Positions 1 to 64,000 of a stretch of DNA of 64,000 nucleotides are shown piece after piece (within the stretch, counting starts at the first letter, position 1; each line of letters starts with the position of its first letter). A program made the translations under genes and the position numbers. The notes beneath the pieces were generated by a model, which was not told the origin of the DNA, ran no database searches, and was given only the letters and a program-made list of their open reading frames with translations. Source of the stretch: Bacillus massiliglaciei (lineage in GTDB: Bacteria; Bacillota; Bacilli; Bacillales; DSM-1321); the NCBI RefSeq assembly GCF_900098925.1, contig NZ_LT622360.1, positions 294,384 to 358,383 on the forward strand. Reading direction: 5' to 3'.

Positions 1-101
1 TGTTTGCAATTATCATCCAATGCGGACCAGGTTCTTTCGTGTGTATCGCAATGGCTGGAAGAATGACAGTTGCTGCGATATACATTTTGGTTATTACCCA
101 T
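1..101 (-). CDS. CotX-like spore coat protein, N-terminal part (runs off the left edge)
   Basis: An ATG at 101-99 on the minus strand follows a strong ribosome binding site (AAGGAGG). About 33 residues stay open to the window edge: a Cys/His/Asn-rich stretch ending in TWSALDDNCK. A tryptophan followed by ALD and then a cysteine resembles, from memory, the N-terminus of CotX-type insoluble coat proteins. The CotW-like gene just upstream, transcribed in the same direction, supports this, since cotW and cotX are neighbours in B. subtilis. Only the N-terminus is visible, so the identification is tentative. If correct, the product is a cross-linked structural protein of the outer spore coat or crust. 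Confidence 0.5.
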   Translation of the reverse strand, partial: MGNNQNVYRSNCHSSSHCDTHERTWSALDDNCK

Positions 102-225
102 GCTTATTTCCTCCTTAGGATTTTATTCCCTATTAAAATATGCGCTCAGGACCAATCTGGTTGGACGAATTTCTCAATCTATGCATCTATTTTTTAGGGG
201 AATTCATTATTTTCCTGGAACACTT

Positions 226-468
226 CTAGCGGTCTTCAAACTTTTTGGTGACCGGGTTCACATCATGTTCTGTAATTTTTGTCTTTTGATTGATGATCAA
301 TTCCGATTGCTGTTTTAATAGCTCAACTGTCTCCCGTAAATTTCTTTTTTCTTTTTCAGAGAGGTCAAGCTTATCTGTTTTGACACCGTGCTTGCGAAGT
401 GTCCTGGACACCAGCAGCTCCATCAGCCGTTTTTGCGATTCCTCCAAATTGAACCCATTTAAATCCAT
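226..468 (-). CDS. cotW: CotW-like spore coat protein
   Basis: Eighty residues, starting at the ATG at 468 behind an AAAGGAGGG ribosome binding site; an upstream ATG in the same frame has no such site. The centre (KHGV, charged heptads, LLKQQSELIINQKTK) matches what I recall of B. subtilis CotW, which has KHGV-x-KDK and a QALIENQKKK-type segment at the same relative place. The protein is highly charged and probably helical, with no membrane segment. Its neighbours (a CotX-like start on one side, yjcFGH on the other) agree with the cot-yjc gene order of Bacillus. Likely role: a structural part of the insoluble outer coat, expressed late in the mother cell. No sigma-K promoter was established. 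Confidence 0.65.
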   Translation of the reverse strand: MDLNGFNLEESQKRLMELLVSRTLRKHGVKTDKLDLSEKEKRNLRETVELLKQQSELIINQKTKITEHDVNPVTKKFEDR

Positions 469-637
469 GATTTTACCCTCCTTTTTTTCCCTATATGGAT
501 AGACTATGAACAAATGCGGAGATTGGCATTGGTTAACTGCGGAAATTTATCGGTGTGACCGTTTTTTTTGTGAGTTTTATCTAATTTGATGTGAGTTATG
601 CTCATTTAGAAAAGGAAAAAAGACGTCAGCAAAAATA

Positions 638-676
638 AAAAGCATTAAATTTCTCTGTGAGAAATTTAATGCTTTT
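638..676 (-). terminator. Terminator downstream of yjcF, usable in both directions
   Basis: A perfect 18-bp inverted repeat (638-655 with 659-676, loop TGT) has A/T runs at both ends. It lies downstream of the leftward yjcH-yjcG-yjcF unit and upstream of the coat genes. The flat stretch 469-790 holds nothing else I can call; its left part should contain the coat-gene promoter. Confidence 0.8.
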
Positions 677-790
677 GCTTGCTGCAGGGTTTTCTGTATC
701 GGAAACGGGCCGTGCATAGAGCCACCCCCAAAGAGGCGCTCCTCCCAATCCATTATGATTCATTCTGAGAATCTATAAGTATGCATTTTT

Positions 791-1216
791 CTATAAGTTT
801 TTTACCATTGTTTTATGAGGAATGCCGGCATCCATAAATTCTTTTGAAACGATGTGATACCCTAATTTTTCATAAAAGGGAATGGCAGTGACCTGGGCGT
901 TTAATTTTAACTGGGAGACAGGGTGCTGTTTAGCGAATTCCTCAATCTTTCCCATGATGGCGGCTCCTGCTCCTTTTTCCCGTTTATCGGCAAGAACACA
1001 GATTCTCTCCACCTTGCCGATACCGTCCAAAATTCGGAATCGACCGGCTCCTGATGGACTTCCTTGGTCATCTAACAGAAGGAAGTGGGTCGCTTCATCT
1101 TCATATTGGTCAATTTCTTCTTCGAGCGGCACACGCTGTTCCTCAACGAATACTTTTTTTCTGATGGAGTATGCCTGAGTGCGTTCTTCTGGTGTAGCAG
1201 CAATCGTAACTAACAT
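791..1216 (-). CDS. yjcF: GNAT family N-acetyltransferase, YjcF type
   Basis: A 141-residue single-domain GNAT acyltransferase. The N-terminus (AYSIRKKVFVEEQRVP) is the usual opening of the YjcF/ElaA-like subgroup. The acetyl-CoA pyrophosphate loop lies in the middle (ICVLADKREKGAGAAIM), followed by LKLNAQVTAIPFYEKLGY, a typical GNAT motif-B region. Family knowledge: these enzymes move acetyl from acetyl-CoA to a small amine; the YjcF substrate is not known to me. The gene starts 1 bp after the yjcG stop, so the two are probably co-transcribed and translationally coupled. Confidence 0.85.
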   Translation of the reverse strand: MLVTIAATPEERTQAYSIRKKVFVEEQRVPLEEEIDQYEDEATHFLLLDDQGSPSGAGRFRILDGIGKVERICVLADKREKGAGAAIMGKIEEFAKQHPVSQLKLNAQVTAIPFYEKLGYHIVSKEFMDAGIPHKTMVKNL

Positions 1217-1217
1217 T

Positions 1218-1739
1218 CTATTCTTCAGCTCCTAGGCGAAATGTTTCATATACGGACCAAGGGCCATCCTCCAGCTGATAAAGCAGGTGAACCCGGTTCG
1301 CTTTTTCTTCATGTGTTAAATCAAGCATGCTCAGCTGGCCAAGTACATCTGAATGCTCATTATCATTCAGGTCTTGAGCAATAGTAATATGAGGGACGAA
1401 TGCATAACTTTCAGCTTTATCGATTTTGAAAAAGCGTTCACTGCGAAGGGCCTCATACAGCGCTTCCAATTCTTCAGTCGGCTCCACTTTAAAGAATATC
1501 GTGTTGCTGACAGGCTGGAAAGATTTTACCTTTGTCACTTTCAAGTCAAATGGATGGATTTCTTTGGCGATCTTTTTAAGTTTATCAGCCAGCTCGGAAG
1601 CTTCGATGTCAGCTTCAAAAGAAGGTTTCAATGTAATATGCGGCGGTATAAGCGCATATTTGGTATCATAACGCTTCCGATAGGAATTTGCGATATCCTG
1701 TAATTTTTTCGATGGGAAAATAACAACACCGTATTTCAT
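1218..1739 (-). CDS. yjcG: 2H phosphoesterase family protein YjcG
   Basis: A 173-residue protein with two HxTx motifs, the hallmark of the 2H (2'-5' RNA ligase-like) phosphoesterase fold: PPHITLK near residue 34 and VPHITIA near residue 117. The two histidines and two threonines form the presumed catalytic tetrad for cyclic phosphate or 2'-5' phosphodiester chemistry. Length and motif spacing match B. subtilis YjcG as I remember it. The start at 1739 follows AGGAGG at ideal spacing; a longer frame from 1772 lacks a ribosome binding site. It lies between yjcH and yjcF in an apparent three-gene unit. The physiological substrate is unknown. Confidence 0.88.
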
Positions 1740-1845
1740 AATTTGACCTCCTAAAAATAAAAAATGTGGCAATCATCTAAATATTTAGTATGGCTTCATT
1801 TTACCTGATGCGCCTTTATTGCGCCAGTTTAGGCTGAGTTCAAGC

Positions 1846-2571
1846 TTAAAACATTTCAGAGAGCGCCCGTTTTATATCTGCCTGCCAAAATTTCCAGGTA
1901 TGTTTTCCATCGAATTCATCATAGAAATAGGTAAAGGATTTCTTCTTTAATAAATCATGAAGTTCCCTGTTTGGTTCAATGAAATTCGATGTAGACCCAT
2001 CCTTAGTGGAGGGGACATCTGTTTCTCCTTTGCCGATTACGTGATAAAGATCAATCAGATGGGAATCTTCAAACTCGCGGACAGACTGCATCACCGTATC
2101 ATCGACTAAAGGGGATTGCATGATACATTTTCCGAAAGTATGCGGATACTGCATAGCTGCCATGAAAGAAACAGTTCCGCCAAGAGAGTCCCCAATTAAT
2201 CCCCGGCCGGATCCCATCTGATAAGTCGGGAATTCTTCGTCCAAAAATGGAACAAGCTCATGAGCAAGAAAGCGTATGTATGCACTCTGTTTTTTACCTT
2301 GCGGATGATATTTCTCCCATCGGTCAAAGCGGTCTTTATATGGAACACCGATGATAATCACATTTTCAATCTCTCCATTCGCTAACAGTTCATCAGCAAA
2401 ACGGCCGATTCGCCCCATTTGGAAATAATCCCGGCCATCCTGGGCAATCAGAAGAGAATATTTATACAATGGAGAAAAGTTTGCCGGCAGATAGACAAGA
2501 AGTTCCAATTCTTCATTCAATGCCTGGCTAGTAAAAGTATATTCTTTTATCGTGCCTTTACTGGTACTCAT
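1846..2571 (-). CDS. yjcH: Alpha/beta-hydrolase esterase, YjcH type
   Basis: A 241-residue putative esterase of the enterochelin-esterase/YjcH group. The nucleophile elbow GDSLGG puts the catalytic serine near residue 129; a C-terminal FDGKHTWKFW segment (His near 227) supplies the likely catalytic histidine. No signal peptide is visible, so it is probably cytoplasmic. The start was set at the ATG at 2571 because an AAAGGTG ribosome binding site lies about 7 nt upstream; the GTG 12 nt earlier overlaps that site. It is the first gene of the leftward yjcH-yjcG-yjcF unit. Substrate unknown. Confidence 0.85.
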   Translation of the reverse strand: MSTSKGTIKEYTFTSQALNEELELLVYLPANFSPLYKYSLLIAQDGRDYFQMGRIGRFADELLANGEIENVIIIGVPYKDRFDRWEKYHPQGKKQSAYIRFLAHELVPFLDEEFPTYQMGSGRGLIGDSLGGTVSFMAAMQYPHTFGKCIMQSPLVDDTVMQSVREFEDSHLIDLYHVIGKGETDVPSTKDGSTSNFIEPNRELHDLLKKKSFTYFYDEFDGKHTWKFWQADIKRALSEMF

Positions 2572-2737
2572 TTCATCACGCACCTTTGTGAAAAAGTATG
2601 ATTTTTTTCAATACTCGATTATTTTAGCATAGTCCCTGTTCTTTTACCCGCCAGGACTATAAATTCGGCATTAATCTGTATATAAGTCATGATATAATGA
2701 ATGAAACTTCTATAAAATGGAAAAGGGGCAGATTCTT

Positions 2738-3295
2738 ATGGCAAATTCCAGAGTTCATAGCAGGGAAGTAACAAAGGCCGCAAGAGAAGCGATTTGCAGC
2801 CGTGGCGTAACAATCGAAGCAATTGCAGAAATAGTATATGAATTGCAATATCCTTATAATGAAAAACTTGAACTGGAAGAATGTATTCACAGTGTGGAGA
2901 GAGTCCTGCTGAAACGGGAAATACAGCATGCCATTTTAGTAGGTGTAGAATTGGATAAATTGGCAGAACAAAAGAAACTCTCAGAGCCGCTTCAATCCAT
3001 TGTAGAGTCCGATGAAGGATTATTTGGTGTGGATGAAACGATTGCCTTTGGGGCGGTTCTGGCATACGGGAGCATTGCTGTCACTTCCTTTGGCCACCTT
3101 GATAAAAATAAAATAGGGATTATAAGGGACCTGGATACAAAAGAGGAGGGGAAGGTCCATACCTTTTTGGATGATATTGTGGCCAGCATTGCAGCCAGTG
3201 CAGCTTCCAGGCTGGCGCATCGATTAAGGGATGACGAAGAATCGCTGACAAAAGAAGAAAAAGATATTCAGGATGAAGAAGAACTGATTGGCTAA
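2738..3295 (+). CDS. yutG: Phosphatidylglycerophosphatase A-related protein, YutG type
   Basis: A 185-residue cytosolic protein starting at an ATG behind AAAAGGGG; the longer frame from 2717 would place that site inside the gene. Diagnostic blocks of the Bacillus YutG/PgpA-related family are clear: SRGVTIEAIAEIVYELQ near the start, an HAIL-VG-ELDKLAE block in the middle, then IVESDEGLFGVDE and VHTFLDDIVASIAASAASRLAHR. Family knowledge: this family is classed with phosphatidylglycerophosphatase A, which removes the phosphate from PGP. This version has no clear transmembrane helices, so its exact reaction is uncertain. It is a single gene with its own promoter region; the C-terminal tail is strongly acidic. 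Confidence 0.75.
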   Translation: MANSRVHSREVTKAAREAICSRGVTIEAIAEIVYELQYPYNEKLELEECIHSVERVLLKREIQHAILVGVELDKLAEQKKLSEPLQSIVESDEGLFGVDETIAFGAVLAYGSIAVTSFGHLDKNKIGIIRDLDTKEEGKVHTFLDDIVASIAASAASRLAHRLRDDEESLTKEEKDIQDEEELIG

Positions 3296-3321
3296 TCACC
3301 TTTCTTAACACAACCCATTTA

Positions 3322-3546
3322 TTATTTTATTTTTTTGAAAGAGCTGCCGGCTGCCGGGCGGACCGAAAGGATATTATCCAGTTTAAAGGTCCTCTTGGTT
3401 TGCCGGAGAAAACAAATTGCCCGAATGCGGTCACTGTCTGTGCAGATGACTTGTATTTTCCTCTGGGTGAAAGCCCCGCTTTCTGATTGATAAATGATTT
3501 CAAGTACAGTTCCAGGGAGCAAAAGTGCAGCCGGAAGAGTTGCCAT
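3322..3546 (-). CDS. Small conserved WYL-like protein
   Basis: A 74-residue protein with a very good ribosome binding site (AAAGGAGG, 7 nt before the ATG). The pattern of a short hydrophobic start, IYQSESGAFTQRKIQVI, then RIRAICFLRQTKRTFKLDNILSVRP resembles the C-terminal half of WYL-type ligand-sensing domains without any DNA-binding domain. Stand-alone proteins of this kind are common in Bacillus and have no established function that I know of. It converges on the YutG-like gene; only 26 bp separate the two stop codons. Confidence 0.6.
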   Translation of the reverse strand: MATLPAALLLPGTVLEIIYQSESGAFTQRKIQVICTDSDRIRAICFLRQTKRTFKLDNILSVRPAAGSSFKKIK

Positions 3547-3673
3547 GGATCCAACCTCCTTTGTTAAGTATGTTTATATTATATGCGAACAATTGTTCGT
3601 TATGCAAATGAAAGGAGAATATTTGTTTGTTTTTTTGTCTCGGATCTCTTTAAAAATTCTCTAAAAAAAGCTG

Positions 3674-3701
3674 TTGACATTGCTTGTTAAATACATATAA
3701 T
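3674..3701 (+). promoter_or_regulatory. Sigma-A promoter of tRNA-Val
   Basis: Perfect -35 (TTGACA, 3674-3679) and -10 (TATAAT, 3696-3701) with a 16-bp spacer, about 33 bp upstream of the tRNA. Consensus strength fits a stable-RNA promoter. Confidence 0.85.
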
Positions 3702-3734
3702 TAGAAGAGTACATAAGAGGTAAATAACAAATAT

Positions 3735-3807
3735 GATCTGTTAGCTCAGTTGGGAGAGCACAACCTTGACAGGGTTGGGGTCGGCGGTTCGAGCCCGTCA
3801 CAGGTCA
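3735..3807 (+). tRNA. tRNA-Val (anticodon GAC)
   Basis: The full cloverleaf folds by eye. Acceptor GATCTGT pairs with ACAGGTC (3735-3741/3800-3806), the D arm is GCTC/GAGC, and the anticodon stem CAACC/GGTTG encloses the loop TTGACAG, giving anticodon GAC (3768-3770). The T arm is GGCGG/CCGTC with loop TTCGAGC. Discriminator is A3807. The next bases are CTA, so the 3' CCA is not encoded and must be added by nucleotidyltransferase. It is a solitary tRNA gene with its own promoter and terminator. The acceptor contains one T-G wobble pair. Confidence 0.93.
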
Positions 3808-3816
3808 CTAATTAAG

Positions 3817-3857
3817 AAGGAGCTAAACTTGTTTAAAAAGGGTTTAGCTCCTTTTTT
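3817..3857 (+). terminator. Terminator of tRNA-Val
   Basis: A 12-bp stem (AAGGAGCTAAAC with GTTTAGCTCCTT, 3817-3828/3842-3853) followed by a run of six T. Confidence 0.88.
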
Positions 3858-3941
3858 ATCTTATTTATTTTTAATCAAAATTGATTTGATGAAAAAGAGA
3901 ACTTGCGTAGGATGATTCAAAATTCAATAAAAAAATAAACT

Positions 3942-4061
3942 ATGTGCATTTCCGCACATTCTTAATAAGTATGCTATACTAAATTGAAACCTTTGAAGTA
4001 TTAAATTTTTTTTACTTTACCTGTACCATTTACCCTGCTCGTTAATTGAGTAGGGTTTTTT
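3942..4061 (+). ncRNA. Candidate short orphan transcript between tRNA-Val and the cold-shock gene
   Basis: No reading frame lies here, yet the stretch has the signals of a small transcription unit. There is an extended -10 (TGC then TATACT, 3973-3980) and a terminator at 4033-4060 (CCCTGCTC, 7-nt loop, GAGTAGGG, then TTTTTT). The expected transcript is about 75 nt. A dyad ATGTGC-ATTTCC-GCACAT (3942-3959) sits where the -35 would be and could be an operator; the -35 itself is poor. It might instead be the end of a degraded gene. Inference only; no known small RNA was recognised. Confidence 0.35.
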
Positions 4062-4081
4062 GATTAATTAATGTGAAATAA

Positions 4082-4109
4082 AAAACAGACCCTATAAAAG
4101 AGTCTGTTT
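4082..4109 (-). terminator. Terminator of the cold-shock gene
   Basis: An inverted repeat AAACAGAC/GTCTGTTT with a short inner stem, followed on the minus strand by a T-rich run. It lies 18 bp past the cold-shock stop codon. Confidence 0.75.
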
Positions 4110-4126
4110 GTATGATTTATCTAAGA

Positions 4127-4327
4127 TTATGCTTTTTGAACGTTAGCTGCTTGAGCTCCGCGAGCGCCTTGCTCAACGTCAAAAGTAACTTTTTGGCCTT
4201 CGTCTAAAGACTTGAAGCCTTCACTTTGAATTGCTGAAAAGTGAACGAATACGTCGTCTCCATTTTCACGCTCGATGAAACCGAAACCTTTTTCTGCGTT
4301 AAACCATTTTACTGTACCTTGTTCCAT
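4127..4327 (-). CDS. Cold-shock protein (CspB/CspD type)
   Basis: A 66-residue cold-shock domain. RNP-1 (KGFGFIE) and RNP-2 (DVFVHFSAI) are both intact, and the protein opens with [14 protein letters not shown]. It binds single-stranded RNA/DNA and acts as an RNA chaperone. Length and the [10 protein letters not shown] end fit the small Bacillus Csp paralogues; I cannot separate cspB, cspC and cspD by eye. The ATG follows AGGAGG. A promoter about 110 nt upstream (4445-4473) implies the long untranslated leader usual for csp mRNAs. Confidence 0.93.
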
Positions 4328-4444
4328 TTTTGTTGCCTCCTAGTGCGATTGCACAAATGTTACTATTCTTGCCCAAAGTGATTCTCCAGAAGAAAGGTCT
4401 AGCCTTAAACTATTGTTTACACCGAACAAAAATAATTCTTCTTT

Positions 4445-4473
4445 ATAATAACAGTAAATATCCGAGAATGCAA
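4445..4473 (-). promoter_or_regulatory. Promoter of the cold-shock gene
   Basis: On the minus strand a -35 TTGCAT (4473-4468) and a -10 TATTAT (4450-4445) are separated by exactly 17 bp. Transcription from here gives a leader of about 110 nt ahead of the csp ATG. Confidence 0.6.
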
Positions 4474-5055
4474 ATAGCCAATGATATAAGGGGGACTCAT
4501 AGCTTTTAAAAAAAGAAATTTTATATCTATTCGGGTAGACCCAGTCTTTTTTGAAGCCAGTAAAATAGACCGTCTTTTTTAGAATAACAAATCATTTAAT
4601 TAAAATAGATGTCAATGCAGGGGATATAGGAAACAAAATACGGATTATAATATTAAATCTTATGAGCTTATCGACGGTGCAATAAACATAAAATTATCTA
4701 TATAATGGAAGTTTTTTTCTTTGCATTTTCAGATTCTTTGGATCTTATCTTAATTAGAGACGTTTAATCAGAATATCTCCGCTTATATCTGCTTTTTAAG
4801 ATTCCTTCTTTACATTAACCGAAAATTCTCCGTCTATGTATTCTCATACCTTTAGAAAAAAATAATACGAGAGCTTAAAAGAAAGTCCTGAAGCTGGGGC
4901 GATTTTGAAAAAATGTTTTATTCTCTAACTTTAGATTTACCAGACAATTCTAATAGTGTATTCTAAACCATACATGTATTTCTTTAATTTGATTTGGACA
5001 TTCTCCTTTAACATAAAGAAGGGGATTTGTTATACCATATTAGAAGGTGATGCCA
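4474..5055. other. Long AT-rich intergenic stretch without a recognisable gene
   Basis: About 580 bp with no convincing reading frame on either strand, no tRNA and no strong hairpin. It is AT-rich, with scattered short T runs, and should hold the promoter of the HAD gene. I see no homology signal in it; it may be a decayed gene. Confidence 0.4.
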
Positions 5056-5733
5056 GTGAGCAAAAATGACCCTATCATATTTGATTTAGACGGTACTATA
5101 TTTGATTGTAAGGAACTGACGAATCTAACATTCCCTCGTACATTGGAAGTATTGAAGGAACGATATTCGGAAGAATTAGAAATGAAAATTTTTCCAAGTT
5201 ATGAGCACTTTCTTGGAATGGTCACAGATGATATTTTTGCGATTCTTTTGCCTAATGCCGATTCAGAAGTAATTGAAGAAGCGGAAGCGATATTAGTGGA
5301 TATTGAGGCGGAATATATTCCAAAGGCGGGAAAATTATTTCCGCATGTGGAAGATACCTTGAAAGCTTTGAAAAACGAAGGATATCCGCTATACATAGCC
5401 AGCAATGGAAGCAAAGAGTATGTACATAGGGTCATCGAGGAATTTTCGTTAGAGTCCTATTTTGTTGACCTTTATAGCGCAGGAGGCCAAGAAACCAGAA
5501 CGAAAGTTGAACTTGTTGCTAAGCTGCTGGATGCCTATCCGGCTAAAAAAGGAGTGATGGTGGGAGACCGCCATTCTGATATAGAGGCAGGAAAGTTTAA
5601 CCAACTTATAACCATTGGATGCCGATACGGCTTTGGAGATGAGAAGGAAATCCAGGATGCTGATTATACGGTTCACCATATTCAAGAGATTTTGCCCATT
5701 ATAAAGAAACAATCAGAAAAGGATCCGGTCTGA
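5056..5733 (+). CDS. HAD-superfamily phosphatase
   Basis: A 225-residue HAD hydrolase of the phosphoglycolate/beta-phosphoglucomutase-like subfamily. Motif I is IFDLDGTIFD (nucleophile near residue 10), motif II is IASNGS, and motif IV is GVMVGDRHSDIEAG; a helical cap lies between motifs I and II. Expected to remove phosphate from a small cytosolic metabolite; the substrate cannot be told. The start was set at the GTG at 5056, eight bases after AGAAGG; GTG 5047 and ATG 5050 lie on or too near that site. Single gene with its own terminator. It precedes, but is not part of, the operon at 5.9-13.2 kb. Confidence 0.82.
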   Translation: MSKNDPIIFDLDGTIFDCKELTNLTFPRTLEVLKERYSEELEMKIFPSYEHFLGMVTDDIFAILLPNADSEVIEEAEAILVDIEAEYIPKAGKLFPHVEDTLKALKNEGYPLYIASNGSKEYVHRVIEEFSLESYFVDLYSAGGQETRTKVELVAKLLDAYPAKKGVMVGDRHSDIEAGKFNQLITIGCRYGFGDEKEIQDADYTVHHIQEILPIIKKQSEKDPV

Positions 5734-5748
5734 CCGAATCCTTTTTTT
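5718..5748 (+). terminator. Terminator of the HAD gene
   Basis: The hairpin AAGGAT-C-CGGT / ACCG-A-ATCCTT overlaps the TGA stop codon and is followed by seven T. Confidence 0.75.
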
Positions 5749-5790
5749 AAATGTAAAAATAAAATATAAAGTTTAGAATTATCAATTTAT

Positions 5791-5808
5791 TTCACCAATA
5801 TTGGTGAA
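5791..5808. promoter_or_regulatory. 18-bp perfect palindrome upstream of the PRD-regulator operon
   Basis: TTCACCAATATTGGTGAA is a perfect 9+9 palindrome about 90 bp upstream of the regulator gene, in the only sizeable gap before the nine-gene operon. A possible -10 (TATACT, 5843-5848) lies 35 bp downstream, with a weak -35. This is probably an operator, either for the operon's own regulator or for a global one. No protein was matched to it. Confidence 0.5.
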
Positions 5809-5901
5809 TGAATTTGGACTGTAAAGGATTTTATCTACAAGCTATACTTTTTATAAGGTCCTTAGTATTTATAAATATATGAATAAAGTGCGGTGAAGAA
5901 T

Positions 5902-7734
5902 TTGTTAACAACGAGAGAAATTCAAATCGTAACTAAATTACTTGGAGCTGAAAAAACGGTCCGGACTAAAGATTTATCAGCAGAATTCCATGTGAGTACA
6001 AGGACAATCAAATCCGATTTAGACAAAGTCCGAAAATGGTTTCAACAGGAAGGAGTTTCCTTTTACGCTCAGTCAAATAAAGGTTATTGGGTTGAAAGCA
6101 GTAAAAACGAACGGCTGAAACTTTACAGGTTATTAATGGAAATGAAGGGATCGCCTTTATATCCTGATCAGAACATGAGGATTGAGAAAATGTTATATTT
6201 ATTTCTTTCTCACAAGGAGTATATGACAACGGCAGAAATAGCAAATCATTTACTTGTAAGCAGGAATACGGTGATTAGTGATTTAGATTACCTGGAAAAT
6301 TTTATTCAGCCCTGGATGGTGACATTAGAGCGAAAACCGCGTATTGGATATAAGCTTGTCGGCAATGAAATTCATATTCGGCTGCTTTTCGAACATATGA
6401 TCCAAGAAAATTTAAGTCATTTTGATATGTATAAAATCATTTCTCAATTGAAATCTAATGTTTCTAATGATGGAACCAGTGTTTATATTCAGGAGATTCA
6501 ACATGAATTCGATCTAGTGATGGGGTATATCCGCATGGTGCTAGCAAATGATGAGCTGAAAAACGTTCCAAATGCAGAGATATTATCCATTCTGATGCGA
6601 CTGATTATTTTTCTAGTCCGTATTGAATCTGAATTCACGATTGGGAGCTATCGGTTAGCGAAAAAAGGACACTATCATTCTTCTGCCTCTTCTGAATTTA
6701 TTTTTGAGGTAATGGATCAGCTTTGTCAGGAGTTAGGTCTCCCTCTTCTGGAAGATGAATTTCTCTATGTCCATCGTAACTTTTTGTTAGAAGATAAGGA
6801 ACTGAATCTTTTAACGGTTACAGAGGAGATGATTCGTCATGTTAGTCAAAAAGAGCAGATCCCCTACGATAAGGATACTCGGTTATTCAATAATTTACTG
6901 ACCCATTTGTCTTTGCGATTTGAAAAAAATAAAACCTATGTGACAGAAGTCAATCCGTTTACGAATGAGATTAAAAGAAATAACTCATCCTTATTTTCCA
7001 GTATAAAAGAGGCTTGTGAATTCCTTTTTGGAAAGCATTCATGTGTCATTAATGACTCGTTTCTATCCTTCATTGCTTTACACTTCCTCGTTTCATATGA
7101 AAATGGGTTTAAAAAGAAGCCGAGAATTAAAGCCTTATATGTGTGCTCGACAGGGAGAGGTGTTGCCCGTTTAATTAAAAATCGAGTAGAGCGGGAAATC
7201 GGTGAAATTAACATTACTAGTTACTGCTCGGTAATTGAAGCTGATGAAATCAGCAAAAATGAGGATATTGATTTGATTATCAGTGTTTTCCCCATTCAAT
7301 CAAGCATTCCGGTAGTTGTTGTGGAGCCAGTTCCCACTGAAGAAAGTATCCAAATCATTCAAGAAAAGTTTAATGAACTGATAAAGAATAAAGTATGCGA
7401 CACAGAATTTATAATTGAAAAAAATGAAACTTCCGCAAATGAAGATTATGAAATGATCAGTCAAGAAATTATTGTAAAAGGCTTTGAACTTTCTTATGAA
7501 TTTTCGGAATTGTTAAAAGATAAAATTCCAGAGGACAAAAAAAGGGGATTGCAGGTTCATCTGTTTTTAATGGTGCATCGTTATTATTTCCATCAGCAGT
7601 ATGACCAGTTTATTCATCAAACTAAAGATTCTCATGATGAAGGAGTATTAACTCAAATTAATACCATTTTAGAGCGTCATAACATATTTATTAATGACAC
7701 AGAACGGAACGCTCTATTAACATACTTTCAATGA
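5902..7734 (+). CDS. PRD-containing BglG/MtlR-type transcriptional regulator
   Basis: About 610 residues, built like a PTS-linked activator. There is an N-terminal HTH (TREIQIVTKLLG... VSTRTIKSDLDKVR), then a second HTH (MTTAEIANHLLVSRNTVISDLDYL). Two PRD-like helical regions follow (about 170-290 and 300-420). A IIB-like domain comes next, with a Cys near the start of a beta strand (IKALYVCSTGRGVARLIKNRVE), and then a poorly defined tail. Family knowledge: PRDs are phosphorylated by HPr and EIIB and switch activity with sugar supply. A TTG at 5902 follows GGTGA at good spacing; a GTG at 5893 is possible but has no site. Its stop overlaps a possible upstream start of the amidohydrolase, so it probably controls the downstream operon. 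Confidence 0.85.
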   Translation: MLTTREIQIVTKLLGAEKTVRTKDLSAEFHVSTRTIKSDLDKVRKWFQQEGVSFYAQSNKGYWVESSKNERLKLYRLLMEMKGSPLYPDQNMRIEKMLYLFLSHKEYMTTAEIANHLLVSRNTVISDLDYLENFIQPWMVTLERKPRIGYKLVGNEIHIRLLFEHMIQENLSHFDMYKIISQLKSNVSNDGTSVYIQEIQHEFDLVMGYIRMVLANDELKNVPNAEILSILMRLIIFLVRIESEFTIGSYRLAKKGHYHSSASSEFIFEVMDQLCQELGLPLLEDEFLYVHRNFLLEDKELNLLTVTEEMIRHVSQKEQIPYDKDTRLFNNLLTHLSLRFEKNKTYVTEVNPFTNEIKRNNSSLFSSIKEACEFLFGKHSCVINDSFLSFIALHFLVSYENGFKKKPRIKALYVCSTGRGVARLIKNRVEREIGEINITSYCSVIEADEISKNEDIDLIISVFPIQSSIPVVVVEPVPTEESIQIIQEKFNELIKNKVCDTEFIIEKNETSANEDYEMISQEIIVKGFELSYEFSELLKDKIPEDKKRGLQVHLFLMVHRYYFHQQYDQFIHQTKDSHDEGVLTQINTILERHNIFINDTERNALLTYFQ

Positions 7735-7751
7735 TCGGATGTGAGGAGGAA

Positions 7752-8879
7752 ATGAGGGAGGCAACGATTTTAAAGAATGGCTGGGTATTCGACTCAGAAG
7801 CGGAAACCTTTGTCCAAAAAGATGTCTATATCGCTGGGGGAACCTTAGTCAGTGCGGAAAAGGCAGATTTAGATAGCGTAATTGAAATTGATCTTAAAGG
7901 AAGTTATGTCGCACCGGGGTTTATTGATATGCATGTACATGTGTTTGAAACAAAAACCACCCTAGGAATCAATGCGGATAAAGTTGGAATTGATCAAGGC
8001 GTAACAACCATTGTGGATGCTGGCAGTTCAGGGATAGAAGATTTCAAAGATTTTAAACAAACGGTTGCTCAGAAAAGCCTGACAGAAGTGCTGTCCTTTC
8101 TTAATATATCAAAAAAAGGGCTTTGTGAAGGATTATCGGAATTATCTGATATGGATGATTTGATGACTGTTCAGGAACTGACCGAGATTCTTGCTGCTGA
8201 AAAAAACATTGTTGGATTAAAAGCCAGAATGAGCGCTTCAGTTGTAAAGGACAATGGAATCAAACCATTAGAGCATACGAGGAAACTAGCGGATGAAACA
8301 AAATTGCCTATCATGGTCCATATTGGAAATGCCCCGCCTGACATTACTGAAGTCCTCCCCCTTTTGAAAAAAGGTGATATGGTGACCCATGCGTTCCATG
8401 GGAAAAAAGGCGGCATTTTAAATGAAGAAGGTAAGCTGATTTCGGAAGCGCATGAGGCAATCAGTCGCGGGGTTCTATTTGATGTGGGGCATGGTACTTC
8501 CAGTTTTTCTTATCGAACAATGAGAATGTATAAGGAAAAGTATCCATATCCCTTTTCTACCAGTACGGATATTTATATGGGAAACTATCATGAACCAGTC
8601 GGCAGTTTAATGACCACAATGTCCAAATTACTGGCAATCGGTTACAGTCTGGAAGAATTAGTGGCTTCTGTCACCAGCAGACCAAAACGGGCTCTGAAAT
8701 TAGTTGAACAGGGAAGTCTTGAGCCTGGAACAAGAGCAGATATTACTGTCTTTAAGGTTGAAGAACAACATGAAACACTGGTCGATTCTCAGGGTGAAAT
8801 ACTAGAAGTTGATAGAATGATTGTTCCTCAGCTGACAATTAGGGAAGGAAAGGTTGTTTATGAAGCACATGAATACTGA
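7752..8879 (+). CDS. Amidohydrolase/deacetylase family metallohydrolase
   Basis: A 375-residue amidohydrolase-superfamily TIM barrel. Metal-site elements are visible: PGFIDMHVHV (HxH), GLKARMS (candidate carboxylated lysine), MVHIG, VTHAFHGK and STDIYMG (final Asp). It looks like the dihydroorotase-like deacetylase found beside DgaE/DgaF-type genes, and would hydrolyse an amide bond, for example removing acetyl from an N-acylated amino-sugar acid. GAGGAGG lies just before the ATG at 7752; a second ATG at 7731 overlaps the regulator stop but lacks a site. Second gene of the operon; its end overlaps the next gene by 20 bp. Confidence 0.85.
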   Translation: MREATILKNGWVFDSEAETFVQKDVYIAGGTLVSAEKADLDSVIEIDLKGSYVAPGFIDMHVHVFETKTTLGINADKVGIDQGVTTIVDAGSSGIEDFKDFKQTVAQKSLTEVLSFLNISKKGLCEGLSELSDMDDLMTVQELTEILAAEKNIVGLKARMSASVVKDNGIKPLEHTRKLADETKLPIMVHIGNAPPDITEVLPLLKKGDMVTHAFHGKKGGILNEEGKLISEAHEAISRGVLFDVGHGTSSFSYRTMRMYKEKYPYPFSTSTDIYMGNYHEPVGSLMTTMSKLLAIGYSLEELVASVTSRPKRALKLVEQGSLEPGTRADITVFKVEEQHETLVDSQGEILEVDRMIVPQLTIREGKVVYEAHEY

Positions 8880-9213
8880 AAAAATAAATGAAGAAATACA
8901 GGATTTACTTACAAAAAGCGGGGATAGCATACGCTGTAAAAAAGTATTTGACCTTGCTCTCACCCTCTGTAAAGCGGAACAAATCACCCTGACGGATGTT
9001 CAGGCCTTATCCTTATTATCCCATCTTTCAGCGATGGTATGCCGGTCTATTACAGGGGAAAGGCTTGCACCGATCGATCAAACTTTATTTTCTGAAATTT
9101 CTGATGAATCATTTGCGATTGCAAAAAAGGTTAAAGAATTTCTAATCCATTTAGAAGAAGATGAAATTTATTTGCTGTCTATTCATTTTGAAGTGGCCAA
9201 ACAAAATTCTTAA
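8860..9213 (+). CDS. Short stand-alone PRD-domain protein
   Basis: A 117-residue all-helical protein that I assign to the small stand-alone PRD family which, as I recall, accompanies SFCGS/DUF4310-type operons. Conserved elements: IRCKKVFDLALTLC near residue 30, LSLLSHLSAMV near 55, and a C-terminal LLSIHFEVAKQ that ends like a PRD. Candidate phospho-acceptor histidines are those in LSHLS and SIHFE. It has no DNA- or RNA-binding domain. The ATG at 8860 follows AAAGG at 6 nt and lies inside the end of the amidohydrolase gene. Function unproven; it could carry or sense phosphate within the system. Confidence 0.65.
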   Translation: MKHMNTEKINEEIQDLLTKSGDSIRCKKVFDLALTLCKAEQITLTDVQALSLLSHLSAMVCRSITGERLAPIDQTLFSEISDESFAIAKKVKEFLIHLEEDEIYLLSIHFEVAKQNS

Positions 9214-9230
9214 CAAGGGGAGAGGTTAGT

Positions 9231-9605
9231 ATGAGCAGTCAAGTAGTCGTCGTAATCGGAGATCGTTTAGGAAAAGGGCAAAACGTAGCGAAGGGTGTGG
9301 AAGCAGCAGGCGGAAAAGCGATTGTTGTGGATGGATTTGGGGCAGATATGCGCTTAGGCGAAGAGATGAATCTTCATAATGCAACGATAGGCATCTCATT
9401 TTGCGGAAGCGGCGGTGCCGGAGCCATTACAGCTCAGTCAAAGTATGGATATAAAGCAAGATACGGTATGCGTTCTATCGATGAAGGAATTACAGCGATC
9501 CGTGAAGGAATGCAAGTGTTAGGCTTTGGATTCATGGATGTTGAAGAGCTGGGAAAAAGGATCACAGAAGAATATATCAGAATTAATGGGACCTCTAATG
9601 TATAA
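9231..9605 (+). CDS. SFCGS-family glycine-rich protein
   Basis: A 124-residue soluble protein. It opens with a Rossmann-like VVVVIGDRLGKGQNVAKG loop and carries the signature ISFCGSGGAGAITAQSKYG near residue 57. A cysteine within a glycine-rich loop after a beta strand is also how the phospho-cysteine of PTS EIIB domains is placed. I remember the family only as a conserved hypothetical of this operon type. It is followed with overlap by the DUF4312 gene. A phosphotransfer role is my inference from the cysteine loop and from the PRD proteins beside it. Confidence 0.75.
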   Translation: MSSQVVVVIGDRLGKGQNVAKGVEAAGGKAIVVDGFGADMRLGEEMNLHNATIGISFCGSGGAGAITAQSKYGYKARYGMRSIDEGITAIREGMQVLGFGFMDVEELGKRITEEYIRINGTSNV

Positions 9606-9900
9606 AAAGTTAACACATAAAGTCCGTATCGAAGGTAAAGGAAATATAGAAGACCAGACCATAGCAAATGCACTTGGCAGGATTCAAAAGAAGGTAAACG
9701 CTGAACTTAAAGGGATGATTATCAGGATTGAGCCAATGAAGATTGAAATCGTTGAGGCAACCGAGGAAACATATAATGAGCGATTTTTAATGCTGTTTTT
9801 TCCAAGAAAAAGAAGTCTTTTTAGGATAGTGATGGATGTCGAAGTCGACCTGTTTATCCTGGATACAGATCAAATCAATTTTATAGAAAAGAAAAGGTAA
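9598..9900 (+). CDS. DUF4312-family small protein
   Basis: About 100 residues. The start is placed at the ATG at 9598, which overlaps the SFCGS stop (translational coupling), because MYKKLTHKVRIEGKGN gives the expected N-terminus; the upstream in-frame extension lies wholly inside the previous gene. Features: ALGRIQKKVNAELKGMIIRIEP, then a C-terminal hydrophobic stretch (FLMLFFPRKRSLFRIVMDVEVDLFIL) that may be a beta sheet or a membrane-contacting segment. No catalytic motif is visible. The name rests on its fixed position between SFCGS and DUF4311 genes. Confidence 0.65.
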   Translation: MYKKLTHKVRIEGKGNIEDQTIANALGRIQKKVNAELKGMIIRIEPMKIEIVEATEETYNERFLMLFFPRKRSLFRIVMDVEVDLFILDTDQINFIEKKR

Positions 9901-9916
9901 GAGGGGGGATGGATGC

Positions 9917-10702
9917 ATGGATTTTCTGATCATATTAGTGAAATCATTAATCATCGGCGGATTAGTTGGTTTTGGCACGGGTGCTGGTGCAGCACGGATG
10001 TTTCATGCTCCGAAAGTTCAGGGGATGGGGGCATTTAGAACGCTGGGGGAATTAAATGCCTGTGCTGGTGATTCTGTATCCCATTTTTCGTTTGGATTAG
10101 GGTTTTTCTTTAACGCATGGGCCTCATCTGTAGGTGCAGGTGCTTTTACTCAAGATGTAGATCACCGGATTATTCCAAACTGGGCAGCTGCTATTCTGAT
10201 TGGTAAAGGAAAACGGGTAGAAGATACCTTACATAATCCTAAGAAAATGGCTATTGTCGGGGCCATTGTTGGTGCGATTGTCGTTTCTTTTCTAAACTCC
10301 ACTGCAGCAGCGATTCCTGAATCTATGCAAGCGATAGCCGTTAAAGTATTAGTACCAGCAGCAAATCTATTAATCAATCCCGTTATGCCAGTTATTTTTT
10401 GGCTGGCGGCTTTGGATGCAGGGAAACGTTCAGGCACATGGGGGACCATTTTTGGAGGATTGGCTCATTTGATTATGGGGAATGCTGTTCCGGGTGTTGT
10501 ACTTGGAATATTAATCGGGAAAGGCGTAGATGATAGCGGCTGGAATCGAGTGACGAAAACTCTATTAGTTTCTGTGATTATTCTATTTGTATTGAGCGGC
10601 TTCTTCCGCGGTTTCGATATGAATTTACTAACTGCTGTACATTTAGATGTTCCTGCATGGCTAACTGACTTACATAATTTAATTGGCGGAGGAGGGAAAT
10701 AA
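9917..10702 (+). CDS. DUF4311-family polytopic membrane protein
   Basis: A 261-residue, glycine/alanine-rich integral membrane protein with about six or seven hydrophobic segments. It starts with LIILVKSLIIGGLVGFGTGAGAARMFHAP; a loop carries GELNACAGDSVSHFSFGLGFFFNAWASS, where Asp/His/Ser would be suited to ligand binding. The end is LIGGGGK. GAGGGGGG lies upstream of the ATG. It pairs with the DUF4310 protein 3 bp downstream, and together they look like the two membrane subunits of a permease. No transport substrate is established. Confidence 0.75.
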   Translation: MDFLIILVKSLIIGGLVGFGTGAGAARMFHAPKVQGMGAFRTLGELNACAGDSVSHFSFGLGFFFNAWASSVGAGAFTQDVDHRIIPNWAAAILIGKGKRVEDTLHNPKKMAIVGAIVGAIVVSFLNSTAAAIPESMQAIAVKVLVPAANLLINPVMPVIFWLAALDAGKRSGTWGTIFGGLAHLIMGNAVPGVVLGILIGKGVDDSGWNRVTKTLLVSVIILFVLSGFFRGFDMNLLTAVHLDVPAWLTDLHNLIGGGGK

Positions 10703-10705
10703 TAG

Positions 10706-11356
10706 ATGGAATCTATCAATATGAAAAACTTTTGGTATGGGGATTGGTCGTTTCCAATTTTTGTAGCTTTTTTATCTTCTGGAATTTTCGCCGGAACACA
10801 TATGTACTATGTCCATCACATTGGGGCATTTAATGATGTGGCAATTGTAGCTATGCTGCAAGCGGGGATGGAAGGGGGAGGCTATGGTGCTGCAGCAGCC
10901 TTTGGGGCAAGCTTTTTATTTGCTCGAATACTGGAAGGCTCTCTTGTTGGGATTCTGGATATTGGCGGTTCTTTGCAAACAGGTATTGGCATTGGAGTAC
11001 CGGCATTAATGCTGGGATCTGGATTTATCGCACCGCTCACTAATTTTCCTCTTGCACTTATAACAGGAGCGATTCTTGGTCTGCTGGTTGGTTATATTGT
11101 GATAGGCTTGAAAAAATTCACTGTTGGTAAAGCAAATTCTACGTTTGGATCTGATGTAATGATGGGAGCAGGCAACCAATCCGGGCGATTTTTAGGACCG
11201 CTTATTGTTCTATCTGCCTGCGGGGCCTCTATTCCAATTGGTATTGGCTCTATTGCTGGAGCAGCAATCTTTTATGCATGGAAAAAACCAGTGGCTGGAG
11301 GCGCTATATTAGGCGCCATGATTCTTGGGGCTATCTTCCCTATAACTTTGGAGTGA
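10706..11356 (+). CDS. DUF4310-family polytopic membrane protein
   Basis: A 216-residue hydrophobic protein with roughly six membrane segments and many Gly/Ala motifs (MLQAGMEGGGYGAAAAFGASFLFAR near residue 50; LDIGGSLQTGIGIGVPALMLGSG; MMGAGNQSGRFLGPLIVLSACGAS). The conserved polar residues GNQSGR and MEGGGYG inside membrane regions suggest a translocation path. It is the second membrane subunit after the DUF4311 protein, with 3 bp between them. Paired polytopic subunits plus two small cytosolic partners resemble the EIIC/EIID plus EIIB layout of mannose-class PTS permeases, by analogy only. Confidence 0.75.
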   Translation: MESINMKNFWYGDWSFPIFVAFLSSGIFAGTHMYYVHHIGAFNDVAIVAMLQAGMEGGGYGAAAAFGASFLFARILEGSLVGILDIGGSLQTGIGIGVPALMLGSGFIAPLTNFPLALITGAILGLLVGYIVIGLKKFTVGKANSTFGSDVMMGAGNQSGRFLGPLIVLSACGASIPIGIGSIAGAAIFYAWKKPVAGGAILGAMILGAIFPITLE

Positions 11357-11361
11357 TAAAA

Positions 11362-12486
11362 ATGGAAACATCTATATTTGAAACATTTGGTTTGAAAAAA
11401 ATTATTAATGCCAGTGGAAAAATGACTGCACTTGGGGCCTCTGCTGTGACAGATAATATTGCTGATGCAATAAGAGACGCTGCCCAAGGATACGTTGATA
11501 TGGATGAATTAATCGAATATGCAGGGACAATTATTGCTCATCATACAGGAGCAGAAGATGGCTGTCCGACCGTTGGAGCGGCAGCGGGGATTGCGATTTC
11601 CACTGCAGCGATTATTGCGGGAAAAAACTTAAACTTAATTGAAAGGATCCCTAATTCCGATGGATTACAGAATGAGATCATTATTCAAAAAGGGCATAAT
11701 GTCCATTTTGGCGGAAGTATTGACCAAATGATCCGTTTGGGAGGCGGAGTTGTTGTTGAAGCCGGCAATGCCAACAAGGTAGAAATGGAACATATTGAAG
11801 GTGCCATTACCGAAAAAACAGCGGGACTCATTTATATTAAATCCCACCATGCTGTTCAAAAAGGAATGCAGTCTATTGAAACGATGCTAGGGATTGCTAA
11901 AAAACATGGGATTCCTTTAATCATTGACGGTGCAGCGGAAAACGACTTTAGAAAGTATGCCGCCATTGGTGCAGATATTGTGATCTATAGCGGCGGGAAA
12001 GCGTTAGAAGGACCGACATCAGGATTTATTTGCGGGAAAAAGGAATACATGGAGGCCTGCCGTAAGCAATACAAAGGGATCGGCCGGGCAATGAAGGTCG
12101 GAAAAGAATCTATTTCTGGATTAATTGTTGCTTTGAATGAATATCCATTCAAGGATGCCGGTGTTGATAAACAGATCAGCAGTATGACAAAGCTGTGTGA
12201 AACCCTCAATCAAATAAATGGTCTTTCTTGTACCATTCAACAAGATGAAGCAGGACGGCCAATTTACCGGGCGCAAATTGAAGTGATGAGGGAAGCCGGC
12301 ATTACGGCAGAACAGTTACTGCATCAGCTTGAAAACGGAAATCCAGCTATCTATTTACGGCATCACTATGTAAACGTTGGTATCCTTTCAGTGGATCCTC
12401 GTCCGCTGTTAGATGGACAGGAGGATAGTATTGCCAGAGAAATTATTTCCATTATAAAGGAGTCTAAGAAATATTATGCCAAATAA
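11362..12486 (+). CDS. dgaE: DgaE-family PLP-dependent ammonia-lyase
   Basis: A 374-residue fold-type I PLP enzyme of the SelA-like DgaE family (D-glucosaminate-6-phosphate ammonia-lyase). The PLP lysine lies in IVIYSGGKALEGPTSGF; PLIIDGAAEND holds the Asp that contacts the pyridine nitrogen. The N-terminus (LKKIINASGKMTALGAS) matches the family. Reaction in Salmonella: 2-amino-2-deoxy-gluconate-6-phosphate to 2-keto-3-deoxy-6-phosphogluconate plus ammonia. The ATG at 11362 follows GGAGTGA; the longer frame lies inside DUF4310. It overlaps the aldolase gene by 11 bp, fitting consecutive steps. Confidence 0.85.
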   Translation: METSIFETFGLKKIINASGKMTALGASAVTDNIADAIRDAAQGYVDMDELIEYAGTIIAHHTGAEDGCPTVGAAAGIAISTAAIIAGKNLNLIERIPNSDGLQNEIIIQKGHNVHFGGSIDQMIRLGGGVVVEAGNANKVEMEHIEGAITEKTAGLIYIKSHHAVQKGMQSIETMLGIAKKHGIPLIIDGAAENDFRKYAAIGADIVIYSGGKALEGPTSGFICGKKEYMEACRKQYKGIGRAMKVGKESISGLIVALNEYPFKDAGVDKQISSMTKLCETLNQINGLSCTIQQDEAGRPIYRAQIEVMREAGITAEQLLHQLENGNPAIYLRHHYVNVGILSVDPRPLLDGQEDSIAREIISIIKESKKYYAK

Positions 12487-13195
12487 CAAAAATGTAATTT
12501 TTAATTGTATAGCAAAGGACGTGGAAAATGCCAAAGAAATCGTCCAAGTTGCAGGTAACCGTGTACTGATAGGTATTATGGTTAAGTCATTTCCGGACAC
12601 TCAGAGTGCAGTTGATGAGGTAACCCTTTATCAAGAACAAAACATTCCGGTCTCTGTAGGATTAGGGGCGGGAGATCCTGCAGTTTGGAAACAGGTAGCC
12701 GACGTCTCTGCAGCAACTTTACCTAAACATATTAATCAAGTCTTTCCGGCCTCAGCCTATACTTTAGGCCGACTGGAAGAGGCAGGGGCAGCGAATACGA
12801 TCATAAATGCATTAGTCAAGCCTTCTGGAATTCCCGGTCAGGTGATTATTGCAACCGGCCCGGACAGTTCCCGATTTGAAGAAACTGTTTCAGCTGACTT
12901 AGCGGCAGTAATGTTAGCGGAAATGGGAGTGGATTCTGTTAAATTTTATCCGATTGAAGGGGATAAACGATTGGAAGAAGTAGCAGCGATGGCGAAAGCA
13001 GCGGCCGATGCAGGTATTAAATATTTTGAACCAACTGGAGGCATTACAGTAGAAAATGTCGATGTGATTGTAAAAACTTGTTTGGAAAGCGGGGCAGAAA
13101 CAGTCATTCCGCATTTATATACATCATTGGTAGACAGGGACACGGGTGAAACAAAAATAGAATACATGAAGAAGCTAATCGCAATGGAGTGGTAG
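12476..13195 (+). CDS. dgaF: DgaF-family 2-keto-3-deoxy-6-phosphogluconate aldolase
   Basis: A 239-residue TIM-barrel aldolase of the DgaF/KDGP family, distinct from the Eda-type KDPG aldolase at 40.7 kb. Blocks: VLIGIMVKSFPDTQSAVDEV, IPVSVGLGAGDP, LGRLEEAGAANTIINALVKPSG, VDSVKFYPIEGDKRLEEV with the presumed Schiff-base lysine, and YFEPTGGITVENVD. It would cleave KDPG, made by the ammonia-lyase, to pyruvate and glyceraldehyde-3-phosphate. It overlaps the upstream gene and is followed by a terminator, so it is the last gene of the operon. Confidence 0.85.
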   Translation: MPNNKNVIFNCIAKDVENAKEIVQVAGNRVLIGIMVKSFPDTQSAVDEVTLYQEQNIPVSVGLGAGDPAVWKQVADVSAATLPKHINQVFPASAYTLGRLEEAGAANTIINALVKPSGIPGQVIIATGPDSSRFEETVSADLAAVMLAEMGVDSVKFYPIEGDKRLEEVAAMAKAAADAGIKYFEPTGGITVENVDVIVKTCLESGAETVIPHLYTSLVDRDTGETKIEYMKKLIAMEW

Positions 13196-13240
13196 ATGTT
13201 AAGTATGGAATCTCCTCTATAATCAGTCTTTTTGGATAAC

Positions 13241-13289
13241 GCTATGTAAATCATCTGATTTTTTGATGATTTGCATGGCATGTTTTTTT
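13241..13289 (+). terminator. Terminator of the PRD/SFCGS/Dga operon
   Basis: A 15-bp stem with one mismatch (13241-13255 with 13265-13279), a 9-nt loop and a run of seven T at 13283-13289. Confidence 0.85.
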
Positions 13290-13333
13290 ATAATAAGAGC
13301 ATAACGGCTTATAAGACGAAGGGAAAGAAGAAG

Positions 13334-13795
13334 ATGCAAATCCGGAAATTGAACGATAAGGAATCTCCCCCGATGGACTTATTGCTATTGGCGGATCCTT
13401 CTCGAGAAAGGATAGAAACCTATTTACTTGGGGGAGAGTGTTATGCAGCTGAAGAGGGAAAAAACATAATAGGGGTCTATGTATTGCTTTCTGAAAGACG
13501 GACAATCATTGAGCTGGTCAATCTTGCTGTTTCAGAGGAATATCAAGGAAAAGGAATAGGGAAGCAGTTACTTCTTCACGCGATTCAAAGAGCAAAATGA
13601 TTAATGGGATATAAAACATTGGAAGTGTGTACGGGGAATTCCAGTATAGGACAGCTGGCATTATATCAAAAATGCGGTTTCAGGATGTCCGGCATTGAGC
13701 GTGATTTTTTTATAAAACATTATCATGAACCTATTTTTGAAAACGGGATCCAGTGCCGGGATAGGGTTCGTCTTACCCAAGAGCTGAATCACTGA
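13334..13795 (+). pseudogene. yvbK: GNAT acetyltransferase (yvbK homologue) interrupted by an in-frame stop
   Basis: Two reading frames in the same phase, separated only by a TGA at 13598-13600, together give a whole GNAT protein. The first part has LLLLADPSRERIETYL and the acetyl-CoA loop VSEEYQGKGIGKQLLLHAI. The second has LEVCTGNSSIGQLALYQKCGF and ends HEPIFENGIQCRDRVRL. Both halves align by eye with Bacillus YvbK. The stop falls in the helix after the acetyl-CoA site (AK-stop-LMGYKTLE), a spot with no conserved residue. Either a real nonsense mutation or a base-call error; the rest is undamaged, so any inactivation is recent. Confidence 0.8.
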
Positions 13796-13862
13796 GTCAG
13801 CGATCCAGAGAACCCTTTTTTCATACAGTAATTAGATTAATATTGGGGTAGAGGAGAGAATG

Positions 13863-14294
13863 ATGATATCACTTACTAGAGTTTTGAAATTGCGTGATTT
13901 AGAAATTTTTCATGTATTCAAAAATGGAAAAATGCTATCTTATGTAATAATTGAAGATACTAGAAATCCATTTACAGAAGAAGATAAAAAACTGGATCCA
14001 TTATGTTATATGGACGAAGAAGATATTAACGCGATTTTAAATGTTTTCAGGATTTCAATAATTAATGATAAAAAATTAAATAAAGAAGATTCACTTCTTA
14101 TAAGATCTTACTTTTCGGATTTTGTTAATACTACAAATTTAACAAATTTTATTATTAAAGAATATATTCAGGAAGATTTGTATGATAATGAAGATAATAT
14201 AGATTATTTTAACAAAATTTTACAAAATGTAGGTTCGGATTATATGATTAAAGAATTCGATGAAAGAAATTGGATTTATTTATCCCAATATTAA
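13863..14294 (+). CDS. AT-rich hypothetical protein
   Basis: An acidic protein of about 143 residues that I do not recognise. It has no signal peptide or membrane segment; the composition is rich in Asn, Asp, Glu, Ile and Lys, and A/T dominates codon third positions, clearly more than in its neighbours. The second of two tandem ATGs (13863) is 6 nt after GAGGAG. A perfect terminator follows directly, so it is a single-gene unit. Composition and isolation suggest horizontal acquisition; size and acidity would suit an immunity protein or prophage-type cargo, but no toxin or phage gene is adjacent. Confidence 0.6.
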   Translation: MISLTRVLKLRDLEIFHVFKNGKMLSYVIIEDTRNPFTEEDKKLDPLCYMDEEDINAILNVFRISIINDKKLNKEDSLLIRSYFSDFVNTTNLTNFIIKEYIQEDLYDNEDNIDYFNKILQNVGSDYMIKEFDERNWIYLSQY

Positions 14295-14296
14295 AC

Positions 14297-14341
14297 AAAG
14301 CTATAAACCCTATAATATAAAAGGGTTTATAGCTTTTTTAG
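14297..14341. terminator. Bidirectional terminator
   Basis: A perfect 15-bp stem (14297-14311/14322-14336) with A and T runs on its two sides, between the AT-rich orphan and the convergent K+ channel gene; it can serve both. Confidence 0.88.
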
Positions 14342-14348
14342 GAGGCTG

Positions 14349-14843
14349 TTACGTATCTCCTTTGCTTTCTCTGTCCGCGTGCTTATTTTCTTCTTTATTC
14401 TCATCATTTTCTTCTTCTTCCTCTTTTTCCTTCTTATCCGTCGTCGGGTTTTCTTCTTTATTCAATGCTTTGATAAAATAGGCGGCAGGAAGCAGCATGC
14501 CGATGCTTCCCTCAATCAGAGCGAAGAATCTGATGTTTCCTACAGGTACATAATCTCCATAGCCAATGGCTAAAAGTGTGACACCGCTGAAGTATAGCAA
14601 ATCCCAGAAAGAAGGATCAACCTCTTCTCCTGTCGGAGAGTCGACCATCAGGATTACAGTGTGCTGAGAAAAGAGATAATAGATCACAGCAAAACCGAAC
14701 GCAATAACCACAAAATTTAAAAATAGATGATAGAAAAGCGGGGATCTGAAAAATACCTTTTTATAAGCTTTATTGTAAAAGAAAGCATATAAGTTGATCG
14801 CTATGATAATAAGGATTAACAAAACAATTCCATTAGAAAACAT
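14349..14843 (-). CDS. Two-TM potassium channel family protein
   Basis: About 164 residues. There are two clear membrane segments near the start (IVLLILIIIAINLYAFF; FLNFVVIAFGFAVIYYLF), a pore loop with the K+ selectivity filter TLLAIGYGD (GYGD near 94-97), and a last membrane helix (FFALIEGSIGMLLPAAYFI). The tail is very acidic and low-complexity (KEKEEEEENDENKEENK), with no RCK domain. It should form a tetrameric K+ channel in the cytoplasmic membrane. The start was placed at the ATG at 14843; AAAGGAG is about 13 nt upstream, a long spacing, while the GTG at 14867 has no site. Confidence 0.82.
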   Translation of the reverse strand: MFSNGIVLLILIIIAINLYAFFYNKAYKKVFFRSPLFYHLFLNFVVIAFGFAVIYYLFSQHTVILMVDSPTGEEVDPSFWDLLYFSGVTLLAIGYGDYVPVGNIRFFALIEGSIGMLLPAAYFIKALNKEENPTTDKKEKEEEEENDENKEENKHADRESKGDT

Positions 14844-14972
14844 GTATGTATATCGACTCCTTTCCACATTTCTATTCTTTTACCCCAACAGGCTTTGCGT
14901 AATCTGGTGATATATCGTTGCTTTAGCAAGCATTATAATATAATACAAAATTTAAATAATTTAGAAAATGTA

Positions 14973-14981
14973 TGCTAAAAT
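14973..14981 (+). promoter_or_regulatory. Extended -10 promoter element of the YcsA-like gene
   Basis: TGC followed by TAAAAT gives an extended -10 about 58 bp before the start codon; the -35 is weak. Confidence 0.4.
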
Positions 14982-15038
14982 GGTAGGGCAGTGTCATGTA
15001 TGGTATCGTTCATGAACCCAGAAGCGGAGGGATTTAGG

Positions 15039-16124
15039 ATGAAGAAGTTATTCAAAATAGCCGTAATAGAAGGGGATGGGATTGGCCCTGAAGTGATTGC
15101 AGAGGGAATTAAAGTGTTGAATAAGGCAGCAGGGCTTGATGGTTCCTTTGAGTTTGTCTTTACCTATTTTCCATGGGGATGCAAGCATTATTTGGAACAT
15201 GGGAAAATGATGGACGAGGATGGGCTGGAACAGCTGAAAAGCCATGATGCCATTTATCTGGGCGCTGTCGGAGACCCTGCAGTGCCTGATCATATTTCTT
15301 TATGGGGTTTATTGTTAAAAATACGGAAAGGCTTTAATCAGTATGTGAATCTTCGTCCAATAAAATTATTGGAGGGAGCGGCCTGTCCGTTGAAAGATAT
15401 TAAAAAGGAACAGGTAGATATGCTTATAATCCGGGAAAATAGCGAAGGGGAGTATGCCGGAGCCGGGGACTGGCTATTCAAGGGGCAGGATCGGGAAGTG
15501 GTTTTACAGACAGGTGTTTTTTCCCGCAAAGGGACTGAACGGATAATCAGATATGCCTTCGAAGAAGCAAAAAAACAAGGGAGATCGCTTACCAGTATCA
15601 GCAAAGGGAATGCCCTTAACTATTCGATGGTTTTTTGGGATCAGGTCTTCAGTGAGGTTGCGGAAGAATATCCAGAAGTGAAAACGTATTCATACTTAGT
15701 GGATGCAGCTTCCATGTTCTTTGTAACACAGCCTTGGCGATTTGAAGTTGTGGTCACTTCCAACCTGTTTGGAGACATCGTAACAGACTTGGGAGCGGCT
15801 ATAGCTGGCGGAATCGGGCTTGCAGCTGGAGCAAACATTAATCCGGAAAGGGTTTTTCCTTCTATGTTCGAGCCGATTCACCGTTCAGCTCCAGATATAG
15901 CTGGAAAAGGCATAGCCAATCCGCTGGCAGCCATCTGGTCGGCCAGTCAGCTGCTTGACTTTTTCGGGGAACAGGATTGGGGGAAGGTAGTACTGGAAGC
16001 GATAGAATCGGTTATGTCGGATGCTTCCATTCTGACTCCTGATATGAATGGGTCTGCAAGTACGAAGGAGGTCGGTGATGCCGTCATCCAGGAATTGCTT
16101 CACTGCAGGTTGATTCAGCAATAA
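15039..16124 (+). CDS. ycsA: Isocitrate/isopropylmalate dehydrogenase family protein, tartrate/D-malate type (YcsA-like)
   Basis: A 361-residue beta-decarboxylating dehydrogenase. Family marks: KIAVIEGDGIGPEVIAEG at the start, RPIKLLEG, IIRENSEGEYAG (phosphorylation-loop equivalent), and VVTSNLFGDIVTDLGAAIAGGIGLA with the metal-binding aspartates. FEPIHRSAPDIAGKGIANP is the NAD-selective variant. The motif IISLW-type substrate loop (DHISLWGLLLKIRKGFNQYVNLRP) is that of tartrate/D-malate dehydrogenases rather than LeuB. Expected reaction: NAD-dependent oxidative decarboxylation of D-malate (or oxidation of tartrate). The ATG at 15039 follows GGAGGG. Single gene with terminator at 16143. Confidence 0.85.
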   Translation: MKKLFKIAVIEGDGIGPEVIAEGIKVLNKAAGLDGSFEFVFTYFPWGCKHYLEHGKMMDEDGLEQLKSHDAIYLGAVGDPAVPDHISLWGLLLKIRKGFNQYVNLRPIKLLEGAACPLKDIKKEQVDMLIIRENSEGEYAGAGDWLFKGQDREVVLQTGVFSRKGTERIIRYAFEEAKKQGRSLTSISKGNALNYSMVFWDQVFSEVAEEYPEVKTYSYLVDAASMFFVTQPWRFEVVVTSNLFGDIVTDLGAAIAGGIGLAAGANINPERVFPSMFEPIHRSAPDIAGKGIANPLAAIWSASQLLDFFGEQDWGKVVLEAIESVMSDASILTPDMNGSASTKEVGDAVIQELLHCRLIQQ

Positions 16125-16142
16125 TATTGCTCGGTAAATAGA

Positions 16143-16174
16143 AAAAAGCAGGACTCAGAGGTCCTGCTTTTTTG
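16143..16174. terminator. Bidirectional terminator
   Basis: The stem AAAAAGCAGGAC/GTCCTGCTTTTT lies between the convergent dehydrogenase and epimerase genes and has A/T runs on both sides. Confidence 0.85.
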
Positions 16175-16177
16175 CGG

Positions 16178-17302
16178 TCATACAACGCTGATTGGAGAAA
16201 GTTCTCTCAGCAGGCACTCAACAATCCTTTTAGCGGCTTTTCCGTCCCCATACGGATTCGCAGAGCGGGCCATATTCTGATAGGATGCCTCATCTGTCAG
16301 CAGACGGCTGGCCATTTTGTAGATGTTTTCTTCTTCTACCCCCGCAAGTGCCAGTGTGCCGGCCTCAATTCCTTCAGGCCGTTCCGTCGTATCTCGAAGG
16401 ACAAGTACAGGAACTCCAAGGGACGGAGCCTCTTCCTGGATACCGCCAGAATCGGTGAGAATAAGGTCGGCCTTTGCTGCAAAATTATGAAAATCAATTA
16501 CTTCAAGAGGTTCGATCAGGTGGATTCTTTCAACTCCCTCGAAAATATGATAAGCAATCTCCCGGACAGCTGGATTCTTATGGATCGGAAAGATGACTTG
16601 AATATCCTGATGATCCATGATCAGCCGTTTCACGGCACGGAATATGTTTTCAAGCGGCTTACCAAGATTCTCCCGGCGATGTGCAGTCATTAAAACCAAA
16701 CGATCCCCATGTAGATCAGATAAAAGCGGATGATGATAATCATGCTTTACTGTCGTTTTTAATGCATCTATAGCGGTATTCCCAGTAATATGAATCGTGC
16801 TTGCTTTTTTATTTTCCAATAGTAAATTTTGGGCTGCCTGTTTTGTCGGGGCAAAATGAAAATCTGCCAGGGCGCCGGTCAGCTGCCTGTTCATTTCTTC
16901 AGGGAACGGTGAGTATTTATCTCCGGTGCGAAGCCCTGCTTCGACATGGCCGATCGGTATCTGATTATAAAAAGCAGCAAGACTGGCAGCGAACGTTGTC
17001 GTCGTGTCTCCATGGACAAGGGCGATATTTGGCTGCATTTCCTTCATAATATGACTTAATCCCTCAATACTGCGGGAGGTGATTTCCTCTAAACTCTGCC
17101 TGTCTTTCATCAAATTCAAATCATAATCCGGTGTGATTTTGAAGCATTCCAGAACCTGATCAAGCATGTCCCTGTGCTGGGCGGTAACGACCACGGAGGT
17201 TTCGATTTCAGCTTCATGTTTTTTTAATTCAAGAACAACAGGCGCCATTTTAATGGCTTCTGGCCTTGTTCCAAAGATGACCATTACTTTTAATCGTGTC
17301 AT
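16178..17302 (-). CDS. mnaA: UDP-N-acetylglucosamine 2-epimerase (non-hydrolysing)
   Basis: A 374-residue WecB/MnaA-type enzyme converting UDP-GlcNAc to UDP-ManNAc in the cytoplasm. Typical blocks: VMVIFGTRPEAIKMAPVV at the start, ALVHGDTTTTFAASLAAF, IGHVEAGLRTGD, ITGNTAIDAL, LMTAHRRENLG and LTDSGGIQEEAPSLG. The ATG at 17302 is preceded by GGCGAGGG; upstream in-frame codons lack a site. It reads away from the glycosyltransferase-wecC genes but supplies their likely precursor: UDP-ManNAc is the substrate of the WecC encoded at 20-21.4 kb. Confidence 0.93.
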   Translation of the reverse strand: MTRLKVMVIFGTRPEAIKMAPVVLELKKHEAEIETSVVVTAQHRDMLDQVLECFKITPDYDLNLMKDRQSLEEITSRSIEGLSHIMKEMQPNIALVHGDTTTTFAASLAAFYNQIPIGHVEAGLRTGDKYSPFPEEMNRQLTGALADFHFAPTKQAAQNLLLENKKASTIHITGNTAIDALKTTVKHDYHHPLLSDLHGDRLVLMTAHRRENLGKPLENIFRAVKRLIMDHQDIQVIFPIHKNPAVREIAYHIFEGVERIHLIEPLEVIDFHNFAAKADLILTDSGGIQEEAPSLGVPVLVLRDTTERPEGIEAGTLALAGVEEENIYKMASRLLTDEASYQNMARSANPYGDGKAAKRIVECLLRELSPISVV

Positions 17303-17481
17303 GTTTATCCCTCGCCTTCTAAATTTCTCCTCCATTATAGAGGCTGAATCCTCTCTAGAAATCAAATTTACATAATATTTATAATTTTCACGGTAGATTT
17401 ATTCTTCGTTAACACTTCCTTAATAACCTGGTTTTACAATGAGGACATGATTTGATTAACCATGAATTGAGGTGGTGCCCC

Positions 17482-18681
17482 ATGAAAAGTGTCCTGATGA
17501 TTGCTCAGAATTTTTATCCTGAAATCGGAAGTGCGGGGAACAGGATGAAAAACGTATATCTCCATCTCAAACGGGCGGGTTATGAAGTGAAAGTGATCAC
17601 ATTGAATCCAAGCTATCCCGAACAGAGTTTATATGAAGATTCCCATTTTTGGGATGACGAAAGGGTAGATGAGGATGTCATCAGGATCCAGACAGACAAA
17701 GTGAAGCGGTACACAAACAGCATGTGGAGACGGCTGTTTCATTATTTGGAGGCGATGTGGCTCTTCATTTATACCATTATTTGTCTCGAAAAAAAATATG
17801 ATTATGTCTTCGTCACAACCCCGCCAATCTTCCCGACCTTGGCAGCAGTTCTTGCCAAGAAAAAAATGAAGGCCAAGCTCATTACAGATGTAAGGGACTT
17901 ATGGCCGGAGTCACTGATCGGGGTAGGTGTTTTTAACAATAGGTGGATTTTGAAAACAGCCTTTTTCCTGGAAAAGAAATTATATGAAAAGTCTGATCGG
18001 ATCATCATTAACAGCCCGGGTTTTAAGGAATACATCCTGACGAGAGGCGTAAAGGAAGAGAACATTCGGTTCATTCCCAATTCTCTTACAGCAGAGGAAC
18101 TCAGCTTGAAAGATCTGCTTCCGCCTGAGTCAGCCAAACGCATTAAAGTCGTATACACAGGAAATATCGGACTTGCACAGGATTTAATGAAGCTGATAGA
18201 TGTTGCTGAAAAGCTGAAGGATCATAAGAAGATTGAATTCTCAATCATTGGCTATGGCTATCGGAAATGCGAGTTGGAAGACTTGATTGCCTCAAGAGGG
18301 TTAAGAAACATAAAGCTCATCCATGCGATGAACCGGAAGGCAACTCTTCATGAAGTTTCTTCCTCTCATATTGCCTATGTCAGCTTAGTAGAGAAGGATG
18401 TTTTCAATAAGGTCCTGCCTGGAAAGATCATTGATTACATGTGTGTAGGAAAGCCTGTAGTTGCTGATGTCTCGGGAAGAGCAAAGGAAGTGATTCTTGA
18501 AGCCGGATGCGGTTTGGTCGCAGAAACAAGAAGTGTCGAAGAGATCAGCCGGCATATCCTGAAGATGGCTTCTGATAAGGAAATGAGGAAAGAAATGGGA
18601 GAGAAGGGGCACAAGTACGCGAAGCAGCATTTCCTCTGGTCTGAAAATATAAAAGGACTTATAAAGACAATCGAAGCGTAA
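17482..18681 (+). CDS. Glycosyltransferase family 4 protein (WbuB-like)
   Basis: A 399-residue GT-B-fold glycosyltransferase. The N-terminal acceptor domain opens with SVLMIAQNFYPEIGSAGNRMKN, and a hydrophobic stretch (about 95-110, LEAMWLFIYTIICLE) may dock on the membrane. The C-terminal nucleotide-sugar domain has KVVYTGNIGLAQDL, FSIIGYGYRKCELE, and VLPGKIIDYMCVGKPVVADVSGRAKEV with the EAGCGL end. The ATG at 17482 follows GAGGTGG. With the next gene and WecC it probably assembles a lipid-linked surface glycan. Donor sugar unknown. Confidence 0.85.
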   Translation: MKSVLMIAQNFYPEIGSAGNRMKNVYLHLKRAGYEVKVITLNPSYPEQSLYEDSHFWDDERVDEDVIRIQTDKVKRYTNSMWRRLFHYLEAMWLFIYTIICLEKKYDYVFVTTPPIFPTLAAVLAKKKMKAKLITDVRDLWPESLIGVGVFNNRWILKTAFFLEKKLYEKSDRIIINSPGFKEYILTRGVKEENIRFIPNSLTAEELSLKDLLPPESAKRIKVVYTGNIGLAQDLMKLIDVAEKLKDHKKIEFSIIGYGYRKCELEDLIASRGLRNIKLIHAMNRKATLHEVSSSHIAYVSLVEKDVFNKVLPGKIIDYMCVGKPVVADVSGRAKEVILEAGCGLVAETRSVEEISRHILKMASDKEMRKEMGEKGHKYAKQHFLWSENIKGLIKTIEA

Positions 18682-18713
18682 AACGGGACGACTTTTTAAC
18701 GATGGAGGAGATT

Positions 18714-20030
18714 ATGGCGAAGACAGTATGTATGTTCGTGTGGAATCATTTCACAAATGATGCGCGAGTCCTCCGGGAATGCACAGCGCTTACTGAAGCA
18801 GGATTTGACGTGGATCTCATAGCCATCCACGACTGGAAAAATACAAACCTTCCAAAAAGAGAAAGACATGCAAATGGTTTTACAGTCACAAGAGTTAACA
18901 GCCGCTGGAATCTGTTGAACAAGGTTTTTGGCGCAATACGCCAACTGAAAAAGAAAAAGATTGAACTCCTGCTGCTTATTCTGATGATTTGGAACACGCT
19001 TTTGAATTTAGAGGCGATAACAAATTGGAAGGGATCCTTGCTGTTTGCCGGTGCTTGTGCAGCTGCCGGACTTGTGGCGGCCGTCATAGTAAAAACAAAG
19101 CTGCCGACATTTTTGACAAGGAGCTATATCTTTAGCCAAATGGTGCTTCATGGCCGGAAAAAGAAATATGATTTTTATCATTCCAATGATTTAAACACGC
19201 TCCTGCAAGGAGTGCTTTGCAGCAAATTTTTCAGGAGAAGGAAGCTCATTTATGACTCACATGAAGTTCAGACGAGCAGAACAGGGTATAACAGCCGGAT
19301 TTATGGATGGATGGAAAAAGGCTTGCTGCGTTTTGTAGATGAAATGATAGCCGAGAATCATACCCGCGCGAAATACAATGAAAAATTGTACGGACTTTAT
19401 CCAAAAGTTGTCCATAACTATCCGATTCCAGCCCTGCCTGAGAAAAGCAAAGCCGTCGATCTGCATGAAATGCTCGGGCTTCCGGACTCAGAACCCATCC
19501 TTTTGTATCAGGGAGGGATTCAAATGGGGAGAGGCCTAGAAAAACTGGTTGAAGCAGTCCCGATGATGGAAAAGGGAACGCTTGTATTTATAGGAGATGG
19601 AAAAATCAAAACCAGCTTAATGAGCATGGTGGCCGAGAGAGGTCTCGAAGACCGTGTAAAGTTTATCCCAAAGGTCCCAGTTGATGATTTGCTCCATTAT
19701 ACAAGAAACGCCTATTTAGGCTTCCAGGTATTGAATAATATCTGCTTCAACCATTATTCTGCTTCATCTAACAAACTATTTGAATACATGATGAGCGGAG
19801 TGCCGGTTATTGCCTGCAGCTTTCCTGAAATACAAAAGGTTGTGGAGAAGGAAAAAATCGGCGTATGCGTTGATTCACATGATCCCCGTTCAATTGCGGA
19901 CGGAGTCAATCATTTATTAAGGAATCCTGAAATCCGGGAACAAATGAGTCAGAATTGCTTGGCGGCCCGGAAAAAATATAACTGGAAACAAGAAAAGGAA
20001 AATTTCATTAAAATCTATCAGTCAGCTTGA
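18714..20030 (+). CDS. Membrane-associated glycosyltransferase
   Basis: A 438-residue GT-B glycosyltransferase with an unusual insertion of one or two hydrophobic helices near residues 80-125 (LLLLILMIWNTLLNLEAI; SLLFAGACAAAGLVAAVIV) between the N-terminal domain and the KKYDFYHSNDLNTLLQGV segment. The C-terminal donor domain has PILLYQGGIQMGRGLEKLVEAV, FIGDGKIK and SSNKLFEYMMSGVPVIACSFPEIQ. The ATG at 18714 follows GGAGG. It lies 32 bp after the previous glycosyltransferase and 22 bp before wecC, in one transcription unit. The inserted helices should anchor it to the cytoplasmic face of the membrane. Confidence 0.8.
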   Translation: MAKTVCMFVWNHFTNDARVLRECTALTEAGFDVDLIAIHDWKNTNLPKRERHANGFTVTRVNSRWNLLNKVFGAIRQLKKKKIELLLLILMIWNTLLNLEAITNWKGSLLFAGACAAAGLVAAVIVKTKLPTFLTRSYIFSQMVLHGRKKKYDFYHSNDLNTLLQGVLCSKFFRRRKLIYDSHEVQTSRTGYNSRIYGWMEKGLLRFVDEMIAENHTRAKYNEKLYGLYPKVVHNYPIPALPEKSKAVDLHEMLGLPDSEPILLYQGGIQMGRGLEKLVEAVPMMEKGTLVFIGDGKIKTSLMSMVAERGLEDRVKFIPKVPVDDLLHYTRNAYLGFQVLNNICFNHYSASSNKLFEYMMSGVPVIACSFPEIQKVVEKEKIGVCVDSHDPRSIADGVNHLLRNPEIREQMSQNCLAARKKYNWKQEKENFIKIYQSA

Positions 20031-20052
20031 TAAAACTAATTTAGGAGTGGTT

Positions 20053-21357
20053 ATGTTGAAACTTTGTACAATGGGATTAGGTTATATTGGACTTCCAACT
20101 TCACTGATGTTTGCCAAGCACGGAGTCGATGTAGTAGGAGTAGACATTCATCCGGAAATCATTAATAAGTTAAATAACGGAAAACTTCATATTGAAGAGC
20201 CAGGCCTTTCAGAACTTCTTCAGGAAGTACTGGATGCCAAACGATTCAGGGCTGTTTTGGAGCCGGAAAAAGCGGATGTCTTTATTATTGCGGTTCCTAC
20301 ACCAAATAAAAAGGACAAGCATAAATCCTGTGATCTTACCTACGTTATGGAAGCCGTATCAGGTGTTCTCCCATATGTAGAGAAAGGGAATGTGATTATT
20401 ATCGAATCAACCATCGCCCCAAGAACGATGGACGATCACATCAGGCCGGTTATTGAAATGGCCGGTCTGACCATTGGGGAAGATGTTTTCCTTGTTCACT
20501 GTCCTGAACGGGTGCTGCCAGGCAAGATTCTTGAAGAATTGATTTTTAATAACCGCATTGTCGGAGGCGTGACAGAAGCCTGCGCAAATCAAGGTAGCCG
20601 GGTTTATGAAACGTTTGTCAAAGGAGAGATTATCCGCACGGATGCCAAGACAGCAGAAATGTCCAAGCTTATGGAGAATACGTTCCGAGATGTGAATATT
20701 GCACTGGCCAATGAGCTGGCAAAGGTCTGCTTCCAGCTGGATATTAACGTATTAGATGTCATTTCTATGGCCAATAAGCATCCCCGTGTAAATATTCATC
20801 AGCCTGGACCAGGGGTAGGCGGTCATTGCCTTGCAGTAGATCCATATTTCATTGTAGCAGAGGCACCTGAATCTGCTAGAATCATTGAATTGGCCCGTGA
20901 TACAAATGTTTCGATGCCTTATTATATTGTCAACTGTGTACGGATGCTGACAGAAGGAATTCGAAAGCCAAAAATCGCGGTGTTTGGCCTGGCTTATAAA
21001 GGAAATGTGGACGATATTCGCGAAAGCCCTGCAATCGATGTTCTAAACATTTTGATGTCCATGAATGAGATGGAAGTGTCCTTATTCGACCCGCATGTTC
21101 AACCAGGTAAAATGCCGGTTGTATCTGCAGAGAATGCGGTTGATGATGCCGATTTAATACTTGTTTTAACAGACCACAATGAATTTAAGCAATTAGATTA
21201 TGATAAGCTGACGGAAAACATGTCTCATAAATTAATATTGGATACAAGAAACTGTATCGATCAAACCAATACACAAATTCCTGTCGTCAATTTAGGAAAT
21301 GTATTTCAATATAAAAGCAGTCAGCGGAAGGAAGAAAAGAAACGGATCATCAGTTGA
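20053..21357 (+). CDS. wecC: UDP-N-acetyl-D-mannosamine dehydrogenase
   Basis: A 434-residue UDP-sugar 6-dehydrogenase. The N-terminal NAD site is MGLGYIGLPTSLMFAKHG, then VDIHPEIINKLNNGKLHIEEPG and AVPTPNK. The central helix is followed by the catalytic cysteine near residue 259 in PGPGVGGHCLAVDPY, and the C-terminal domain has FGLAYKGNVDDIRESPA. The GHCLAVDPYFI version and IIESTIAPRT favour the ManNAc (WecC) branch over UDP-glucose dehydrogenase. It oxidises UDP-ManNAc to UDP-ManNAcA with 2 NAD+. With MnaA at 16.2 kb the two-step pathway from UDP-GlcNAc is complete. Confidence 0.88.
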   Translation: MLKLCTMGLGYIGLPTSLMFAKHGVDVVGVDIHPEIINKLNNGKLHIEEPGLSELLQEVLDAKRFRAVLEPEKADVFIIAVPTPNKKDKHKSCDLTYVMEAVSGVLPYVEKGNVIIIESTIAPRTMDDHIRPVIEMAGLTIGEDVFLVHCPERVLPGKILEELIFNNRIVGGVTEACANQGSRVYETFVKGEIIRTDAKTAEMSKLMENTFRDVNIALANELAKVCFQLDINVLDVISMANKHPRVNIHQPGPGVGGHCLAVDPYFIVAEAPESARIIELARDTNVSMPYYIVNCVRMLTEGIRKPKIAVFGLAYKGNVDDIRESPAIDVLNILMSMNEMEVSLFDPHVQPGKMPVVSAENAVDDADLILVLTDHNEFKQLDYDKLTENMSHKLILDTRNCIDQTNTQIPVVNLGNVFQYKSSQRKEEKKRIIS

Positions 21358-21390
21358 TCCAGTAGAAAAATTTATATCGTTTTAAATATT

Positions 21391-21432
21391 AAGGCATCGG
21401 GAGAGCGTTATCTCTCCCGATGCCTTTCATTA
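21391..21432. terminator. Terminator between wecC and hxlR
   Basis: A perfect 15-bp stem (21391-21405/21412-21426) with loop CGTTAT, between convergent genes. U-runs are short on both sides. Confidence 0.8.
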
Positions 21433-21435
21433 TGG

Positions 21436-21801
21436 TTATTTGGAGGCTTCTGTTTTAATTTCAGCTTCTTTTAATGAGTTTTTCATATAATTCTTGCCCC
21501 AGCTATACATGGCATCAAGAATGGGCATCAGACTTTCACCCTGTTCAGTCAGAGAATATTCAACTTTTGGAGGCACAATAGGGTAAACTTCCCGGTGGAC
21601 GATAAGATCTTCTTCAAGTTCCCGCAGCTGGCTGACAAGCATTCTTTGGGTAATCCCCGGAATTAATGCCTTTAATTCACCGAAGCGCTTTGTTCCTTCT
21701 TTGCCAAGATGCCACAAAATCAGCATCTTCCATTTCCCTCCGATCACAGACAGAGTTAATTCTTTTTCACAATTAAACGTTTTATTTTGCATTCTCGACA
21801 T
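21436..21801 (-). CDS. hxlR: HxlR-type winged-helix activator
   Basis: A 121-residue HxlR-family regulator: a [34 protein letters not shown] start, then the recognition region [42 protein letters not shown]. It is divergent to hxlAB with 190 bp between the start codons, the same arrangement as in B. subtilis, where HxlR activates hxlAB on formaldehyde exposure. The single N-terminal cysteine (near residue 11) is the likely formaldehyde-sensing residue, from family knowledge. The ribosome binding site is GAGGTGAAG. Confidence 0.88.
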
Positions 21802-21991
21802 ATTTCTTCACCTCAAACCGTATTATACAGCCTTAGTATACTTTTGGACACTATGTAAGAAAAAAGTGCGTACTTATATTTTTCTCAGAGAGAGATTATA
21901 CTTAGCCTTGCACAGTTTAAAAGAAGAATAACCTTCTTTGAGCAGGGTAAAGTAGAACTGGGCTAAAAAAATCATCTAGGAGCTGAGAAAT
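21802..21991. promoter_or_regulatory. Divergent hxlR-hxlAB control region
   Basis: Holds a -10-like TATACT (21897-21902) for hxlA with a poor -35, as expected for an activator-dependent promoter, and a TATAAT-like element for hxlR on the other strand. HxlR sites are expected here, but I could not define them by eye. Confidence 0.45.
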
Positions 21992-22624
21992 ATGAAATTA
22001 CAACTAGCATTAGATTTAGTAAATATCCCAGAAGGCATTGAATTGGTCAAACAAGTGGAAGAGTACGTTGATATAGTAGAAATTGGCACTCCTGTTGTCA
22101 TTAACGAGGGTCTGCGCGCAGTTAAAGAAATGAAACAGGCATTTCCTTCATTAGAAGTTCTTGCAGACCTAAAAATCATGGATGCAGCAGGATATGAAGT
22201 CATGAAGGCTTCAGAAGCAGGAGCAGACATTGTAACTATTTTAGGAGCTGCTGAAGATGAGTCCATTAAAGGGGCTGTTGAAGAAGCGAAGAAGCAAGGA
22301 AAACAAATCCTAGTTGATATGATTGCTGTAAAAGATTTAGAGACACGTGCAAAAGAATTAGACGAATTCGGCGTTGATTATATCTGTGTACACACGGGCT
22401 ACGATCTTCAAGCAGTTGGAAAAAATTCATTCGAAGACCTGCAAACAATCAAGCGCGTGGTGAAACAGGCAAAAACAGCGGTTGCCGGCGGAATTAAATT
22501 AGATACTCTACCAGAAGTGATTAAAGCACAGCCGGATCTTATCATTGTCGGCGGAGGAATCACTGGACAAGATAACCTAAAAGAAACTGCTGCCCAAATG
22601 AAAGAATTAATCACTAAAGGCTGA
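21992..22624 (+). CDS. hxlA: 3-hexulose-6-phosphate synthase
   Basis: A 210-residue (beta/alpha)8 enzyme of the orotidine-phosphate-decarboxylase suprafamily. Marks: LQLALDLVNIPEGIELV, VEIGTPVVINEG, the metal-binding ADLKIMDA motif, VDYICVHTGYD, and IIVGGGITGQDN for phosphate binding. It condenses formaldehyde with ribulose-5-phosphate to hexulose-6-phosphate, the first RuMP-pathway step. RBS AGGAGCTGAG. It is followed after 5 bp by hxlB, so the two steps are co-expressed. Confidence 0.95.
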   Translation: MKLQLALDLVNIPEGIELVKQVEEYVDIVEIGTPVVINEGLRAVKEMKQAFPSLEVLADLKIMDAAGYEVMKASEAGADIVTILGAAEDESIKGAVEEAKKQGKQILVDMIAVKDLETRAKELDEFGVDYICVHTGYDLQAVGKNSFEDLQTIKRVVKQAKTAVAGGIKLDTLPEVIKAQPDLIIVGGGITGQDNLKETAAQMKELITKG

Positions 22625-22629
22625 TCTGT

Positions 22630-23190
22630 ATGACTCAGACAACGCAATATTTTTCAGAAATAATAAAAGAACTAAGTCAATCTGCAAATCTCCTAAATGA
22701 AGGAGAAGCGGAGCAATTAGTGAATCGAATTCTGGAATCAAGAAAAGTATTCGTCGCCGGGGCAGGCCGGTCAGGTCTCATGGCTAAGTCTTTTGCCATG
22801 AGAATGATGCATATGGGTATTGACGCTTATGTCATTGGCGAAACGAATACACCTGCTTTTTCCAAAGAAGATTTGCTGATTATCGGGACAGGCTCAGGGG
22901 AAACGAAAAGCCTTGTGTCCATGGCTGAAAAAGCGGTAAAGATCGGCGGTTCTGTTGCGGCAGTTTCTATTTTTCCAGAGTCTGCTATAGGAAAACTGGC
23001 TGATATAGCTGTTAAATTGCCGGGATCTCCAAAAGATCAGTCAGAGGGGGATTATAAAACAATCCAGCCGATGGGATCGCTTTTCGAACAAACCATGCTT
23101 CTGTTTTTTGATGCTGTCATCTTAAGAATCATGGAGAAAAAAGGATTAGACAGCGAGAATATGTATGGGATACACGCTAATTTAGAATAG
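22630..23190 (+). CDS. hxlB: 6-phospho-3-hexuloisomerase
   Basis: A 186-residue SIS-domain isomerase. The sugar-phosphate binding loop is VFVAGAGRSGLMAKSFAMRMMHMG, followed by DLLIIGTGSGETKSLV. The C-terminal part has the conserved IQPMGSLFEQTMLLFFDAVILRIM block. It turns hexulose-6-phosphate into fructose-6-phosphate, so hxlAB detoxifies and assimilates formaldehyde. It is followed by a clear terminator. Confidence 0.95.
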   Translation: MTQTTQYFSEIIKELSQSANLLNEGEAEQLVNRILESRKVFVAGAGRSGLMAKSFAMRMMHMGIDAYVIGETNTPAFSKEDLLIIGTGSGETKSLVSMAEKAVKIGGSVAAVSIFPESAIGKLADIAVKLPGSPKDQSEGDYKTIQPMGSLFEQTMLLFFDAVILRIMEKKGLDSENMYGIHANLE

Positions 23191-23198
23191 GTTAATTA

Positions 23199-23227
23199 GA
23201 GGCGGAGGCCAGCTCCGTCTCTTTTTT
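23199..23227 (+). terminator. Terminator of hxlAB
   Basis: The stem GAGGCGGAG/CTCCGTCTC (one G-T pair) with a five-base loop is followed by six T. Confidence 0.82.
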
Positions 23228-23378
23228 ATGTTCTGAAAAAATTCGTTTTAAAGATTGAATGACTCTTTTTAAAATTATTTAAAAATAATAAACGGTGCTC
23301 GGTTCAAGAATGCTTTTACACGAAAAGAAAGTAAGAATCAGCATTTTTTAAGATTTATCAAAAAATTTAAAAAAGTCT

Positions 23379-23408
23379 TTGACTTTATAAAAAAGAGATG
23401 ATTATAAT
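23379..23408 (+). promoter_or_regulatory. Promoter of the sugar-acid operon
   Basis: -35 TTGACT (23379-23384) and -10 TATAAT (23403-23408), 18-bp spacer. The transcription start would fall about base 23415, right at the first palindrome below. This gives a leader of about 200 nt before the first TRAP gene. The segment 23228-23378 upstream is AT-rich and holds nothing I recognise. Confidence 0.75.
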
Positions 23409-23416
23409 CAAAGTAA

Positions 23417-23452
23417 GTTTTCCATTTAAAACTATGTTTTACATTATAAAAC
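23417..23452. promoter_or_regulatory. Two tandem operator palindromes
   Basis: GTTTTCCATTTAAAAC (23417-23432) and GTTTTACATTATAAAAC (23436-23452) are adjacent inverted repeats lying directly over the expected transcription start. Both fit GTTTT(A/C)-N4/5-TAAAAC. They are probably sites of the IclR-type regulator encoded at 31.2 kb, blocking initiation; the assignment is inference from position. Confidence 0.6.
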
Positions 23453-23508
23453 TTAATTGGTAAAAAATTTCACCACAGATCCTTCTCATCACTTGGTATA
23501 AAAACGAT

Positions 23509-23525
23509 GTTTTATAATTTAAAAC
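23509..23525. promoter_or_regulatory. Third operator palindrome in the leader
   Basis: GTTTTATAATTTAAAAC, the same GTTTTA-N5-TAAAAC form, 57 bp downstream of the tandem pair. Spacing would allow looping or a downstream roadblock. Confidence 0.6.
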
Positions 23526-23576
23526 ATATAGAACTGCAGGTGTTAAAGAGAAAGGCGGAATCAATTTTACCCAAAA

Positions 23577-23590
23577 TGATAACGCTTACA
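23577..23590 (+). promoter_or_regulatory. cre site (CcpA-dependent catabolite repression)
   Basis: TGATAACGCTTACA matches every fixed base of the Bacillus cre consensus TGWNANCGNTNWCA. It lies in the transcribed leader, 26 bp before the first ATG, where CcpA-HPr(Ser-P) binding would block elongation. The operon is therefore expected to be shut off by glucose. Confidence 0.8.
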
Positions 23591-23615
23591 ACATTTAAAA
23601 GGGGAGGGTACATGT

Positions 23616-24638
23616 ATGAAGAAAAGAAGGATTTACGGAATGGTATCAACGATGGTGATTGCGGGTTCCATGCTTCTTGCAGGGTGCGGCAATGGGGAAA
23701 AAACAAGCGGGTCTGCAGGCGGTACGAAAACCATTAAGGTAGCGCATTATTTCGCAGAAGATCATCCTCAAAACATTGCTTTAAAGGAAAAATTCAAAAA
23801 AATTGTGGAAGAAGAAAGCGGCGGCAAGCTGAAAGTTCAAATTTATGCGAATAGCACGTTAGGAGCTGAACAGGAGTTTTATGACGGAGTGAGAAATGGA
23901 ACGATTGAAATGGGAATTCCCGGTCTTATCATGCAGGCGGATATCCCGAAAATGGGAGTTCCGGAATGGCCGTTCCTTTTTAGAGATTATGAACATGTAA
24001 AGTCTGTGCTGAATGGACCGATTGGCGAAGAGCTGACCGAGGATCTAGAATCCAAACACGGGGTAAAGCCGCTTGCATGGAGCGCAAATGGGTTCCGCAT
24101 GTTTTCCAGCAATAAGCCGATGAAAAGCATGAAGGATTTTGACGGAATGCGTTTAAGAATGCCGAACATTCCGAACTATATCAAACTCGGGGACGCACTT
24201 GGCATGAATGTCAGTCCGCTGCCGATTTCGGAGGTATTTACAGCACTTGAACAAAAAGTAGTGGATGCTCAGGATAATCCGATTGCAACTCTTAGACAGT
24301 CTGGCTGGTATGAGGTGCAAAGCGATGTATTGGAATCCAGACATATGTTCAGTCCGAACATCTATATCATTAACAAAAAGTTTTGGGACGGATTGACAGA
24401 GGAACAGCAAGAAATCATTGAAAAAGCATCGAAAGAAGCCGCAGCCTATGAATTTGATTTAATGGAGAAGAGTTATGAAGATGATAAAGCATTCCTTAAG
24501 AAACATGGAATAAAATTTGCCGAGCCGAGCGAGAGTTTCACAAAAGACATGGAAAAAGCTGCAGATCCTTTATATGACGAAATCTTTAAAGAAAACGACT
24601 GGGCAGAAGATTTGTATAAAAGAATCAAGGCAGAGTAA
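23616..24638 (+). CDS. dctP: TRAP transporter solute-binding protein (DctP family), first copy
   Basis: A 340-residue lipoprotein. The N-terminal signal has a lipobox (SMLLAGCG) that puts the lipidated cysteine near residue 24. The DctP fold is shown by VAHYFAEDHPQNIALKEKFK, GTIEMGIPG, WPFLFRDYEHV, a carboxylate-binding Arg in DGMRLRMPN, and SEVFTALEQKVVDAQDNPIAT. It captures an organic (sugar) acid outside the membrane and hands it to DctQM. The ATG at 23616 has GGGGAGGG 7 nt upstream. First gene of the 17-gene locus. Confidence 0.92.
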   Translation: MKKRRIYGMVSTMVIAGSMLLAGCGNGEKTSGSAGGTKTIKVAHYFAEDHPQNIALKEKFKKIVEEESGGKLKVQIYANSTLGAEQEFYDGVRNGTIEMGIPGLIMQADIPKMGVPEWPFLFRDYEHVKSVLNGPIGEELTEDLESKHGVKPLAWSANGFRMFSSNKPMKSMKDFDGMRLRMPNIPNYIKLGDALGMNVSPLPISEVFTALEQKVVDAQDNPIATLRQSGWYEVQSDVLESRHMFSPNIYIINKKFWDGLTEEQQEIIEKASKEAAAYEFDLMEKSYEDDKAFLKKHGIKFAEPSESFTKDMEKAADPLYDEIFKENDWAEDLYKRIKAE

Positions 24639-24672
24639 GAAATGAGAAAAAAGTTTGAGAGGGGGAAAAGGA

Positions 24673-25227
24673 ATGGATAAAGTTACGAGGTTTCTTGAAA
24701 ATGTTTTAAACATTGTCATGGCAGCAGCTTTAGGCTTCATGGTGATCCTGGTCTTTGGAAATGTAGTCTTGCGCTACTTTTTCAATTCGGGTATCACCTG
24801 GTCAGAAGAAATGTCACGCTATCTGTTCGTCTGGCTGACTTTCTTAGGAGCGATAGGAGCTTACAAAAATAAAGAACACCTAGGTGTAGACTTGGTTATC
24901 AAGAGACTGCCGCTTGGAGCTAAAAAAATTGTGAATGTAATTTGTGACCTGATTATTCTTTATGTCCTGTATCTGATTTTAGACGGCAGCTGGAAAATGA
25001 CCGTGATGAATATGGACAGTGTAACACCGGCCGTCGGAATGCCGCTTGCACTCGTTTATGGAACGGGTATTTTGGTAAGCGTTTCCATGGGGATTATGAC
25101 AATCAATAATATTTATCGAATTATTTTTAAGAAAATTTCTGATGAAGAATTGACACCCATTAGTGAATCAGAAGAAATCATCGCTATGCATACTGCTAAT
25201 ACAGAGAGGGAGGAAAAACAGGGATGA
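24673..25227 (+). CDS. dctQ: TRAP transporter small permease (DctQ)
   Basis: A 184-residue protein with four hydrophobic segments and the family hallmark YFFNSGITWSEEMSRYLFVWLTFLGAIGAYK. It is the small membrane subunit that links the binding protein to the DctM channel. The ATG at 24673 is used because GAGGGGG lies upstream. The C-terminal tail is acidic and cytoplasmic. Its TGA overlaps the DctM start (ATGA), so the two are translationally coupled. Confidence 0.92.
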   Translation: MDKVTRFLENVLNIVMAAALGFMVILVFGNVVLRYFFNSGITWSEEMSRYLFVWLTFLGAIGAYKNKEHLGVDLVIKRLPLGAKKIVNVICDLIILYVLYLILDGSWKMTVMNMDSVTPAVGMPLALVYGTGILVSVSMGIMTINNIYRIIFKKISDEELTPISESEEIIAMHTANTEREEKQG

Positions 25228-26498
25228 TTGGAGTATTTGTCGGATCTTTACTTGGTGCAATGGCTCTGGGCATCCCGATTGCCTTTGCCTTGTTGGTCAG
25301 CAGTGTGGCGTTAATGTTTTTCCTTGGAATCTTTGACAGCCAAATTGTAGCTCAGAATTTAATCAATGGTGCTAATAACTTTCCCTTAATGGCCATACCG
25401 TTCTTTATGTTAGCGGGGGAGCTGATGAATGCGGGAGGGCTTTCCAAGCGAATTGTCACAATGGCTATGACATTGGTTGGCCATATAAGAGGGGGCCTCG
25501 GTTACGTCGCTATTATTGCAAGTTTATTATTCGCCAGTTTATCAGGCTCAGCAGTTGCTGATACAGCAGCGCTTGGAGCGATCCTGGTACCGATGATGGT
25601 CAAAAGCGGATACAATGTGAACCGTTCAAGCGGATTGATTGCGGCAGGAGGCATTATTGCTCCGATTATCCCTCCGAGCATTGGCTTCATTATTTTCGGT
25701 GTCGCCAGCGGTGTTTCCATTACGAAGCTTTTTATGGCAGGTATTGTCCCGGGAGTACTTTTAGCGGTTGGTTTAACAACTGTCTGGGCAATTGTAGCAC
25801 GAAAAGATAAGGTGCAGGTTCAGCCTCGAAAATCGGCTAAAGAAATTTTTCAGGCACTGCGTCAGGGAATCTGGGCCCTATTTCTGCCGGTCATCATTAT
25901 TGGAGGATTAAAGGGCGGATTATTCACCCCGACTGAAGCGGCAGTAGTGGCAGCAGTATATGCCATGTTTGTCGGCGTGGTTATCTATCGGGAAATTAAG
26001 ATTAAGGATTTATACAATGTTTTGGTAAATGCAGCGAAAATGACCAGTGTTGTCATGTTCCTGGTTGCTGCAGCTCTTGTTTCTTCCTGGCTGATTACAG
26101 TAGCGAATCTGCCGGCACAGTTTATTTCAGTTGTAGAACCGTTTATGGACCAGCCGATGTTACTGACATTACTTATTGTCTTCTTGGTCATCATTATTGG
26201 AACGTCGATGGATATGACCCCAACGATCTTGATTTTGACACCTGTCTTAATACCGATTGTTACACAGGCAGGAATTGACCCGGTTTATTTTGGAGTTCTG
26301 TTTATCCTGACAACCTCGATCGGTCTGCTTACTCCTCCGGTCGGTACGGTGCTGAATGTTATATGCGGGGTAAGTAAGATCAGTATGGAAGATATTATGA
26401 AAGGAATTTGGCCTTTCTTGCTTGTGGAAGTTGCGGTGCTTATCCTTCTGATCCTCTTCCCGCAGCTTGTATTGGTACCTTTGGGCTGGTTCACTTAA
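25224..26498 (+). CDS. dctM: TRAP transporter large permease (DctM)
   Basis: A 424-residue very hydrophobic protein with about 11-12 membrane segments. Conserved motifs: NFPLMAIPFFMLAGELMNAGGLSKRIV, SGSAVADTAALGAI, AAGGIIAPIIPPSIGFIIFG, GLFTPTEAAVVAAVYA, and GTSMDMTPTILILTPVLIPI. It drives uptake of the bound acid with the sodium or proton gradient. A mild hairpin and a T run in the following 86 bp may reduce read-through to the second binding protein. Confidence 0.93.
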   Translation: MIGVFVGSLLGAMALGIPIAFALLVSSVALMFFLGIFDSQIVAQNLINGANNFPLMAIPFFMLAGELMNAGGLSKRIVTMAMTLVGHIRGGLGYVAIIASLLFASLSGSAVADTAALGAILVPMMVKSGYNVNRSSGLIAAGGIIAPIIPPSIGFIIFGVASGVSITKLFMAGIVPGVLLAVGLTTVWAIVARKDKVQVQPRKSAKEIFQALRQGIWALFLPVIIIGGLKGGLFTPTEAAVVAAVYAMFVGVVIYREIKIKDLYNVLVNAAKMTSVVMFLVAAALVSSWLITVANLPAQFISVVEPFMDQPMLLTLLIVFLVIIIGTSMDMTPTILILTPVLIPIVTQAGIDPVYFGVLFILTTSIGLLTPPVGTVLNVICGVSKISMEDIMKGIWPFLLVEVAVLILLILFPQLVLVPLGWFT

Positions 26499-26584
26499 GC
26501 ATAACTTAAGCTGAAAGGGACTTTTTAAAAAATAGACTGATATTATTCTGGAATTTCAATCAAATGAATTTGGGAGGGAAAAGA

Positions 26585-27631
26585 ATGAACAAATGGTTTA
26601 AACGAACGGCAATGGCGCTTGTGCTCCCGAGCTTGTTAATAATGGGCGGCTGCGGAGGCGGAAGCACGGAAACGGGAAATGCAAGTGAAGGCATTCAGAC
26701 ACGAGTAATAAAAGCGGGGATAGGAAACAGCGAAAGCCATCCGCAAGGCCAGGGAATGAATAAATTCAAAGAACTTGTAGAGGAGAAGAGCGGTGGAAAA
26801 ATGAAAGTGCAAAATTATTTCGATGCCACGCTTGGAGACGATCTCAAGATGACAGAAGCTCTGCAGGCAGGGATGCAGGAAATAACCGTACCGTCTACCT
26901 CTCCTTTAGTGGGGATCATTCCGGAATATGGCATCTATGATTTTCCTTTTGTTTTCCAAACAAGTGAAGAGGCTTATTCAGTACTTGATGGTAAGGTCGG
27001 ACAAAAACTGCTTGATAAGCTGCCTGATTATGGATTAGTCGGACTTGGATATTGGGAAAACGGATTCCGTCAGCTGACAAACAGCAAACATCCTGTTAAG
27101 ACCGCAGCAGACTTTAAAGGACTGAAAATAAGAACCATGCAGAATGAAGTTCATTTGGATGCCTTTGAAAAGCTGGGAGCAAATCCTTCCCCGATGGCCT
27201 TTTCTGAAGTGTTCACAGCATTGGAAAGTCATACAGTAGACGGGCAGGAAAACCCGCTTGCGACAATTGTGACGCAGAAATACGATGAAGTTCAAACGAA
27301 TTTAAGCCTGACAAATCATGTGTATACACCATTTGTCTTCCTCGTCAGTAAAAAGTTTTGGGACGGATTATCAGAAGAAGAGCAGAAGATTCTTCGAGAA
27401 AGTGCAGAGGAAGCGCGTGATTATCAGCGCGAAGTAAATCGCAAAGATAATGAAAGCGCTCTTAAAAAGTTGGAAGACGCGGGAATGGAAGTAAACGAAG
27501 TGTCTGAAGCTGAGAGGGAAAAGATGAAGGAAATTGTTCAGCCGGTTACAGATAAATATGCTGAAAAATTCGGCAAGGATCTAGTGGATGAAATGATGGC
27601 AGAAGTAGAGAAAGTCAGAGAATCAAAATAA
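26585..27631 (+). CDS. TRAP transporter solute-binding protein (DctP family), second copy
   Basis: A 348-residue DctP-family lipoprotein (lipobox IMGGCGG, Cys near residue 23). Motifs parallel the first copy: GIGNSESHPQGQGMNKFKELVEEKSGGK, FPFVFQTSEEAYSV, DFKGLKIRTMQNEVH with the ligand Arg, SEVFTALESHTVDGQENPLATI. It is clearly divergent in sequence from the first copy, so probably differs in ligand. No second DctQM pair follows, so both binding proteins may feed the same permease. ATG 26585 behind GGGAGGG. Confidence 0.9.
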   Translation: MNKWFKRTAMALVLPSLLIMGGCGGGSTETGNASEGIQTRVIKAGIGNSESHPQGQGMNKFKELVEEKSGGKMKVQNYFDATLGDDLKMTEALQAGMQEITVPSTSPLVGIIPEYGIYDFPFVFQTSEEAYSVLDGKVGQKLLDKLPDYGLVGLGYWENGFRQLTNSKHPVKTAADFKGLKIRTMQNEVHLDAFEKLGANPSPMAFSEVFTALESHTVDGQENPLATIVTQKYDEVQTNLSLTNHVYTPFVFLVSKKFWDGLSEEEQKILRESAEEARDYQREVNRKDNESALKKLEDAGMEVNEVSEAEREKMKEIVQPVTDKYAEKFGKDLVDEMMAEVEKVRESK

Positions 27632-27655
27632 TGGCCTTCGGTGAGGAGGAGAAAA

Positions 27656-28930
27656 ATGGATATTATTTCAGAACTATTAGCAGAAATTCCTATTCCTAAA
27701 ATGATAAGGGCCAGGCAGAAGTTCCGCACGCCTGTTCTGGAAGATACAGCAACAGCTGTTCAGGACGCCCTGGAAAGAGCCAAAGTCCTGCCGAGAATAA
27801 CGCCAGGTGACAGTGTAGCCATCGCAGTCGGAAGCAGAGGAGTTGCCGATCTGCCCATTTTAGTCAGAGAAACAGTCAAGGCTGTAAAAAAGGCCGGGGG
27901 CGATCCATTCATCGTCCCGGCGATGGGAAGCCATGGCGGGGCGACAGCAGAAGGACAGACAGATGTATTGCTCCAGCTGGGCGTATTTGAGGAGTCCGTT
28001 GGAGCCCCGGTCAGATCCTCAATGGAAGTGGTTAAACTAGGAGAATTGCCTAACGGATTGCCTGTCTACTTTGACAAGCTGGCTTTTGAAGCGGATAAAG
28101 TGGTTGTCATAAACAGGGTAAAACCGCACACTGCTTTTCGCGGCAGGATGGAAAGCGGTCTGATGAAAATGATTACGATTGGTTTAGGAAAACAAAAAGG
28201 TGCAGAGGCCGCCCATTCGTTCAGCTTCAAATATATGGCTGACCATATTGTCCAAATGTCAAGAATATCCTTGGAGAAAACACCGATTATCTTTGGCCTT
28301 GCTTCCATTGAAAATGCTTATGACCGCCCGGCGAAAATCGTGGCGGTCCCGGCAGAAAAAATAGAGGAAGAAGAGCCGGATCTTTTAGAAGAAGCGAAAT
28401 CATTCATGCCGAAGATCCACTTTGATACGATGGATGTTCTTATCGTCGATGAGCTGGGAAAGGATATATCCGGAGATGGCATGGATCCCAATATAACAGG
28501 GAATTTCGCCACACCTTATGCGACAGGCGGACCGGATGTCAAGCGGACGGTGGTCCTTGGACTCACTGAGAAAACCCATGGCAATGCAAACGGGATTGGC
28601 ATGGCAGATATGACGACTCAAAAAGTCATGGATCAGATTGAATGGGAAAAGGGATATGCGAATGCGTTAACAAGCACAGTCACCGATGTAGTCAAACTTC
28701 CGATGGTGTTAGCTACCGAGAAATTGGCCGTCAAAGCAGCCATTAAAACCTGCAATGCTTTCGATTTGACGAAAGTAAGGGCAGTCAGAATTAAAAATAC
28801 ATTAGATATTGAAGAAATTTGGATTTCAGAGAGCCTGAAGGAAGAAGCTGAGAGAAATGAAAATATTGAACTTCTCTCTGAGCCAGAAGAAATGGAGCTA
28901 GACTGTCAGTCAGCCAGTTTATCAGAATGA
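27656..28930 (+). CDS. LarA-like (DUF2088) nickel-pincer racemase/epimerase family protein
   Basis: A 424-residue LarA-superfamily protein. The N-terminal domain has IAVGSRGVADLPILVRETVKAVKKAGGDPFIVPAMGSHGGATAEGQ. Next come NRVKPHTAFRGRMESGLMKMITIGLGKQKGAEAAH, which hold histidines and a lysine in places like the catalytic His, pincer-binding Lys and Ni-ligand His of LarA. Known relatives racemise 2-hydroxyacids or, in one reported branch, epimerise D-gluconate at C2. In this locus epimerising an aldonate before dehydration is the natural guess. No larB/C/E cofactor genes are in the window. ATG 27656 after GAGGAGGAG. Confidence 0.78.
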   Translation: MDIISELLAEIPIPKMIRARQKFRTPVLEDTATAVQDALERAKVLPRITPGDSVAIAVGSRGVADLPILVRETVKAVKKAGGDPFIVPAMGSHGGATAEGQTDVLLQLGVFEESVGAPVRSSMEVVKLGELPNGLPVYFDKLAFEADKVVVINRVKPHTAFRGRMESGLMKMITIGLGKQKGAEAAHSFSFKYMADHIVQMSRISLEKTPIIFGLASIENAYDRPAKIVAVPAEKIEEEEPDLLEEAKSFMPKIHFDTMDVLIVDELGKDISGDGMDPNITGNFATPYATGGPDVKRTVVLGLTEKTHGNANGIGMADMTTQKVMDQIEWEKGYANALTSTVTDVVKLPMVLATEKLAVKAAIKTCNAFDLTKVRAVRIKNTLDIEEIWISESLKEEAERNENIELLSEPEEMELDCQSASLSE

Positions 28931-28964
28931 CAAAATGAAAGATTACGGAAAGGAGCGGACCTGC

Positions 28965-31166
28965 ATGACTCATTTATACCCGCTTATAGACAATGAAGTA
29001 AATCCTTATCGAGATAATGTGCAAGGGAAAGCGAATGAGCCAATTACGGTTGCCGGTCTTCTGGACCGTGCAAAATTGACGTTGGGCTCCACCTATGAAG
29101 GCGGAAAACCGGATTGGACTCTTGAAGAAATTTATATGCGGCTGGAGAAAAATGCTCCGCGGATCGCCATAATTGGAGGTTCCTCTGATCATCCGGCCCA
29201 CATCATGGATTATCAGACAAGTGCCAGAGCGGCTATCCGAATCTGGCAGAATGGCGGAGTGCCGTTCTACTTTTCTACACCGGTCATGTGTGACGGAACA
29301 GCACAAAGCAATCAGGGGATGAGTTACTCTCTGCAAAGCCGAAATGCCGTTGCCCAAATGGTAGTCAACCAGATTGAAGCCCACAGTTATCATGGAGCCT
29401 TTGTTATTCAAGGCTGCGATAAACAGCCGCTGGGAGTGGTAAGCGCACTGGCCCATGTAGACCGTGTGCGCCGAAACCGCGGAGAGGCTCCTTTCTTTGC
29501 TACATTTGCGCCTGCACATGTGTTAGAAGGCGGATCTATCCCGGATGATGTTGTGCAAGAACTTGAGCAATTAGCGAAAAAGGCTGAAAGCGAGGGGGCG
29601 CCGGATGTAGCTGCCGACTTGCGTGACACCATGGCCTATATTCTTCAATGCTCATCGAACACTGCCTTCCAGGGAGTTTTTGAGCGTGCGTTTGAACGAG
29701 GCATTTTAACAAAAGAGCAGCATAAATATTTTGAAATGCGGCTTGCTGTCGCTACTTGTGACGGTCAGGGCGGTGTGTGTGCTTTTAATGGCACTGGTAA
29801 TAGCTCCCGTCATCTGGTAGCAGGGATGGGGCTCGTTCACCCAGCCGTTGAGCTTTTAACAGATCCTCCCACACAGCGTCAGATCAATGCAGTGCTTGAC
29901 AGTTTTGCAGACATGATTAATGAAGAACGTTACGGTGCTGCTAACATAGTCGGTGCCAATATAAAAAATGCGATTCGGATACACAGTGCTTCAGGCGGTT
30001 CTACGAATCTGATGATGCATATTGTAGCAGGTATGCTCTATGCGGGATACAAATTCAGTTTATGGGATTTAGACCATATTCATCATCAGCATCCAATCCC
30101 GGATTTATTTGATTACAGCCTTACAGAAGGCAGGGATATTTATTCTCTAGCCATGCAATGCTGCAGCGGAACAAGCCGCGGAATGGAAACACTTTTCTAT
30201 GAACTGATTGAAAACGGAGTGCCAATGGATCAGGATGCTCCTACGGTCGCAGCGAAGACATGGAAAGAGCGCCTGGCTATTTCCCGCAGCCTGCAAGCTG
30301 AAAATGTGAAAAATAATAAAGTAATTCTGTCTGAACCTCGCCGCGGTTTTAGCGGAGTGGATGTGTTAAAAGGAAACTTCTTTGAGAGCGCCGTCGTGAA
30401 AATCAGCGGCATGCCGACACCGCAGCTTGATCAATTCGATAATAAGCTCGCGTTCGCGCTTTATTATGAAAACGAAGAAGATGCAAATCGAAGCCTGCTT
30501 GATTCCTCACTGCTTTCGAAGATCAAAGAACAAAGGCTGTTCAGGCATGATCATTTACTTGCATCCCTCCGTTTCAATAATGAATCAGAGTGGATCAGAC
30601 TGAAGGATGTTTCATACGATGAACTCTTTGACGAAATGGCTCAAAAAGGAACATTGAAAATAGCTGTTATCATTGCCGGACAAGGACCAGTCGCATTTGG
30701 AATGCCGGAGATGTTTACCCCGATGCAGCATATTAACGCAAACCGTGTGATGAAAAAGCTGGCAACCGTCATCAGTGACGGCCGCTATTCGGGTGTAACG
30801 TACGGCGCAGCCATCGGCCATATGACCCCAGAAGCATACGAAGGGGGAGGGATTGGCTTCCTTAAGACCGGAGACATTCTTCATCTTCAGCTCCGCAGCC
30901 GCCGTATTGATTTTGTGGATTCGGACCGTCTTTCTGAAGGATCTGTCAGCCATGAATTTCCGGAGGCGTTAAAGGCGGAGAGGCAAGACCTTGCAGCAGA
31001 GCGAAAGCAGCGGATGAAGGTACGGCAAAAAATGGTAGCAGCAAGCAATAGGATGTACGGTCATACAGATGCAGCGAACGGGGTAGTTCCCATTGCGGTT
31101 GTGGAAGATGCGGTGCTTGATTATGAGCAGGATATAGTGCTGGAGGCAAAGGCTGTAATAAAGTAA
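28965..31166 (+). CDS. Long IlvD/Edd-family sugar-acid dehydratase (YjhG-like)
   Basis: About 733 residues, well above the 550-660 usual for IlvD, Edd and YjhG. Family marks: an early cysteine in STPVMCDGTAQSNQGM, a central VIQGCDKQPLGVV cluster cysteine, a third in VATCDGQGGVCAFNGTGNSSRHL, IHSASGGSTNLMMHIVAGMLYAG, and the C-terminal VISDGRYSGVTYGAAIGHMTPEAYEGG. An Fe-S dehydratase turning an aldonate (xylonate, gluconate or similar) into its 2-keto-3-deoxy form is the expected activity. The extra length lies mainly in the region between the cluster motifs and in the 530-590 span. The ATG at 28965 follows AAGGAG. Confidence 0.85.
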   Translation: MTHLYPLIDNEVNPYRDNVQGKANEPITVAGLLDRAKLTLGSTYEGGKPDWTLEEIYMRLEKNAPRIAIIGGSSDHPAHIMDYQTSARAAIRIWQNGGVPFYFSTPVMCDGTAQSNQGMSYSLQSRNAVAQMVVNQIEAHSYHGAFVIQGCDKQPLGVVSALAHVDRVRRNRGEAPFFATFAPAHVLEGGSIPDDVVQELEQLAKKAESEGAPDVAADLRDTMAYILQCSSNTAFQGVFERAFERGILTKEQHKYFEMRLAVATCDGQGGVCAFNGTGNSSRHLVAGMGLVHPAVELLTDPPTQRQINAVLDSFADMINEERYGAANIVGANIKNAIRIHSASGGSTNLMMHIVAGMLYAGYKFSLWDLDHIHHQHPIPDLFDYSLTEGRDIYSLAMQCCSGTSRGMETLFYELIENGVPMDQDAPTVAAKTWKERLAISRSLQAENVKNNKVILSEPRRGFSGVDVLKGNFFESAVVKISGMPTPQLDQFDNKLAFALYYENEEDANRSLLDSSLLSKIKEQRLFRHDHLLASLRFNNESEWIRLKDVSYDELFDEMAQKGTLKIAVIIAGQGPVAFGMPEMFTPMQHINANRVMKKLATVISDGRYSGVTYGAAIGHMTPEAYEGGGIGFLKTGDILHLQLRSRRIDFVDSDRLSEGSVSHEFPEALKAERQDLAAERKQRMKVRQKMVAASNRMYGHTDAANGVVPIAVVEDAVLDYEQDIVLEAKAVIK

Positions 31167-31220
31167 TCCGCGCTCGTCAATGATCCGATTCGAAAAAATA
31201 TAGATAGAGGAGTGAAGACA

Positions 31221-31991
31221 ATGCCAATCATCCAATCGGTAGAACGCGCATTGAGAATATTGGATTTATTTGACGAGCGGGAACGAGAACTGGCTATCAC
31301 AGACATCAGTAAACGGATGAACCTTCATAAAAGCACGGTCCATTCCATTTTAAAGACGATGCAGATACATCACTATATTTCTCAAAATGAGGAGAATGGC
31401 AGGTACTCTTTAGGACTGAAATTGTTAGAGCGGGGAAGTTTAGTGACCGGTCATTTAGATTTGCGCAATGTAGCGAGAAAACATCTGGAATGGCTTTCTG
31501 AGACGACGAACTTAACCATTCATCTTGTCATTTTAGATGGCCAGGAAGGCGTGTATGTCGATAAGGTGGAGGGCAGAGGAGTCACTGTTTTATATTCCCG
31601 GATTGGAAGACGTGTACCGATTCACACTAGTGCGGTCGGCAAAGCGCTTGTTGCCAATAAGACAGATCAGGAATTGGCATTGCTTCTGGATGGATACATC
31701 TACACGAAGCCGACTGGAAATTCAATTGGTTCCAAAGCGGAGTTCTTGGAAGAAATTGAAAGAGTCCGAAGAGACGGCTATTCCATTGATAATGAAGAAA
31801 ATGAACCGGGCATCTACTGTTTAGCAGTGCCTATCAAAAATTATTCAGGAAAAGTGATTGCTGCCATGAGTGTATCCATGCCGGCTTCAAAGATTAAGGA
31901 TGAAGAAACACGCGATGAGTATGTAAGGATCTTAATGGAGTGCAGCAATAAGATTTCAGCAGAAATGGGCTATGAATACCAAAAAATTTAA
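31221..31991 (+). CDS. IclR-family transcriptional regulator
   Basis: A 256-residue IclR regulator. The winged HTH is IQSVERALRILDLFDERERELAITDISKRMNLHKSTVHSILKTM; the ligand domain has YSLGLKLLERGSL, RRVPIHTSAVGKALVA, IDNEENEPGIYCLAVPI. It sits in the middle of the catabolic operon and would respond to a pathway 2-keto acid or aldonate. The ATG at 31221 follows GAGGAG; the GTG 9 bp earlier overlaps that site. Probable target: the GTTTTA-N5-TAAAAC palindromes upstream of the first TRAP gene (inference). A 54-bp gap before it shows no separate promoter. Confidence 0.9.
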   Translation: MPIIQSVERALRILDLFDERERELAITDISKRMNLHKSTVHSILKTMQIHHYISQNEENGRYSLGLKLLERGSLVTGHLDLRNVARKHLEWLSETTNLTIHLVILDGQEGVYVDKVEGRGVTVLYSRIGRRVPIHTSAVGKALVANKTDQELALLLDGYIYTKPTGNSIGSKAEFLEEIERVRRDGYSIDNEENEPGIYCLAVPIKNYSGKVIAAMSVSMPASKIKDEETRDEYVRILMECSNKISAEMGYEYQKI

Positions 31992-32024
31992 AAGCGGCCG
32001 AAGGGTCCTATAGGAGGAAAAAGA

Positions 32025-32912
32025 ATGAGAATTATTAGATACGTTTTGGAAAACAAAAAACAGCTTGCTGCCGTAACGGATGAGAACAAAGTGGTAGATT
32101 TACCGTTTGAAGATTTTATGTCATTGATTGAGACAGCACGTCTGCAAAACAGAACGGCGTTTGAAATAGTAAAACAAGCTGCCGTTACGGGCGAGGAAAA
32201 AGACTTAGAAGGATTAACATTAACAACGCCGATCGATGCACCGGAAGTGTGGGCCTCGGGGGTTACATATAAAAAAAGCAAGGAAGCCCGCAATTATGAA
32301 GCTACTCAAGGAAAGCTTGACCGTCAAACCTTTTATGACAAAGTGTATGACGCAGTCCGGCCTGAGATCTTTTTGAAATCAACGGCGGCAAGGACGGTAG
32401 GCCCGAATGATCCTGTCTATCTCCGTTCTGATTCCAATTGGCAAATTCCTGAGCCGGAACTGGGGCTTGTTATTGATAAAGAGGGAACGGTTCTTGGCTA
32501 CACAGTCGGAAATGATATGAGCTGCCGGGATATCGAGGGGGAAAATCCGCTCTATCTTCCGCAGGCAAAAGTGTGGAAAAATTCATGCTCGATCGGTCCG
32601 GCTATTTTATTGAAGGAAGCTGTGTCCGATCCTTATGAACTTAAGATTATTTGCCGGATCTATCGAAATGACGAGAAGGTATTTGAAGGAGAAGCCCAGG
32701 TGAATCAGTTAAAACGAACACTTGATGAACTGGTCCATTATCTTGTCCTCGATAATACAGTCTTTGATGGAACCGTTTTGCTTACAGGCACGTGCATTGT
32801 TCCGCCAAATGAATTTACATTGCAGGACAGCGATCGTGTTGAGATTGAAATTCCGGGCATCGGCTTGTTGAATAATCCAGTGGTTCAAGGGAAGACGGTT
32901 CAAGCGATTTAA
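32025..32912 (+). CDS. FAH-family 2-keto-3-deoxy-pentonate dehydratase (KdaD/XylX-like)
   Basis: A 295-residue fumarylacetoacetate-hydrolase-fold protein. The blocks VWASGVTYKKSKEARN, YDAVRPEIFLKST, SDSNWQIPEPELGLVI (metal-binding acids) and GYTVGNDMSCRDIEGENPLYLPQAKVW are those of the XylX / 2-keto-3-deoxy-D-arabinonate dehydratase branch as I recall it. Expected reaction: 2-keto-3-deoxypentonate to alpha-ketoglutarate semialdehyde, with the aldehyde dehydrogenase at 34.4 kb finishing the route. The RBS is AGGAGG. It differs clearly from the second FAH protein at 38.9 kb. Confidence 0.82.
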   Translation: MRIIRYVLENKKQLAAVTDENKVVDLPFEDFMSLIETARLQNRTAFEIVKQAAVTGEEKDLEGLTLTTPIDAPEVWASGVTYKKSKEARNYEATQGKLDRQTFYDKVYDAVRPEIFLKSTAARTVGPNDPVYLRSDSNWQIPEPELGLVIDKEGTVLGYTVGNDMSCRDIEGENPLYLPQAKVWKNSCSIGPAILLKEAVSDPYELKIICRIYRNDEKVFEGEAQVNQLKRTLDELVHYLVLDNTVFDGTVLLTGTCIVPPNEFTLQDSDRVEIEIPGIGLLNNPVVQGKTVQAI

Positions 32913-32925
32913 AGGAGTGAAGGAA

Positions 32926-33225
32926 ATGGGTGAATACAAAACGTTGTATTTAAATGCAAAGGATACAGTAGCTGTTGCGCTTTCTGAGATACCTGAAAAC
33001 ACTCCGATCATTGTAAAAGCAGGTGAGGAAGAACGGCAGGTCACAATTATCGAACCAATTCGATTTGGTCATAAGTTTGCTGTCAGAGCGATTGAAAAGG
33101 GAGAAGACATTATTAAATATGGAGAAGTCATAGGGGCGGCTTCATCAGACATTCCTGCCGGGGCTCATGTCCATGTCCATAATCTAGAGGGGAAAAGGGG
33201 AAGAGGTGACAAAGTTGCTGAATGA
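32926..33225 (+). CDS. UxaA-family dehydratase, small (SAF-domain) subunit
   Basis: A 99-residue SAF domain equal to the N-terminal part of altronate/galactarate dehydratases: KDTVAVALSEIPENTPI, IRFGHKFAVRAIEKGEDIIKYGEVIGAASSDIPAGAHVHVHNLEG. In many bacteria this is fused to the large domain; here it is a separate gene, overlapping the large-subunit gene by 20 bp. The C-terminal histidines (VHVHN) probably contribute to the metal or substrate site. ATG at 32926 behind AAAGGAG. Confidence 0.88.
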   Translation: MGEYKTLYLNAKDTVAVALSEIPENTPIIVKAGEEERQVTIIEPIRFGHKFAVRAIEKGEDIIKYGEVIGAASSDIPAGAHVHVHNLEGKRGRGDKVAE

Positions 33226-34387
33226 TAAACGTCAGTTTTGGGGATATCGGCGTCCGGACGGCCGTGTCGGTGTTCGGAACCATGTATTGATTTTGCCGAC
33301 CATTACGTGTGCAACGCAGACAGCTCAGCGGGTAACAGAACTTGTCAGCGGAACCGTTACATTTATCCATCAGCATGGCTGCGCACAAGTAGGCAAGGAT
33401 TATGATCAAACGGCGAGAACCTATGCCGGCATGGGAATGAATCCTAATGTATATGGTGTCATTGTGTTAGGTCTGGGATGTGAAACCCATCAAGCACACA
33501 GGATTGGAGACGAGATCGCAAAGTGCGGCAAACCTGTTGAAACCGTTTCGATTCAAGAGCATGGCGGTACATTGCAAACCATTGCTGAAGTGGCGAAAAT
33601 CGCGGTCAAAATGGTCCAGGATGCCTCGATGGTTCAGCGGGAATTATGTGATTTCAGTGAGTTAATCGTCGGCACAGAATGCGGCGGGTCGGATGCATGT
33701 TCCGGCCTGTCGGCGAATCCGGCTGTAGGCCGCACAAGCGATCTAATAGTGGAACAAGGCGGAACGGCCATCTTGGCGGAAACAACTGAATTAATTGGCG
33801 CGGAGCATTTACTCGCAGATCGGGCAGCTAATGATCAGGTTGCGAAAAAGGCATATGCTGTGATTCGTATGATGGAAAACCGATCAATCGAAATGGGCGT
33901 TGATATCCGCACGGGAAATCCGAGTCCCGGAAATATAGAGGGGGGCTTGAGCTCTTTAGAGGAAAAATCGCTGGGAGCCTCAGCTAAGTCCGGTACGACA
34001 CGCCTTGAAGAAGTCATTGATTATGCACAGCAGCCAACTAAGAAGGGTCTTGTGTGGATGGATACTCCTGGTCATGATATTGAGCAGTTAACCGGCATGG
34101 TGGCAGGAGGCGCACAGGTTGTTCTTTTTACGAGCGGCAGGGGCACACCGACAGGATCGCCGATAGCACCTGTCATCAAAATTTCTACGAATACTCCAAT
34201 GTTTGAGCGCATGAGTGAAAATATGGATCTCGATGCAGGAACAATCGTGGACGGAATTGAAACAGTCGATAACGTCGGGCTTAGAATCATGGATGAAATT
34301 CAGCAGGTTTCAAATGGAAAGCTGACAAAATCGGAGATTCTGAAACAGCATGACTTTGGAATATGGCGTATCGGCCCAACATTTTAA
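33206..34387 (+). CDS. UxaA-family dehydratase, large subunit
   Basis: A 393-residue partner of the small SAF subunit. Marks: [85 protein letters not shown], and [21 protein letters not shown]. Family members dehydrate altronate, galactarate or sulfolactate using a metal cofactor. The true substrate is open; the sugar-acid context favours an altronate-like C6 acid giving KDG for the kinase at 39.7 kb. The start may be GTG 33206 or, with the better site GAGGTGA, TTG 33215. Confidence 0.88.
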
Positions 34388-34406
34388 TAAAAAAGGAGCT
34401 AATAAA

Positions 34407-35876
34407 ATGATTACAACTACTTTTACAGCCAAAACTTATCAAAATTATATCAATAACGAATGGGCGGACACGATTGCTGAAGATACAATCGTCAGCATTA
34501 ATCCCGCGGATAAAGAGCCTGTCGGGTATGTACAAAAATCCACCAAAAGTGATTTGGAAAAAGCGGTGGAGGCAGCCCATCATGCGAAAAAATCCTGGCG
34601 CAGACTGGGACAGTCAGCAAGAGGCCAGCTCCTTTTTAAAACAGCCAATATTTTAGAAGAAAATCTGGATGAAATTGCAGAGACAATGACCCGTGAAATG
34701 GGGAAAACCCTGCCGGAAGCAAAAGGGGAAACCGCAAGAGGCATTGCCATTCTCCGTTATTACGCCGGTGAGGGCATGCGTAAAGAAGGAGATGTCATTC
34801 CATCTTCTGATAAAGACGCGCTGATGTTTACAAAACGCACACCGCTGGGAGTTGTAGGGGTTATTACACCATGGAATTTCCCGGTAGCCATTCCTATTTG
34901 GAAAATGGCTCCTGCCTTGGTTTATGGCAATACAGTTGTGTGGAAACCGGCTACAGAAGGTGCGGTAACTGCGGCAAAAGTAATGGAGTGTTTTGCAAAG
35001 GCAGGCTTCCCGGCCGGGGTTATAAACTTCATAACAGGCTCCGGCTCAGTAATCGGGCAGGGACTGATTGACCATCCTCTTTTAAATGCCATTACATTTA
35101 CTGGTTCTGAGCAGGTAGGTAAGGGAGTGGCTCAATCAGCTGCGGCACGGGGAATTAAATTTCAGCTTGAAATGGGCGGCAAAAACCCTGTCATTGTAGC
35201 GAAGGATGCGAACATTGACCAGGCAGTAGAAGCAGTGATCAGCGGAGGATTCCGCTCTTCCGGACAAAAATGCACAGCATCAAGCCGTGTCATCGTTGAA
35301 TCTTCTGTCTTCGAGGAATTTAAAGAGAAGCTGGTTAAGGAAACAGAAAAAATCACCGTCGGAAATGGGCTGCAAGAAGGCATTTGGATGGGGCCGTGCG
35401 CGAGTGAAAGCCAATTCAATACCGTCAATGAATATATAGAAATAGGCAAACAAGAAGGAGCAAAGCTTGTATATGGCGGTGAGGTATTGACAGGAGACGA
35501 GTATGATAAGGGCTTTTTCGTGACACCTGCTATTTTTGAAAAAGTCAGTCCGGATATGAAAATTGCTCAGGATGAAATCTTTGGCCCGGTTATTGCTCTT
35601 ATTAAAGCGTCGGATCTAGAAGAGGCTATCAGCATTGCGAATCATACAAAATATGGATTAAGTGCATCCATTTTCACTTCTAATATCAGCTCCCTTATGG
35701 AATTTATAGATGAAATCGAAGCAGGTCTTGTGCGCATCAACGCAGAGAGTGCGGGAGTAGAGCTTCAGGCTCCATTCGGAGGAATGAAAGCTTCCAGTAC
35801 TGGATCACGCGAACAGGGAGAGGCAGCCAAGGAATTTTATACGTCTATTAAAACGGTGTTTATAAAAGGCTCTTAA
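34407..35876 (+). CDS. Alpha-ketoglutarate semialdehyde dehydrogenase (YcbD/GucD-like)
   Basis: A 489-residue NAD(P)+ aldehyde dehydrogenase. The catalytic Cys is in [15 protein letters not shown] and the general-base Glu in [17 protein letters not shown] binding is at [23 protein letters not shown] and [11 protein letters not shown]. Long identical-looking blocks ([31 protein letters not shown] and the [14 protein letters not shown] end) are those of B. subtilis YcbD/GucD, which oxidises alpha-ketoglutarate semialdehyde. It would close the oxidative branch to alpha-ketoglutarate. ATG 34407 after AAAGGAGC. Confidence 0.9.
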
Positions 35877-35893
35877 TTTAAAAAACTTACAGA

Positions 35894-35927
35894 TCTTCCC
35901 CGGGAAGGATATATTCCGGGGGAGTTT
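35894..35927 (+). terminator. Intra-operon hairpin (possible attenuator)
   Basis: A GC-rich imperfect stem (CTTCCCCGGGAA with TTCCGGGGGAG) followed by only four T, inside the operon between the dehydrogenase and aldolase genes. It may lower expression of the distal half or stabilise upstream mRNA ends. Confidence 0.5.
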
Positions 35928-35978
35928 TCGAAATAATCCATTTTGGAGATCTAATCAGTAAACAAGAGGAGGGAGAAC

Positions 35979-36890
35979 ATGAAATTTCACGGAATTATTC
36001 CGCCGGTCGTAACGCTGTTTGATGAAGCAGGGAATTTAGATTTAGAGATGAATAGAAGGTATTTGGATCAGCTAATTTCAAAAGGTATTGACGGGATCCT
36101 GCTAATGGGAAGCTCAGGTGAGTTTTCTTCTCTCTCTGCTGAAGAGCGAAAGCTGTACGTTCGGGAAATGATCAAGCATATTAATGGACGTGTCTCTGTC
36201 ATGGTGGGCGTTGGCCATACTGCATTGAAAGAAGTGCTTGACTTGATCTCTTATGCGGAACTTCAAGGGGCAGATGGAGTACTGGTTGTAAACCCATATT
36301 ATTGGAAGTTCTCGGAAGAGCAATTATTCCGTTTCTATTCGATCGTTGCCGATCATACCAAACTGCAGGTGTTTATCTATAACATTCCGCTTTTAACCGG
36401 ACAGAATCTGTCGGTTGAGCTGATCAAATCATTGGCCGAAACCTTTCCAAACATTAAAGGAATAAAAGAAACGGTTACCGATTTCGGCCACTTACGTCAA
36501 GTGCTCACCGAAGTAAAAAAAGTCCGCAGTGACTTCCTGGTCTTCTCTGCTTTTGATGAACATCTGTTTCCTGCTCAGATGATCGGAGCCGCAGGCAGCA
36601 TTAATGGAACAGCCTGCTTTTTACCGGAGGTTTCGGTTGGTGTCTATACGGCTTATCGAAAAGGAGAGTTGGCAGATGCAGAACAGCATCACCAAAAGAT
36701 TTCGCAGCTGATGGACATTTATTCATACGGTCCGACTTTTTTTACTCAAATCAAAGAAGCTGTTCACTGCCGGTGGTTTGATACACCTGCCGGGCATCGG
36801 GCTCCCTGCGATGTCTTTCCGGAAGATTTAAGAAGTAAAGTAGCACAGCTGCTGAAAAAAATAGAATGGAAAGAAGGCGTTCAATCATGA
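35979..36890 (+). CDS. DHDPS-family 2-keto-3-deoxy sugar-acid aldolase/dehydratase (YjhH/YagE-like)
   Basis: A 303-residue class I aldolase of the dihydrodipicolinate synthase superfamily: IIPPVVTLFDEAGNLD, ILLMGSSGEFSSLSAEER, VLVVNPYYWKFSEEQLFRFYSIVAD, VFIYNIPLLTGQNL with the Tyr of the site, and IKGIKETVTDFGH with the Schiff-base lysine. Members with a YjhG-like dehydratase beside them, as in E. coli, split 2-keto-3-deoxy-xylonate to pyruvate and glycolaldehyde; others act on KDG or dehydrate ketodeoxyglucarate. Its ATGA junction couples it to the next gene. Confidence 0.82.
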   Translation: MKFHGIIPPVVTLFDEAGNLDLEMNRRYLDQLISKGIDGILLMGSSGEFSSLSAEERKLYVREMIKHINGRVSVMVGVGHTALKEVLDLISYAELQGADGVLVVNPYYWKFSEEQLFRFYSIVADHTKLQVFIYNIPLLTGQNLSVELIKSLAETFPNIKGIKETVTDFGHLRQVLTEVKKVRSDFLVFSAFDEHLFPAQMIGAAGSINGTACFLPEVSVGVYTAYRKGELADAEQHHQKISQLMDIYSYGPTFFTQIKEAVHCRWFDTPAGHRAPCDVFPEDLRSKVAQLLKKIEWKEGVQS

Positions 36891-37834
36891 AAGAATCCCG
36901 TGAGTTACTTAAACAATTAGGCTATCCGTCAACAGATCTGACGGAACTTCCCACATCTAATAAAACGTTTCCGGACGGAGCGCAATACCGGATTGAGCTT
37001 CCAAGTGTAGAAGGTCCGGTTGCTTTAAAAGAAACGCTGGATGAAATTGACCGGCTTGGTTTGAAAATTCATCGGATCTCCCAGGGGAGCGGCATTATGC
37101 TTCAAACAGATGAAGAAATTAAGGAAATGTGTGAGCTGACTGCAGAAAGAGGAATGGAGCTCAGCCTGTTTGTCGGCCCGCGCGGTTCATGGGATGTAAG
37201 CGCCGGACCTTTTACCCCAGGCGGAAAAACGCAGGGAATCCGGCATGAAGGCGCCGATCAGCTTGTCTATGCCATGGAAGACTTAAAAAGGGGAGCGGCA
37301 CTCGGACTGCGCGGTGCTTTAGTGGCAGATGAAGGACTGCTGCTTTTAACAAAAGAAATGAAGCGCAGCGGCCAGCTGCCGGAAGATTTTGTTGTAAAGG
37401 TCTCTGTGCAGATGGGTTCTGCCAATCCAGTTTCCGTGAAATTGATGCAAGATATCGGCGCAGATACGTACAATGTCCCTCCGGCATTAACGCTGTCTAA
37501 ACTTGCAGCCATTCGGCAGGCAATTGACATACCGATTGATTTATATGTAGAAGTACCGGATACATTCGGCGGATTTATCCGCTATTATGAAATTCCGGAA
37601 ATTATCAGGGTTTTGGCTCCGGTCTACATAAAATTCGGCCTTCGCAACCATCCGGACGTCTATCCATCAGGGAAACAATGGGAAAGCACAAATATTTCCT
37701 TAACAAAGGAACGAGTTCGACGTGCATCACTTGGAATACAAATGATCGAAAGATACTATCCAGAAGCCCGGACCTCCGAACTGGGAGCAGAAGGACTTGG
37801 AATCGCAAAAATTCAAAAACCGGCAGCGAAATAA
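36887..37834 (+). CDS. TIM-barrel-like protein of unknown function in the sugar-acid operon
   Basis: A 315-residue soluble protein, translationally coupled to the aldolase (ATGA). It starts SRELLKQLGYPSTDLTELPTS, and then alternates strand/helix: LKETLDEIDRLGLKIHRISQGSGIML, MELSLFVGPRGSWD, RGAALGLRGALVADEGLLLL, KVSVQMGSANPVSVKLMQDIGADTYNV, and DLYVEVPDTFGGFIRYYEIPEIIRVLAPVYIKFG. This is a beta/alpha barrel pattern. I recall similar proteins being labelled U32-peptidase-like, but the usual U32 cysteine motif is absent. A sugar-acid isomerase or epimerase role is possible; function unknown. Confidence 0.6.
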   Translation: MKESRELLKQLGYPSTDLTELPTSNKTFPDGAQYRIELPSVEGPVALKETLDEIDRLGLKIHRISQGSGIMLQTDEEIKEMCELTAERGMELSLFVGPRGSWDVSAGPFTPGGKTQGIRHEGADQLVYAMEDLKRGAALGLRGALVADEGLLLLTKEMKRSGQLPEDFVVKVSVQMGSANPVSVKLMQDIGADTYNVPPALTLSKLAAIRQAIDIPIDLYVEVPDTFGGFIRYYEIPEIIRVLAPVYIKFGLRNHPDVYPSGKQWESTNISLTKERVRRASLGIQMIERYYPEARTSELGAEGLGIAKIQKPAAK

Positions 37835-37877
37835 CGAACGGGCAGGCCTGATAATAAATGAGAGGAGTCAAAATGAA

Positions 37878-38837
37878 ATGACTTTTAAAGTGCTGTTAAC
37901 AGATTATGAGTTTGCTGATTTACGATATGAAGAGGAAGTTTTTCAGGAAAGCGGGCTGGATATTGAATTCATTAAAGCTCAATGCAAAACAGAAGAAGAA
38001 GTGATGGAACAGGCGCAGGAGGCGGATGCCATATTGAATCAATATGCCCCGATCTCACGCCGTGTCATTGAATCGCTTCATCAAACAAAAATCATTTCGC
38101 GTTATGGGGTCGGTGTTAATACGATTGATCTGGATGCAGCGAAAGAAAAGGGGATCACAGTTGCAAATGTACCGGATTATGGAATGGAAGAGGTTTCTAA
38201 CCATGCCCTGGCATTATTGCTGTCATGGGCCCGGAAGGTAACGCTGTTAAATAATGAAGTGAAAAAGGGGAATTGGGATTTCAAGTCCGGAGTGCCGATT
38301 AACCGGTTCGACCAGCAAACGGTCGGAGTGCTTGGATTTGGACGGATTCCTCGCCGTTTTATTGAAAAAGTAAAACCGCTCGGTTTTCAAGTTGCAGCCT
38401 ATGATCCGTTTGTAACAGAGAAAGAAATGGCAGCGGCAGGCGTACAAAAAATGGAGCTTGATGAAATAATTCGTACAGCGGACTATTTGTCCGTACATGT
38501 TCCGCTTGTGAAGGATACGTTCCATTTAATTAATGAGGAAAGACTTCAGCAGATGAAGCGGAATGCGGTGATCATTAATACGGCCCGCGGCCCGATTATA
38601 GATGAAAAGGCTTTGGCAGATGCACTGGAAAAGGGCATTATTGCCGGGGCTGCATTGGATGTGACGGAAGAAGAGCCGGTCAGCCTCCATAGTCCGCTTC
38701 TCAAAATGGATCAGGTTCTTATCACTCCTCACAGTGCCTGGTATTCAGAAGAAGCCATGATAGAACTTAGGCAAAAAGCTGCTAAGAATATCGTCCAAGT
38801 TTTAAGCGGTGATAGAACACCATACAGCCTAACGTAA
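37878..38837 (+). CDS. D-isomer-specific 2-hydroxyacid dehydrogenase (CtBP-like)
   Basis: A 319-residue NAD-dependent 2-hydroxyacid dehydrogenase. The catalytic set is visible: Arg in IINTARGPIIDEKAL or nearby, Glu in VTEEEPVSLHSP, and His in VLITPHSAWYSE. The NAD loop reads TVGVLGFGRIPRRF, where the usual third Gly of GxGxxG is Pro, as in some CtBP-type enzymes. It would oxidise or reduce a 2-hydroxy/2-keto acid, such as an aldonate to its 2-keto form. The ATG at 37878 follows GAGGAG. It is followed after 17 bp by the second FAH gene. Confidence 0.85.
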   Translation: MTFKVLLTDYEFADLRYEEEVFQESGLDIEFIKAQCKTEEEVMEQAQEADAILNQYAPISRRVIESLHQTKIISRYGVGVNTIDLDAAKEKGITVANVPDYGMEEVSNHALALLLSWARKVTLLNNEVKKGNWDFKSGVPINRFDQQTVGVLGFGRIPRRFIEKVKPLGFQVAAYDPFVTEKEMAAAGVQKMELDEIIRTADYLSVHVPLVKDTFHLINEERLQQMKRNAVIINTARGPIIDEKALADALEKGIIAGAALDVTEEEPVSLHSPLLKMDQVLITPHSAWYSEEAMIELRQKAAKNIVQVLSGDRTPYSLT

Positions 38838-38854
38838 GAAATGGAGGAATGGAT

Positions 38855-39718
38855 ATGAAATTAGCGGTATTTAAGGCGGATGGCGAGCAGCATCTCGGTG
38901 CCGTTTACGGCCATCAGATCACCAGCCTGACAAAACTTAATGCAAATCAGTTTCCAGCGGATATGAAAACGTTCATTGAACATGGCGATGAACTCCGCGA
39001 AAAAGCGGAGCAGCTAATCGGGGAGCACAATAACGAGGCGGCGGTATTTAACGTAAATGAAGTGGAATTTATGCCGCCTGTATCCCAGCCGGAAAAAATT
39101 ATCTGCGTGGGGCTGAATTATCTTGATCATTGTAAAGAAACGGGGATGGAGCCTCCGGCTTCACCTGTTATTTTTTCAAAATATCCGAATGCACTGACCG
39201 GACATGAGGATGCTGTTGAACGACCAATCAATTCAAATGAGGTTGATTTTGAAGCGGAGCTTGCCATAGTGATGGGAAAAGAAGCCAAGCGAGTAACAGA
39301 AGAAGAAGCAGAAACCTGTGTTTTTGGCTATACGATTTTAAATGATATCAGCGCGAGGGACTTACAATTTAAAGACGGACAGTGGTCGCGCGGAAAAACG
39401 GCAGATACTTTTGCTCCAACGGGCCCTGTTGTTGTGACCCAAGATGAAGTAGGGAATCCGCACCAGTTAAAGATCAGTCTCGATTTAAATGGCGAAAGGA
39501 TGCAGGATTCAAATACAAGCAATTTAATTTTCAAGGTACCTCAAATTATCTCCTTTCTATCCCAGTCCATGACCTTAAAACCGGGTGACTTGATTGCTAC
39601 AGGCACCCCGCCGGGAGTTGGGATGGGCAGGGATCCAAAAGTGTGGCTGAAGGATGGAGATCGGATGGACGTGACGATTGAAAAGATTGGCACACTCTCC
39701 AATTTCGTAAAAGGGTAA
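38855..39718 (+). CDS. FAH-family hydrolase (acylpyruvase / ketodeoxy sugar-acid hydrolase type)
   Basis: A 287-residue fumarylacetoacetate-hydrolase-like protein of the common bacterial type: EKIICVGLNYLDHCKETGMEPP, PVIFSKYPNALTGHED, NEVDFEAELAIVMGKEAKRV (Glu metal ligands), DISARDLQFKDGQWSRGKTADTFAPTGP, and LIATGTPPGVGMG. Relatives cleave 2,4-diketo acids, as in the L-fucose/L-rhamnose diketo-hydrolase route, or decarboxylate. With the upstream dehydrogenase it could form a diketo-hydrolytic branch. ATG 38855 is chosen because GGAGG is 7 nt upstream; ATG 38849 is too close. Confidence 0.82.
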   Translation: MKLAVFKADGEQHLGAVYGHQITSLTKLNANQFPADMKTFIEHGDELREKAEQLIGEHNNEAAVFNVNEVEFMPPVSQPEKIICVGLNYLDHCKETGMEPPASPVIFSKYPNALTGHEDAVERPINSNEVDFEAELAIVMGKEAKRVTEEEAETCVFGYTILNDISARDLQFKDGQWSRGKTADTFAPTGPVVVTQDEVGNPHQLKISLDLNGERMQDSNTSNLIFKVPQIISFLSQSMTLKPGDLIATGTPPGVGMGRDPKVWLKDGDRMDVTIEKIGTLSNFVKG

Positions 39719-39742
39719 AGAAAAGAGAAGGAAGGGCTCAAA

Positions 39743-40699
39743 ATGGATGTAGTAACAATTGGCGAAACGATGGCGTTGTTTACCCCCAATGAAGAAGGAC
39801 CGCTGCGCCACGCCCGTTCTTTTTCCATGAAGTTTGGCGGGGCGGAATCAAATGTGGCGATCGGATTAAGCCGTCTCGGACATAAATCCCGCTGGATCAG
39901 CCGCCTTGGCATGGATGAATTCGGAGATGCGATGCAGGCTTTCATTCGGGGAGAAGGCGTCGATGTCTCATATGTTACACGCGATACAAATGCCCCGACT
40001 GGTGTTTTCTTTAAAGAATTCCGGCGCCTGAATGACACCAGAGTCTATTATTATAGAAAAAACTCAGCGGCCAGTAAAATGAACGCTGAGATGCTCCCGG
40101 CAGTAGCTATCTCCGATTCGGCCTATCTTCATCTAACAGGCATTACGCCGGCTCTCAGCGAATCATGCCGTGAGCTTCTGGATAAAGCGCTCCGCATTGC
40201 TAAGGAGAATCAGATGAAGATCGTCTTTGATCCGAATATCCGTCTGAAATTATGGGAGGACAAAAGTGAAGCCCGCCGTTTTATGAAAAAGTATGCTTCA
40301 GAAAGCGATTTGGTCCTGCCGGGGATTTCTGAGGCTGAATTCTTATTTGGTGCCTGCTCACCGGAGGAATATGCGAATCTTTTTCATGAACTCGGAGCAG
40401 AAACAGTGCTTTTAAAAATGGGAGAAAAAGGTGCGCTTGTTTCCTCTTCTTCCGTGCCAAAAACTTTTGTACCTGGATTCCAGGTGGAGCGTGTTATTGA
40501 CCCGGTCGGTGCGGGAGATGCATTCGCTGCCGGAGTGCTTTCAGGTCTCCTTGACGGATTGCCGCTAATTGAAGCAGTACGCAGGGGCAATGCGATGGGA
40601 GCAATGGTTACCATGGTAAATGGAGATGCAGAAGGGCTGCCGGACCGAAACGACTTAGCTTCGTTTATGAATGGCAGTCTGGAAGATGTAAAGAGATAG
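39743..40699 (+). CDS. kdgK: 2-keto-3-deoxygluconate kinase
   Basis: A 318-residue PfkB/ribokinase-family kinase. Marks: VVTIGETMALFTPNEEGPLRHA, KFGGAESNVAIGLSRLGHKSRWISRLGMDEFG, and the C-terminal ATP-site motif VIDPVGAGDAFAAGVLSGLLDG with the catalytic Asp. The opening GETMALF is typical of KdgK. Reaction: 2-keto-3-deoxy-D-gluconate plus ATP to KDPG. It is directly followed by the KDPG aldolase, giving the classic KDG route to pyruvate and glyceraldehyde-3-phosphate. RBS GAGAAGGAAGGG. Confidence 0.93.
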   Translation: MDVVTIGETMALFTPNEEGPLRHARSFSMKFGGAESNVAIGLSRLGHKSRWISRLGMDEFGDAMQAFIRGEGVDVSYVTRDTNAPTGVFFKEFRRLNDTRVYYYRKNSAASKMNAEMLPAVAISDSAYLHLTGITPALSESCRELLDKALRIAKENQMKIVFDPNIRLKLWEDKSEARRFMKKYASESDLVLPGISEAEFLFGACSPEEYANLFHELGAETVLLKMGEKGALVSSSSVPKTFVPGFQVERVIDPVGAGDAFAAGVLSGLLDGLPLIEAVRRGNAMGAMVTMVNGDAEGLPDRNDLASFMNGSLEDVKR

Positions 40700-40714
40700 G
40701 AAGGTGGAAAAAAC

Positions 40715-41359
40715 GTGGTAATTACAGAAAGGCTGAAACAAGAGAAATTAATTGCCGTGATCCGGGGGGCCAGACCGAATCAAATTGTTCCGATTGCCCG
40801 GGCTTTGAAAAAAGGCGGGATACGTGTACTTGAAATAACAGCAGAAACGCCCGGATTCCGTCAATCGATTGAAACAGTAAAGAGTGATCTTGGCGATAGC
40901 ATTATTGCCGGTGCCGGCACTGTACTGGATGCAGAAACGGCCCGGATGGCGATTCTGTCTGGTGCAGAATTTATCGTCTCTCCGACAGTCAGCCCTGACA
41001 CAATAAATATGGCAAAGCGCTATGGGATTATCAGTATGGCAGGAGCTTTAACCCCCACTGAAATATTGACAGCGTATGAACAGGGAGCGGACATTATTAA
41101 AGTGTTTCCGGCCAGCACAGTTGGTCCTGGTTATTTTAAGGATATAAAAGGTCCCCTTCCGCATATCCCGCTGATGCCGACAGGCGGTGTCAATCTTGAG
41201 AATCTCGGTGACTTCTTAAAGGCCGGAGCTGTCGCCGTCGGCCTGGGGGGTTCCTTGGTCAATGCGGCGAAATTAAATTCGGCTGAAGACTATGAACAAT
41301 TAACAGAAACAGCTAAACGCTTTTCAGAGGCTGTCCAAAAAAGCAAAGTTCTTTTATAA
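40715..41359 (+). CDS. kdgA: KDPG/KHG aldolase (bifunctional Eda type)
   Basis: A 214-residue class I aldolase: KLIAVIRGARPNQIVPIARALKKGGIRVLEITAETPG (Glu in site), IIAGAGTVLDAETA, EFIVSPTVSPDTI and IIKVFPASTVGPGYFKDIKGPLP, where the Lys forms the Schiff base. It cleaves KDPG to pyruvate and glyceraldehyde-3-phosphate. It starts with GTG 16 bp after kdgK and is the last gene of the locus, followed by a strong terminator. A different family from the DgaF aldolase at 12.5 kb, although both can give the same products. Confidence 0.93.
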   Translation: MVITERLKQEKLIAVIRGARPNQIVPIARALKKGGIRVLEITAETPGFRQSIETVKSDLGDSIIAGAGTVLDAETARMAILSGAEFIVSPTVSPDTINMAKRYGIISMAGALTPTEILTAYEQGADIIKVFPASTVGPGYFKDIKGPLPHIPLMPTGGVNLENLGDFLKAGAVAVGLGGSLVNAAKLNSAEDYEQLTETAKRFSEAVQKSKVLL

Positions 41360-41390
41360 ACGATAAATATAGATTATTATATGACAAAAC

Positions 41391-41436
41391 AAAAGCCCCT
41401 TTCTAATCTTTGCATGATTAGAGGGGACTTTTGTTT
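41391..41436. terminator. Terminator of the sugar-acid locus (bidirectional)
   Basis: A long stem (AAAAGCCCCTTTCTAATC region with GATTAGAGGGGACTTTT, 41391-41432) followed by T-rich sequence; convergent genes end on both sides. Confidence 0.85.
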
Positions 41437-42354
41437 TTATACAGAAGTATTTTTGCTTTTCTTTTGATACATCCACATCTCAATGGTTCCCGACCCAAGC
41501 ATAACTCCGGATACAATGAAAATTAAGCCGACAAATTGGGCAGGCATGATGGTTTCTTTGAGGAACAGGGCAGCTCCTACTAGAGAGAAGAATGTATTTA
41601 GATTAAGGAAAATGGAGGATTCCGCAGCACCTACCTTGCCGATCGCATAGTTATAAACCATATGTCCGATACCTGTTGCGATAATCGCAGAGAAAAAGAA
41701 GGCGGTCCAAATCGATGCAGGAGCAGATAGGACGGAAGTCAATCCGCCAGGTTCCTTCCAAATGCTGATGCAAAATAGAATGATAGATCCTATCAGCATC
41801 ATATACCCTGTTAACAGGCGCGGATCCATTGTTTTTGCCGCCCGGTTAATTAAGATGAAGCTTAAGGCCTGAGAAAGAATAGCAAAGAAAATATCTGCAT
41901 CTCCTAGATTGACAGACTGGATGTTACCGCTTCCAGCAAGGACGGTGAAACTGACGCCGACACCGCCGCTAATAAATCCTATAAAACGAATGAAGGAAGG
42001 CTTTCTTCGCAAAAAGGCCATCGATAAAAGGACAGTCAGAAGAGGCCCCATCCCTAATATTAACCCTGCATTAGTAGCTGATGTCTTTGTCAGACCTTCC
42101 GCTAAAAGGAAATGGTGAAATACAATACTTAAAAGGGTTCCTCCTAAAATAAAGGATAATTCGCTTTTTTTAGGAAGGCGAATGCTGCACATGAAACCGA
42201 GAATCAAAAAGACAATTAGCGAGGCAGTGAAAATTCTTAAAGATGTAATGGTAATCGGCTCTGCATACTCTACTAATATTTTCACTACTGAAACATTTAA
42301 TCCCCAGGTAATCATGATCCCGGTCAGCAGGATGTAGATTTTTGAATGACTCAT
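41437..42354 (-). CDS. EamA/DMT-family transporter
   Basis: A 305-residue membrane protein with ten hydrophobic segments in two EamA repeats. Repeat one starts LLTGIMITWGLNVSVVKILVEYAEPITITSLRIFTASLIVFL; repeat two contains GGVGVSFTVLAG, then LGDADIFFAILSQALSFILINRAAK, and ends GAALFLKETIMPAQFVGLIFIVSGVMLGS. Such proteins export metabolites; the substrate is unknown. ATG 42354 has AAAGG 9 nt upstream; two earlier in-frame ATGs (42396-42405 region) are less likely. It converges on the sugar-acid locus and need not be linked to it. Confidence 0.88.
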   Translation of the reverse strand: MSHSKIYILLTGIMITWGLNVSVVKILVEYAEPITITSLRIFTASLIVFLILGFMCSIRLPKKSELSFILGGTLLSIVFHHFLLAEGLTKTSATNAGLILGMGPLLTVLLSMAFLRRKPSFIRFIGFISGGVGVSFTVLAGSGNIQSVNLGDADIFFAILSQALSFILINRAAKTMDPRLLTGYMMLIGSIILFCISIWKEPGGLTSVLSAPASIWTAFFFSAIIATGIGHMVYNYAIGKVGAAESSIFLNLNTFFSLVGAALFLKETIMPAQFVGLIFIVSGVMLGSGTIEMWMYQKKSKNTSV

Positions 42355-42727
42355 TGGAAACATCCTTTCAACTATAACGATTGGATAATTATACACTATT
42401 TTCAAATTATTAGTACTTGTAAATTTATTATTTTTAATAAAGCAGCTTCCGCATTTGTTAAATGGAATACCCGTCTTTTTAGAATAGTTCTTAAGCAGAT
42501 GAAAATCTACAAAAATCTGAATAATTCAAAAACATTGTCAATTGATAGTCGATATCTTACAATATGAGGTACCAAACTGTTTTTTTACAGAGATTGGTAA
42601 TGGGAGGGCTGAAGAAACGGGCTGTATTTATGCAGGACATGTCAATCCAAAATGGTAAATAAATACAAGTGCGGCAGACGCGGAGTTCAGAGGGGCCTTT
42701 TATAAATAGAGCGAAAGGATGTTGAGC
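42355..42727. other. Intergenic region between the exporter and the YkfC-like gene
   Basis: About 370 bp between divergent genes. A TATAAT box for the exporter lies near 42391-42396 on the minus strand, with a poor -35. The remainder shows no gene, RNA or strong repeat. Confidence 0.4.
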
Positions 42728-43726
42728 ATGAGCGGACCAAAATGGATTGTTATACTTTTGTCACTGGTCATACTCTTTTCAGGACCTGTATTATCAAAAG
42801 CTGAAGAAAGAGAAAGCACAGCTTATATTGATGTTGCTGCAGCCACACTGTGGACAGAACCGGGTCTGCTAAGGGACTTGGATGCTCCTTCGGCTTCGCA
42901 TCCTGTCGATTTAAAAAATTGGACGGGCAGTATGAGCTATGAAGATAAACTGTGGCTTGTCGGGAACTTAGAGACTCAGGCATTATACGGATCAAGAGTA
43001 ACCATCCTCGAAGAAAAAGGGGATTGGGTGAAGGTAGCCGCTGCAAACCAGCCTACACCAAGAAACAGTGAGGGTTATCCTGGTTGGATGCCAAAGAAAC
43101 AATTGGTGTATAACAGGGGATTCGGACAAAAACTCGACCGGAATTTTGCTATCGTCACCTCGCCTTCTGCCTGGCTTTATAAAGACCAAAAACAGAAAAA
43201 AAGATTCTTGGAGCTAAGCTTTGATACCCGGCTTCCTGTCCTGCAGCAAAAGAAAGACGCGATTCAAGTCATGACACCGGGAGCAGGAGCAAAGTGGATT
43301 TCTAAGATGGATGCATCTGTTTATAAAAATGAGGATCAAATCCCGGTCCCTGCTGGAGAAACCATCGTCGAAACGGGGGAGATTTTCCTTGGTCTGCCTT
43401 ATCTTTGGGCTGGAATGTCAGGCTTTGGTTTTGACTGTTCTGGATTTACGTATACGGTGTATCATGCCAACGGGATCACGATTCCGCGTGATTCTTCTGT
43501 ACAGGCAGTAAATGGAACACCAGTGAATAAGGAAGATTGGCAAGCGGGTGATCTTTTGTTTTTTGGCTATGATGAAGGAAAAGGAAAAATTCATCATGTG
43601 GGCATCTATATAGGCGACGGAAAAATGATCCATTCTCCGAACAGCTCAACCCACGTCAGAATTGATGAGATTGCAGTCTCCGGCTATGGAAATGAATACG
43701 CTGGAGCCAGAAGGTATATAAAATAA
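42728..43726 (+). CDS. ykfC: Secreted NlpC/P60 cell-wall endopeptidase, YkfC type
   Basis: A 332-residue exported enzyme. A signal peptide (WIVILLSLVILFSGPVLSKAEE, cleavage near 24) is followed by SH3-like segments (VAAATLWTEPG; VGNLETQALYGSRVTILEEKGDWVKVA; PGWMPKKQLV). The C-terminal NlpC/P60 domain has the catalytic Cys in GFDCSGFTY, His in IHHVGIYIG and HSPNSSTHVR. Fits gamma-D-Glu-L-diamino acid endopeptidases such as YkfC, which trim murein peptides. ATG 42728 chosen because GAAAGG lies at good distance; the ATG at 42719 touches it. No ykfA/B/D partners are adjacent. Confidence 0.87.
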   Translation: MSGPKWIVILLSLVILFSGPVLSKAEERESTAYIDVAAATLWTEPGLLRDLDAPSASHPVDLKNWTGSMSYEDKLWLVGNLETQALYGSRVTILEEKGDWVKVAAANQPTPRNSEGYPGWMPKKQLVYNRGFGQKLDRNFAIVTSPSAWLYKDQKQKKRFLELSFDTRLPVLQQKKDAIQVMTPGAGAKWISKMDASVYKNEDQIPVPAGETIVETGEIFLGLPYLWAGMSGFGFDCSGFTYTVYHANGITIPRDSSVQAVNGTPVNKEDWQAGDLLFFGYDEGKGKIHHVGIYIGDGKMIHSPNSSTHVRIDEIAVSGYGNEYAGARRYIK

Positions 43727-43737
43727 AGTCCGGAAAA

Positions 43738-43771
43738 GCTTAAGGGAATCAGTCTCCCTTAAGCCTTTTTT
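43738..43771 (+). terminator. Terminator of the YkfC-like gene
   Basis: A perfect 10-bp stem GCTTAAGGGA/TCCCTTAAGC (43738-43747/43755-43764) followed by six T. Confidence 0.88.
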
Positions 43772-43915
43772 GCCCTGTTTCAAATGGGGAAAATGCAGGG
43801 TATAACAAAAGATTCCTTCGTTAGGTATCATTTTTAGTCTAATGGCTGGATGAAATATTGCAGGAAAACTTCACGTGGATCAAGGGAAGTTCTGTAAATG
43901 GAGGGGTGAAAATGT

Positions 43916-44644
43916 ATGTGGACCGCAGCTTTTTGGGGAGCGGTATCAGGGTCAGCCGTTTTCATTGGGGCTGTTATAGCTTTGCTGATAAAAATCCCTA
44001 AAAAAATCATTGGATTTATCATGGCTTTTGGTACAGGCGTCTTAATCGGAGCGGCAGCTTATGAATTGCTCGCCGAATCTGTTGCCGATGGAGGGATGCT
44101 GGCGACTGCCGTTGGATTTATTGCCGGGGCCGGCATATTTACTTTGCTGGATACCTGGATTTCTAAGAAAGGGGCAGCGGACAGGAAACGCTCAGGCGAT
44201 CAGGGAGCCCCAAAGGGAATGGCGATTTTTATTGGAACGGTGATGGATGCCATCCCTGAATCCATTATGATTGGGGCGAGTCTCCTGACAGGGCAATCTG
44301 TCAGCTGGCTCCTTGTTGCTGCCATATTTATCAGTAATATACCAGAGGGACTTTCGAGCACAAGCGGCTTGAAGAAAAGCGGTTATACTGCATCGAGAAT
44401 TTGTCTTTTGTGGGCAGCTGTTATTGTCATATCCTCGTTAAGCTCTTGGGGGGGATATTTCTTTCTTGCTGAAGCCCCTGATTCTATTCTTGCCGGAATC
44501 GCTGCATTTGCCGGAGGCGGAATTATTGCCATGATATCTTCTACGATGATGCCCGAAGCGTATGAAGACAGCGGACCGGCAACAGGATTTATTGCCTCCT
44601 TAGGTTTGCTGGTGTCATTAATTTTGAATCAGTTTTCTTCATGA
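43916..44644 (+). CDS. ZIP-family metal transporter
   Basis: A 242-residue membrane protein with about eight hydrophobic segments. The metal-site helices are recognisable: FIGTVMDAIPESIMIGASLL (TM4-like, DxxPE) and AIFISNIPEGLSSTSGLKKSGY (TM5-like NxPEG). The variable loop is short, with basic and polar residues (KKGAADRKRSGDQ). Family members import Zn2+ or other divalent metals; the histidine usual in TM4 is replaced, so selectivity is uncertain. ATG 43916 after GGAGGGG; an ATG 4 bp earlier is out of frame. Confidence 0.85.
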   Translation: MWTAAFWGAVSGSAVFIGAVIALLIKIPKKIIGFIMAFGTGVLIGAAAYELLAESVADGGMLATAVGFIAGAGIFTLLDTWISKKGAADRKRSGDQGAPKGMAIFIGTVMDAIPESIMIGASLLTGQSVSWLLVAAIFISNIPEGLSSTSGLKKSGYTASRICLLWAAVIVISSLSSWGGYFFLAEAPDSILAGIAAFAGGGIIAMISSTMMPEAYEDSGPATGFIASLGLLVSLILNQFSS

Positions 44645-44662
44645 TTATTTCTTTCTTTGATC

Positions 44663-44691
44663 TTTACATAGAGAGAATAAATGCATACAAG
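44663..44691 (+). promoter_or_regulatory. Weak promoter candidate for the UMF1 transporter gene
   Basis: TTTACA (44663-44668) and TACAAG (44686-44691) with a 17-bp spacer, 38 bp upstream of the start codon. Confidence 0.35.
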
Positions 44692-44729
44692 CTGAAATAG
44701 CTTATAAAAAAGGTTCCAGGAGGGATGGG

Positions 44730-45989
44730 ATGAGCAGCAGGCTGTCCGTGAAGGAAAGAAGCTGGGCTTTCTATGATTGGGCCAATTCGGCCTATTCTGT
44801 TGTTGTGGTGACAGCTATATTCCCTTTGTATTTTAAAGAAGCGGCTTCCGCGGCAGGTATTTCGGCTTCCGTTTCCACAGCATACTGGGGATATGCCAAT
44901 TCTATTTCCACGCTTTTTATTTCATTACTTGCTCCTATTTTGGGAACACTTGCTGATTTTAAAAACTTTAAGAAGCGGTTTTTTTTCTTTTTTGCTTCAC
45001 TTGGAATTGTTTTTACTTTCCTGCTCGCTGCTGTGCCTGCAGATCAATGGCTGCTCCTGCTCATTTGTTTCATTCTTACTTCTGTTGGCTATGCGGGCGC
45101 CAATATCTTTTATGACGCCTTTTTGGTTGATGTAACGGATGAAACCAGAATGCACCGTGTCTCTTCGTATGGCTTCGCTTATGGATACGTGGGCAGCATA
45201 ATCCCATTTTTATTTGGAATTGTACTCATTCTTCTTTCACAGAACCAGGTAATTTCTTTGACTCCTGTCATGGCTAGTCAGGCTGCCTTTGCTATTACCG
45301 CTTTATGGTGGGGGCTTTTTACCATTCCTTTAATCAAAAATGTCGAACAGGTCTATTATGCAGAAAGAGTCCCAAAACTGATAACCGCAAGTTTTAAAAA
45401 GCTGTTTGCCACAATAAGAAATATCCGTTCCTACAAAACATTAAGTCTGTTTTTGCTGGCTTACTTCTTTTATATTGACGGCGTAAATACGATCACGGTT
45501 ATGGCGACTGCGTTCGGTTCCGATTTAGGAATTGGTTCAGCGGACTTATTAATGATCTTATTGGTGACACAGATAGTTGCTGCGCCATCGGCCATTTTGT
45601 TCGGAAACCTTGCAGAACGATATCAAGAGAAAAGGATGATTATGGCTGGTATCGGGATATATATTGGAATATCCGTTTATGCGTATTTTCTTGATTCTTT
45701 ACTGGATTTTTGGATTATTGCATTGCTCGTAGGCTGTGCCCAGGGGGGAGTGCAGGCATTAAGCAGATCGTATTTTGCCAAGCTGATTCCTAAGGAAGCC
45801 TCTAATGAATTTTTTGGCTTTTATAATATTTTCGGTAAATTTGCTGCCATTATCGGGCCGCTGCTTGTCGGGGTCACGGCCCAAATGACGGGGAGGACAA
45901 ATGATGGCGTTTTCAGCTTGATTCTGCTTTTTATCATTGGGGTTCTTATCCTGATGAAGCTGCCGCGTCAGGAGAGACCTTTTTCATAG
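44730..45989 (+). CDS. yxiO: UMF1/Atg22-family MFS transporter (YxiO-like)
   Basis: A 419-residue 12-TM transporter. The opening KERSWAFYDWANSAYSVVVVTAIFPLYF is the signature of the Atg22/UMF1 group. Further marks: APILGTLADFKNFKKRFF, YGFAYGYVGSIIPFL, GCAQGGVQALSRSYFAKLIPKEASNEFFGFYNIFGKFAAIIGPLLVG. A yeast relative exports amino acids from the vacuole; bacterial substrates are not established. Ends before a bidirectional terminator shared with ctaB. Confidence 0.9.
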   Translation: MSSRLSVKERSWAFYDWANSAYSVVVVTAIFPLYFKEAASAAGISASVSTAYWGYANSISTLFISLLAPILGTLADFKNFKKRFFFFFASLGIVFTFLLAAVPADQWLLLLICFILTSVGYAGANIFYDAFLVDVTDETRMHRVSSYGFAYGYVGSIIPFLFGIVLILLSQNQVISLTPVMASQAAFAITALWWGLFTIPLIKNVEQVYYAERVPKLITASFKKLFATIRNIRSYKTLSLFLLAYFFYIDGVNTITVMATAFGSDLGIGSADLLMILLVTQIVAAPSAILFGNLAERYQEKRMIMAGIGIYIGISVYAYFLDSLLDFWIIALLVGCAQGGVQALSRSYFAKLIPKEASNEFFGFYNIFGKFAAIIGPLLVGVTAQMTGRTNDGVFSLILLFIIGVLILMKLPRQERPFS

Positions 45990-45996
45990 AAGACAT

Positions 45997-46041
45997 AAAA
46001 AAAGGAAGCTCGATTCTGCTGCGAATGGAACTTCCTTTTTT
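45997..46041. terminator. Bidirectional terminator between yxiO and ctaB
   Basis: The stem AAAAAAAGGAAG.../...CTTCCTTTTTT with an inner ATTC/GAAT pairing and A/T runs on both sides. Confidence 0.85.
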
Positions 46042-46042
46042 G

Positions 46043-46960
46043 CTATCTGATAAATGAGAAGATAATCATCGTTACTAACAGGATCGTCAGGTGATTTAAG
46101 GAAATGATGAACGAAAGCTTCGCCCATTTTTGATCATCCTTCTTATTAAAACTGTATACGCATGCTGCAAACCATACGATCGTAAGAAGCAGCATTGTCA
46201 GTGCAAGAAACTTACTGAAAGGCCAGAATAAAAATGATGCAGCCATTAATAGGATTAAATAAACAATCGATTGAATTTTAGTCCGTTTAATGCCTTTAAT
46301 CACGGGGAGCATCGGGATGCCGGCCGCTTTATATTCTTCAAGTCTGCGGATTGCAATCGCATAAAAATGCGGAGGCTGCCATAAAAACATGAGCATAAAT
46401 AACCCAATCGCAACCGGATGGAAGAGATCATTAGACACGGCTGCCCAGCCAATAAGCGGAGGCATAGCACCGGAAAGACTGCCTACCTCTGTATTTAATA
46501 CGGTTGTGCGTTTAGTCCACATCGTATAGGGGAAGACATAAAATAAAAACCCTAACAGTCCCATTAAAAAGGCAAGCATTGACGCAGAATATAAGAGCAC
46601 AAGTCCTGCCGCTGTTAAGAAGATTCCGAGCCATAAAGCAAATTTGGGATTGATCGAACCATCCACTGTCGGCCGGCTCTGGGTCCTTTTCATAATGGCA
46701 TCAATATCCTGATCATAAAAATTATTGATGGCTCCTGCACCGCCAACTACCATTGAAGTACCTATTATAGCTAAAACGATGACCGGAATGTATGCGGCAA
46801 AGCTTAGGTCGAAAGCATACAAAGCAAGACAAAGTCCTGCAATCATTCCCATCACGTTCGACTTAATGATTCCTGTTTTAATGATTCCTCTTATAACATT
46901 CCATGAAAAGTAAGACTTTAAAGAAAAAGAGGTCTTTTCCATTACTTCTGTATTGTTCAC
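46043..46960 (-). CDS. ctaB: Protoheme IX farnesyltransferase (heme O synthase)
   Basis: About 305 residues, a nine-TM UbiA-family prenyltransferase. The prenyl-diphosphate motif is GGAGAINNFYDQDIDAIMKRTQSRP; also NTEVGSLSGAMPPLIGW, LFMLMFLWQPPHFYAIAI and GIPMLPVIKGI. It attaches farnesyl to heme B to make heme O for terminal oxidases. The GTG at 46960 is 7 nt after GGAG and is preferred to the ATG at 46966, only 2 nt after it. It is not next to ctaA or ctaCDEF, so this could be the second paralogue (ctaO). It diverges from csoR. Confidence 0.92.
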   Translation of the reverse strand: MNNTEVMEKTSFSLKSYFSWNVIRGIIKTGIIKSNVMGMIAGLCLALYAFDLSFAAYIPVIVLAIIGTSMVVGGAGAINNFYDQDIDAIMKRTQSRPTVDGSINPKFALWLGIFLTAAGLVLLYSASMLAFLMGLLGFLFYVFPYTMWTKRTTVLNTEVGSLSGAMPPLIGWAAVSNDLFHPVAIGLFMLMFLWQPPHFYAIAIRRLEEYKAAGIPMLPVIKGIKRTKIQSIVYLILLMAASFLFWPFSKFLALTMLLLTIVWFAACVYSFNKKDDQKWAKLSFIISLNHLTILLVTMIIFSFIR

Positions 46961-47187
46961 TATCATTCTCCTCTTTTTTTATGATTGAGAATAAAGGATT
47001 GGTTTTTCGTTGCCTTATTATTTTAACATAAATTTAATTTAGAAGGCTTGATTAGGCTCGGTCAAATTTCGTCAATAATATGGACAAAGTGTGAATATTT
47101 GAAAAATGACAGGTTTTCCTGCTGGAATTCCTATCCATAAGCCAGAAAGGGATAATACCGAAAAAAATCGGTGAAAAGTAAACGTTC

Positions 47188-47216
47188 TTTACATAGGGTA
47201 GGGGGGTATGGTAATT
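47188..47216 (+). promoter_or_regulatory. csoR promoter with CsoR operator
   Basis: -35 TTTACA (47188-47193), 17-bp spacer, and a -10-like GTAATT after TGG. The spacer is the GC-rich sequence ATAGGGTAGGGGGGTATGG (47194-47212), which looks like known copper-responsive CsoR operators (a G-run flanked by TA and AT). CsoR binding would cover the polymerase site, giving copper-dependent autoregulation of csoR-copZ. Confidence 0.65.
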
Positions 47217-47237
47217 TGAGTGTAAGGAGTGATGCGA

Positions 47238-47579
47238 ATGGAACAGGAAAGTAATCCTAATTTGGAAGATCATCCTCATTGCCAAGAACCTTCCCAGAGC
47301 AGAAAAAGCCATCATTCAGAAGCGGTGAAAAAGAATTTAGTCAGCCGTTTGAATCGTATCGAAGGCCAAATAAGAGGGATTAAAGGACTTATTGAAAAGG
47401 ATACGTATTGTGATGATGTTATTACACAGATATCGGCAACTCAAGCGGCTTTGAACAGTATCGCTAAAATTCTTTTAGAAGGACATATGAAGAATTGTGT
47501 TGTCAGCCGCATTCATGAGGGAGACCTGGAAGTAGTCGATGAAGTGTTGGTAACCATCCAAAAATTAATGAAAAAGTAA
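47238..47579 (+). CDS. csoR: Copper-sensing repressor CsoR
   Basis: A 113-residue all-helical DUF156 repressor. The Cu(I) ligands Cys58, His83 and Cys87 keep the 25- and 4-residue spacing of B. subtilis CsoR. The core is RLNRIEGQIRGIKGLIEKDTYCDDVITQISATQAALNSIAKILLEGHMKNCV. The N-terminus is extended and rich in His and Cys (DHPHCQE; KSHHSE), perhaps extra metal binding. ATG 47238 is 8 nt after AGGAG. Releases its operator when it binds Cu(I). It is followed after 16 bp by copZ. Confidence 0.92.
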   Translation: MEQESNPNLEDHPHCQEPSQSRKSHHSEAVKKNLVSRLNRIEGQIRGIKGLIEKDTYCDDVITQISATQAALNSIAKILLEGHMKNCVVSRIHEGDLEVVDEVLVTIQKLMKK

Positions 47580-47595
47580 AGGAGAAGATGATTGA

Positions 47596-47802
47596 ATGGA
47601 AAACGTAACATTAAATGTTAAAGGAATGTCTTGCGGACATTGTGTAAAGGCAGTAGAAGGCAGCGTTGGGGAACTGGAAGGTGTAAAAGAAGTGGAAGTC
47701 AGCCTGGAAGATGGAAAAGTAAGGGTTCTGTTTGAAGAAGATAAAGTGAAACTGGCTTCTATTAAAGAAGCTATAGATGACCAGGGATACGACGTCGAAT
47801 AA
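47596..47802 (+). CDS. copZ: Copper chaperone CopZ
   Basis: A 68-residue HMA-domain metallochaperone (NVTLNVKGMSCGHCVKAVEGSVGE) with the MxCxxC copper site at Cys13/Cys16. It carries Cu(I) in the cytosol to the CopA ATPase. A terminator follows directly, so copA is not in this operon; it must lie elsewhere or be missing. The RBS is AAAGGAG. Confidence 0.94.
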   Translation: MENVTLNVKGMSCGHCVKAVEGSVGELEGVKEVEVSLEDGKVRVLFEEDKVKLASIKEAIDDQGYDVE

Positions 47803-47818
47803 CACAGCTTTCATGTAG

Positions 47819-47868
47819 TTTCCTCAAAAAAACGTACTGTTTTTATACAGTACGTTTTTTTGAGGAAA
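47819..47868. terminator. Long bidirectional terminator after copZ
   Basis: A perfect 21-bp inverted repeat (47819-47839/47848-47868) that contains A7 and T7 runs, ending copZ and the convergent nucleoside hydrolase gene. Confidence 0.9.
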
Positions 47869-47874
47869 GCTGTT

Positions 47875-48798
47875 TTATACCCGTTCCATGAAAAGCTGCA
47901 GGAATTTGTCTGCGTCAACCCCAAAACCGACCTTGACATTCGGTTCCTTGCTCTTGATTCTTGAAAGGTCTTCTACAGTTTCTCCGATTGCATGATCCTC
48001 TAAATCTACCTTCAGAAACATCGGATGTGTATGGATGAGCCCGGGATGCGTTACAGCCCCTACAGCCAGCGGGTCATGCAGGGCACAGCCGTTTAAAAAA
48101 GGATACCTTTCACTGTAGAAGGTAAGATAATGGGATGAAATATCTGCCAGAAATGTATGTACTTTATCTTCTTGCTGCCGCCAGGTTTCAATCGATTCTC
48201 TCGGCAGGACGGTTTTCATCGTCACATCAAGACCTATTAATGTGATTGGCAGGCTGGACTGAAAGACCTTTTCGGCCGCATGCGGATCAGCATATATATT
48301 AGCTTCTGCAAATTTCGTTACATTGCCTGGGGCGGCTACTGCACCGCCCATGATGACGACATGTCCGATTTGCCGGCTGAAATCCGGTTCTTTTTCCAAA
48401 ACGACTGCCAGGTTTGTTAGAGCAGCGGTCGTAATTAATGTAAGATCTTTTCCATACATATTGGCTGCCTGAAGAATGAATTCTGATGCCGGCATATCTT
48501 CTGCAGTCAAAACTGGTTCAGGAAGAAATGTATTCCCAAGTCCGTCAGCACCGTGTACATCCGTTGCCGTATGGAATTCCTGTCGAAGGACCAGCGGTTT
48601 TGACGCCCCTTTGTAAACCGGGATTTTCTTCTCAAGCAATTCAAGAACTTGTAAGGTGTTTCTGGTAGTTGAATTGATTCCGATATTTCCGTGAGAAGTC
48701 GTGATCCCAATCACTTCAATTTCCGGAGAATTCACGGCATATGCTATGGCTAACGCATCGTCAATGCCAGTGTCTACATCTAAAATGACTTTTTTCAT
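47875..48798 (-). CDS. Inosine-uridine-type nucleoside hydrolase
   Basis: A 307-residue nucleoside hydrolase. The calcium-binding DVDTGIDDALAI motif is at the N-terminus; VIGITTSHGNIG, VIMGGAVAAPGNVTKFAEANIYADPHAAEKVF and GCALHDPLAVGAVTHPGL carry the remaining Ca2+ and ribose ligands. It hydrolyses ribonucleosides to base plus ribose in the cytosol; base preference unknown. The RBS is GAGGTGATG. A single gene. Confidence 0.92.
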   Translation of the reverse strand: MKKVILDVDTGIDDALAIAYAVNSPEIEVIGITTSHGNIGINSTTRNTLQVLELLEKKIPVYKGASKPLVLRQEFHTATDVHGADGLGNTFLPEPVLTAEDMPASEFILQAANMYGKDLTLITTAALTNLAVVLEKEPDFSRQIGHVVIMGGAVAAPGNVTKFAEANIYADPHAAEKVFQSSLPITLIGLDVTMKTVLPRESIETWRQQEDKVHTFLADISSHYLTFYSERYPFLNGCALHDPLAVGAVTHPGLIHTHPMFLKVDLEDHAIGETVEDLSRIKSKEPNVKVGFGVDADKFLQLFMERV

Positions 48799-48855
48799 CT
48801 TTTCATCACCTCATTCTCCAGTTTAATGGTTTAGAACAGGTCTGTCTCTAGTAAA

Positions 48856-49503
48856 CTAAAGAACATAAAGATATATACAAAAGAAGTGAGACAAGGTGCC
48901 AAGCATGATGAAAATGTGAAAGATTTCGTGAAATCCCCATTTCCCCCATTGAAAGTAAGGAGGCTTCAGTCCGTAAATAATTCCGCCTGCTGTATAAAAT
49001 ACTCCTCCTAGAATTAATAAGGAAAGTCCCTTTAATCCAATGACGGAAGCAAGCGGGGCAGAGGCAAAGATAATGATCCAACCCATTGCAATATACAAGA
49101 ATGTGGAAAGCCATCTTGGACAATTGAACCAAATCATTTTAAAAGCGACTCCCAAAACGGCCAGAACAAGAACAATTGTAAAGTACGTCCAACCGATTGT
49201 TCCGTTTAAGCTTACGAGACAAAAAGGAGTATAAGAACCCGCAATCAGAACAAAAATCATAGAATGATCTACCTTCCTTAAGAAAGCAATCACCCGGTCA
49301 CTGGCTATAGCAGAATGGTAGAGGGCAGAGGCGGAATATAACAAAATCATACTGATGCCAAATATGATAACCGCCCCAATGGTCAGTGATGATCCATCCA
49401 ATTTCGATGCTTTGATGGTAAGAGCCAGTAAGCCAACGAAAGATAGAACAGCTCCCCAAAAATGAGTTAATGCGTTAATAGGTTCTCTAATATAGCTCTG
49501 CAT
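48856..49503 (-). CDS. yplQ: Hemolysin III / PAQR family membrane protein (YplQ-like)
   Basis: A 215-residue seven-TM protein. Family blocks: EPINALTHFWGAVLSF (first His), SALYHS, LRKVDHSMIFVLIAGSYTPFC (Asp/His), and FHEIFHIFIMLGTLSHFF. The conserved Asp and His residues are thought to bind a metal, as in CREST-type hydrolases. Haemolysis is only the historical name; the role in Bacillus is unclear. The RBS is AAAGGAGTG. Confidence 0.9.
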   Translation of the reverse strand: MQSYIREPINALTHFWGAVLSFVGLLALTIKASKLDGSSLTIGAVIIFGISMILLYSASALYHSAIASDRVIAFLRKVDHSMIFVLIAGSYTPFCLVSLNGTIGWTYFTIVLVLAVLGVAFKMIWFNCPRWLSTFLYIAMGWIIIFASAPLASVIGLKGLSLLILGGVFYTAGGIIYGLKPPYFQWGKWGFHEIFHIFIMLGTLSHFFCIYLYVL

Positions 49504-49636
49504 GCAATCACTCCTTTTATGTAGTTTTAATAACTATATAATATGATACTCATATATCATCACGTAGTCAACCTTTACTTGGAGCGGTGTGTAGGATAAA
49601 ATAAATGGTATCAATGATGTAAGCAGGTGAAATCCT

Positions 49637-50233
49637 TTGCAGCAGAAAGAGGAACTTTTGAAGAAGATTGGCATAGAAAGCAAAATCAATATTGAAGATG
49701 TGCCTGACATCGATTTATATATTGATCAGGTTCTTCAGCTTTTTGAAAAGAAATTTGAAGGCACAAAAAGGAATGCTGATGAAAAAGTACTGACTAAGAC
49801 CATGGTCAATAATTATGCGAAAGGAAAATTGTTTTATCCTATAAAGAATAAGAAATACTCCAAAGATCATCTATTATTGATCAGTCTGATTTATCAGTTA
49901 AAAGGCGCTCTTTCCATTAATGATATAAAATCCACGTTAAGCGGCCTGAATCAGTTAATCACAGAAGAAGGATTTGAACTGGAGCCGTTTTACCGAAGTT
50001 TTCTGGAACTTCAGGATAAAGGAGCTGCCCATTTTAAGGAGAACTTAGAATCTCTTATGAATGAATCAAAGAAAGAAGTGAAAAGAGAAGGGCAGGAAAA
50101 CGAATATCTTGAAAAAGCATTAATGATCGCCTCTCTTGTAAATGTAAGCAATCTGTATCGGAGAACCGCGGAACAGCTTATTGATGAATTGGTGAAAACA
50201 CTGCCGGCTGACGGCGTAAAGAAGAAAGATTGA
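49637..50233 (+). CDS. DUF1836-family protein with HTH-like region
   Basis: A 198-residue soluble protein beginning at TTG behind AGGTGA. The middle, LTKTMVNNYAKGKLFYPIKNKKYSKDHLLLISLIYQLKGALSINDIKSTL, is the hallmark of DUF1836, which resembles a MerR-like winged helix. The role is thought to be regulatory; no target is known. The C-terminus is a long amphipathic helix region. It stands alone between yplQ and the nitroreductase. Confidence 0.72.
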   Translation: MQQKEELLKKIGIESKINIEDVPDIDLYIDQVLQLFEKKFEGTKRNADEKVLTKTMVNNYAKGKLFYPIKNKKYSKDHLLLISLIYQLKGALSINDIKSTLSGLNQLITEEGFELEPFYRSFLELQDKGAAHFKENLESLMNESKKEVKREGQENEYLEKALMIASLVNVSNLYRRTAEQLIDELVKTLPADGVKKKD

Positions 50234-50399
50234 TCAGCAGGGACCCGTGAGTGAACACCAATGGGACCGCAGTCAGCTGTTTTCCCCTTCTGAATAATTG
50301 TTGATCAGTGCTGATTGTTATCTTTTTTTTTAGAAATATACTACTATTTTTAATGTAGACTTATAAATTGATTATATATAAGAAGGGGAAGGTGAAACA

Positions 50400-50978
50400 A
50401 TGGATGTACTTACTGCCATAAAAACACGCCGGAGCATCGGGCTTGTCAAACAAGAACCGGTTCCAAAAGAAATGATTGAAACGCTTCTTGAAGCTGCTAC
50501 ATGGGCGCCTTGCCATCATCGCACAGAACCATGGAGATTTTTTGTGATGACCGGTGAAGGCAGAAATGCACTTAGTGATACATTTGTAAAAATGGCAAAA
50601 GCGAAAATGGAAGAGCCTTTAAGCGAAGAGGATCAAAAAAAGCTGGAAAAAGAAAAGAATAAACCATTAAGGGCACCGGTTGTCATTGCAGTTGCAGTTA
50701 AACCGGCTGAAGATAATCCAAAGGTCGTTTTGGAGGAGGAATTTGCTGCAGGCCATGCAGCAGTGCAAAATCTGCTTCTCGCTGCCCATTCCTTAGGTCT
50801 TGGCGCTGTATGGAGAACCGGTGCGGTATGTTCTGCACCTGAAATCAGAGAGTTATTTCATTTGCAGGGAAAAGCAGAGATCATCGGCTTTGTTTATGTT
50901 GGATATCCGGATTTGAAAAAAGACCCTGTTGCCAAACGAAAACCTGTCTCTGACGTAACACAATGGATGGATAAATGA
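50400..50978 (+). CDS. Nitroreductase-family FMN protein (YdjA type)
   Basis: A 192-residue nitroreductase: ITAIKTRRSIGLVKQEPVP-like start, EAATWAPCHHRTEPWRFFVM with the FMN-phosphate and ring contacts, GHAAVQNLLLAAHSLGLGAVWRTG, and a IIGFVYVGYP end. An FMN-dependent NAD(P)H oxidoreductase; YdjA relatives are short members with an unknown true substrate. Its natural terminator has been split by the IS element downstream (50996-51013 and 52326-52343). Confidence 0.88.
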   Translation: MDVLTAIKTRRSIGLVKQEPVPKEMIETLLEAATWAPCHHRTEPWRFFVMTGEGRNALSDTFVKMAKAKMEEPLSEEDQKKLEKEKNKPLRAPVVIAVAVKPAEDNPKVVLEEEFAAGHAAVQNLLLAAHSLGLGAVWRTGAVCSAPEIRELFHLQGKAEIIGFVYVGYPDLKKDPVAKRKPVSDVTQWMDK

Positions 50979-50995
50979 GAATGATGATTCAGATA

Positions 50996-51013
50996 ATAAA
51001 GAAAAGCCCAGGC
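50996..51013. terminator. Left arm of a terminator split by the IS element
   Basis: ATAAAGAAAAGCCCAGGC pairs with GCCTGGGTTTTTCTTTAT at 52326-52343 (17 of 18 Watson-Crick, one G-T). The IS lies between the two arms, so the hairpin was once the terminator of the nitroreductase gene and the convergent nsrR. Confidence 0.75.
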
Positions 51014-51027
51014 AGATTTATACGTCA

Positions 51028-51067
51028 TAGACTAACCTGAATTAATGAGACACTATAAAACACCTTC
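51028..51067 (+). repeat. Left inverted repeat of the IS element
   Basis: Runs from TAGACTAACC through TGAGACACTATAAAACACC; matches the right end in about three quarters of positions. Confidence 0.75.
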
Positions 51068-51112
51068 GAAATGGTACACTTAAACAAAGTACTAATTCGG
51101 AGGTGTTTTTGC

Positions 51113-51442
51113 ATGGGCAAAAATGTATATTCAAATGAAGTTAAGTGGGCAGTTGTGAAAGATAAAATGAGTGGTCAGTTTTCGAACCGTGAAATCATGG
51201 AGAAGTATGAGATTAAAAATGTTTCTCAAATCAAAACGTGGATGAAATGGTATCGAGATAATCAGGTTCATCGATTTAATCAACCAATAGGAAAACAATA
51301 TTCCTATGGTCATGGACCAGACAGTTCGAGTCCTGAAGAGAAAAAAGAACGTCAATTGAATCATTTAAAACAGGAAAATGAAATCTTAAAAAAGTATTTG
51401 GAGATCGAAAAGGAGTTGAAAAAGAAATCGTTCTCCAATTAG
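51113..51442 (+). CDS. IS3-family transposase OrfA
   Basis: A 109-residue protein with an HTH (NEVKWAVVKDKMSGQFSNREIMEKYEIKNVSQIKTWMKWY) and a C-terminal leucine-zipper-like helix (QLNHLKQENEILKKYLEIEKELKKK). It binds the IS ends. The ATG at 51113 follows CGGAGGTG. An AAAAAG run at 51419-51424 is the likely -1 slip site for the OrfAB fusion. Confidence 0.88.
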   Translation: MGKNVYSNEVKWAVVKDKMSGQFSNREIMEKYEIKNVSQIKTWMKWYRDNQVHRFNQPIGKQYSYGHGPDSSSPEEKKERQLNHLKQENEILKKYLEIEKELKKKSFSN

Positions 51443-52275
51443 TTCAGAATTCACGAAAGAAATATACAGTATCAGCTATTTTATCAGCTTTAAATGTTCC
51501 TAGATCCACCTATTATCGCTGGGCAAATGCGCAACTAGTTGAGTTGTCTAAGGAAGAAGAAGCGATTATTTACCTTTGCGAAAAAACTAAATACCGATAT
51601 GGTCATCGAAAAATCAAGGAGCTTTTAAAACGTGACTATCCTATCAAATTGAACCGTAATACTGTTCAACGAATCATGCAGAAATATCACCTTCAATGTA
51701 AAGTAAAACAAAAGAGAAGGTGGAAATCTCAAGGAGAATCTGTCGTTGTCGCGCCAAACTTATTACAGCGAGAGTTTCACGCAAGCAAACCTAACCATAA
51801 GTGGGTAACAGATATTACCTACATTCAATATGGGCCAGACACTTTATATTTATCAACGATCATGGACTTGTTTAATAATCAAATTGTTGCCTATAAACTT
51901 TATACTCATCAACAAATTCCTTTGGTGATTGATACCTTGAATGAAGCACTAGAAAAGCGAGGAAACCCTAAAGGAGTCATCATCCATTCAGATCAAGGAA
52001 GTGTCTATTCTTCTTATGCTTATCAGAATCGGATTAAAGAAAAGAATTTAGTTGGTAGTATGTCACGCAGGGGAAACTGTTGGGACAACGCAGTGATTGA
52101 GTCATTCCACTCGAACCTTAAATCAGAAGAATTTCAGTTTGTTAAATTCCATTCTTTGTCGCTAGAAGAAGTAAAGGAACGTGTGGATCAATTTATGAGT
52201 TATTATAACGAAGAGCGTATCCAAGAAAAATTAGGCTACCACACACCAATAGAGTTTGGTGATATGGCTGCCTAA
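51424..52275 (+). CDS. IS3-family transposase OrfB (via -1 frameshift)
   Basis: About 283 codons in the -1 frame, entered from orfA; an independent ATG is at 51544. An HTH_21-like N-terminus (YRYGHRKIKELLKRDY) precedes the DDE integrase core: Asp in WVTDITYIQYG, Asp in IHSDQGSVYSS and Glu in NAVIESFHSNLKSEE. YYNEERIQEKLGYHTPIEF is the usual IS3 end. No stop or frameshift damage is seen. Confidence 0.88.
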   Translation, partial: EIVLQLVQNSRKKYTVSAILSALNVPRSTYYRWANAQLVELSKEEEAIIYLCEKTKYRYGHRKIKELLKRDYPIKLNRNTVQRIMQKYHLQCKVKQKRRWKSQGESVVVAPNLLQREFHASKPNHKWVTDITYIQYGPDTLYLSTIMDLFNNQIVAYKLYTHQQIPLVIDTLNEALEKRGNPKGVIIHSDQGSVYSSYAYQNRIKEKNLVGSMSRRGNCWDNAVIESFHSNLKSEEFQFVKFHSLSLEEVKERVDQFMSYYNEERIQEKLGYHTPIEFGDMAA

Positions 52276-52278
52276 GAA

Positions 52279-52319
52279 GAAGATGTTTTATTACTGTCTC
52301 AAATGAATAGGTCAGTTTA
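52279..52319 (-). repeat. Right inverted repeat of the IS element
   Basis: The inverse complement starts TAAACTGACC and continues to TGAGACAGTAATAAAACATC, matching the left end. Confidence 0.75.
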
Positions 52320-52325
52320 CTATCA

Positions 52326-52343
52326 GCCTGGGTTTTTCTTTAT
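52326..52343. terminator. Right arm of the split terminator, next to nsrR
   Basis: GCCTGGGTTTTTCTTTAT, the partner of 50996-51013. It overlaps the end of nsrR by 4 bp. Separated by 1.3 kb, the arms can no longer form an efficient terminator. Confidence 0.7.
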
Positions 52344-52792
52344 TCATTTTTATCTCCTTTAGAGTCAAAAAAGGCTTTTAATATGATCCGGTTGGCTGTG
52401 ACATCTTCTAAGGTATATCGGTCCAGCACTAAGAAAAATGCTTCCAATGCTTCATTAATCATATGTTTCAGGCCGCAGACCGGTGTAATCACGCAGGCAC
52501 TCCCATCTTCTTTAAAGCATTCTACCATATGAAAATCTTCCTCTGTTTTCCTGACAATTTCCCCGATATTCAACTGATCAGGACTTTTTGCCAGTCTCAT
52601 GCCTCCGTTTCTGCCCCGGATTGTTTCGATATATCCCATTTTCCCAAGATTGTAAGTAATTTTCATCAAATGATTCACGGAGATATCATATGCCTCCGAA
52701 ATTTCTTTAATTGTCACTAATTTTTCATTTCGATTGACAGCTAAATATAATAAAACTCGTAAAGAGTAATCAGAGTAGCTAGTTAAACGCAT
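52340..52792 (-). CDS. nsrR: Nitric-oxide-sensing repressor NsrR
   Basis: A 150-residue Rrf2-family regulator. The winged HTH is LTSYSDYSLRVLLYLAVNRNEKLVTIKEISEAYDISVNHLMKITYNLG, and the Fe-S cluster cysteines are C92, C100 and C106 (ECFKEDGSAC VITPVC), the same positions as I recall for B. subtilis NsrR. NO destroys the cluster and lifts repression. It is divergent to hmp, its classic target. The product controls flavohaemoglobin and other NO-stress genes. Confidence 0.93.
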   Translation of the reverse strand: MRLTSYSDYSLRVLLYLAVNRNEKLVTIKEISEAYDISVNHLMKITYNLGKMGYIETIRGRNGGMRLAKSPDQLNIGEIVRKTEEDFHMVECFKEDGSACVITPVCGLKHMINEALEAFFLVLDRYTLEDVTANRIILKAFFDSKGDKNE

Positions 52793-52870
52793 GTGAATCC
52801 CTGCTTTCTTTTAATGACCATATCATAGCATAAATGTGACAGATTCTTAACTTTTGCAGCTTGCAGATAT

Positions 52871-52944
52871 AAAAGAAGTATTTTATATATTGCTTTAATT
52901 CATGCGGGCTCGTACAATAAACATGTAAATAAAATACTTCTTTT
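52871..52944. promoter_or_regulatory. hmp promoter flanked by two NsrR-like operators
   Basis: -35 TTGCTT (52890-52895) and -10 TACAAT (52913-52918) with a 17-bp spacer. The sequence AAAAGAAGTATTTTAT occurs at 52871-52886 and, inverted, at 52929-52944, just outside the -35 and the -10. The AT-rich half sites fit the ATRTATYTTAAATATAT-type NsrR consensus that I recall. Two bound dimers would bracket the polymerase. Confidence 0.7.
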
Positions 52945-52958
52945 CGAGAGGCGATGTC

Positions 52959-54173
52959 ATGATGTTATCTCAGCAAACTATTCAAATTATTAAAGCAACC
53001 GTTCCCGTGTTAGAAGCAAAAGGGGTAGAAATTACAACTGTTTTCTACCGGAACTTATTTCAAGACTATCCTCAGTTATTGAATATCTTTAATCAAACGA
53101 ATCAAAAAAAAGGGCGCCAGCAAACAGCACTTGCTAATACCGTTTTGGCTGCTGCTAAATATATCGATAGGCTGGAAACTATATTGCCCGTTGTGAAACA
53201 AATAGCTCAAAAGCACCGGAGCCTGATGGTTAAGCCGGAGCATTATCCAATTGTGGGCGAATATCTTCTTGCCGCTATTAAAGAAGTTTTGGGTGATGCA
53301 GCAACTGATGAAATTATTGGTGCTTGGGGAGAAGCCTATGGTGTCATAGCCCAAGTCTTTATCGACATTGAAAAAGAAATGTATGAAGAAGCTGAACAGA
53401 GAAGCGGGGGATGGGCTGACTTTAAAGAATTTATCGTAGCTGACAAGGTGAAGGAAAGTGAAGTCATTACTTCCTTTTATCTAAAGCCGGTAGATGGCGG
53501 AATGGTACCGTCATTTATTCCTGGCCAGTATGTCACTGTCAGAGTAAAAATTCCTGGTGAGGAGTATCTGGTCAACCGTCAATACAGCCTGTCAGCGGCC
53601 CCAAATAAGGAAAGCTTCCGGGTTTCTGTCAAAAGGGAAAAGGAACCGAACACACCAGAAGGACGCGCTTCTAATTATTTGCATGATCAAGTGGGAGTCA
53701 ATGACCGAATCGCACTCACTGTTCCTGCTGGAGTCTTCACCCTTGAGGCAGAAAAAAATAAAGCACCGCTCGTATTCATTGGAGCAGGAGTTGGGGTAAC
53801 CCCATTAATGAGCATGGTTCAGTCTATTGCAAAACAGGAGCCTGGCCGAAAAGTAACATTTGTCCAAGCAGCAAAAAATCCCCGTGTGCAAGCTTTCCAA
53901 AATGAGCTTGAGTCACTTGAAGATAAGCTGTCTGATTTCCGTTTAACTTTTGTATATTCAGAGCAGATGGGCGGCGAACAAAATGATAAAATCAAGCAGG
54001 GGCATGTGGATGAAGAATTTTTACGCAATTTAAAGGCGGATGCTGATTCTGAATATTATATTTGCGGACCTGTTCCGTTTTTAAAAGCAGTGACAAGCGG
54101 ATTGAGAGAACTCGAGATACCGGATGAAAAAGTTCACTTTGAGTTCTTCGGTCCTGCGGAGGCCATCCATTAA
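52959..54173 (+). CDS. hmp: Flavohaemoglobin Hmp (NO dioxygenase)
   Basis: A 404-residue three-domain protein. The globin part (about 1-138) has the heme-proximal IAQKHRSLMVKPEHYPIVGEYLLAAIKEVL block. An FAD domain follows (GQYVTVRVKIPGEEYLVNRQYSLSAAP), and a NAD domain has FIGAGVGVTPLMSMVQSI and YYICGPVPFLKAV. It converts NO plus O2 to nitrate using NAD(P)H. Two tandem ATGs (52959, 52962) follow GAGAGGCGAT. The divergent nsrR and the paired operators explain NO induction. Confidence 0.96.
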   Translation: MMLSQQTIQIIKATVPVLEAKGVEITTVFYRNLFQDYPQLLNIFNQTNQKKGRQQTALANTVLAAAKYIDRLETILPVVKQIAQKHRSLMVKPEHYPIVGEYLLAAIKEVLGDAATDEIIGAWGEAYGVIAQVFIDIEKEMYEEAEQRSGGWADFKEFIVADKVKESEVITSFYLKPVDGGMVPSFIPGQYVTVRVKIPGEEYLVNRQYSLSAAPNKESFRVSVKREKEPNTPEGRASNYLHDQVGVNDRIALTVPAGVFTLEAEKNKAPLVFIGAGVGVTPLMSMVQSIAKQEPGRKVTFVQAAKNPRVQAFQNELESLEDKLSDFRLTFVYSEQMGGEQNDKIKQGHVDEEFLRNLKADADSEYYICGPVPFLKAVTSGLRELEIPDEKVHFEFFGPAEAIH

Positions 54174-54228
54174 TAGATTGAAACTAAACGATACAAATCA
54201 AAAATAGAACGGAATGCTTTTCTAAAAG

Positions 54229-54259
54229 CAGGCTGATTGAATATTTCTCAATCAGCCTG
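54229..54259. terminator. Terminator-like hairpin between hmp and the DUF202 gene
   Basis: A perfect 12-bp stem CAGGCTGATTGA/TCAATCAGCCTG with a 7-nt loop between convergent genes; the T-run is weak. Confidence 0.7.
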
Positions 54260-54277
54260 TACTTATAATGTCATTTT

Positions 54278-54646
54278 TTATTCGGCCAGATAATAAATCC
54301 CTAAAACGACAGTAATGAGGACAACCATGACAGATAAAAAGAAAATAGAAAATTTAGTCGATCTAAAAGTGTTTTCATTAATCTGCCTTACTTTCAGCAA
54401 ATAGCTTCGCAATGCCAGTATAATCGTAATGATTCCCGACATAATGGCCAGGATTCCGATTCCTTTTATGGCTAGATCAGAAAGAGCGTTTTTGGCGGAA
54501 CCATGAAGATTTGTTACTAAAAATCCAATCCCGATGATGGCAATGGCGGTTCTGACCCAAGCCAGGTATGTTCTTTCATTGGCCAAATGCTGCTGGATAT
54601 ATTGAGATTCCTTGGTGACTGCCTGTTTCTTTTTTTGAGAGGTCAT
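54278..54646 (-). CDS. DUF202 (YidH-like) membrane protein
   Basis: A 122-residue inner-membrane protein with three hydrophobic helices. The amphipathic N-terminus ESQYIQQHLANERTYLAWVRTAIAIIGIGF is diagnostic of DUF202. Function unknown. It reads toward hmp; no partner gene is adjacent. Its start follows an AGAGGTC-like weak site. Confidence 0.8.
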   Translation of the reverse strand: MTSQKKKQAVTKESQYIQQHLANERTYLAWVRTAIAIIGIGFLVTNLHGSAKNALSDLAIKGIGILAIMSGIITIILALRSYLLKVRQINENTFRSTKFSIFFLSVMVVLITVVLGIYYLAE

Positions 54647-55040
54647 TATGTTTCACTCTTTTCTGTTTATGCTTTTAGAACTTTGATAGGAAAGCGTAAT
54701 TCTACTATACCCATATTTAAGTTCATCTGTCCTGTTTTGGAATACCATCTGAAGGAAAAAGGATGGGATAAAAGCAGATAACTCTCAGGATGGGAAAAGA
54801 ATCTATAATATTCCTAAGGAAACAGCGAGATCTGTGCCTTTGAAAGCACAGTTGAAACGGAAATTATGCAGCATAAGCAAAGGAGCTGGGACATAACTGT
54901 TTCATTTAATGAAAAAACCGAACTATCATGCGAAACTCTAGTTAGAGTTTCACAATAGTCCGGTTTTTTATTAATAAATTATTCGACTTGAGATTGGTCT
55001 ATTTAGTTTTGTTCCAGTCTTTCCCGAGGTTTTAAATTTT
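54647..55040. repeat. Intergenic region with a long hairpin element
   Basis: About 390 bp without a gene. From GGAGCTGGGACATAACT (54882-54898) to 54970 there is an intricate hairpin: outer arms AAAAAACCGAACTAT / ATAGTCCGGTTTTTT (54912-54926/54954-54968) and inner arms GAAACTCTA/TAGAGTTTC (54932-54940/54943-54951). This looks like a dispersed Firmicute intergenic repeat and may also act as a terminator for the SDR gene. Only one copy lies in the window. Confidence 0.5.
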
Positions 55041-55826
55041 TTAAAGGAGAGACTCTGCTCCGTCAATATATACTTCTGTTCCGGTAATATGCGAAGACAT
55101 GTCTGAAGCAAGAAATAGAACAAGGTCTCCAACCTGTTCAGATGTCCCGGCTTTATGAGCGAGCGGCTGAGCACCTTCCGGATATTCGATCGGGATTCGG
55201 ATTTTTTCCAGGCTTTCTTGATTTGGAAATGTATTGTCATGAATATTCGTATCAATTGCTCCGGGACAGATCATATTTACCCGGATTTTATATCTGGCGA
55301 GTTCCAAAGCAGCCATCTTTCCAAGTGCTACTTGCCCGGCCTTGGAAGAGCTGTAAGCGGAGAAACCAAAATTTTTGAAAAAACGGTTCCCATTAATAGA
55401 ACTGTTGATTGCTATGCTCCCGCCGGATTCCTTCATATAGGGTATCGCATATTTAAGAGTAAGAAAGGTCCCGCGCAGATTCGTATGGATTGTTGTATCC
55501 CAATCTTCGGGAGAAAGATCTTCAAGCGGGGCAATGACCCCGTTAATCCCGGCATTGGCGAAGACGAAATCAATTTTGCCAAAATGGCCGTATGCTTTTT
55601 CAAAGCCTTGTTTCACTTGTTCAGGATCAGCGATGTCTGTTTTGATAATCAGGGATTTTGTCCCGAATTTCTCAATCTCTTTTTGAACGGTTTCTGCTTT
55701 TTCGACTGTTCTGTCAAGGAAAACAATATGAGCACCGTTTTCGGCCAGTTTTAAAACAGCTCCTCTTCCGATGCCGGATCCACCTCCTGAAATGACTGCC
55801 ACTTTATCTTTCATTAAATTTGACAC
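55041..55826 (-). CDS. Short-chain dehydrogenase/reductase
   Basis: A 261-residue classical SDR. The NAD(P) motif is VAVISGGGSGIGRGAVLKLAENGA with an acidic residue (FLDR) after beta-2, favouring NAD. VFANAGING, the catalytic Ser in SIAINSSINGNRFF, Tyr/Lys in FSAYSSSKAGQVALG, and ICPGAIDTNIHDNT follow. Substrate unknown; the ASxITGTEVYIDGAESLL end is of the FabG/glucose dehydrogenase kind. GTG start at 55826 behind GTGAGGATG; ATG 55814 is a weaker option. Confidence 0.88.
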   Translation of the reverse strand: MSNLMKDKVAVISGGGSGIGRGAVLKLAENGAHIVFLDRTVEKAETVQKEIEKFGTKSLIIKTDIADPEQVKQGFEKAYGHFGKIDFVFANAGINGVIAPLEDLSPEDWDTTIHTNLRGTFLTLKYAIPYMKESGGSIAINSSINGNRFFKNFGFSAYSSSKAGQVALGKMAALELARYKIRVNMICPGAIDTNIHDNTFPNQESLEKIRIPIEYPEGAQPLAHKAGTSEQVGDLVLFLASDMSSHITGTEVYIDGAESLL

Positions 55827-56000
55827 TACATCCTCACTCCCTTTTTTTCAATACTTCTTCCCCTTAAGGAGTATGTGAAAACTTCGGTGTAATAATAAAA
55901 TTATAAATGACATGATGAGAAAAAATCCAATAGTTTGACGATTGAGATTTTTATTCGTTATGATTTGAAAAATGCCTATTTTTGAAAGGGAGAGGAAACG

Positions 56001-56984
56001 ATGATTAATTTTGGGGTTATAGGAACAAATTGGATAACAGAAGCTTTTATTAACGCAGTTTCTCATATAGAAGATTTCCATTTATATGCTGTCTATTCAC
56101 GAACAGAGGAACGAGCTAAATCCTTTGCTGAGAAGTATCAGGCTTCTGCAATTTTCACTGATTTAGAGGAAATGGCAAGAGATGAACAACTGGACGCGGT
56201 TTATATTGCCAGTCCAAATTCCCTGCACAGCAGACAAGCCGTACTTTTCTTGAATCAGAAGAAGCATGTGCTGTGCGAAAAGCCAATTGCTGCGAACGCG
56301 ATTGAAGCTGCAGAAATGATTGCGGCCGCCAAAGAAAATAAGGTACTGCTGATGGAAGCGATGAAGTCGACTCAGATGCCGGCGTTTCAGCAGATTCAAG
56401 AAAACTTACATAAAATTGGGAAAATCCGGAGATATACAGGTACTTATTGTCAATATTCTTCCCGTTACGATGCCTTCAAAAGGGGAGAGGTTCGCAATGC
56501 GTTTAATCCTGAGTTTTCCAGCGGGGCTTTGATGGATCTCGGAGTCTATTGTCTGTACCCCCTTGTTACTTTGTTTGGCTCTCCTGAGAGAGTCCAGGCA
56601 AGTGCAACACTGCTTTCGACAGGTGTGGATGGACAGGGGAGTTTGCTTTTGACGTATCCTGATATGGAAGCGGTTATCCAATACTCTAAACTCGCTGATT
56701 CCAGTGTGCCTTCGGAAATACAGGGGGAGAAAGGCAGCATAATGATTGATAAGATTTCTTCTCCTGAAAACGTATGGATTGAGTATAAAGATGGAACAGT
56801 GGAAAATATATCAGAAAGTATTGATTTTCCTGATATGTATTATGAAGCAAATGAGTTTATTGAGTTACTGAAGTCTCAAAAAACAGAATCGGCTATTAAT
56901 TCGTTTTCTGCTTCGCTTTCCGTTATGAAAATTATGGACACGGCAAGAAAACAAACCGGTATTATATTCCCATCAGACCGCTAA
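56001..56984 (+). CDS. Gfo/Idh/MocA-family oxidoreductase
   Basis: A 327-residue NAD(P)-dependent oxidoreductase: FGVIGTNWITEAFINAVSHI for dinucleotide binding, AVYSRTEERAKSFAEKY, VYIASPNSLHSRQAVLFLNQKKHVLCEKPIAANAIEA (the EKP lysine), and the GALMDLGVYCLYPLVTLFG C-terminal block. Members oxidise sugars, inositols or related polyols; the substrate cannot be deduced here. The RBS is AAAGGGAGAGG. A single gene. Confidence 0.88.
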   Translation: MINFGVIGTNWITEAFINAVSHIEDFHLYAVYSRTEERAKSFAEKYQASAIFTDLEEMARDEQLDAVYIASPNSLHSRQAVLFLNQKKHVLCEKPIAANAIEAAEMIAAAKENKVLLMEAMKSTQMPAFQQIQENLHKIGKIRRYTGTYCQYSSRYDAFKRGEVRNAFNPEFSSGALMDLGVYCLYPLVTLFGSPERVQASATLLSTGVDGQGSLLLTYPDMEAVIQYSKLADSSVPSEIQGEKGSIMIDKISSPENVWIEYKDGTVENISESIDFPDMYYEANEFIELLKSQKTESAINSFSASLSVMKIMDTARKQTGIIFPSDR

Positions 56985-57066
56985 GCATTAGAATGGACAA
57001 ACAAAAAAGGTGAGAGTATAACTTATATAAGTAAATTTCTTTAAAGAATGGAGAGGGACTGACAAA

Positions 57067-57375
57067 ATGAAATGTAAAATCAATCGCAATGCTGCAAAAG
57101 TTCTGACTAAAATGCTTGAGCAAGAAGAAGCTAAAGGGAAATATATTCGTGTATACATAACTCATATGCATGGAGATCACGCTCACTATGAGCTTAAGCT
57201 GGATACCCCTCAGGAACATGATGAGATTGTAACATCCGATAAGGGTATCGAGGTGCTCCTTGATTCAAGAGAGGAATTTCTTGACGGAGTCTGGATTAAA
57301 TACTTCTATGTGCCTCAAGAAGGCTTTGAAATTACAAATCCATCTAAAGAACCTAAAGGACATCATCATCATTAA
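57067..57375 (+). CDS. Small HesB-like protein with a natural poly-His tail
   Basis: A 102-residue protein that resembles HesB/IscA-like proteins: CKINRNAAKVLTKMLEQEEAKGKYIRVYITHMHGDHAHYELKLDTP, then IVTSDKGIEVLLDSREEFLDGVWIKYFYV. It lacks the three cysteines of true IscA-type scaffolds (its only Cys is residue 3). The MHGDHAHYE segment and the C-terminal GHHHH suggest metal binding, perhaps Ni, Zn or Fe. I recall similar proteins in Bacillus as uncharacterised. The RBS is GGAGAGG. Confidence 0.6.
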   Translation: MKCKINRNAAKVLTKMLEQEEAKGKYIRVYITHMHGDHAHYELKLDTPQEHDEIVTSDKGIEVLLDSREEFLDGVWIKYFYVPQEGFEITNPSKEPKGHHHH

Positions 57376-57410
57376 TCATTGATATAAAACTTTTAAAAGG
57401 AGGATATACA

Positions 57411-58532
57411 ATGAACCCAAAATACAGTCCAATCTTTCGTTCTTATACGTTCCGGTCAGGAGTTGATGTGAAAAACCGGATCATCCTTGCTCCGATGACG
57501 CATTATTCATCAACAGATGCCGGTGAAGTAACAGAGGAAGAATTAGCGTATTATGCTGAAAGAACAGGCGGTGTAGGGACGGCTATTACAGCTTGTGCCT
57601 ATGTAAATGCCGGAGGAAAAGGTTTCCCAGGACAGTTCAGCATCGACGACGATTCTTTTATACCGGGATTATCCAAACTTGCACAAACCATTAAAGCAAA
57701 AGGAGCTAAAGCCGTCATTCAAATTTATCATGGCGGAAGACAAAGCCCTCTTGAATTATTGCCCGATGGCCAGCCTGTATCTGCCAGTGCAGTGCCATCT
57801 GGTGAAGGGGCACCTGTTCCCCGTGAAATGACGGATGCAGAAATCAGACAGGTCATTGCTGATTTTGGCGAAGCTACAAGAAGAGCAATCGAAGCTGGTT
57901 TTGACGGAGTGGAGATTCATGGTGCCAATACGTATCTTCTGCAGCAATTCTTCTCTCCGCATTCTAACCGCCGCAATGATCACTGGGGCGGCACTCTTGA
58001 AAAAAGGATGATCTTTCCTTTAGCCATCGTGGATATTGTGAAAAAGACAGTGGCTGAATATGCGAAAACTCCTTTCTTAATCGGCTATCGGATTTCGCCG
58101 GAAGAGGGAAGCAATCCGGGAATCACGTTAGAAGATACAATGGATTTTGTGGATCGCCTGGCTGACAAAGAACTGGATTATTTGCATATCTCTGTGATGC
58201 ATTTCTGGAATGGGTCTTTCCGCGATCGATCTAAAACAGAGTCAAGAATCGTAAAAATTCAGGAGAAAGTCGGCGAGCGTGTGCCGGTAGTTGGTGTCGG
58301 TTCACTCCATACACCGGAGGAGGTAACGGAGGCATTAGAAAGCGGCGTGCCATTTATTGCACTTGGTCGTGAACTTCTGATGGAACCCCATTGGGTGGAA
58401 ATGGTAGAGTCAGGAAAAGAAGACCAAATCAGGACAACCTTATCTAAACAAGATCAGTCCCAGCTTGTCATTACAGATCAGCTTTGGGAAATGCTGATCA
58501 ATACAGAAGGATGGCTCCCTGTCGTTGACTAA
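57411..58532 (+). CDS. yqiG: NADH-dependent flavin oxidoreductase (old yellow enzyme, YqiG-like)
   Basis: A 373-residue OYE-family FMN enzyme. RIILAPMTHYSSTDAGEVTEEELAYYAERTGGVG, VIQIYHGGRQSP, AGFDGVEIHGANTYLLQQFFSPHSNRRNDHWGG (the HxxN substrate pair), LIGYRISPEEG and FIALGRELLMEPHW follow the family. It reduces activated C=C bonds using NAD(P)H. It starts 36 bp after the His-rich gene with RBS AAAGGAGG, so the two may be co-transcribed. Confidence 0.92.
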   Translation: MNPKYSPIFRSYTFRSGVDVKNRIILAPMTHYSSTDAGEVTEEELAYYAERTGGVGTAITACAYVNAGGKGFPGQFSIDDDSFIPGLSKLAQTIKAKGAKAVIQIYHGGRQSPLELLPDGQPVSASAVPSGEGAPVPREMTDAEIRQVIADFGEATRRAIEAGFDGVEIHGANTYLLQQFFSPHSNRRNDHWGGTLEKRMIFPLAIVDIVKKTVAEYAKTPFLIGYRISPEEGSNPGITLEDTMDFVDRLADKELDYLHISVMHFWNGSFRDRSKTESRIVKIQEKVGERVPVVGVGSLHTPEEVTEALESGVPFIALGRELLMEPHWVEMVESGKEDQIRTTLSKQDQSQLVITDQLWEMLINTEGWLPVVD

Positions 58533-58570
58533 TAAGTGACAGTCTTCGTGCTAGGCTGTAAAATTTTTAT

Positions 58571-58612
58571 GCCCGCATTTTGCCTAAGTCAGAATGCGGG
58601 CTATTCTTTTTA
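58571..58612 (+). terminator. Terminator of the OYE gene
   Basis: The stem GCCCGCATTTTG-type arm with GAATGCGGGC, then TATTCTTTTTAG. Confidence 0.75.
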
Positions 58613-58652
58613 GTCAACAAGATAAAAATGAAGTTCTCTCATGCCGCCCATG

Positions 58653-58859
58653 CTATTTTTTACCCGCATTCAACCGTTGTTTTTTGAACCAGACAGGGAT
58701 GATTAGTTCAACATATCCGCTTTTTTCTGTTATTGCCCAGGCTGACCATTTCTGCAAATGTTTACGATTTGGATCTATAAGATTAAATCATTCTTCCTGA
58801 TGTATAATTTTAATTCGATTGATATTTCTCCATCCACACAAAATGAAATAGTGATTCAC
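58653..58859 (-). pseudogene. Possible decayed small gene
   Basis: On the minus strand an open frame of 44 codons (58787-58653) has protein-like content (NRKHLQKWSAWAITEKSGYV, then ELIIPVWFKKQRL). An in-phase stretch upstream (starting GTG near 58859, with FILCGWRNINRIKIIHQEE) is split from it by a single TGA at 58790-58788. Together they look like a short protein of about 68 residues with one nonsense codon. I do not recognise it. The rest of 58613-59051 shows nothing further. Confidence 0.35.
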
Positions 58860-59051
58860 TCTTTTTTCTATATTGAATGATTGCCACTCTGTCCGTAGAG
58901 ATGTCGCTTATACGGAAATTATTGATTATATTCTTGAGAGACCGACAAGGATCAAAGCGTTATATGTAAAAAAATCTGCTTACGGATTCTTTTTTGGATA
59001 ACCAGAAGGAAAAACAGGGAGTGAGAAAGAAAGAGAAGTAGAGAGGGAGGG

Positions 59052-60488
59052 ATGAAGATGATCGGTTCAATCGTGACGACTGCCAAAGGGCATATTCAAG
59101 GAGTGGCTGAAGGACAAACATATGTCTGGAAAGGGATTAGGTATGCAAAAGCTCCAACAGGAGAACGGAGGTTTCAGGCTCCTGAACCTATGGATGCCTG
59201 GGACGGTGTCGCGGATGCAAAAGAATTCAGTCCGCAGGCTCCTCAGTCTTTTAACGGTTCTGTCGGGAATAGAATGACAGGGAACAAGGTTCCGGACGAA
59301 GATTGTCTGTTCCTGAATGTTTGGGTGCCTAAAACGGCTGGAGACAAGCTGCCTGTCATGGTCTGGATTCCGGGAGGGGCGAATACAGCCGGATCCGGTC
59401 TCATTGATTTATATAATGGTAAAGCCCTGGCTGAAGCAGGGAATATCGTGGTTGTCACAATCAATTATAGAATGGGTGCGTTAGGGTACTTGGATTTTTC
59501 CGATTTTCTTGATACGGAAACGGTCTTTGATTCGAATATAGGCCTGAGGGACCAAGTTGCGTCTCTGAAGTGGGTAAATGAAAATATTGCAGCATTTGGC
59601 GGTGATCCCGAAAGGGTTACTGTATGGGGAGAATCAGCTGGAGGAGATACAGTGACTGCCCTGCTTACTATTCCATCTGCGAAAGGGCTTTTCAGCGGGG
59701 CCATTGCTCAAAATCCGGCTCCTTCTTCTGCACCAAAAAGCCTGGCTAAGAAACTTGCCAAAAGATTTCTGGAGCTGGCAGAAGTCTCAGAAGATGATGT
59801 AGATGTTTTGAAAACACTGCCTATAGAAAGAATAACGGAAGCGGCAGAGCTGCTGAGGCAGGAGAATTCCAAAATGAGGCCTGGAACACTCACATTTGCA
59901 CCTGTTGTTGATGGCGAGTTTCTTCCTGTTGATCCTTTGGAAGCTGTTTATTCCGGCAAGGCGGGGGATCTCCCTCTTCTAATAGGGATTAACCGGAATA
60001 TGCCACTTGGGGGCGAAGAAACGCGTGCAGAAGTACCGATACATACGATTGTTGATGAGGATCCTGAACTGGATCGCCGTGTCACGGCGCCATACCGCAA
60101 GTTGTCCGACAAGAAAGCAGTTATGGATACGGGCGGGAATGCCCGAGTGAATAGGCAGACAGTTTGGTTCACAGAGGGCTACAGCAAACAGGCCAAGATG
60201 TGGATGTGCCATTTTAATATACAGTCTGGATCTTTTCAGGTGAATAAAGGGAATAGTCTGTTCCCATTACGGCCATGGAGAAACTCTAAGAAATTATCGG
60301 AAAAAATTCTGTCGCATTGGCTGAATTTTGCCAAGTATGGAACCCCAAATCCTCCCGATGGGGAAATTTGGCCGGTTTATGATACAGAAAACCGTTATAC
60401 GATGAGATTAGATGAACCCAGCGGAATTGAAAAGGATCCATATAAGAACATAAGAGAAGCTTGCATGGAAAGATCTGCTTATAAATAA
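59052..60488 (+). CDS. Type-B carboxylesterase-like protein (PnbA family), catalytic residues doubtful
   Basis: A 478-residue alpha/beta hydrolase. TYVWKGIRYAKAPTGERRFQAPEP, EDCLFLNVWVPKT, VWIPGGANTAGSG (oxyanion loop) and VTVWGESAGGDTVTALL with the nucleophile Ser are intact. The family normally adds an acidic residue after a GTNRDE-type motif and a His in an HG/HA-x-(E/D)LPF block; here those regions read LIGINRNMPLGG and VNKGNSLFPLRPWRN, so neither residue is where expected. It could be a non-catalytic or altered enzyme. ATG at 59052 after GAGGGAGG. Confidence 0.8.
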   Translation: MKMIGSIVTTAKGHIQGVAEGQTYVWKGIRYAKAPTGERRFQAPEPMDAWDGVADAKEFSPQAPQSFNGSVGNRMTGNKVPDEDCLFLNVWVPKTAGDKLPVMVWIPGGANTAGSGLIDLYNGKALAEAGNIVVVTINYRMGALGYLDFSDFLDTETVFDSNIGLRDQVASLKWVNENIAAFGGDPERVTVWGESAGGDTVTALLTIPSAKGLFSGAIAQNPAPSSAPKSLAKKLAKRFLELAEVSEDDVDVLKTLPIERITEAAELLRQENSKMRPGTLTFAPVVDGEFLPVDPLEAVYSGKAGDLPLLIGINRNMPLGGEETRAEVPIHTIVDEDPELDRRVTAPYRKLSDKKAVMDTGGNARVNRQTVWFTEGYSKQAKMWMCHFNIQSGSFQVNKGNSLFPLRPWRNSKKLSEKILSHWLNFAKYGTPNPPDGEIWPVYDTENRYTMRLDEPSGIEKDPYKNIREACMERSAYK

Positions 60489-60673
60489 ATGTCCTTTTTG
60501 TCAGTTTTTAAAATTGGATGGTGAGCAAGTCATAAGGGGATTGCCCAATTAAATAGGAAAGTCTCCTATCACTTCAAGCGTCTCTGAATACCTTGCCTGT
60601 TTTTTTTTGATATAATAAACAGGAAAGCAGCAACAGACGAAACGATCCATATGATGTTTCAAATGATGGAAGG

Positions 60674-60997
60674 ATGAACGTATTGGAAAAAGCAGAAGTG
60701 ATTGGCACTAAGGCCGAGAAAGAACAAAATTTATATATTTTCCTGGGACGCTATTATGCTGATGACTTTAGCAGTGAAAAAGCTGGGGATTTTGTATTCA
60801 TACAGCACTTAGAAATTAATGGAGTGAATGGTGTCATTAAAGGTACGCCTAAATTTGATGAATATTTTATGAAGTCACCAGAGAAAGAAAGACTGAAGAG
60901 TTTGATTAATAAAACTGTGAGGGATTATATCCAAACAAACAGACTGAAGTTCATGCTGGAAGAATATGATGTAGCCGCCAGGCTGGGGGAGAATTAA
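60674..60997 (+). CDS. Conserved hypothetical protein
   Basis: A 107-residue soluble protein I do not recognise. AEVIGTKAEKEQNLYIFLGRYYADDFSSEKAGDF is followed by FVFIQHLEINGVNGVIKG and a basic helix (KERLKSLINKTVRDYIQTNRL). No motif, signal or membrane segment. The ATG at 60674 touches GGAAGG; TTG 60683 with that site 9 nt upstream is as good. A single gene with a nearby terminator. Confidence 0.55.
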   Translation: MNVLEKAEVIGTKAEKEQNLYIFLGRYYADDFSSEKAGDFVFIQHLEINGVNGVIKGTPKFDEYFMKSPEKERLKSLINKTVRDYIQTNRLKFMLEEYDVAARLGEN

Positions 60998-61051
60998 TTT
61001 TTCCTTTTTTTATGAAGCAGACCGATACCAAAAATTAAAAAGAGAATAAGC

Positions 61052-61081
61052 AAAGCTGCCTCCAAACAGGGCAGCTTTTTC
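61052..61081. terminator. Bidirectional terminator
   Basis: The stem AAAGCTGCC/GGCAGCTTT with loop TCCAAACAG followed by T-rich sequence, past the 107-residue hypothetical. Confidence 0.8.
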
Positions 61082-61203
61082 TTGTTTATTACGTCTAATT
61101 TCCCATTTTTTAAAAAAATATCAAAAACAGAAACTACTAAAATACTAGTTTGCATTCTTACAGGAACAGCAGATGAGCGTCTGATTTTTGCAGAAAATAT
61201 CAT

Positions 61204-61515
61204 TTAATTACAAAGATTATCCGAAACATAGTAGCTGAAAAAACAAAAATACTTCTTTTTATTTCCCTCTTTTGTCGTAAAAACACGTTTAATGTTAAAA
61301 ATGAAATGTAATTGTAATAAACCTATCATCTGTTTGATAAAAACAGGTGCTATACTTCGATATAGGTAAAAATGAGCAGTTTACTTCTGCTCATACTAGG
61401 CAGAACATCAATAGACTTAAACATAAAAATAAAAAACTACTAAAAAAAAGATATTCTGGTTGGCTAAATAGACAGAGAGAGAAGCAGGAATGAACCAGGA
61501 AAGAAAGCAGGGGAA
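61204..61515 (+). promoter_or_regulatory. CwlO-like gene promoter and long leader
   Basis: About 310 bp without a gene. An extended -10 (TGC then TATACT, 61347-61355) would give a leader of about 155 nt. The hairpin GAGCAG-TTTACTT-CTGCTC lies at its 5' end (61373-61391). Upstream, TGTAAT occurs twice in tandem (near 61306), recalling WalR half-sites but not with the usual 5-bp spacing. Long leaders that affect RNA stability are known for cwlO in B. subtilis. Confidence 0.45.
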
Positions 61516-62967
61516 ATGATTTTGAAGAAAAAGCTGATCGTATTGAACACTACTCTTATGCTCGGGTTAGGAAGCGTTTTTGCAGTACCTTCTATTCATG
61601 CTGAGTCAATCCAATCGATTGAAGGAGAAAGATCTGGCATTCAGACAGAAATTACGGAAGCGCAAAAGCTGATTGACGGTTTGAAAGCAGAACAGACAAA
61701 GCTTACAAAGCAGCTGAATCAAATTGAGGAAGCAGTAAAAGAAAACCGTGAAAAAATCGATTCAACTAAAGATGAAATCGAACAGACTAAATCTGACATT
61801 GAAGATTTGAAGAAAGAAATTGCTGTACTTGAAGAAAGAATCGCCAATCGGGAGGAAGTGCTGAAGAAGCGTGCTGTAACTTTCCAGGAAAACGGCGGCG
61901 ATGTCAAATATCTTGAAATTTTATTTGGTTCCAAAGATTTCAGTGATTTAGTTGACCGGGTAGGAGCAGTTGCCTCTTTTGCAAAAGCAGACCGCGATAT
62001 TCTTTTGGATCAAGAAAAAGATAAAAAAGATCTTGAAGATAAAAAAGCCTCTGTTGAAGAGAAATTGGACAATCTAACTAATATGAAGGTTGAACTTGAG
62101 GGGATGCAGGCTCAAATCGAAGAGCAAAAAGCCCAAAGTCAAACTTTGAAAAAAGAACTTGAGAAGAAAGAAGAAGAGACTTCTTCTCTTATTGACAGTT
62201 TAGAAAAGAAAGATTCCAATCTAGAAGCGAAGATAGAGTCTATTAAAGAAGAAAATCGTAAAAAAGAAGAACGTGAAGCAGCAGAAAAGGCTGAATTGCA
62301 GCGTATTGCAGATGAAGCGGCTGCAAACGAAAGCGAAGGTTCTGAACCTGATTCAGAGCCTGCAGCTAAGGCAGAAACAAAGAGTACATCAAATACAGAG
62401 ACAAAGTCAGCCTCTGAATCTAAGCCAGAAGCAAAATCGCAATCTGAATCTAAGCCTAAAACAGAAGCAAAATCTGAATCAAAACAATCTTCTGGAAGCT
62501 CATCAGCTTCAGCTAAAGAAAGCAAACCGGCAGTAAAAAGCGCTTCTAAGAAACCTGTTTCTTCAAGCAAGCCTAGCAGTGCCAATGTGAGTGCGGCTAT
62601 TTCAGCTGGTTATAAGTATATTGGGAATTCAACTTATAAATTTGGCGGAGGCCGTACTGCTTCAGATATCGCGAACGGCAGATTCGACTGCTCAGGATTT
62701 GTATCATGGGCATATAAACAAGCAGGCGTAAACCTTACTCCTCAGACTGACAGCATGAAGAATCAAGGGCGAACAGTGCCTGCAAGCCAAATGAAACCTG
62801 GCGACCTTGTTTTCTTCGACACGTATAAGAAGGACGGACATGTAGGAATATATGTAGGCGGCGGAAAATTCATCGGTTCCCAAAGTTCTACAGGAGTTGC
62901 TATTGCAAACATGACTAGCGGCTATTGGGGAGATGCTTTTAACGGACGTGTGGTTCGAGTAAAATAA
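61516..62967 (+). CDS. cwlO: Secreted D,L-endopeptidase with coiled-coil (CwlO-like)
   Basis: A 483-residue exported cell-wall hydrolase. A signal peptide (LNTTLMLGLGSVFAVPSIHAES, cleavage near 30) is followed by a long coiled coil (about 35-260, KTKLTKQLNQIEEAVKENREKI-type heptads), as in CwlO and PcsB, which are activated by FtsEX. Then comes a Ser/Lys/Glu/Ala-rich linker (about 270-355). The C-terminal NlpC/P60 domain has the catalytic Cys in RFDCSGFVSWAY and His in DGHVGIYVGGG. It cuts peptidoglycan stem peptides for wall elongation. The ATG at 61516 lies close to AGGGG; TTG 61522 is possible. Confidence 0.9.
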   Translation: MILKKKLIVLNTTLMLGLGSVFAVPSIHAESIQSIEGERSGIQTEITEAQKLIDGLKAEQTKLTKQLNQIEEAVKENREKIDSTKDEIEQTKSDIEDLKKEIAVLEERIANREEVLKKRAVTFQENGGDVKYLEILFGSKDFSDLVDRVGAVASFAKADRDILLDQEKDKKDLEDKKASVEEKLDNLTNMKVELEGMQAQIEEQKAQSQTLKKELEKKEEETSSLIDSLEKKDSNLEAKIESIKEENRKKEEREAAEKAELQRIADEAAANESEGSEPDSEPAAKAETKSTSNTETKSASESKPEAKSQSESKPKTEAKSESKQSSGSSSASAKESKPAVKSASKKPVSSSKPSSANVSAAISAGYKYIGNSTYKFGGGRTASDIANGRFDCSGFVSWAYKQAGVNLTPQTDSMKNQGRTVPASQMKPGDLVFFDTYKKDGHVGIYVGGGKFIGSQSSTGVAIANMTSGYWGDAFNGRVVRVK

Positions 62968-62981
62968 TGTTAAGAAAGTAG

Positions 62982-63012
62982 GCGGAGTTTTCCTCTCCGC
63001 TTATTTTTTTTA
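62982..63012 (+). terminator. Terminator of the CwlO-like gene
   Basis: The stem GCGGAG/CTCCGC with a 7-nt loop, followed by TTA and a long T run. Confidence 0.85.
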
Positions 63013-63150
63013 TTTTTTTTTACTATAATGAAACTTATCGGAGGTTTAATCGTAAATACTAATAGGGAAGAGGAAGGTTGTGAATCAGCCTTCTTAAAAG
63101 AGTAATAAACAAAATATGAACAGAAAGATACTTGGAGGGAACTTTACAAG

Positions 63151-63597
63151 ATGATTAAGAAATTATTAGCTGCATTACTCGTGATTACACTTTCATTTTC
63201 AGCGGCTGGCGGGTATGTATTCCATGATGAAACGACTGTAAGCGCAAAAGGGTATAAATCCGGTAAGAAAGGCTTTTCAAACAATAATACCAATAATAAC
63301 TTCAATTCGAATATCCAAAAGAAAGATACCAATAAATCAGATTCTTCCGTTGCAAATAAGTCAGCAGCGAATAAAGGCGGCTTCATGGGCGGAGGTATGA
63401 TGAAAGGACTTATGCTTGGAGGTTTGGCCGGTCTGATGTTTGGCGGCCTGTTGGCAAATATGGGGGCTCTCGGATCTTTTATTGGTTTGCTTGTGAATGT
63501 GCTGGCTATTATCGTAGTGATCGCTCTGATCAGAGGAATATTCAACTATTTCAAAAATAAAAGGAGAAGAGAGGATTCAAATTCGTGGAGAAGCTAA
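63151..63597 (+). CDS. Glycine-rich membrane protein, Tim44-like region
   Basis: A 148-residue protein. A signal-like helix (KKLLAALLVITLSFSAAGGY), an Asn/Lys/Ser-rich spacer (SNNNTNNNFNSN), then a glycine-rich hydrophobic region (GGFMGGGMMKGLMLGGLAGLMFGGLLANM), a last helix (IGLLVNVLAIIVVIALIRGIF) and a basic tail. The Gly/Met-rich segment resembles the part preceding Tim44-like domains. The function is unknown. It overlaps the next gene by 13 bp. Confidence 0.65.
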   Translation: MIKKLLAALLVITLSFSAAGGYVFHDETTVSAKGYKSGKKGFSNNNTNNNFNSNIQKKDTNKSDSSVANKSAANKGGFMGGGMMKGLMLGGLAGLMFGGLLANMGALGSFIGLLVNVLAIIVVIALIRGIFNYFKNKRRREDSNSWRS

Positions 63598-63881
63598 AAC
63601 TTTCCGAACAGGATATCATTAACGCTCTCTGTGTGTATACTGCAAGAAAAAAACAGATCAAGCCGGAACAGGTGGAAGCTGAATTAATGTATGATGATGA
63701 CTATGGTTTTTCTGCTGAAGTATATTGGGAGGGCAGAAAACAAGTATATATTACAATCAATATTATAGAAGCTTTGAGAATCTGGCTGGATGAATATATG
63801 GGAAAAGATCCGTATTCCGGCATTGAGCTTGTCCTCGACGATGAAGAAGGAATCATCGCTATCGTGAATGAGAGCAGATAA
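63585..63881 (+). CDS. yxcD: DUF2653 (YxcD-like) protein
   Basis: A 98-residue acidic soluble protein: LSEQDIINALCVYTARKKQIKPEQVEAELMYDDDYGFSAEVYWEGR, as in Bacillus YxcD as I recall it. The GTG at 63585 is inside the preceding gene behind GAGAGG, so the two are translationally coupled. No function known; the pairing with a small membrane protein suggests a joint role. Confidence 0.72.
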   Translation: MEKLKLSEQDIINALCVYTARKKQIKPEQVEAELMYDDDYGFSAEVYWEGRKQVYITINIIEALRIWLDEYMGKDPYSGIELVLDDEEGIIAIVNESR

Positions 63882-63907
63882 TGCAGAAAAGCGTAATTTT
63901 CATCAAA

Positions 63908-63943
63908 CAAAACAGCGGGTGGCAGCACTCGCTGTTTTGTTTT
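63908..63943. terminator. Terminator after the DUF2653 gene
   Basis: A perfect CAAAACAGCG/CGCTGTTTTG stem with an inner loop and T-rich flank. Confidence 0.82.
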
Positions 63944-63992
63944 AGATAGAAAACAAGTAGATTCGTTTGATCAGAAAAGGAGGAGCCAAGAT

Positions 63993-64000
63993 ATGTTGTT
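63993..64000 (+). CDS. Start of a gene running off the right edge
   Basis: An ATG at 63993 is preceded by AAAAGGAGGAG (63976-63986) at good spacing; only MLF-like first codons (ATG TTG TT) are visible. Product cannot be named. Confidence 0.5.

Follow-up and report, generated by a model that had tools for sequence, protein, structure and literature searches.

How does an operon with DgaE- and DgaF-type enzymes take up its substrate when no recognisable permease is encoded among its genes? The D-glucosaminate system of Salmonella, DgaABCDEF, combines a mannose-class PTS with DgaE and DgaF, as set out in the accessible text of PMC9529869. In the window analyzed here (the whole stretch of 64,000 nucleotides), DgaE- and DgaF-type enzymes are also encoded and most of their catalytic residues are kept, but the mannose-class DgaABCD permease is missing, and a four-protein DUF module and an added amidohydrolase are found instead. 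The nine genes lie on the same strand at 5893-13195 (Table 1), separated by 3 to 17 nt or overlapping by 4 to 20 nt (20 nt between AMI and PRD, counting PRD from the ATG at 8860), which bears out the nine-gene unit described in the earlier note on this DNA. The gene and family calls also agree with its statement that neither a PTS subunit nor a kinase is present within the operon genes, and they support its view that four uncharacterised proteins (SFCGS, DUF4312, DUF4311 and DUF4310) occupy the place of the transporter.

Table 1. Genes of the operon and a kinase-like gene outside it (positions in the window)
Gene	Product	Position	Strand	Evidence or remark
REG	PTS-type transcription regulator	5893..7734	+	HTH, Mga, one PRD (Pfam, over cut-off), EIIB-like stretch with Cys418, C-terminal region with His556
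AMI	Amidohydrolase/deacetylase, EF_0837/PRK09237 group	7731..8879	+	NF006689, 411 bits (cut-off 371)
PRD	Small single-PRD protein	8860..9213	+	TIGR03582 (PRD protein EF_0829), 112 bits (cut-off 69)
SFCGS	SFCGS protein, predicted RpiB/LacAB-type fold	9231..9605	+	PF14272/TIGR03577; invariant Cys58, codon 9402-9404
DUF4312	100-aa protein from ATG 9598	9598..9900	+	PF14189/TIGR03578
DUF4311	Polytopic membrane protein, proposed permease subunit	9917..10702	+	PF14188/TIGR03580
DUF4310	Polytopic membrane protein, proposed permease subunit	10706..11356	+	PF14187/TIGR03579; hydropathy segments
DgaE-like	PLP ammonia-lyase	11362..12486	+	TIGR01437, 490 bits (cut-off 385)
DgaF-like	KDGP aldolase	12476..13195	+	PF07071, TIGR03581, over cut-offs
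KDG-kinase-like	PfkB gene outside the operon	39743..40699	+	Possible alternative phosphate source

The same gene families have already been catalogued as the EF_0829-EF_0839/AHA_3910-3917 neighbourhood (TIGR03577-TIGR03583, hypothetical equivalogs), by models that assign no function. TIGR03577 to TIGR03582 lie side by side in the window and all six exceed their cut-offs, but AMI falls below the seventh model, TIGR03583 (355 bits, E 5e-106; cut-off 432). The literature searched contains no mention of DUF4310, DUF4311 or DUF4312, and mentions SFCGS only in papers unrelated by title. EF0838 is named in the E. faecalis literature, and dgaEF is duplicated in that species according to the accessible part of PMC7396535.

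We tentatively read the operon, with a probability a little short of even, as a PTS-coupled unit for the uptake and breakdown of an amino aldonate, in which PRD and SFCGS are the soluble partners of DUF4311/DUF4310. The computations show the gene content and contiguity, HPr/EI neighbours in some lineages, a PRD-SFCGS fusion, conserved His and Cys residues and an RpiB fold of the SFCGS model; transport, the direction of phosphoryl transfer, the identity of the substrate and any phosphorylation of it are inferred. DUF4311 and DUF4310 would form the membrane permease, with DUF4312 as an accessory subunit. HPr would phosphorylate the small PRD protein on its histidines, and the PRD protein would either hand the phosphoryl group to SFCGS or control SFCGS with it. 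SFCGS, predicted to have an RpiB fold and carrying a single invariant cysteine, would couple to the membrane part. The sugar acid would be imported, phosphorylated or not; the amidohydrolase would then remove its acyl group and the DgaE-like lyase its amino group, before cleavage by the DgaF-like aldolase. REG would read the state of the relay. The substrate is most likely N-acylated, for example N-acetyl-D-glucosaminate.

The module is conserved far beyond chance. DUF4311 and DUF4310 are encoded on the same strand within the locus for all 102 SFCGS matches, and DUF4312 adjoins SFCGS in 101 of them; several loci are counted twice in these numbers (e.g., L118/L129, L119/L128, L121/L126, L122/L127 and L123/L125), and a further match, L124, is RpiB and was left out. 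With SFCGS as the only search criterion, 13 loci were obtained (L118-L123 and L138-L144), and every one of them carries the DUF4311/DUF4310 pair. In the set of 79 loci picked via DUF4311, AMI, DgaE and DgaF are absent from the examined stretch in five (L022, L024, L025, L063 and L066), and at least one enzyme gene is found there in the remaining 74. Six SFCGS matches have no scored upstream PRD: two of them represent one locus in one genome (L122/L127) in which PRD is fused to SFCGS, and the other four (L047, L062, L075 and L140) are read as ORF-start artefacts. An apparent SFCGS-DUF4312 fusion in L033 resembles a frameshift and was left out as evidence. The module spans Bacillota, Proteobacteria and plasmids of an alphaproteobacterium, and the operons of the window, Bartonella and Klebsiella contain no second uptake system.

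The module resembles a new PTS-coupled uptake system because some of its relatives carry their own HPr and EI beside it. Of 86 related loci, 14 have HPr and/or EI genes next to the module (a raw count over loci that are not independent; those with HPr/EI come from few lineages). In the other 72, neither gene is found in the examined stretch, which covers at most 10 kb per side and less in some loci. In six Paenibacillus loci (L031, L032, L047, L051, L053 and L059), HPr and then EI lie directly upstream of REG on the same strand; this EI is an extra copy, each of the six genomes having 3 to 4 EI matches. HPr alone is found directly upstream of REG in L022, L025, L055 and L057. The last gene of the operon on two Bartonella plasmids encodes an HPr-EI fusion of 671 aa with the HPr and EI active-site motifs (domains and motifs were examined on the HY406 copy), and no EII was found among the features annotated on plasmid HY406, whose gene table is incomplete. 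These genomic associations in some lineages uphold the PTS connection that had been suspected from the PRD domains. In addition, EI is present in 41 of 42 SFCGS genomes (L003 and L015 left out) versus 96 of 249 sampled Bacillota genomes, a comparison confounded by taxonomy; since two genomes were counted twice (G244/G454 and G414/G457, with identical places), the co-occurrence is 39 of 40. The earlier note had named operon-bearing genomes that lack HPr and EI as speaking against a PTS-like role; genomes without EI were not found except for the sole miss, L076, a 2.8-Mb MAG.

PRDs are known as regulatory domains and are not an EIIA family; a role of the small PRD protein as a phosphocarrier is proposed here. 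His57 and His111 (numbered from codon 8854) are each kept in all 60 aligned sequences, namely the window copy plus 59 of the PRD genes that phmmer together with a start-codon filter had picked out; in another count of the PRD histidines, a motif filter requiring the first His removed 21 of 80 loci. H338, H397, C418 and H556 of REG are each kept in 53 of 53 sequences (the window copy and 52 homologues above 200 bits), and its PTS_IIB match is only at E 0.074, under the Pfam cut-off. The EIIA-type His is kept in 21 of 21 module-linked proteobacterial regulators, with a single ascorbate-linked regulator (L029) as the alignment reference, and a PTS_EIIA_2 domain was confirmed by Pfam in two proteobacterial regulators (L145 and L148).

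It is quite possible, though we lean against it, that the PTS only regulates: REG and the PRD protein would answer HPr~P, DUF4311/DUF4310 together with SFCGS and DUF4312 would be a secondary transporter that does not phosphorylate its substrate, and a chromosomal KDG kinase would act before the aldolase, on the deaminated product as in the ong pathway. This pathway for GlcNAc1A in Pseudoalteromonas relies on an SSS transporter and KdgK, a kinase encoded in the cluster, and has the same order of chemistry as the window (deacetylase, deaminase, KDG, KDPG), but its enzymes belong to different families, OngB being D-aminoacylase-like and OngC D-amino acid deaminase-like (accessible text of PMC9537276). 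No clear OngB or OngC is reported for two Aeromonas in the accessible text of PMC11653859. HPr and EI might serve the PRD regulator only, and a REG-PRD fusion occurs in L024. Moreover, a PfkB kinase adjoins the enzyme genes in 4 of 86 loci (L055, L057, L079 and L147), and two others (L072 and L128) have a DUF1537-type kinase upstream of REG. Were the substrate phosphorylated by the module, a PfkB kinase travelling with the enzymes would be superfluous; these PfkB genes argue against such phosphorylation, as does the KDG-kinase-like gene of the same genome, located 26.5 kb downstream of the operon with a KDPG aldolase gene also within 39743-41359. When the genome was compared with the cassette kinase of E. 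faecalis, this kinase-like gene was the sole match (26% identity, E 3.9e-9); it scores 223 bits against NF040938, under the cut-off of 400. As to the condition in the earlier note that a dedicated sugar-acid kinase be found necessary, the survey shows a kinase present in these few loci.

The enzymes themselves differ somewhat from those of Salmonella. Their scores fall short of the DgaE and DgaF equivalog cut-offs (420 versus 600 bits and 265 versus 300 bits, respectively), and the Arg226 position of DgaE is Lys in the window copy (K 54, R 13 and G 2 among 69 sequences). H162, H163, the PLP Lys and the equivalents of R301/R332/R346 are kept in 69 of 69, i.e., the window copy and 68 of 71 homologues, three short ones being left out. 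Arg301/332/346 were placed near the substrate phosphate by manual docking (accessible text of PMC9529869); this cluster is kept even in the kinase-bearing L055 and L057 and thus cannot discriminate a phosphorylated substrate. What a purely regulatory PTS does not easily explain is the HPr-EI fusion on the Bartonella plasmids and the PRD-SFCGS fusion, and DUF4311 matches no Pfam transporter family and, at E <= 0.001, no transporter of solved structure. If the PTS were only regulatory, the module would still suggest transporters of a new family that act on amino aldonates; one such compound, GlcNAc1A, is released by oxidative chitin cleavage (PMC12017989, accessible part).

RpiB/LacAB proteins are by far the best fold match of the SFCGS structure model: the first 20 RpiB-group matches score 9.2-12.4, above the first unrelated row at 7.9, with which the lowest RpiB-group rows (8.3 and 8.2) are level. 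Cys58, invariant in 80 of 80 sequences, sits after the third strand of the model, not the first, and no EIIB occurs among the best 50 fold matches listed. The EIIB profile match is nil (hhalign E 0.48, against a small set of 10 EIIB sequences); the positive control, in which the EIIB-like stretch of REG was aligned with EIIB, gave no better than E 5.5e-4 over 27 columns. The earlier proposal that this cysteine is placed like an EIIB phospho-cysteine is therefore not supported, and the model points to a fold unlike PTS subunits. SFCGS matches the EIIB-like stretch of REG at E 0.016, and RpiB matches it over 13 columns at E 4.2e-4; the two folds are thus alike in their Cys-Gly-rich loops. Since the sequence match of SFCGS to RpiB is weak (E 0.017, then 0.0033) and near that of unrelated pairs (RpiB-DgaE, 0.032), the kinship rests on the predicted fold.

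SFCGS could be a catalytic RpiB/LacAB-type sugar-acid isomerase or epimerase for the imported substrate, with only DUF4311/DUF4310 (perhaps also DUF4312) in transport, a reading we consider improbable. The predicted fold and the cysteine position are common to both, but the SFCGS chain is shorter, lacks the C-terminal stretch and always stands beside membrane proteins in the loci examined. The Cys aligns, but the later His and C-terminal Args of RpiB have no counterpart in SFCGS; we take these residues, with the Cys, to serve in catalysis and phosphate binding. Furthermore, SFCGS accompanies the membrane pair in each of the 13 loci found through it, persists where the enzymes are missing and is fused to PRD in one genome.

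The DUF4311 model is all-helical and of moderate quality (pLDDT 77.9, pTM 0.61), and no PDB match to its fold was identified; the absence of PTS subunits among the rows listed for it carries no weight as proof. Neither DUF4311 nor DUF4310 matched mannose, lactose or ascorbate EII by hhalign (sets of 2 to 5, with no true positive control), and this comparison is too weak to rule out mannose-class EIIC/EIID. With these small profile sets no module subunit resembles a known EII by sequence, which, together with the isomerase-like SFCGS model, weighs against the PTS-coupled uptake unit that we prefer. The invariant columns of DUF4312 are E, P, A, E and R only, with no invariant His or Cys. A PTS-controlled membrane-bound sensor or enzyme complex that transports nothing would suit the five loci without enzymes and the missing DUF4311 fold match, but is very improbable given the enzyme genes in 74 of 79 loci and the absence of an alternative uptake system from the window, Bartonella and Klebsiella operons.

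A bolder extension of the PTS-coupled reading, which we regard as rather unlikely, is a new PTS permease superfamily that would import and phosphorylate amino-sugar acids, with PRD for EIIA, an RpiB-fold Cys protein for EIIB and DUF4311/DUF4310 (or YhfT) for EIIC. Its branches would be SFCGS and YhfU/DUF2620, the latter in the yhf operon of E. coli K-12 (yhfZ-yhfY-yhfX-yhfW-php-yhfU-yhfT-yhfS), which shares with the window a small PRD protein, the SFCGS-like YhfU with its cysteine, a membrane protein (YhfT) and a PLP enzyme. SFCGS and YhfU match at E 1.2e-5 and 8e-6 over 110-118 columns (YhfU sets of 5 and 8 sequences), versus E 0.09 or worse for SFCGS and other operon families. This relationship, with a single-PRD protein and a membrane protein standing beside YhfU as well, also speaks for the PTS-coupled unit that we prefer. 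However, YhfY lacks the second PRD histidine, the other enzymes differ, and hhalign gives no support for homology of YhfT to DUF4311 or DUF4310 (E 0.75 and 0.048). A sub-threshold match to the DUF2620 model, L153, was rejected as DapF-like, and its CGTGA motif is probably convergent. In the literature searched, DUF2620 is named in one paper and yhfT/U/Y/X in three. To our knowledge, PTS permease families are regarded as a short, closed list. A module that travels with HPr/EI in some lineages but has no recognisable EII would add a new transport architecture, the PRD would be recast from a regulatory domain to a possible phosphocarrier, and the yhf operon and several DUF families would gain a testable role. 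The php product of that operon, which we take to be an amidohydrolase-superfamily enzyme, parallels AMI of the window.

Nine genes on the forward strand of the window, for a PTS-type transcription regulator (REG), an amidohydrolase, a small single-PRD protein, SFCGS, DUF4312, DUF4311, DUF4310, a DgaE-like protein and a DgaF-like aldolase, lie no more than 17 nt apart or overlap slightly, and the families assigned to them in the earlier note were confirmed by Pfam and NCBIfam. The four unknown proteins, the small PRD protein and the aldolase passed the NCBIfam cut-offs of TIGR03577-TIGR03582, catalogued as hypothetical equivalogs EF_0829-EF_0839/AHA_3910-3917, and the amidohydrolase matched TIGR03583 below cut-off. 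Because these families have already been catalogued in this way, the gene neighbourhood is not new, although the models assign it no function. No mention of DUF4310, DUF4311 or DUF4312 was found in the literature searched.

To survey the module (SFCGS, DUF4312, DUF4311 and DUF4310), genome contigs were scanned with DUF4311, which yielded 517 relatives; the best of these, 79 loci, were retained. Among 102 SFCGS matches, taken from these loci and further searches with certain loci entered twice, both DUF4311 and DUF4310 lay on the same strand in 102/102, and DUF4312 adjoined SFCGS in 101; the DUF4311/DUF4310 pair was also found in all 13 loci retrieved by SFCGS alone. The family is uncommon, with SFCGS over cut-off in 7/398 Bacillota and 7/299 Pseudomonadota genomes (centre genome counted in each). 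The enzyme genes are less constant than the module. Five of the 79 loci (L022, L024, L025, L063 and L066) retain the regulator, the PRD protein (fused to REG rather than to SFCGS in L024) and the four unknown proteins, and no amidohydrolase, DgaE or DgaF was found in their sequence stretch. In L055, L057, L064, L079 and L147 (Enterococcus faecalis), the enzyme genes belong to a cassette that is separate or enlarged and includes a PfkB kinase, or a lactose-type EIIC and MupG. Thus, the four-protein module is a unit in its own right.

Searches of 82 and 86 loci, in which E. coli and L031 PTS proteins served as queries, revealed HPr or EI genes near the module in 14/86 loci, which are related and do not represent independent events, and none in the other 72 within the sequence stretch available for each. 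Six Paenibacillus loci (L031, L032, L047, L051, L053 and L059) carry both genes upstream of REG on the same strand, with HPr/EI/REG gaps of about 45 nt in L031 and an EI-REG gap of about 200 nt in L051. HPr alone precedes REG in L022, L025, L055 and L057. An HPr gene lies 3' of DgaF in L058 (Brevibacillus), and both HPr and EI lie downstream of the operon in L125. The operon EI is an extra copy, since each of the six genomes carrying it gives 3 to 4 EI matches. EI was present in 41/42 SFCGS genomes (39/40 once two double-counted genomes were removed) and in 96/249 Bacillota genomes of the comparison set, a contrast confounded by taxonomy. On two related Bartonella plasmids, genes for PRD, SFCGS, DUF4312, DUF4311, DUF4310, amidohydrolase, DgaE, DgaF and REG are followed by that of a 671-aa protein, which in the HY406 copy joins an HPr domain to a complete EI. 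No EII was seen among the annotated features of plasmid HY406, whose gene table is incomplete and covers the plasmid only. In addition to the operon, this plasmid (L149, L145) carries type VI secretion genes, TonB receptors and duplicated replication/partition genes.

Two histidines are conserved in the small PRD protein (60/60 aligned sequences) and a single cysteine in SFCGS (80/80), which has no invariant histidine; the DUF4312 alignment contains no invariant His or Cys. PRD and SFCGS are fused into one 249-aa protein in L127/L122 (one genome). Judged by sequence, these conserved residues and fusions indicate that a putative PTS-type donor-acceptor chain (HPr, His carrier, Cys carrier) is present in form, in other families. 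In REG, H338, H397, C418 and H556 are conserved in 53/53 sequences. Among 22 proteobacterial regulators (21 module-linked and one ascorbate-linked, of L029), the two PRD histidines and the EIIA-type His occur in all and the EIIB-type Cys in only three, and Pfam named PTS_EIIA_2 in both regulators tested. The PTS coupling proposed in the earlier note has gained support from the HPr/EI genes beside the module in some loci; its specific analogy of SFCGS to EIIB is not supported, and that of the two membrane proteins to EIIC/EIID stays hypothetical. Our leading, still tentative, reading is PTS-coupled transport via the PRD-SFCGS pair, closely followed by a transporter that is regulated by the PTS and does not phosphorylate its substrate.

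In the DgaE-like protein, two histidines, the PLP lysine and three arginines are conserved in 69/69 sequences. In a DgaE study, the equivalents of those arginines were docked beside the phosphate of the substrate and Arg226 was placed close to the carboxylate (PMC9529869); the window protein differs in having Lys at the latter position. The three conserved arginines are indecisive on the phosphate source because the kinase-bearing cassettes L055 and L057 also retain them. The presence of an amidohydrolase points, tentatively, to N-acylation of the substrate, and an aldonate fits the lactonase between DgaF and REG in Klebsiella, the sole case among 86 loci. The ong pathway is reported to convert N-acetyl-glucosaminate in the same step order, with different enzyme families and a KDG kinase (PMC9537276). 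In the genome studied here, a KDG-kinase-like gene at 39743-40699 of the window and a KDPG aldolase gene lie 26.5 kb beyond the 3' end of the operon. A Cof-type HAD phosphatase lies 3' of DgaF in six loci (L040, L060, L072, L125, L127 and L128). A DUF1537-type kinase gene precedes REG in L072 and L128. In L147, L064, L079 and L020 a lactose-type EIIC lies close to the module or the enzymes, together with MupG in the first three and with a PfkB kinase in L147 and L079, a hint that the precursor could be a disaccharide in these four lineages.

Features of the window and of related loci
Feature	Sequence	Position	Strand	Remark
Nine-gene operon	window	5893-13195	+	
tRNA-Val	window	3735-3808	+	
cspA thermoregulator RNA	window	4080-4442	-	
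Sugar-acid cluster	window	34350-41359	+	
Alpha-ketoglutaric semialdehyde dehydrogenase	window	in 34350-41359	+	over cut-off
DapA-family protein; FAH-family protein	window	in 34350-41359	+	
KDG-kinase-like PfkB	window	in 34350-41359	+	
KDPG aldolase	window	in 34350-41359	+	eda over cut-off
322-aa ORF in sugar-acid cluster	window	36866-37834	+	no NCBIfam match at E 1e-30
Lactose-type EIIC near module or enzymes	L147	10626-17341		
Lactose-type EIIC near module or enzymes	L064	11603-14342		
Lactose-type EIIC near module or enzymes	L079	22-5989		
Lactose-type EIIC near module or enzymes	L020	12858-14183		
yhf cluster	L188	4188-13538		
YhfT profile match	L131	6480-6947	-	sub-threshold (E 5e-5)

Relatives of the E. 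coli yhf operon (PRD-type YhfY, SFCGS-like YhfU and membrane protein YhfT) were also observed. The YhfT match in L131 contains one in-frame stop and overlaps an ORF that resembles a permease and may encode a transporter distantly related to YhfT; the yhf cluster of L188 is flanked by ChbA-, ChbB- and ChbC-type PTS genes.
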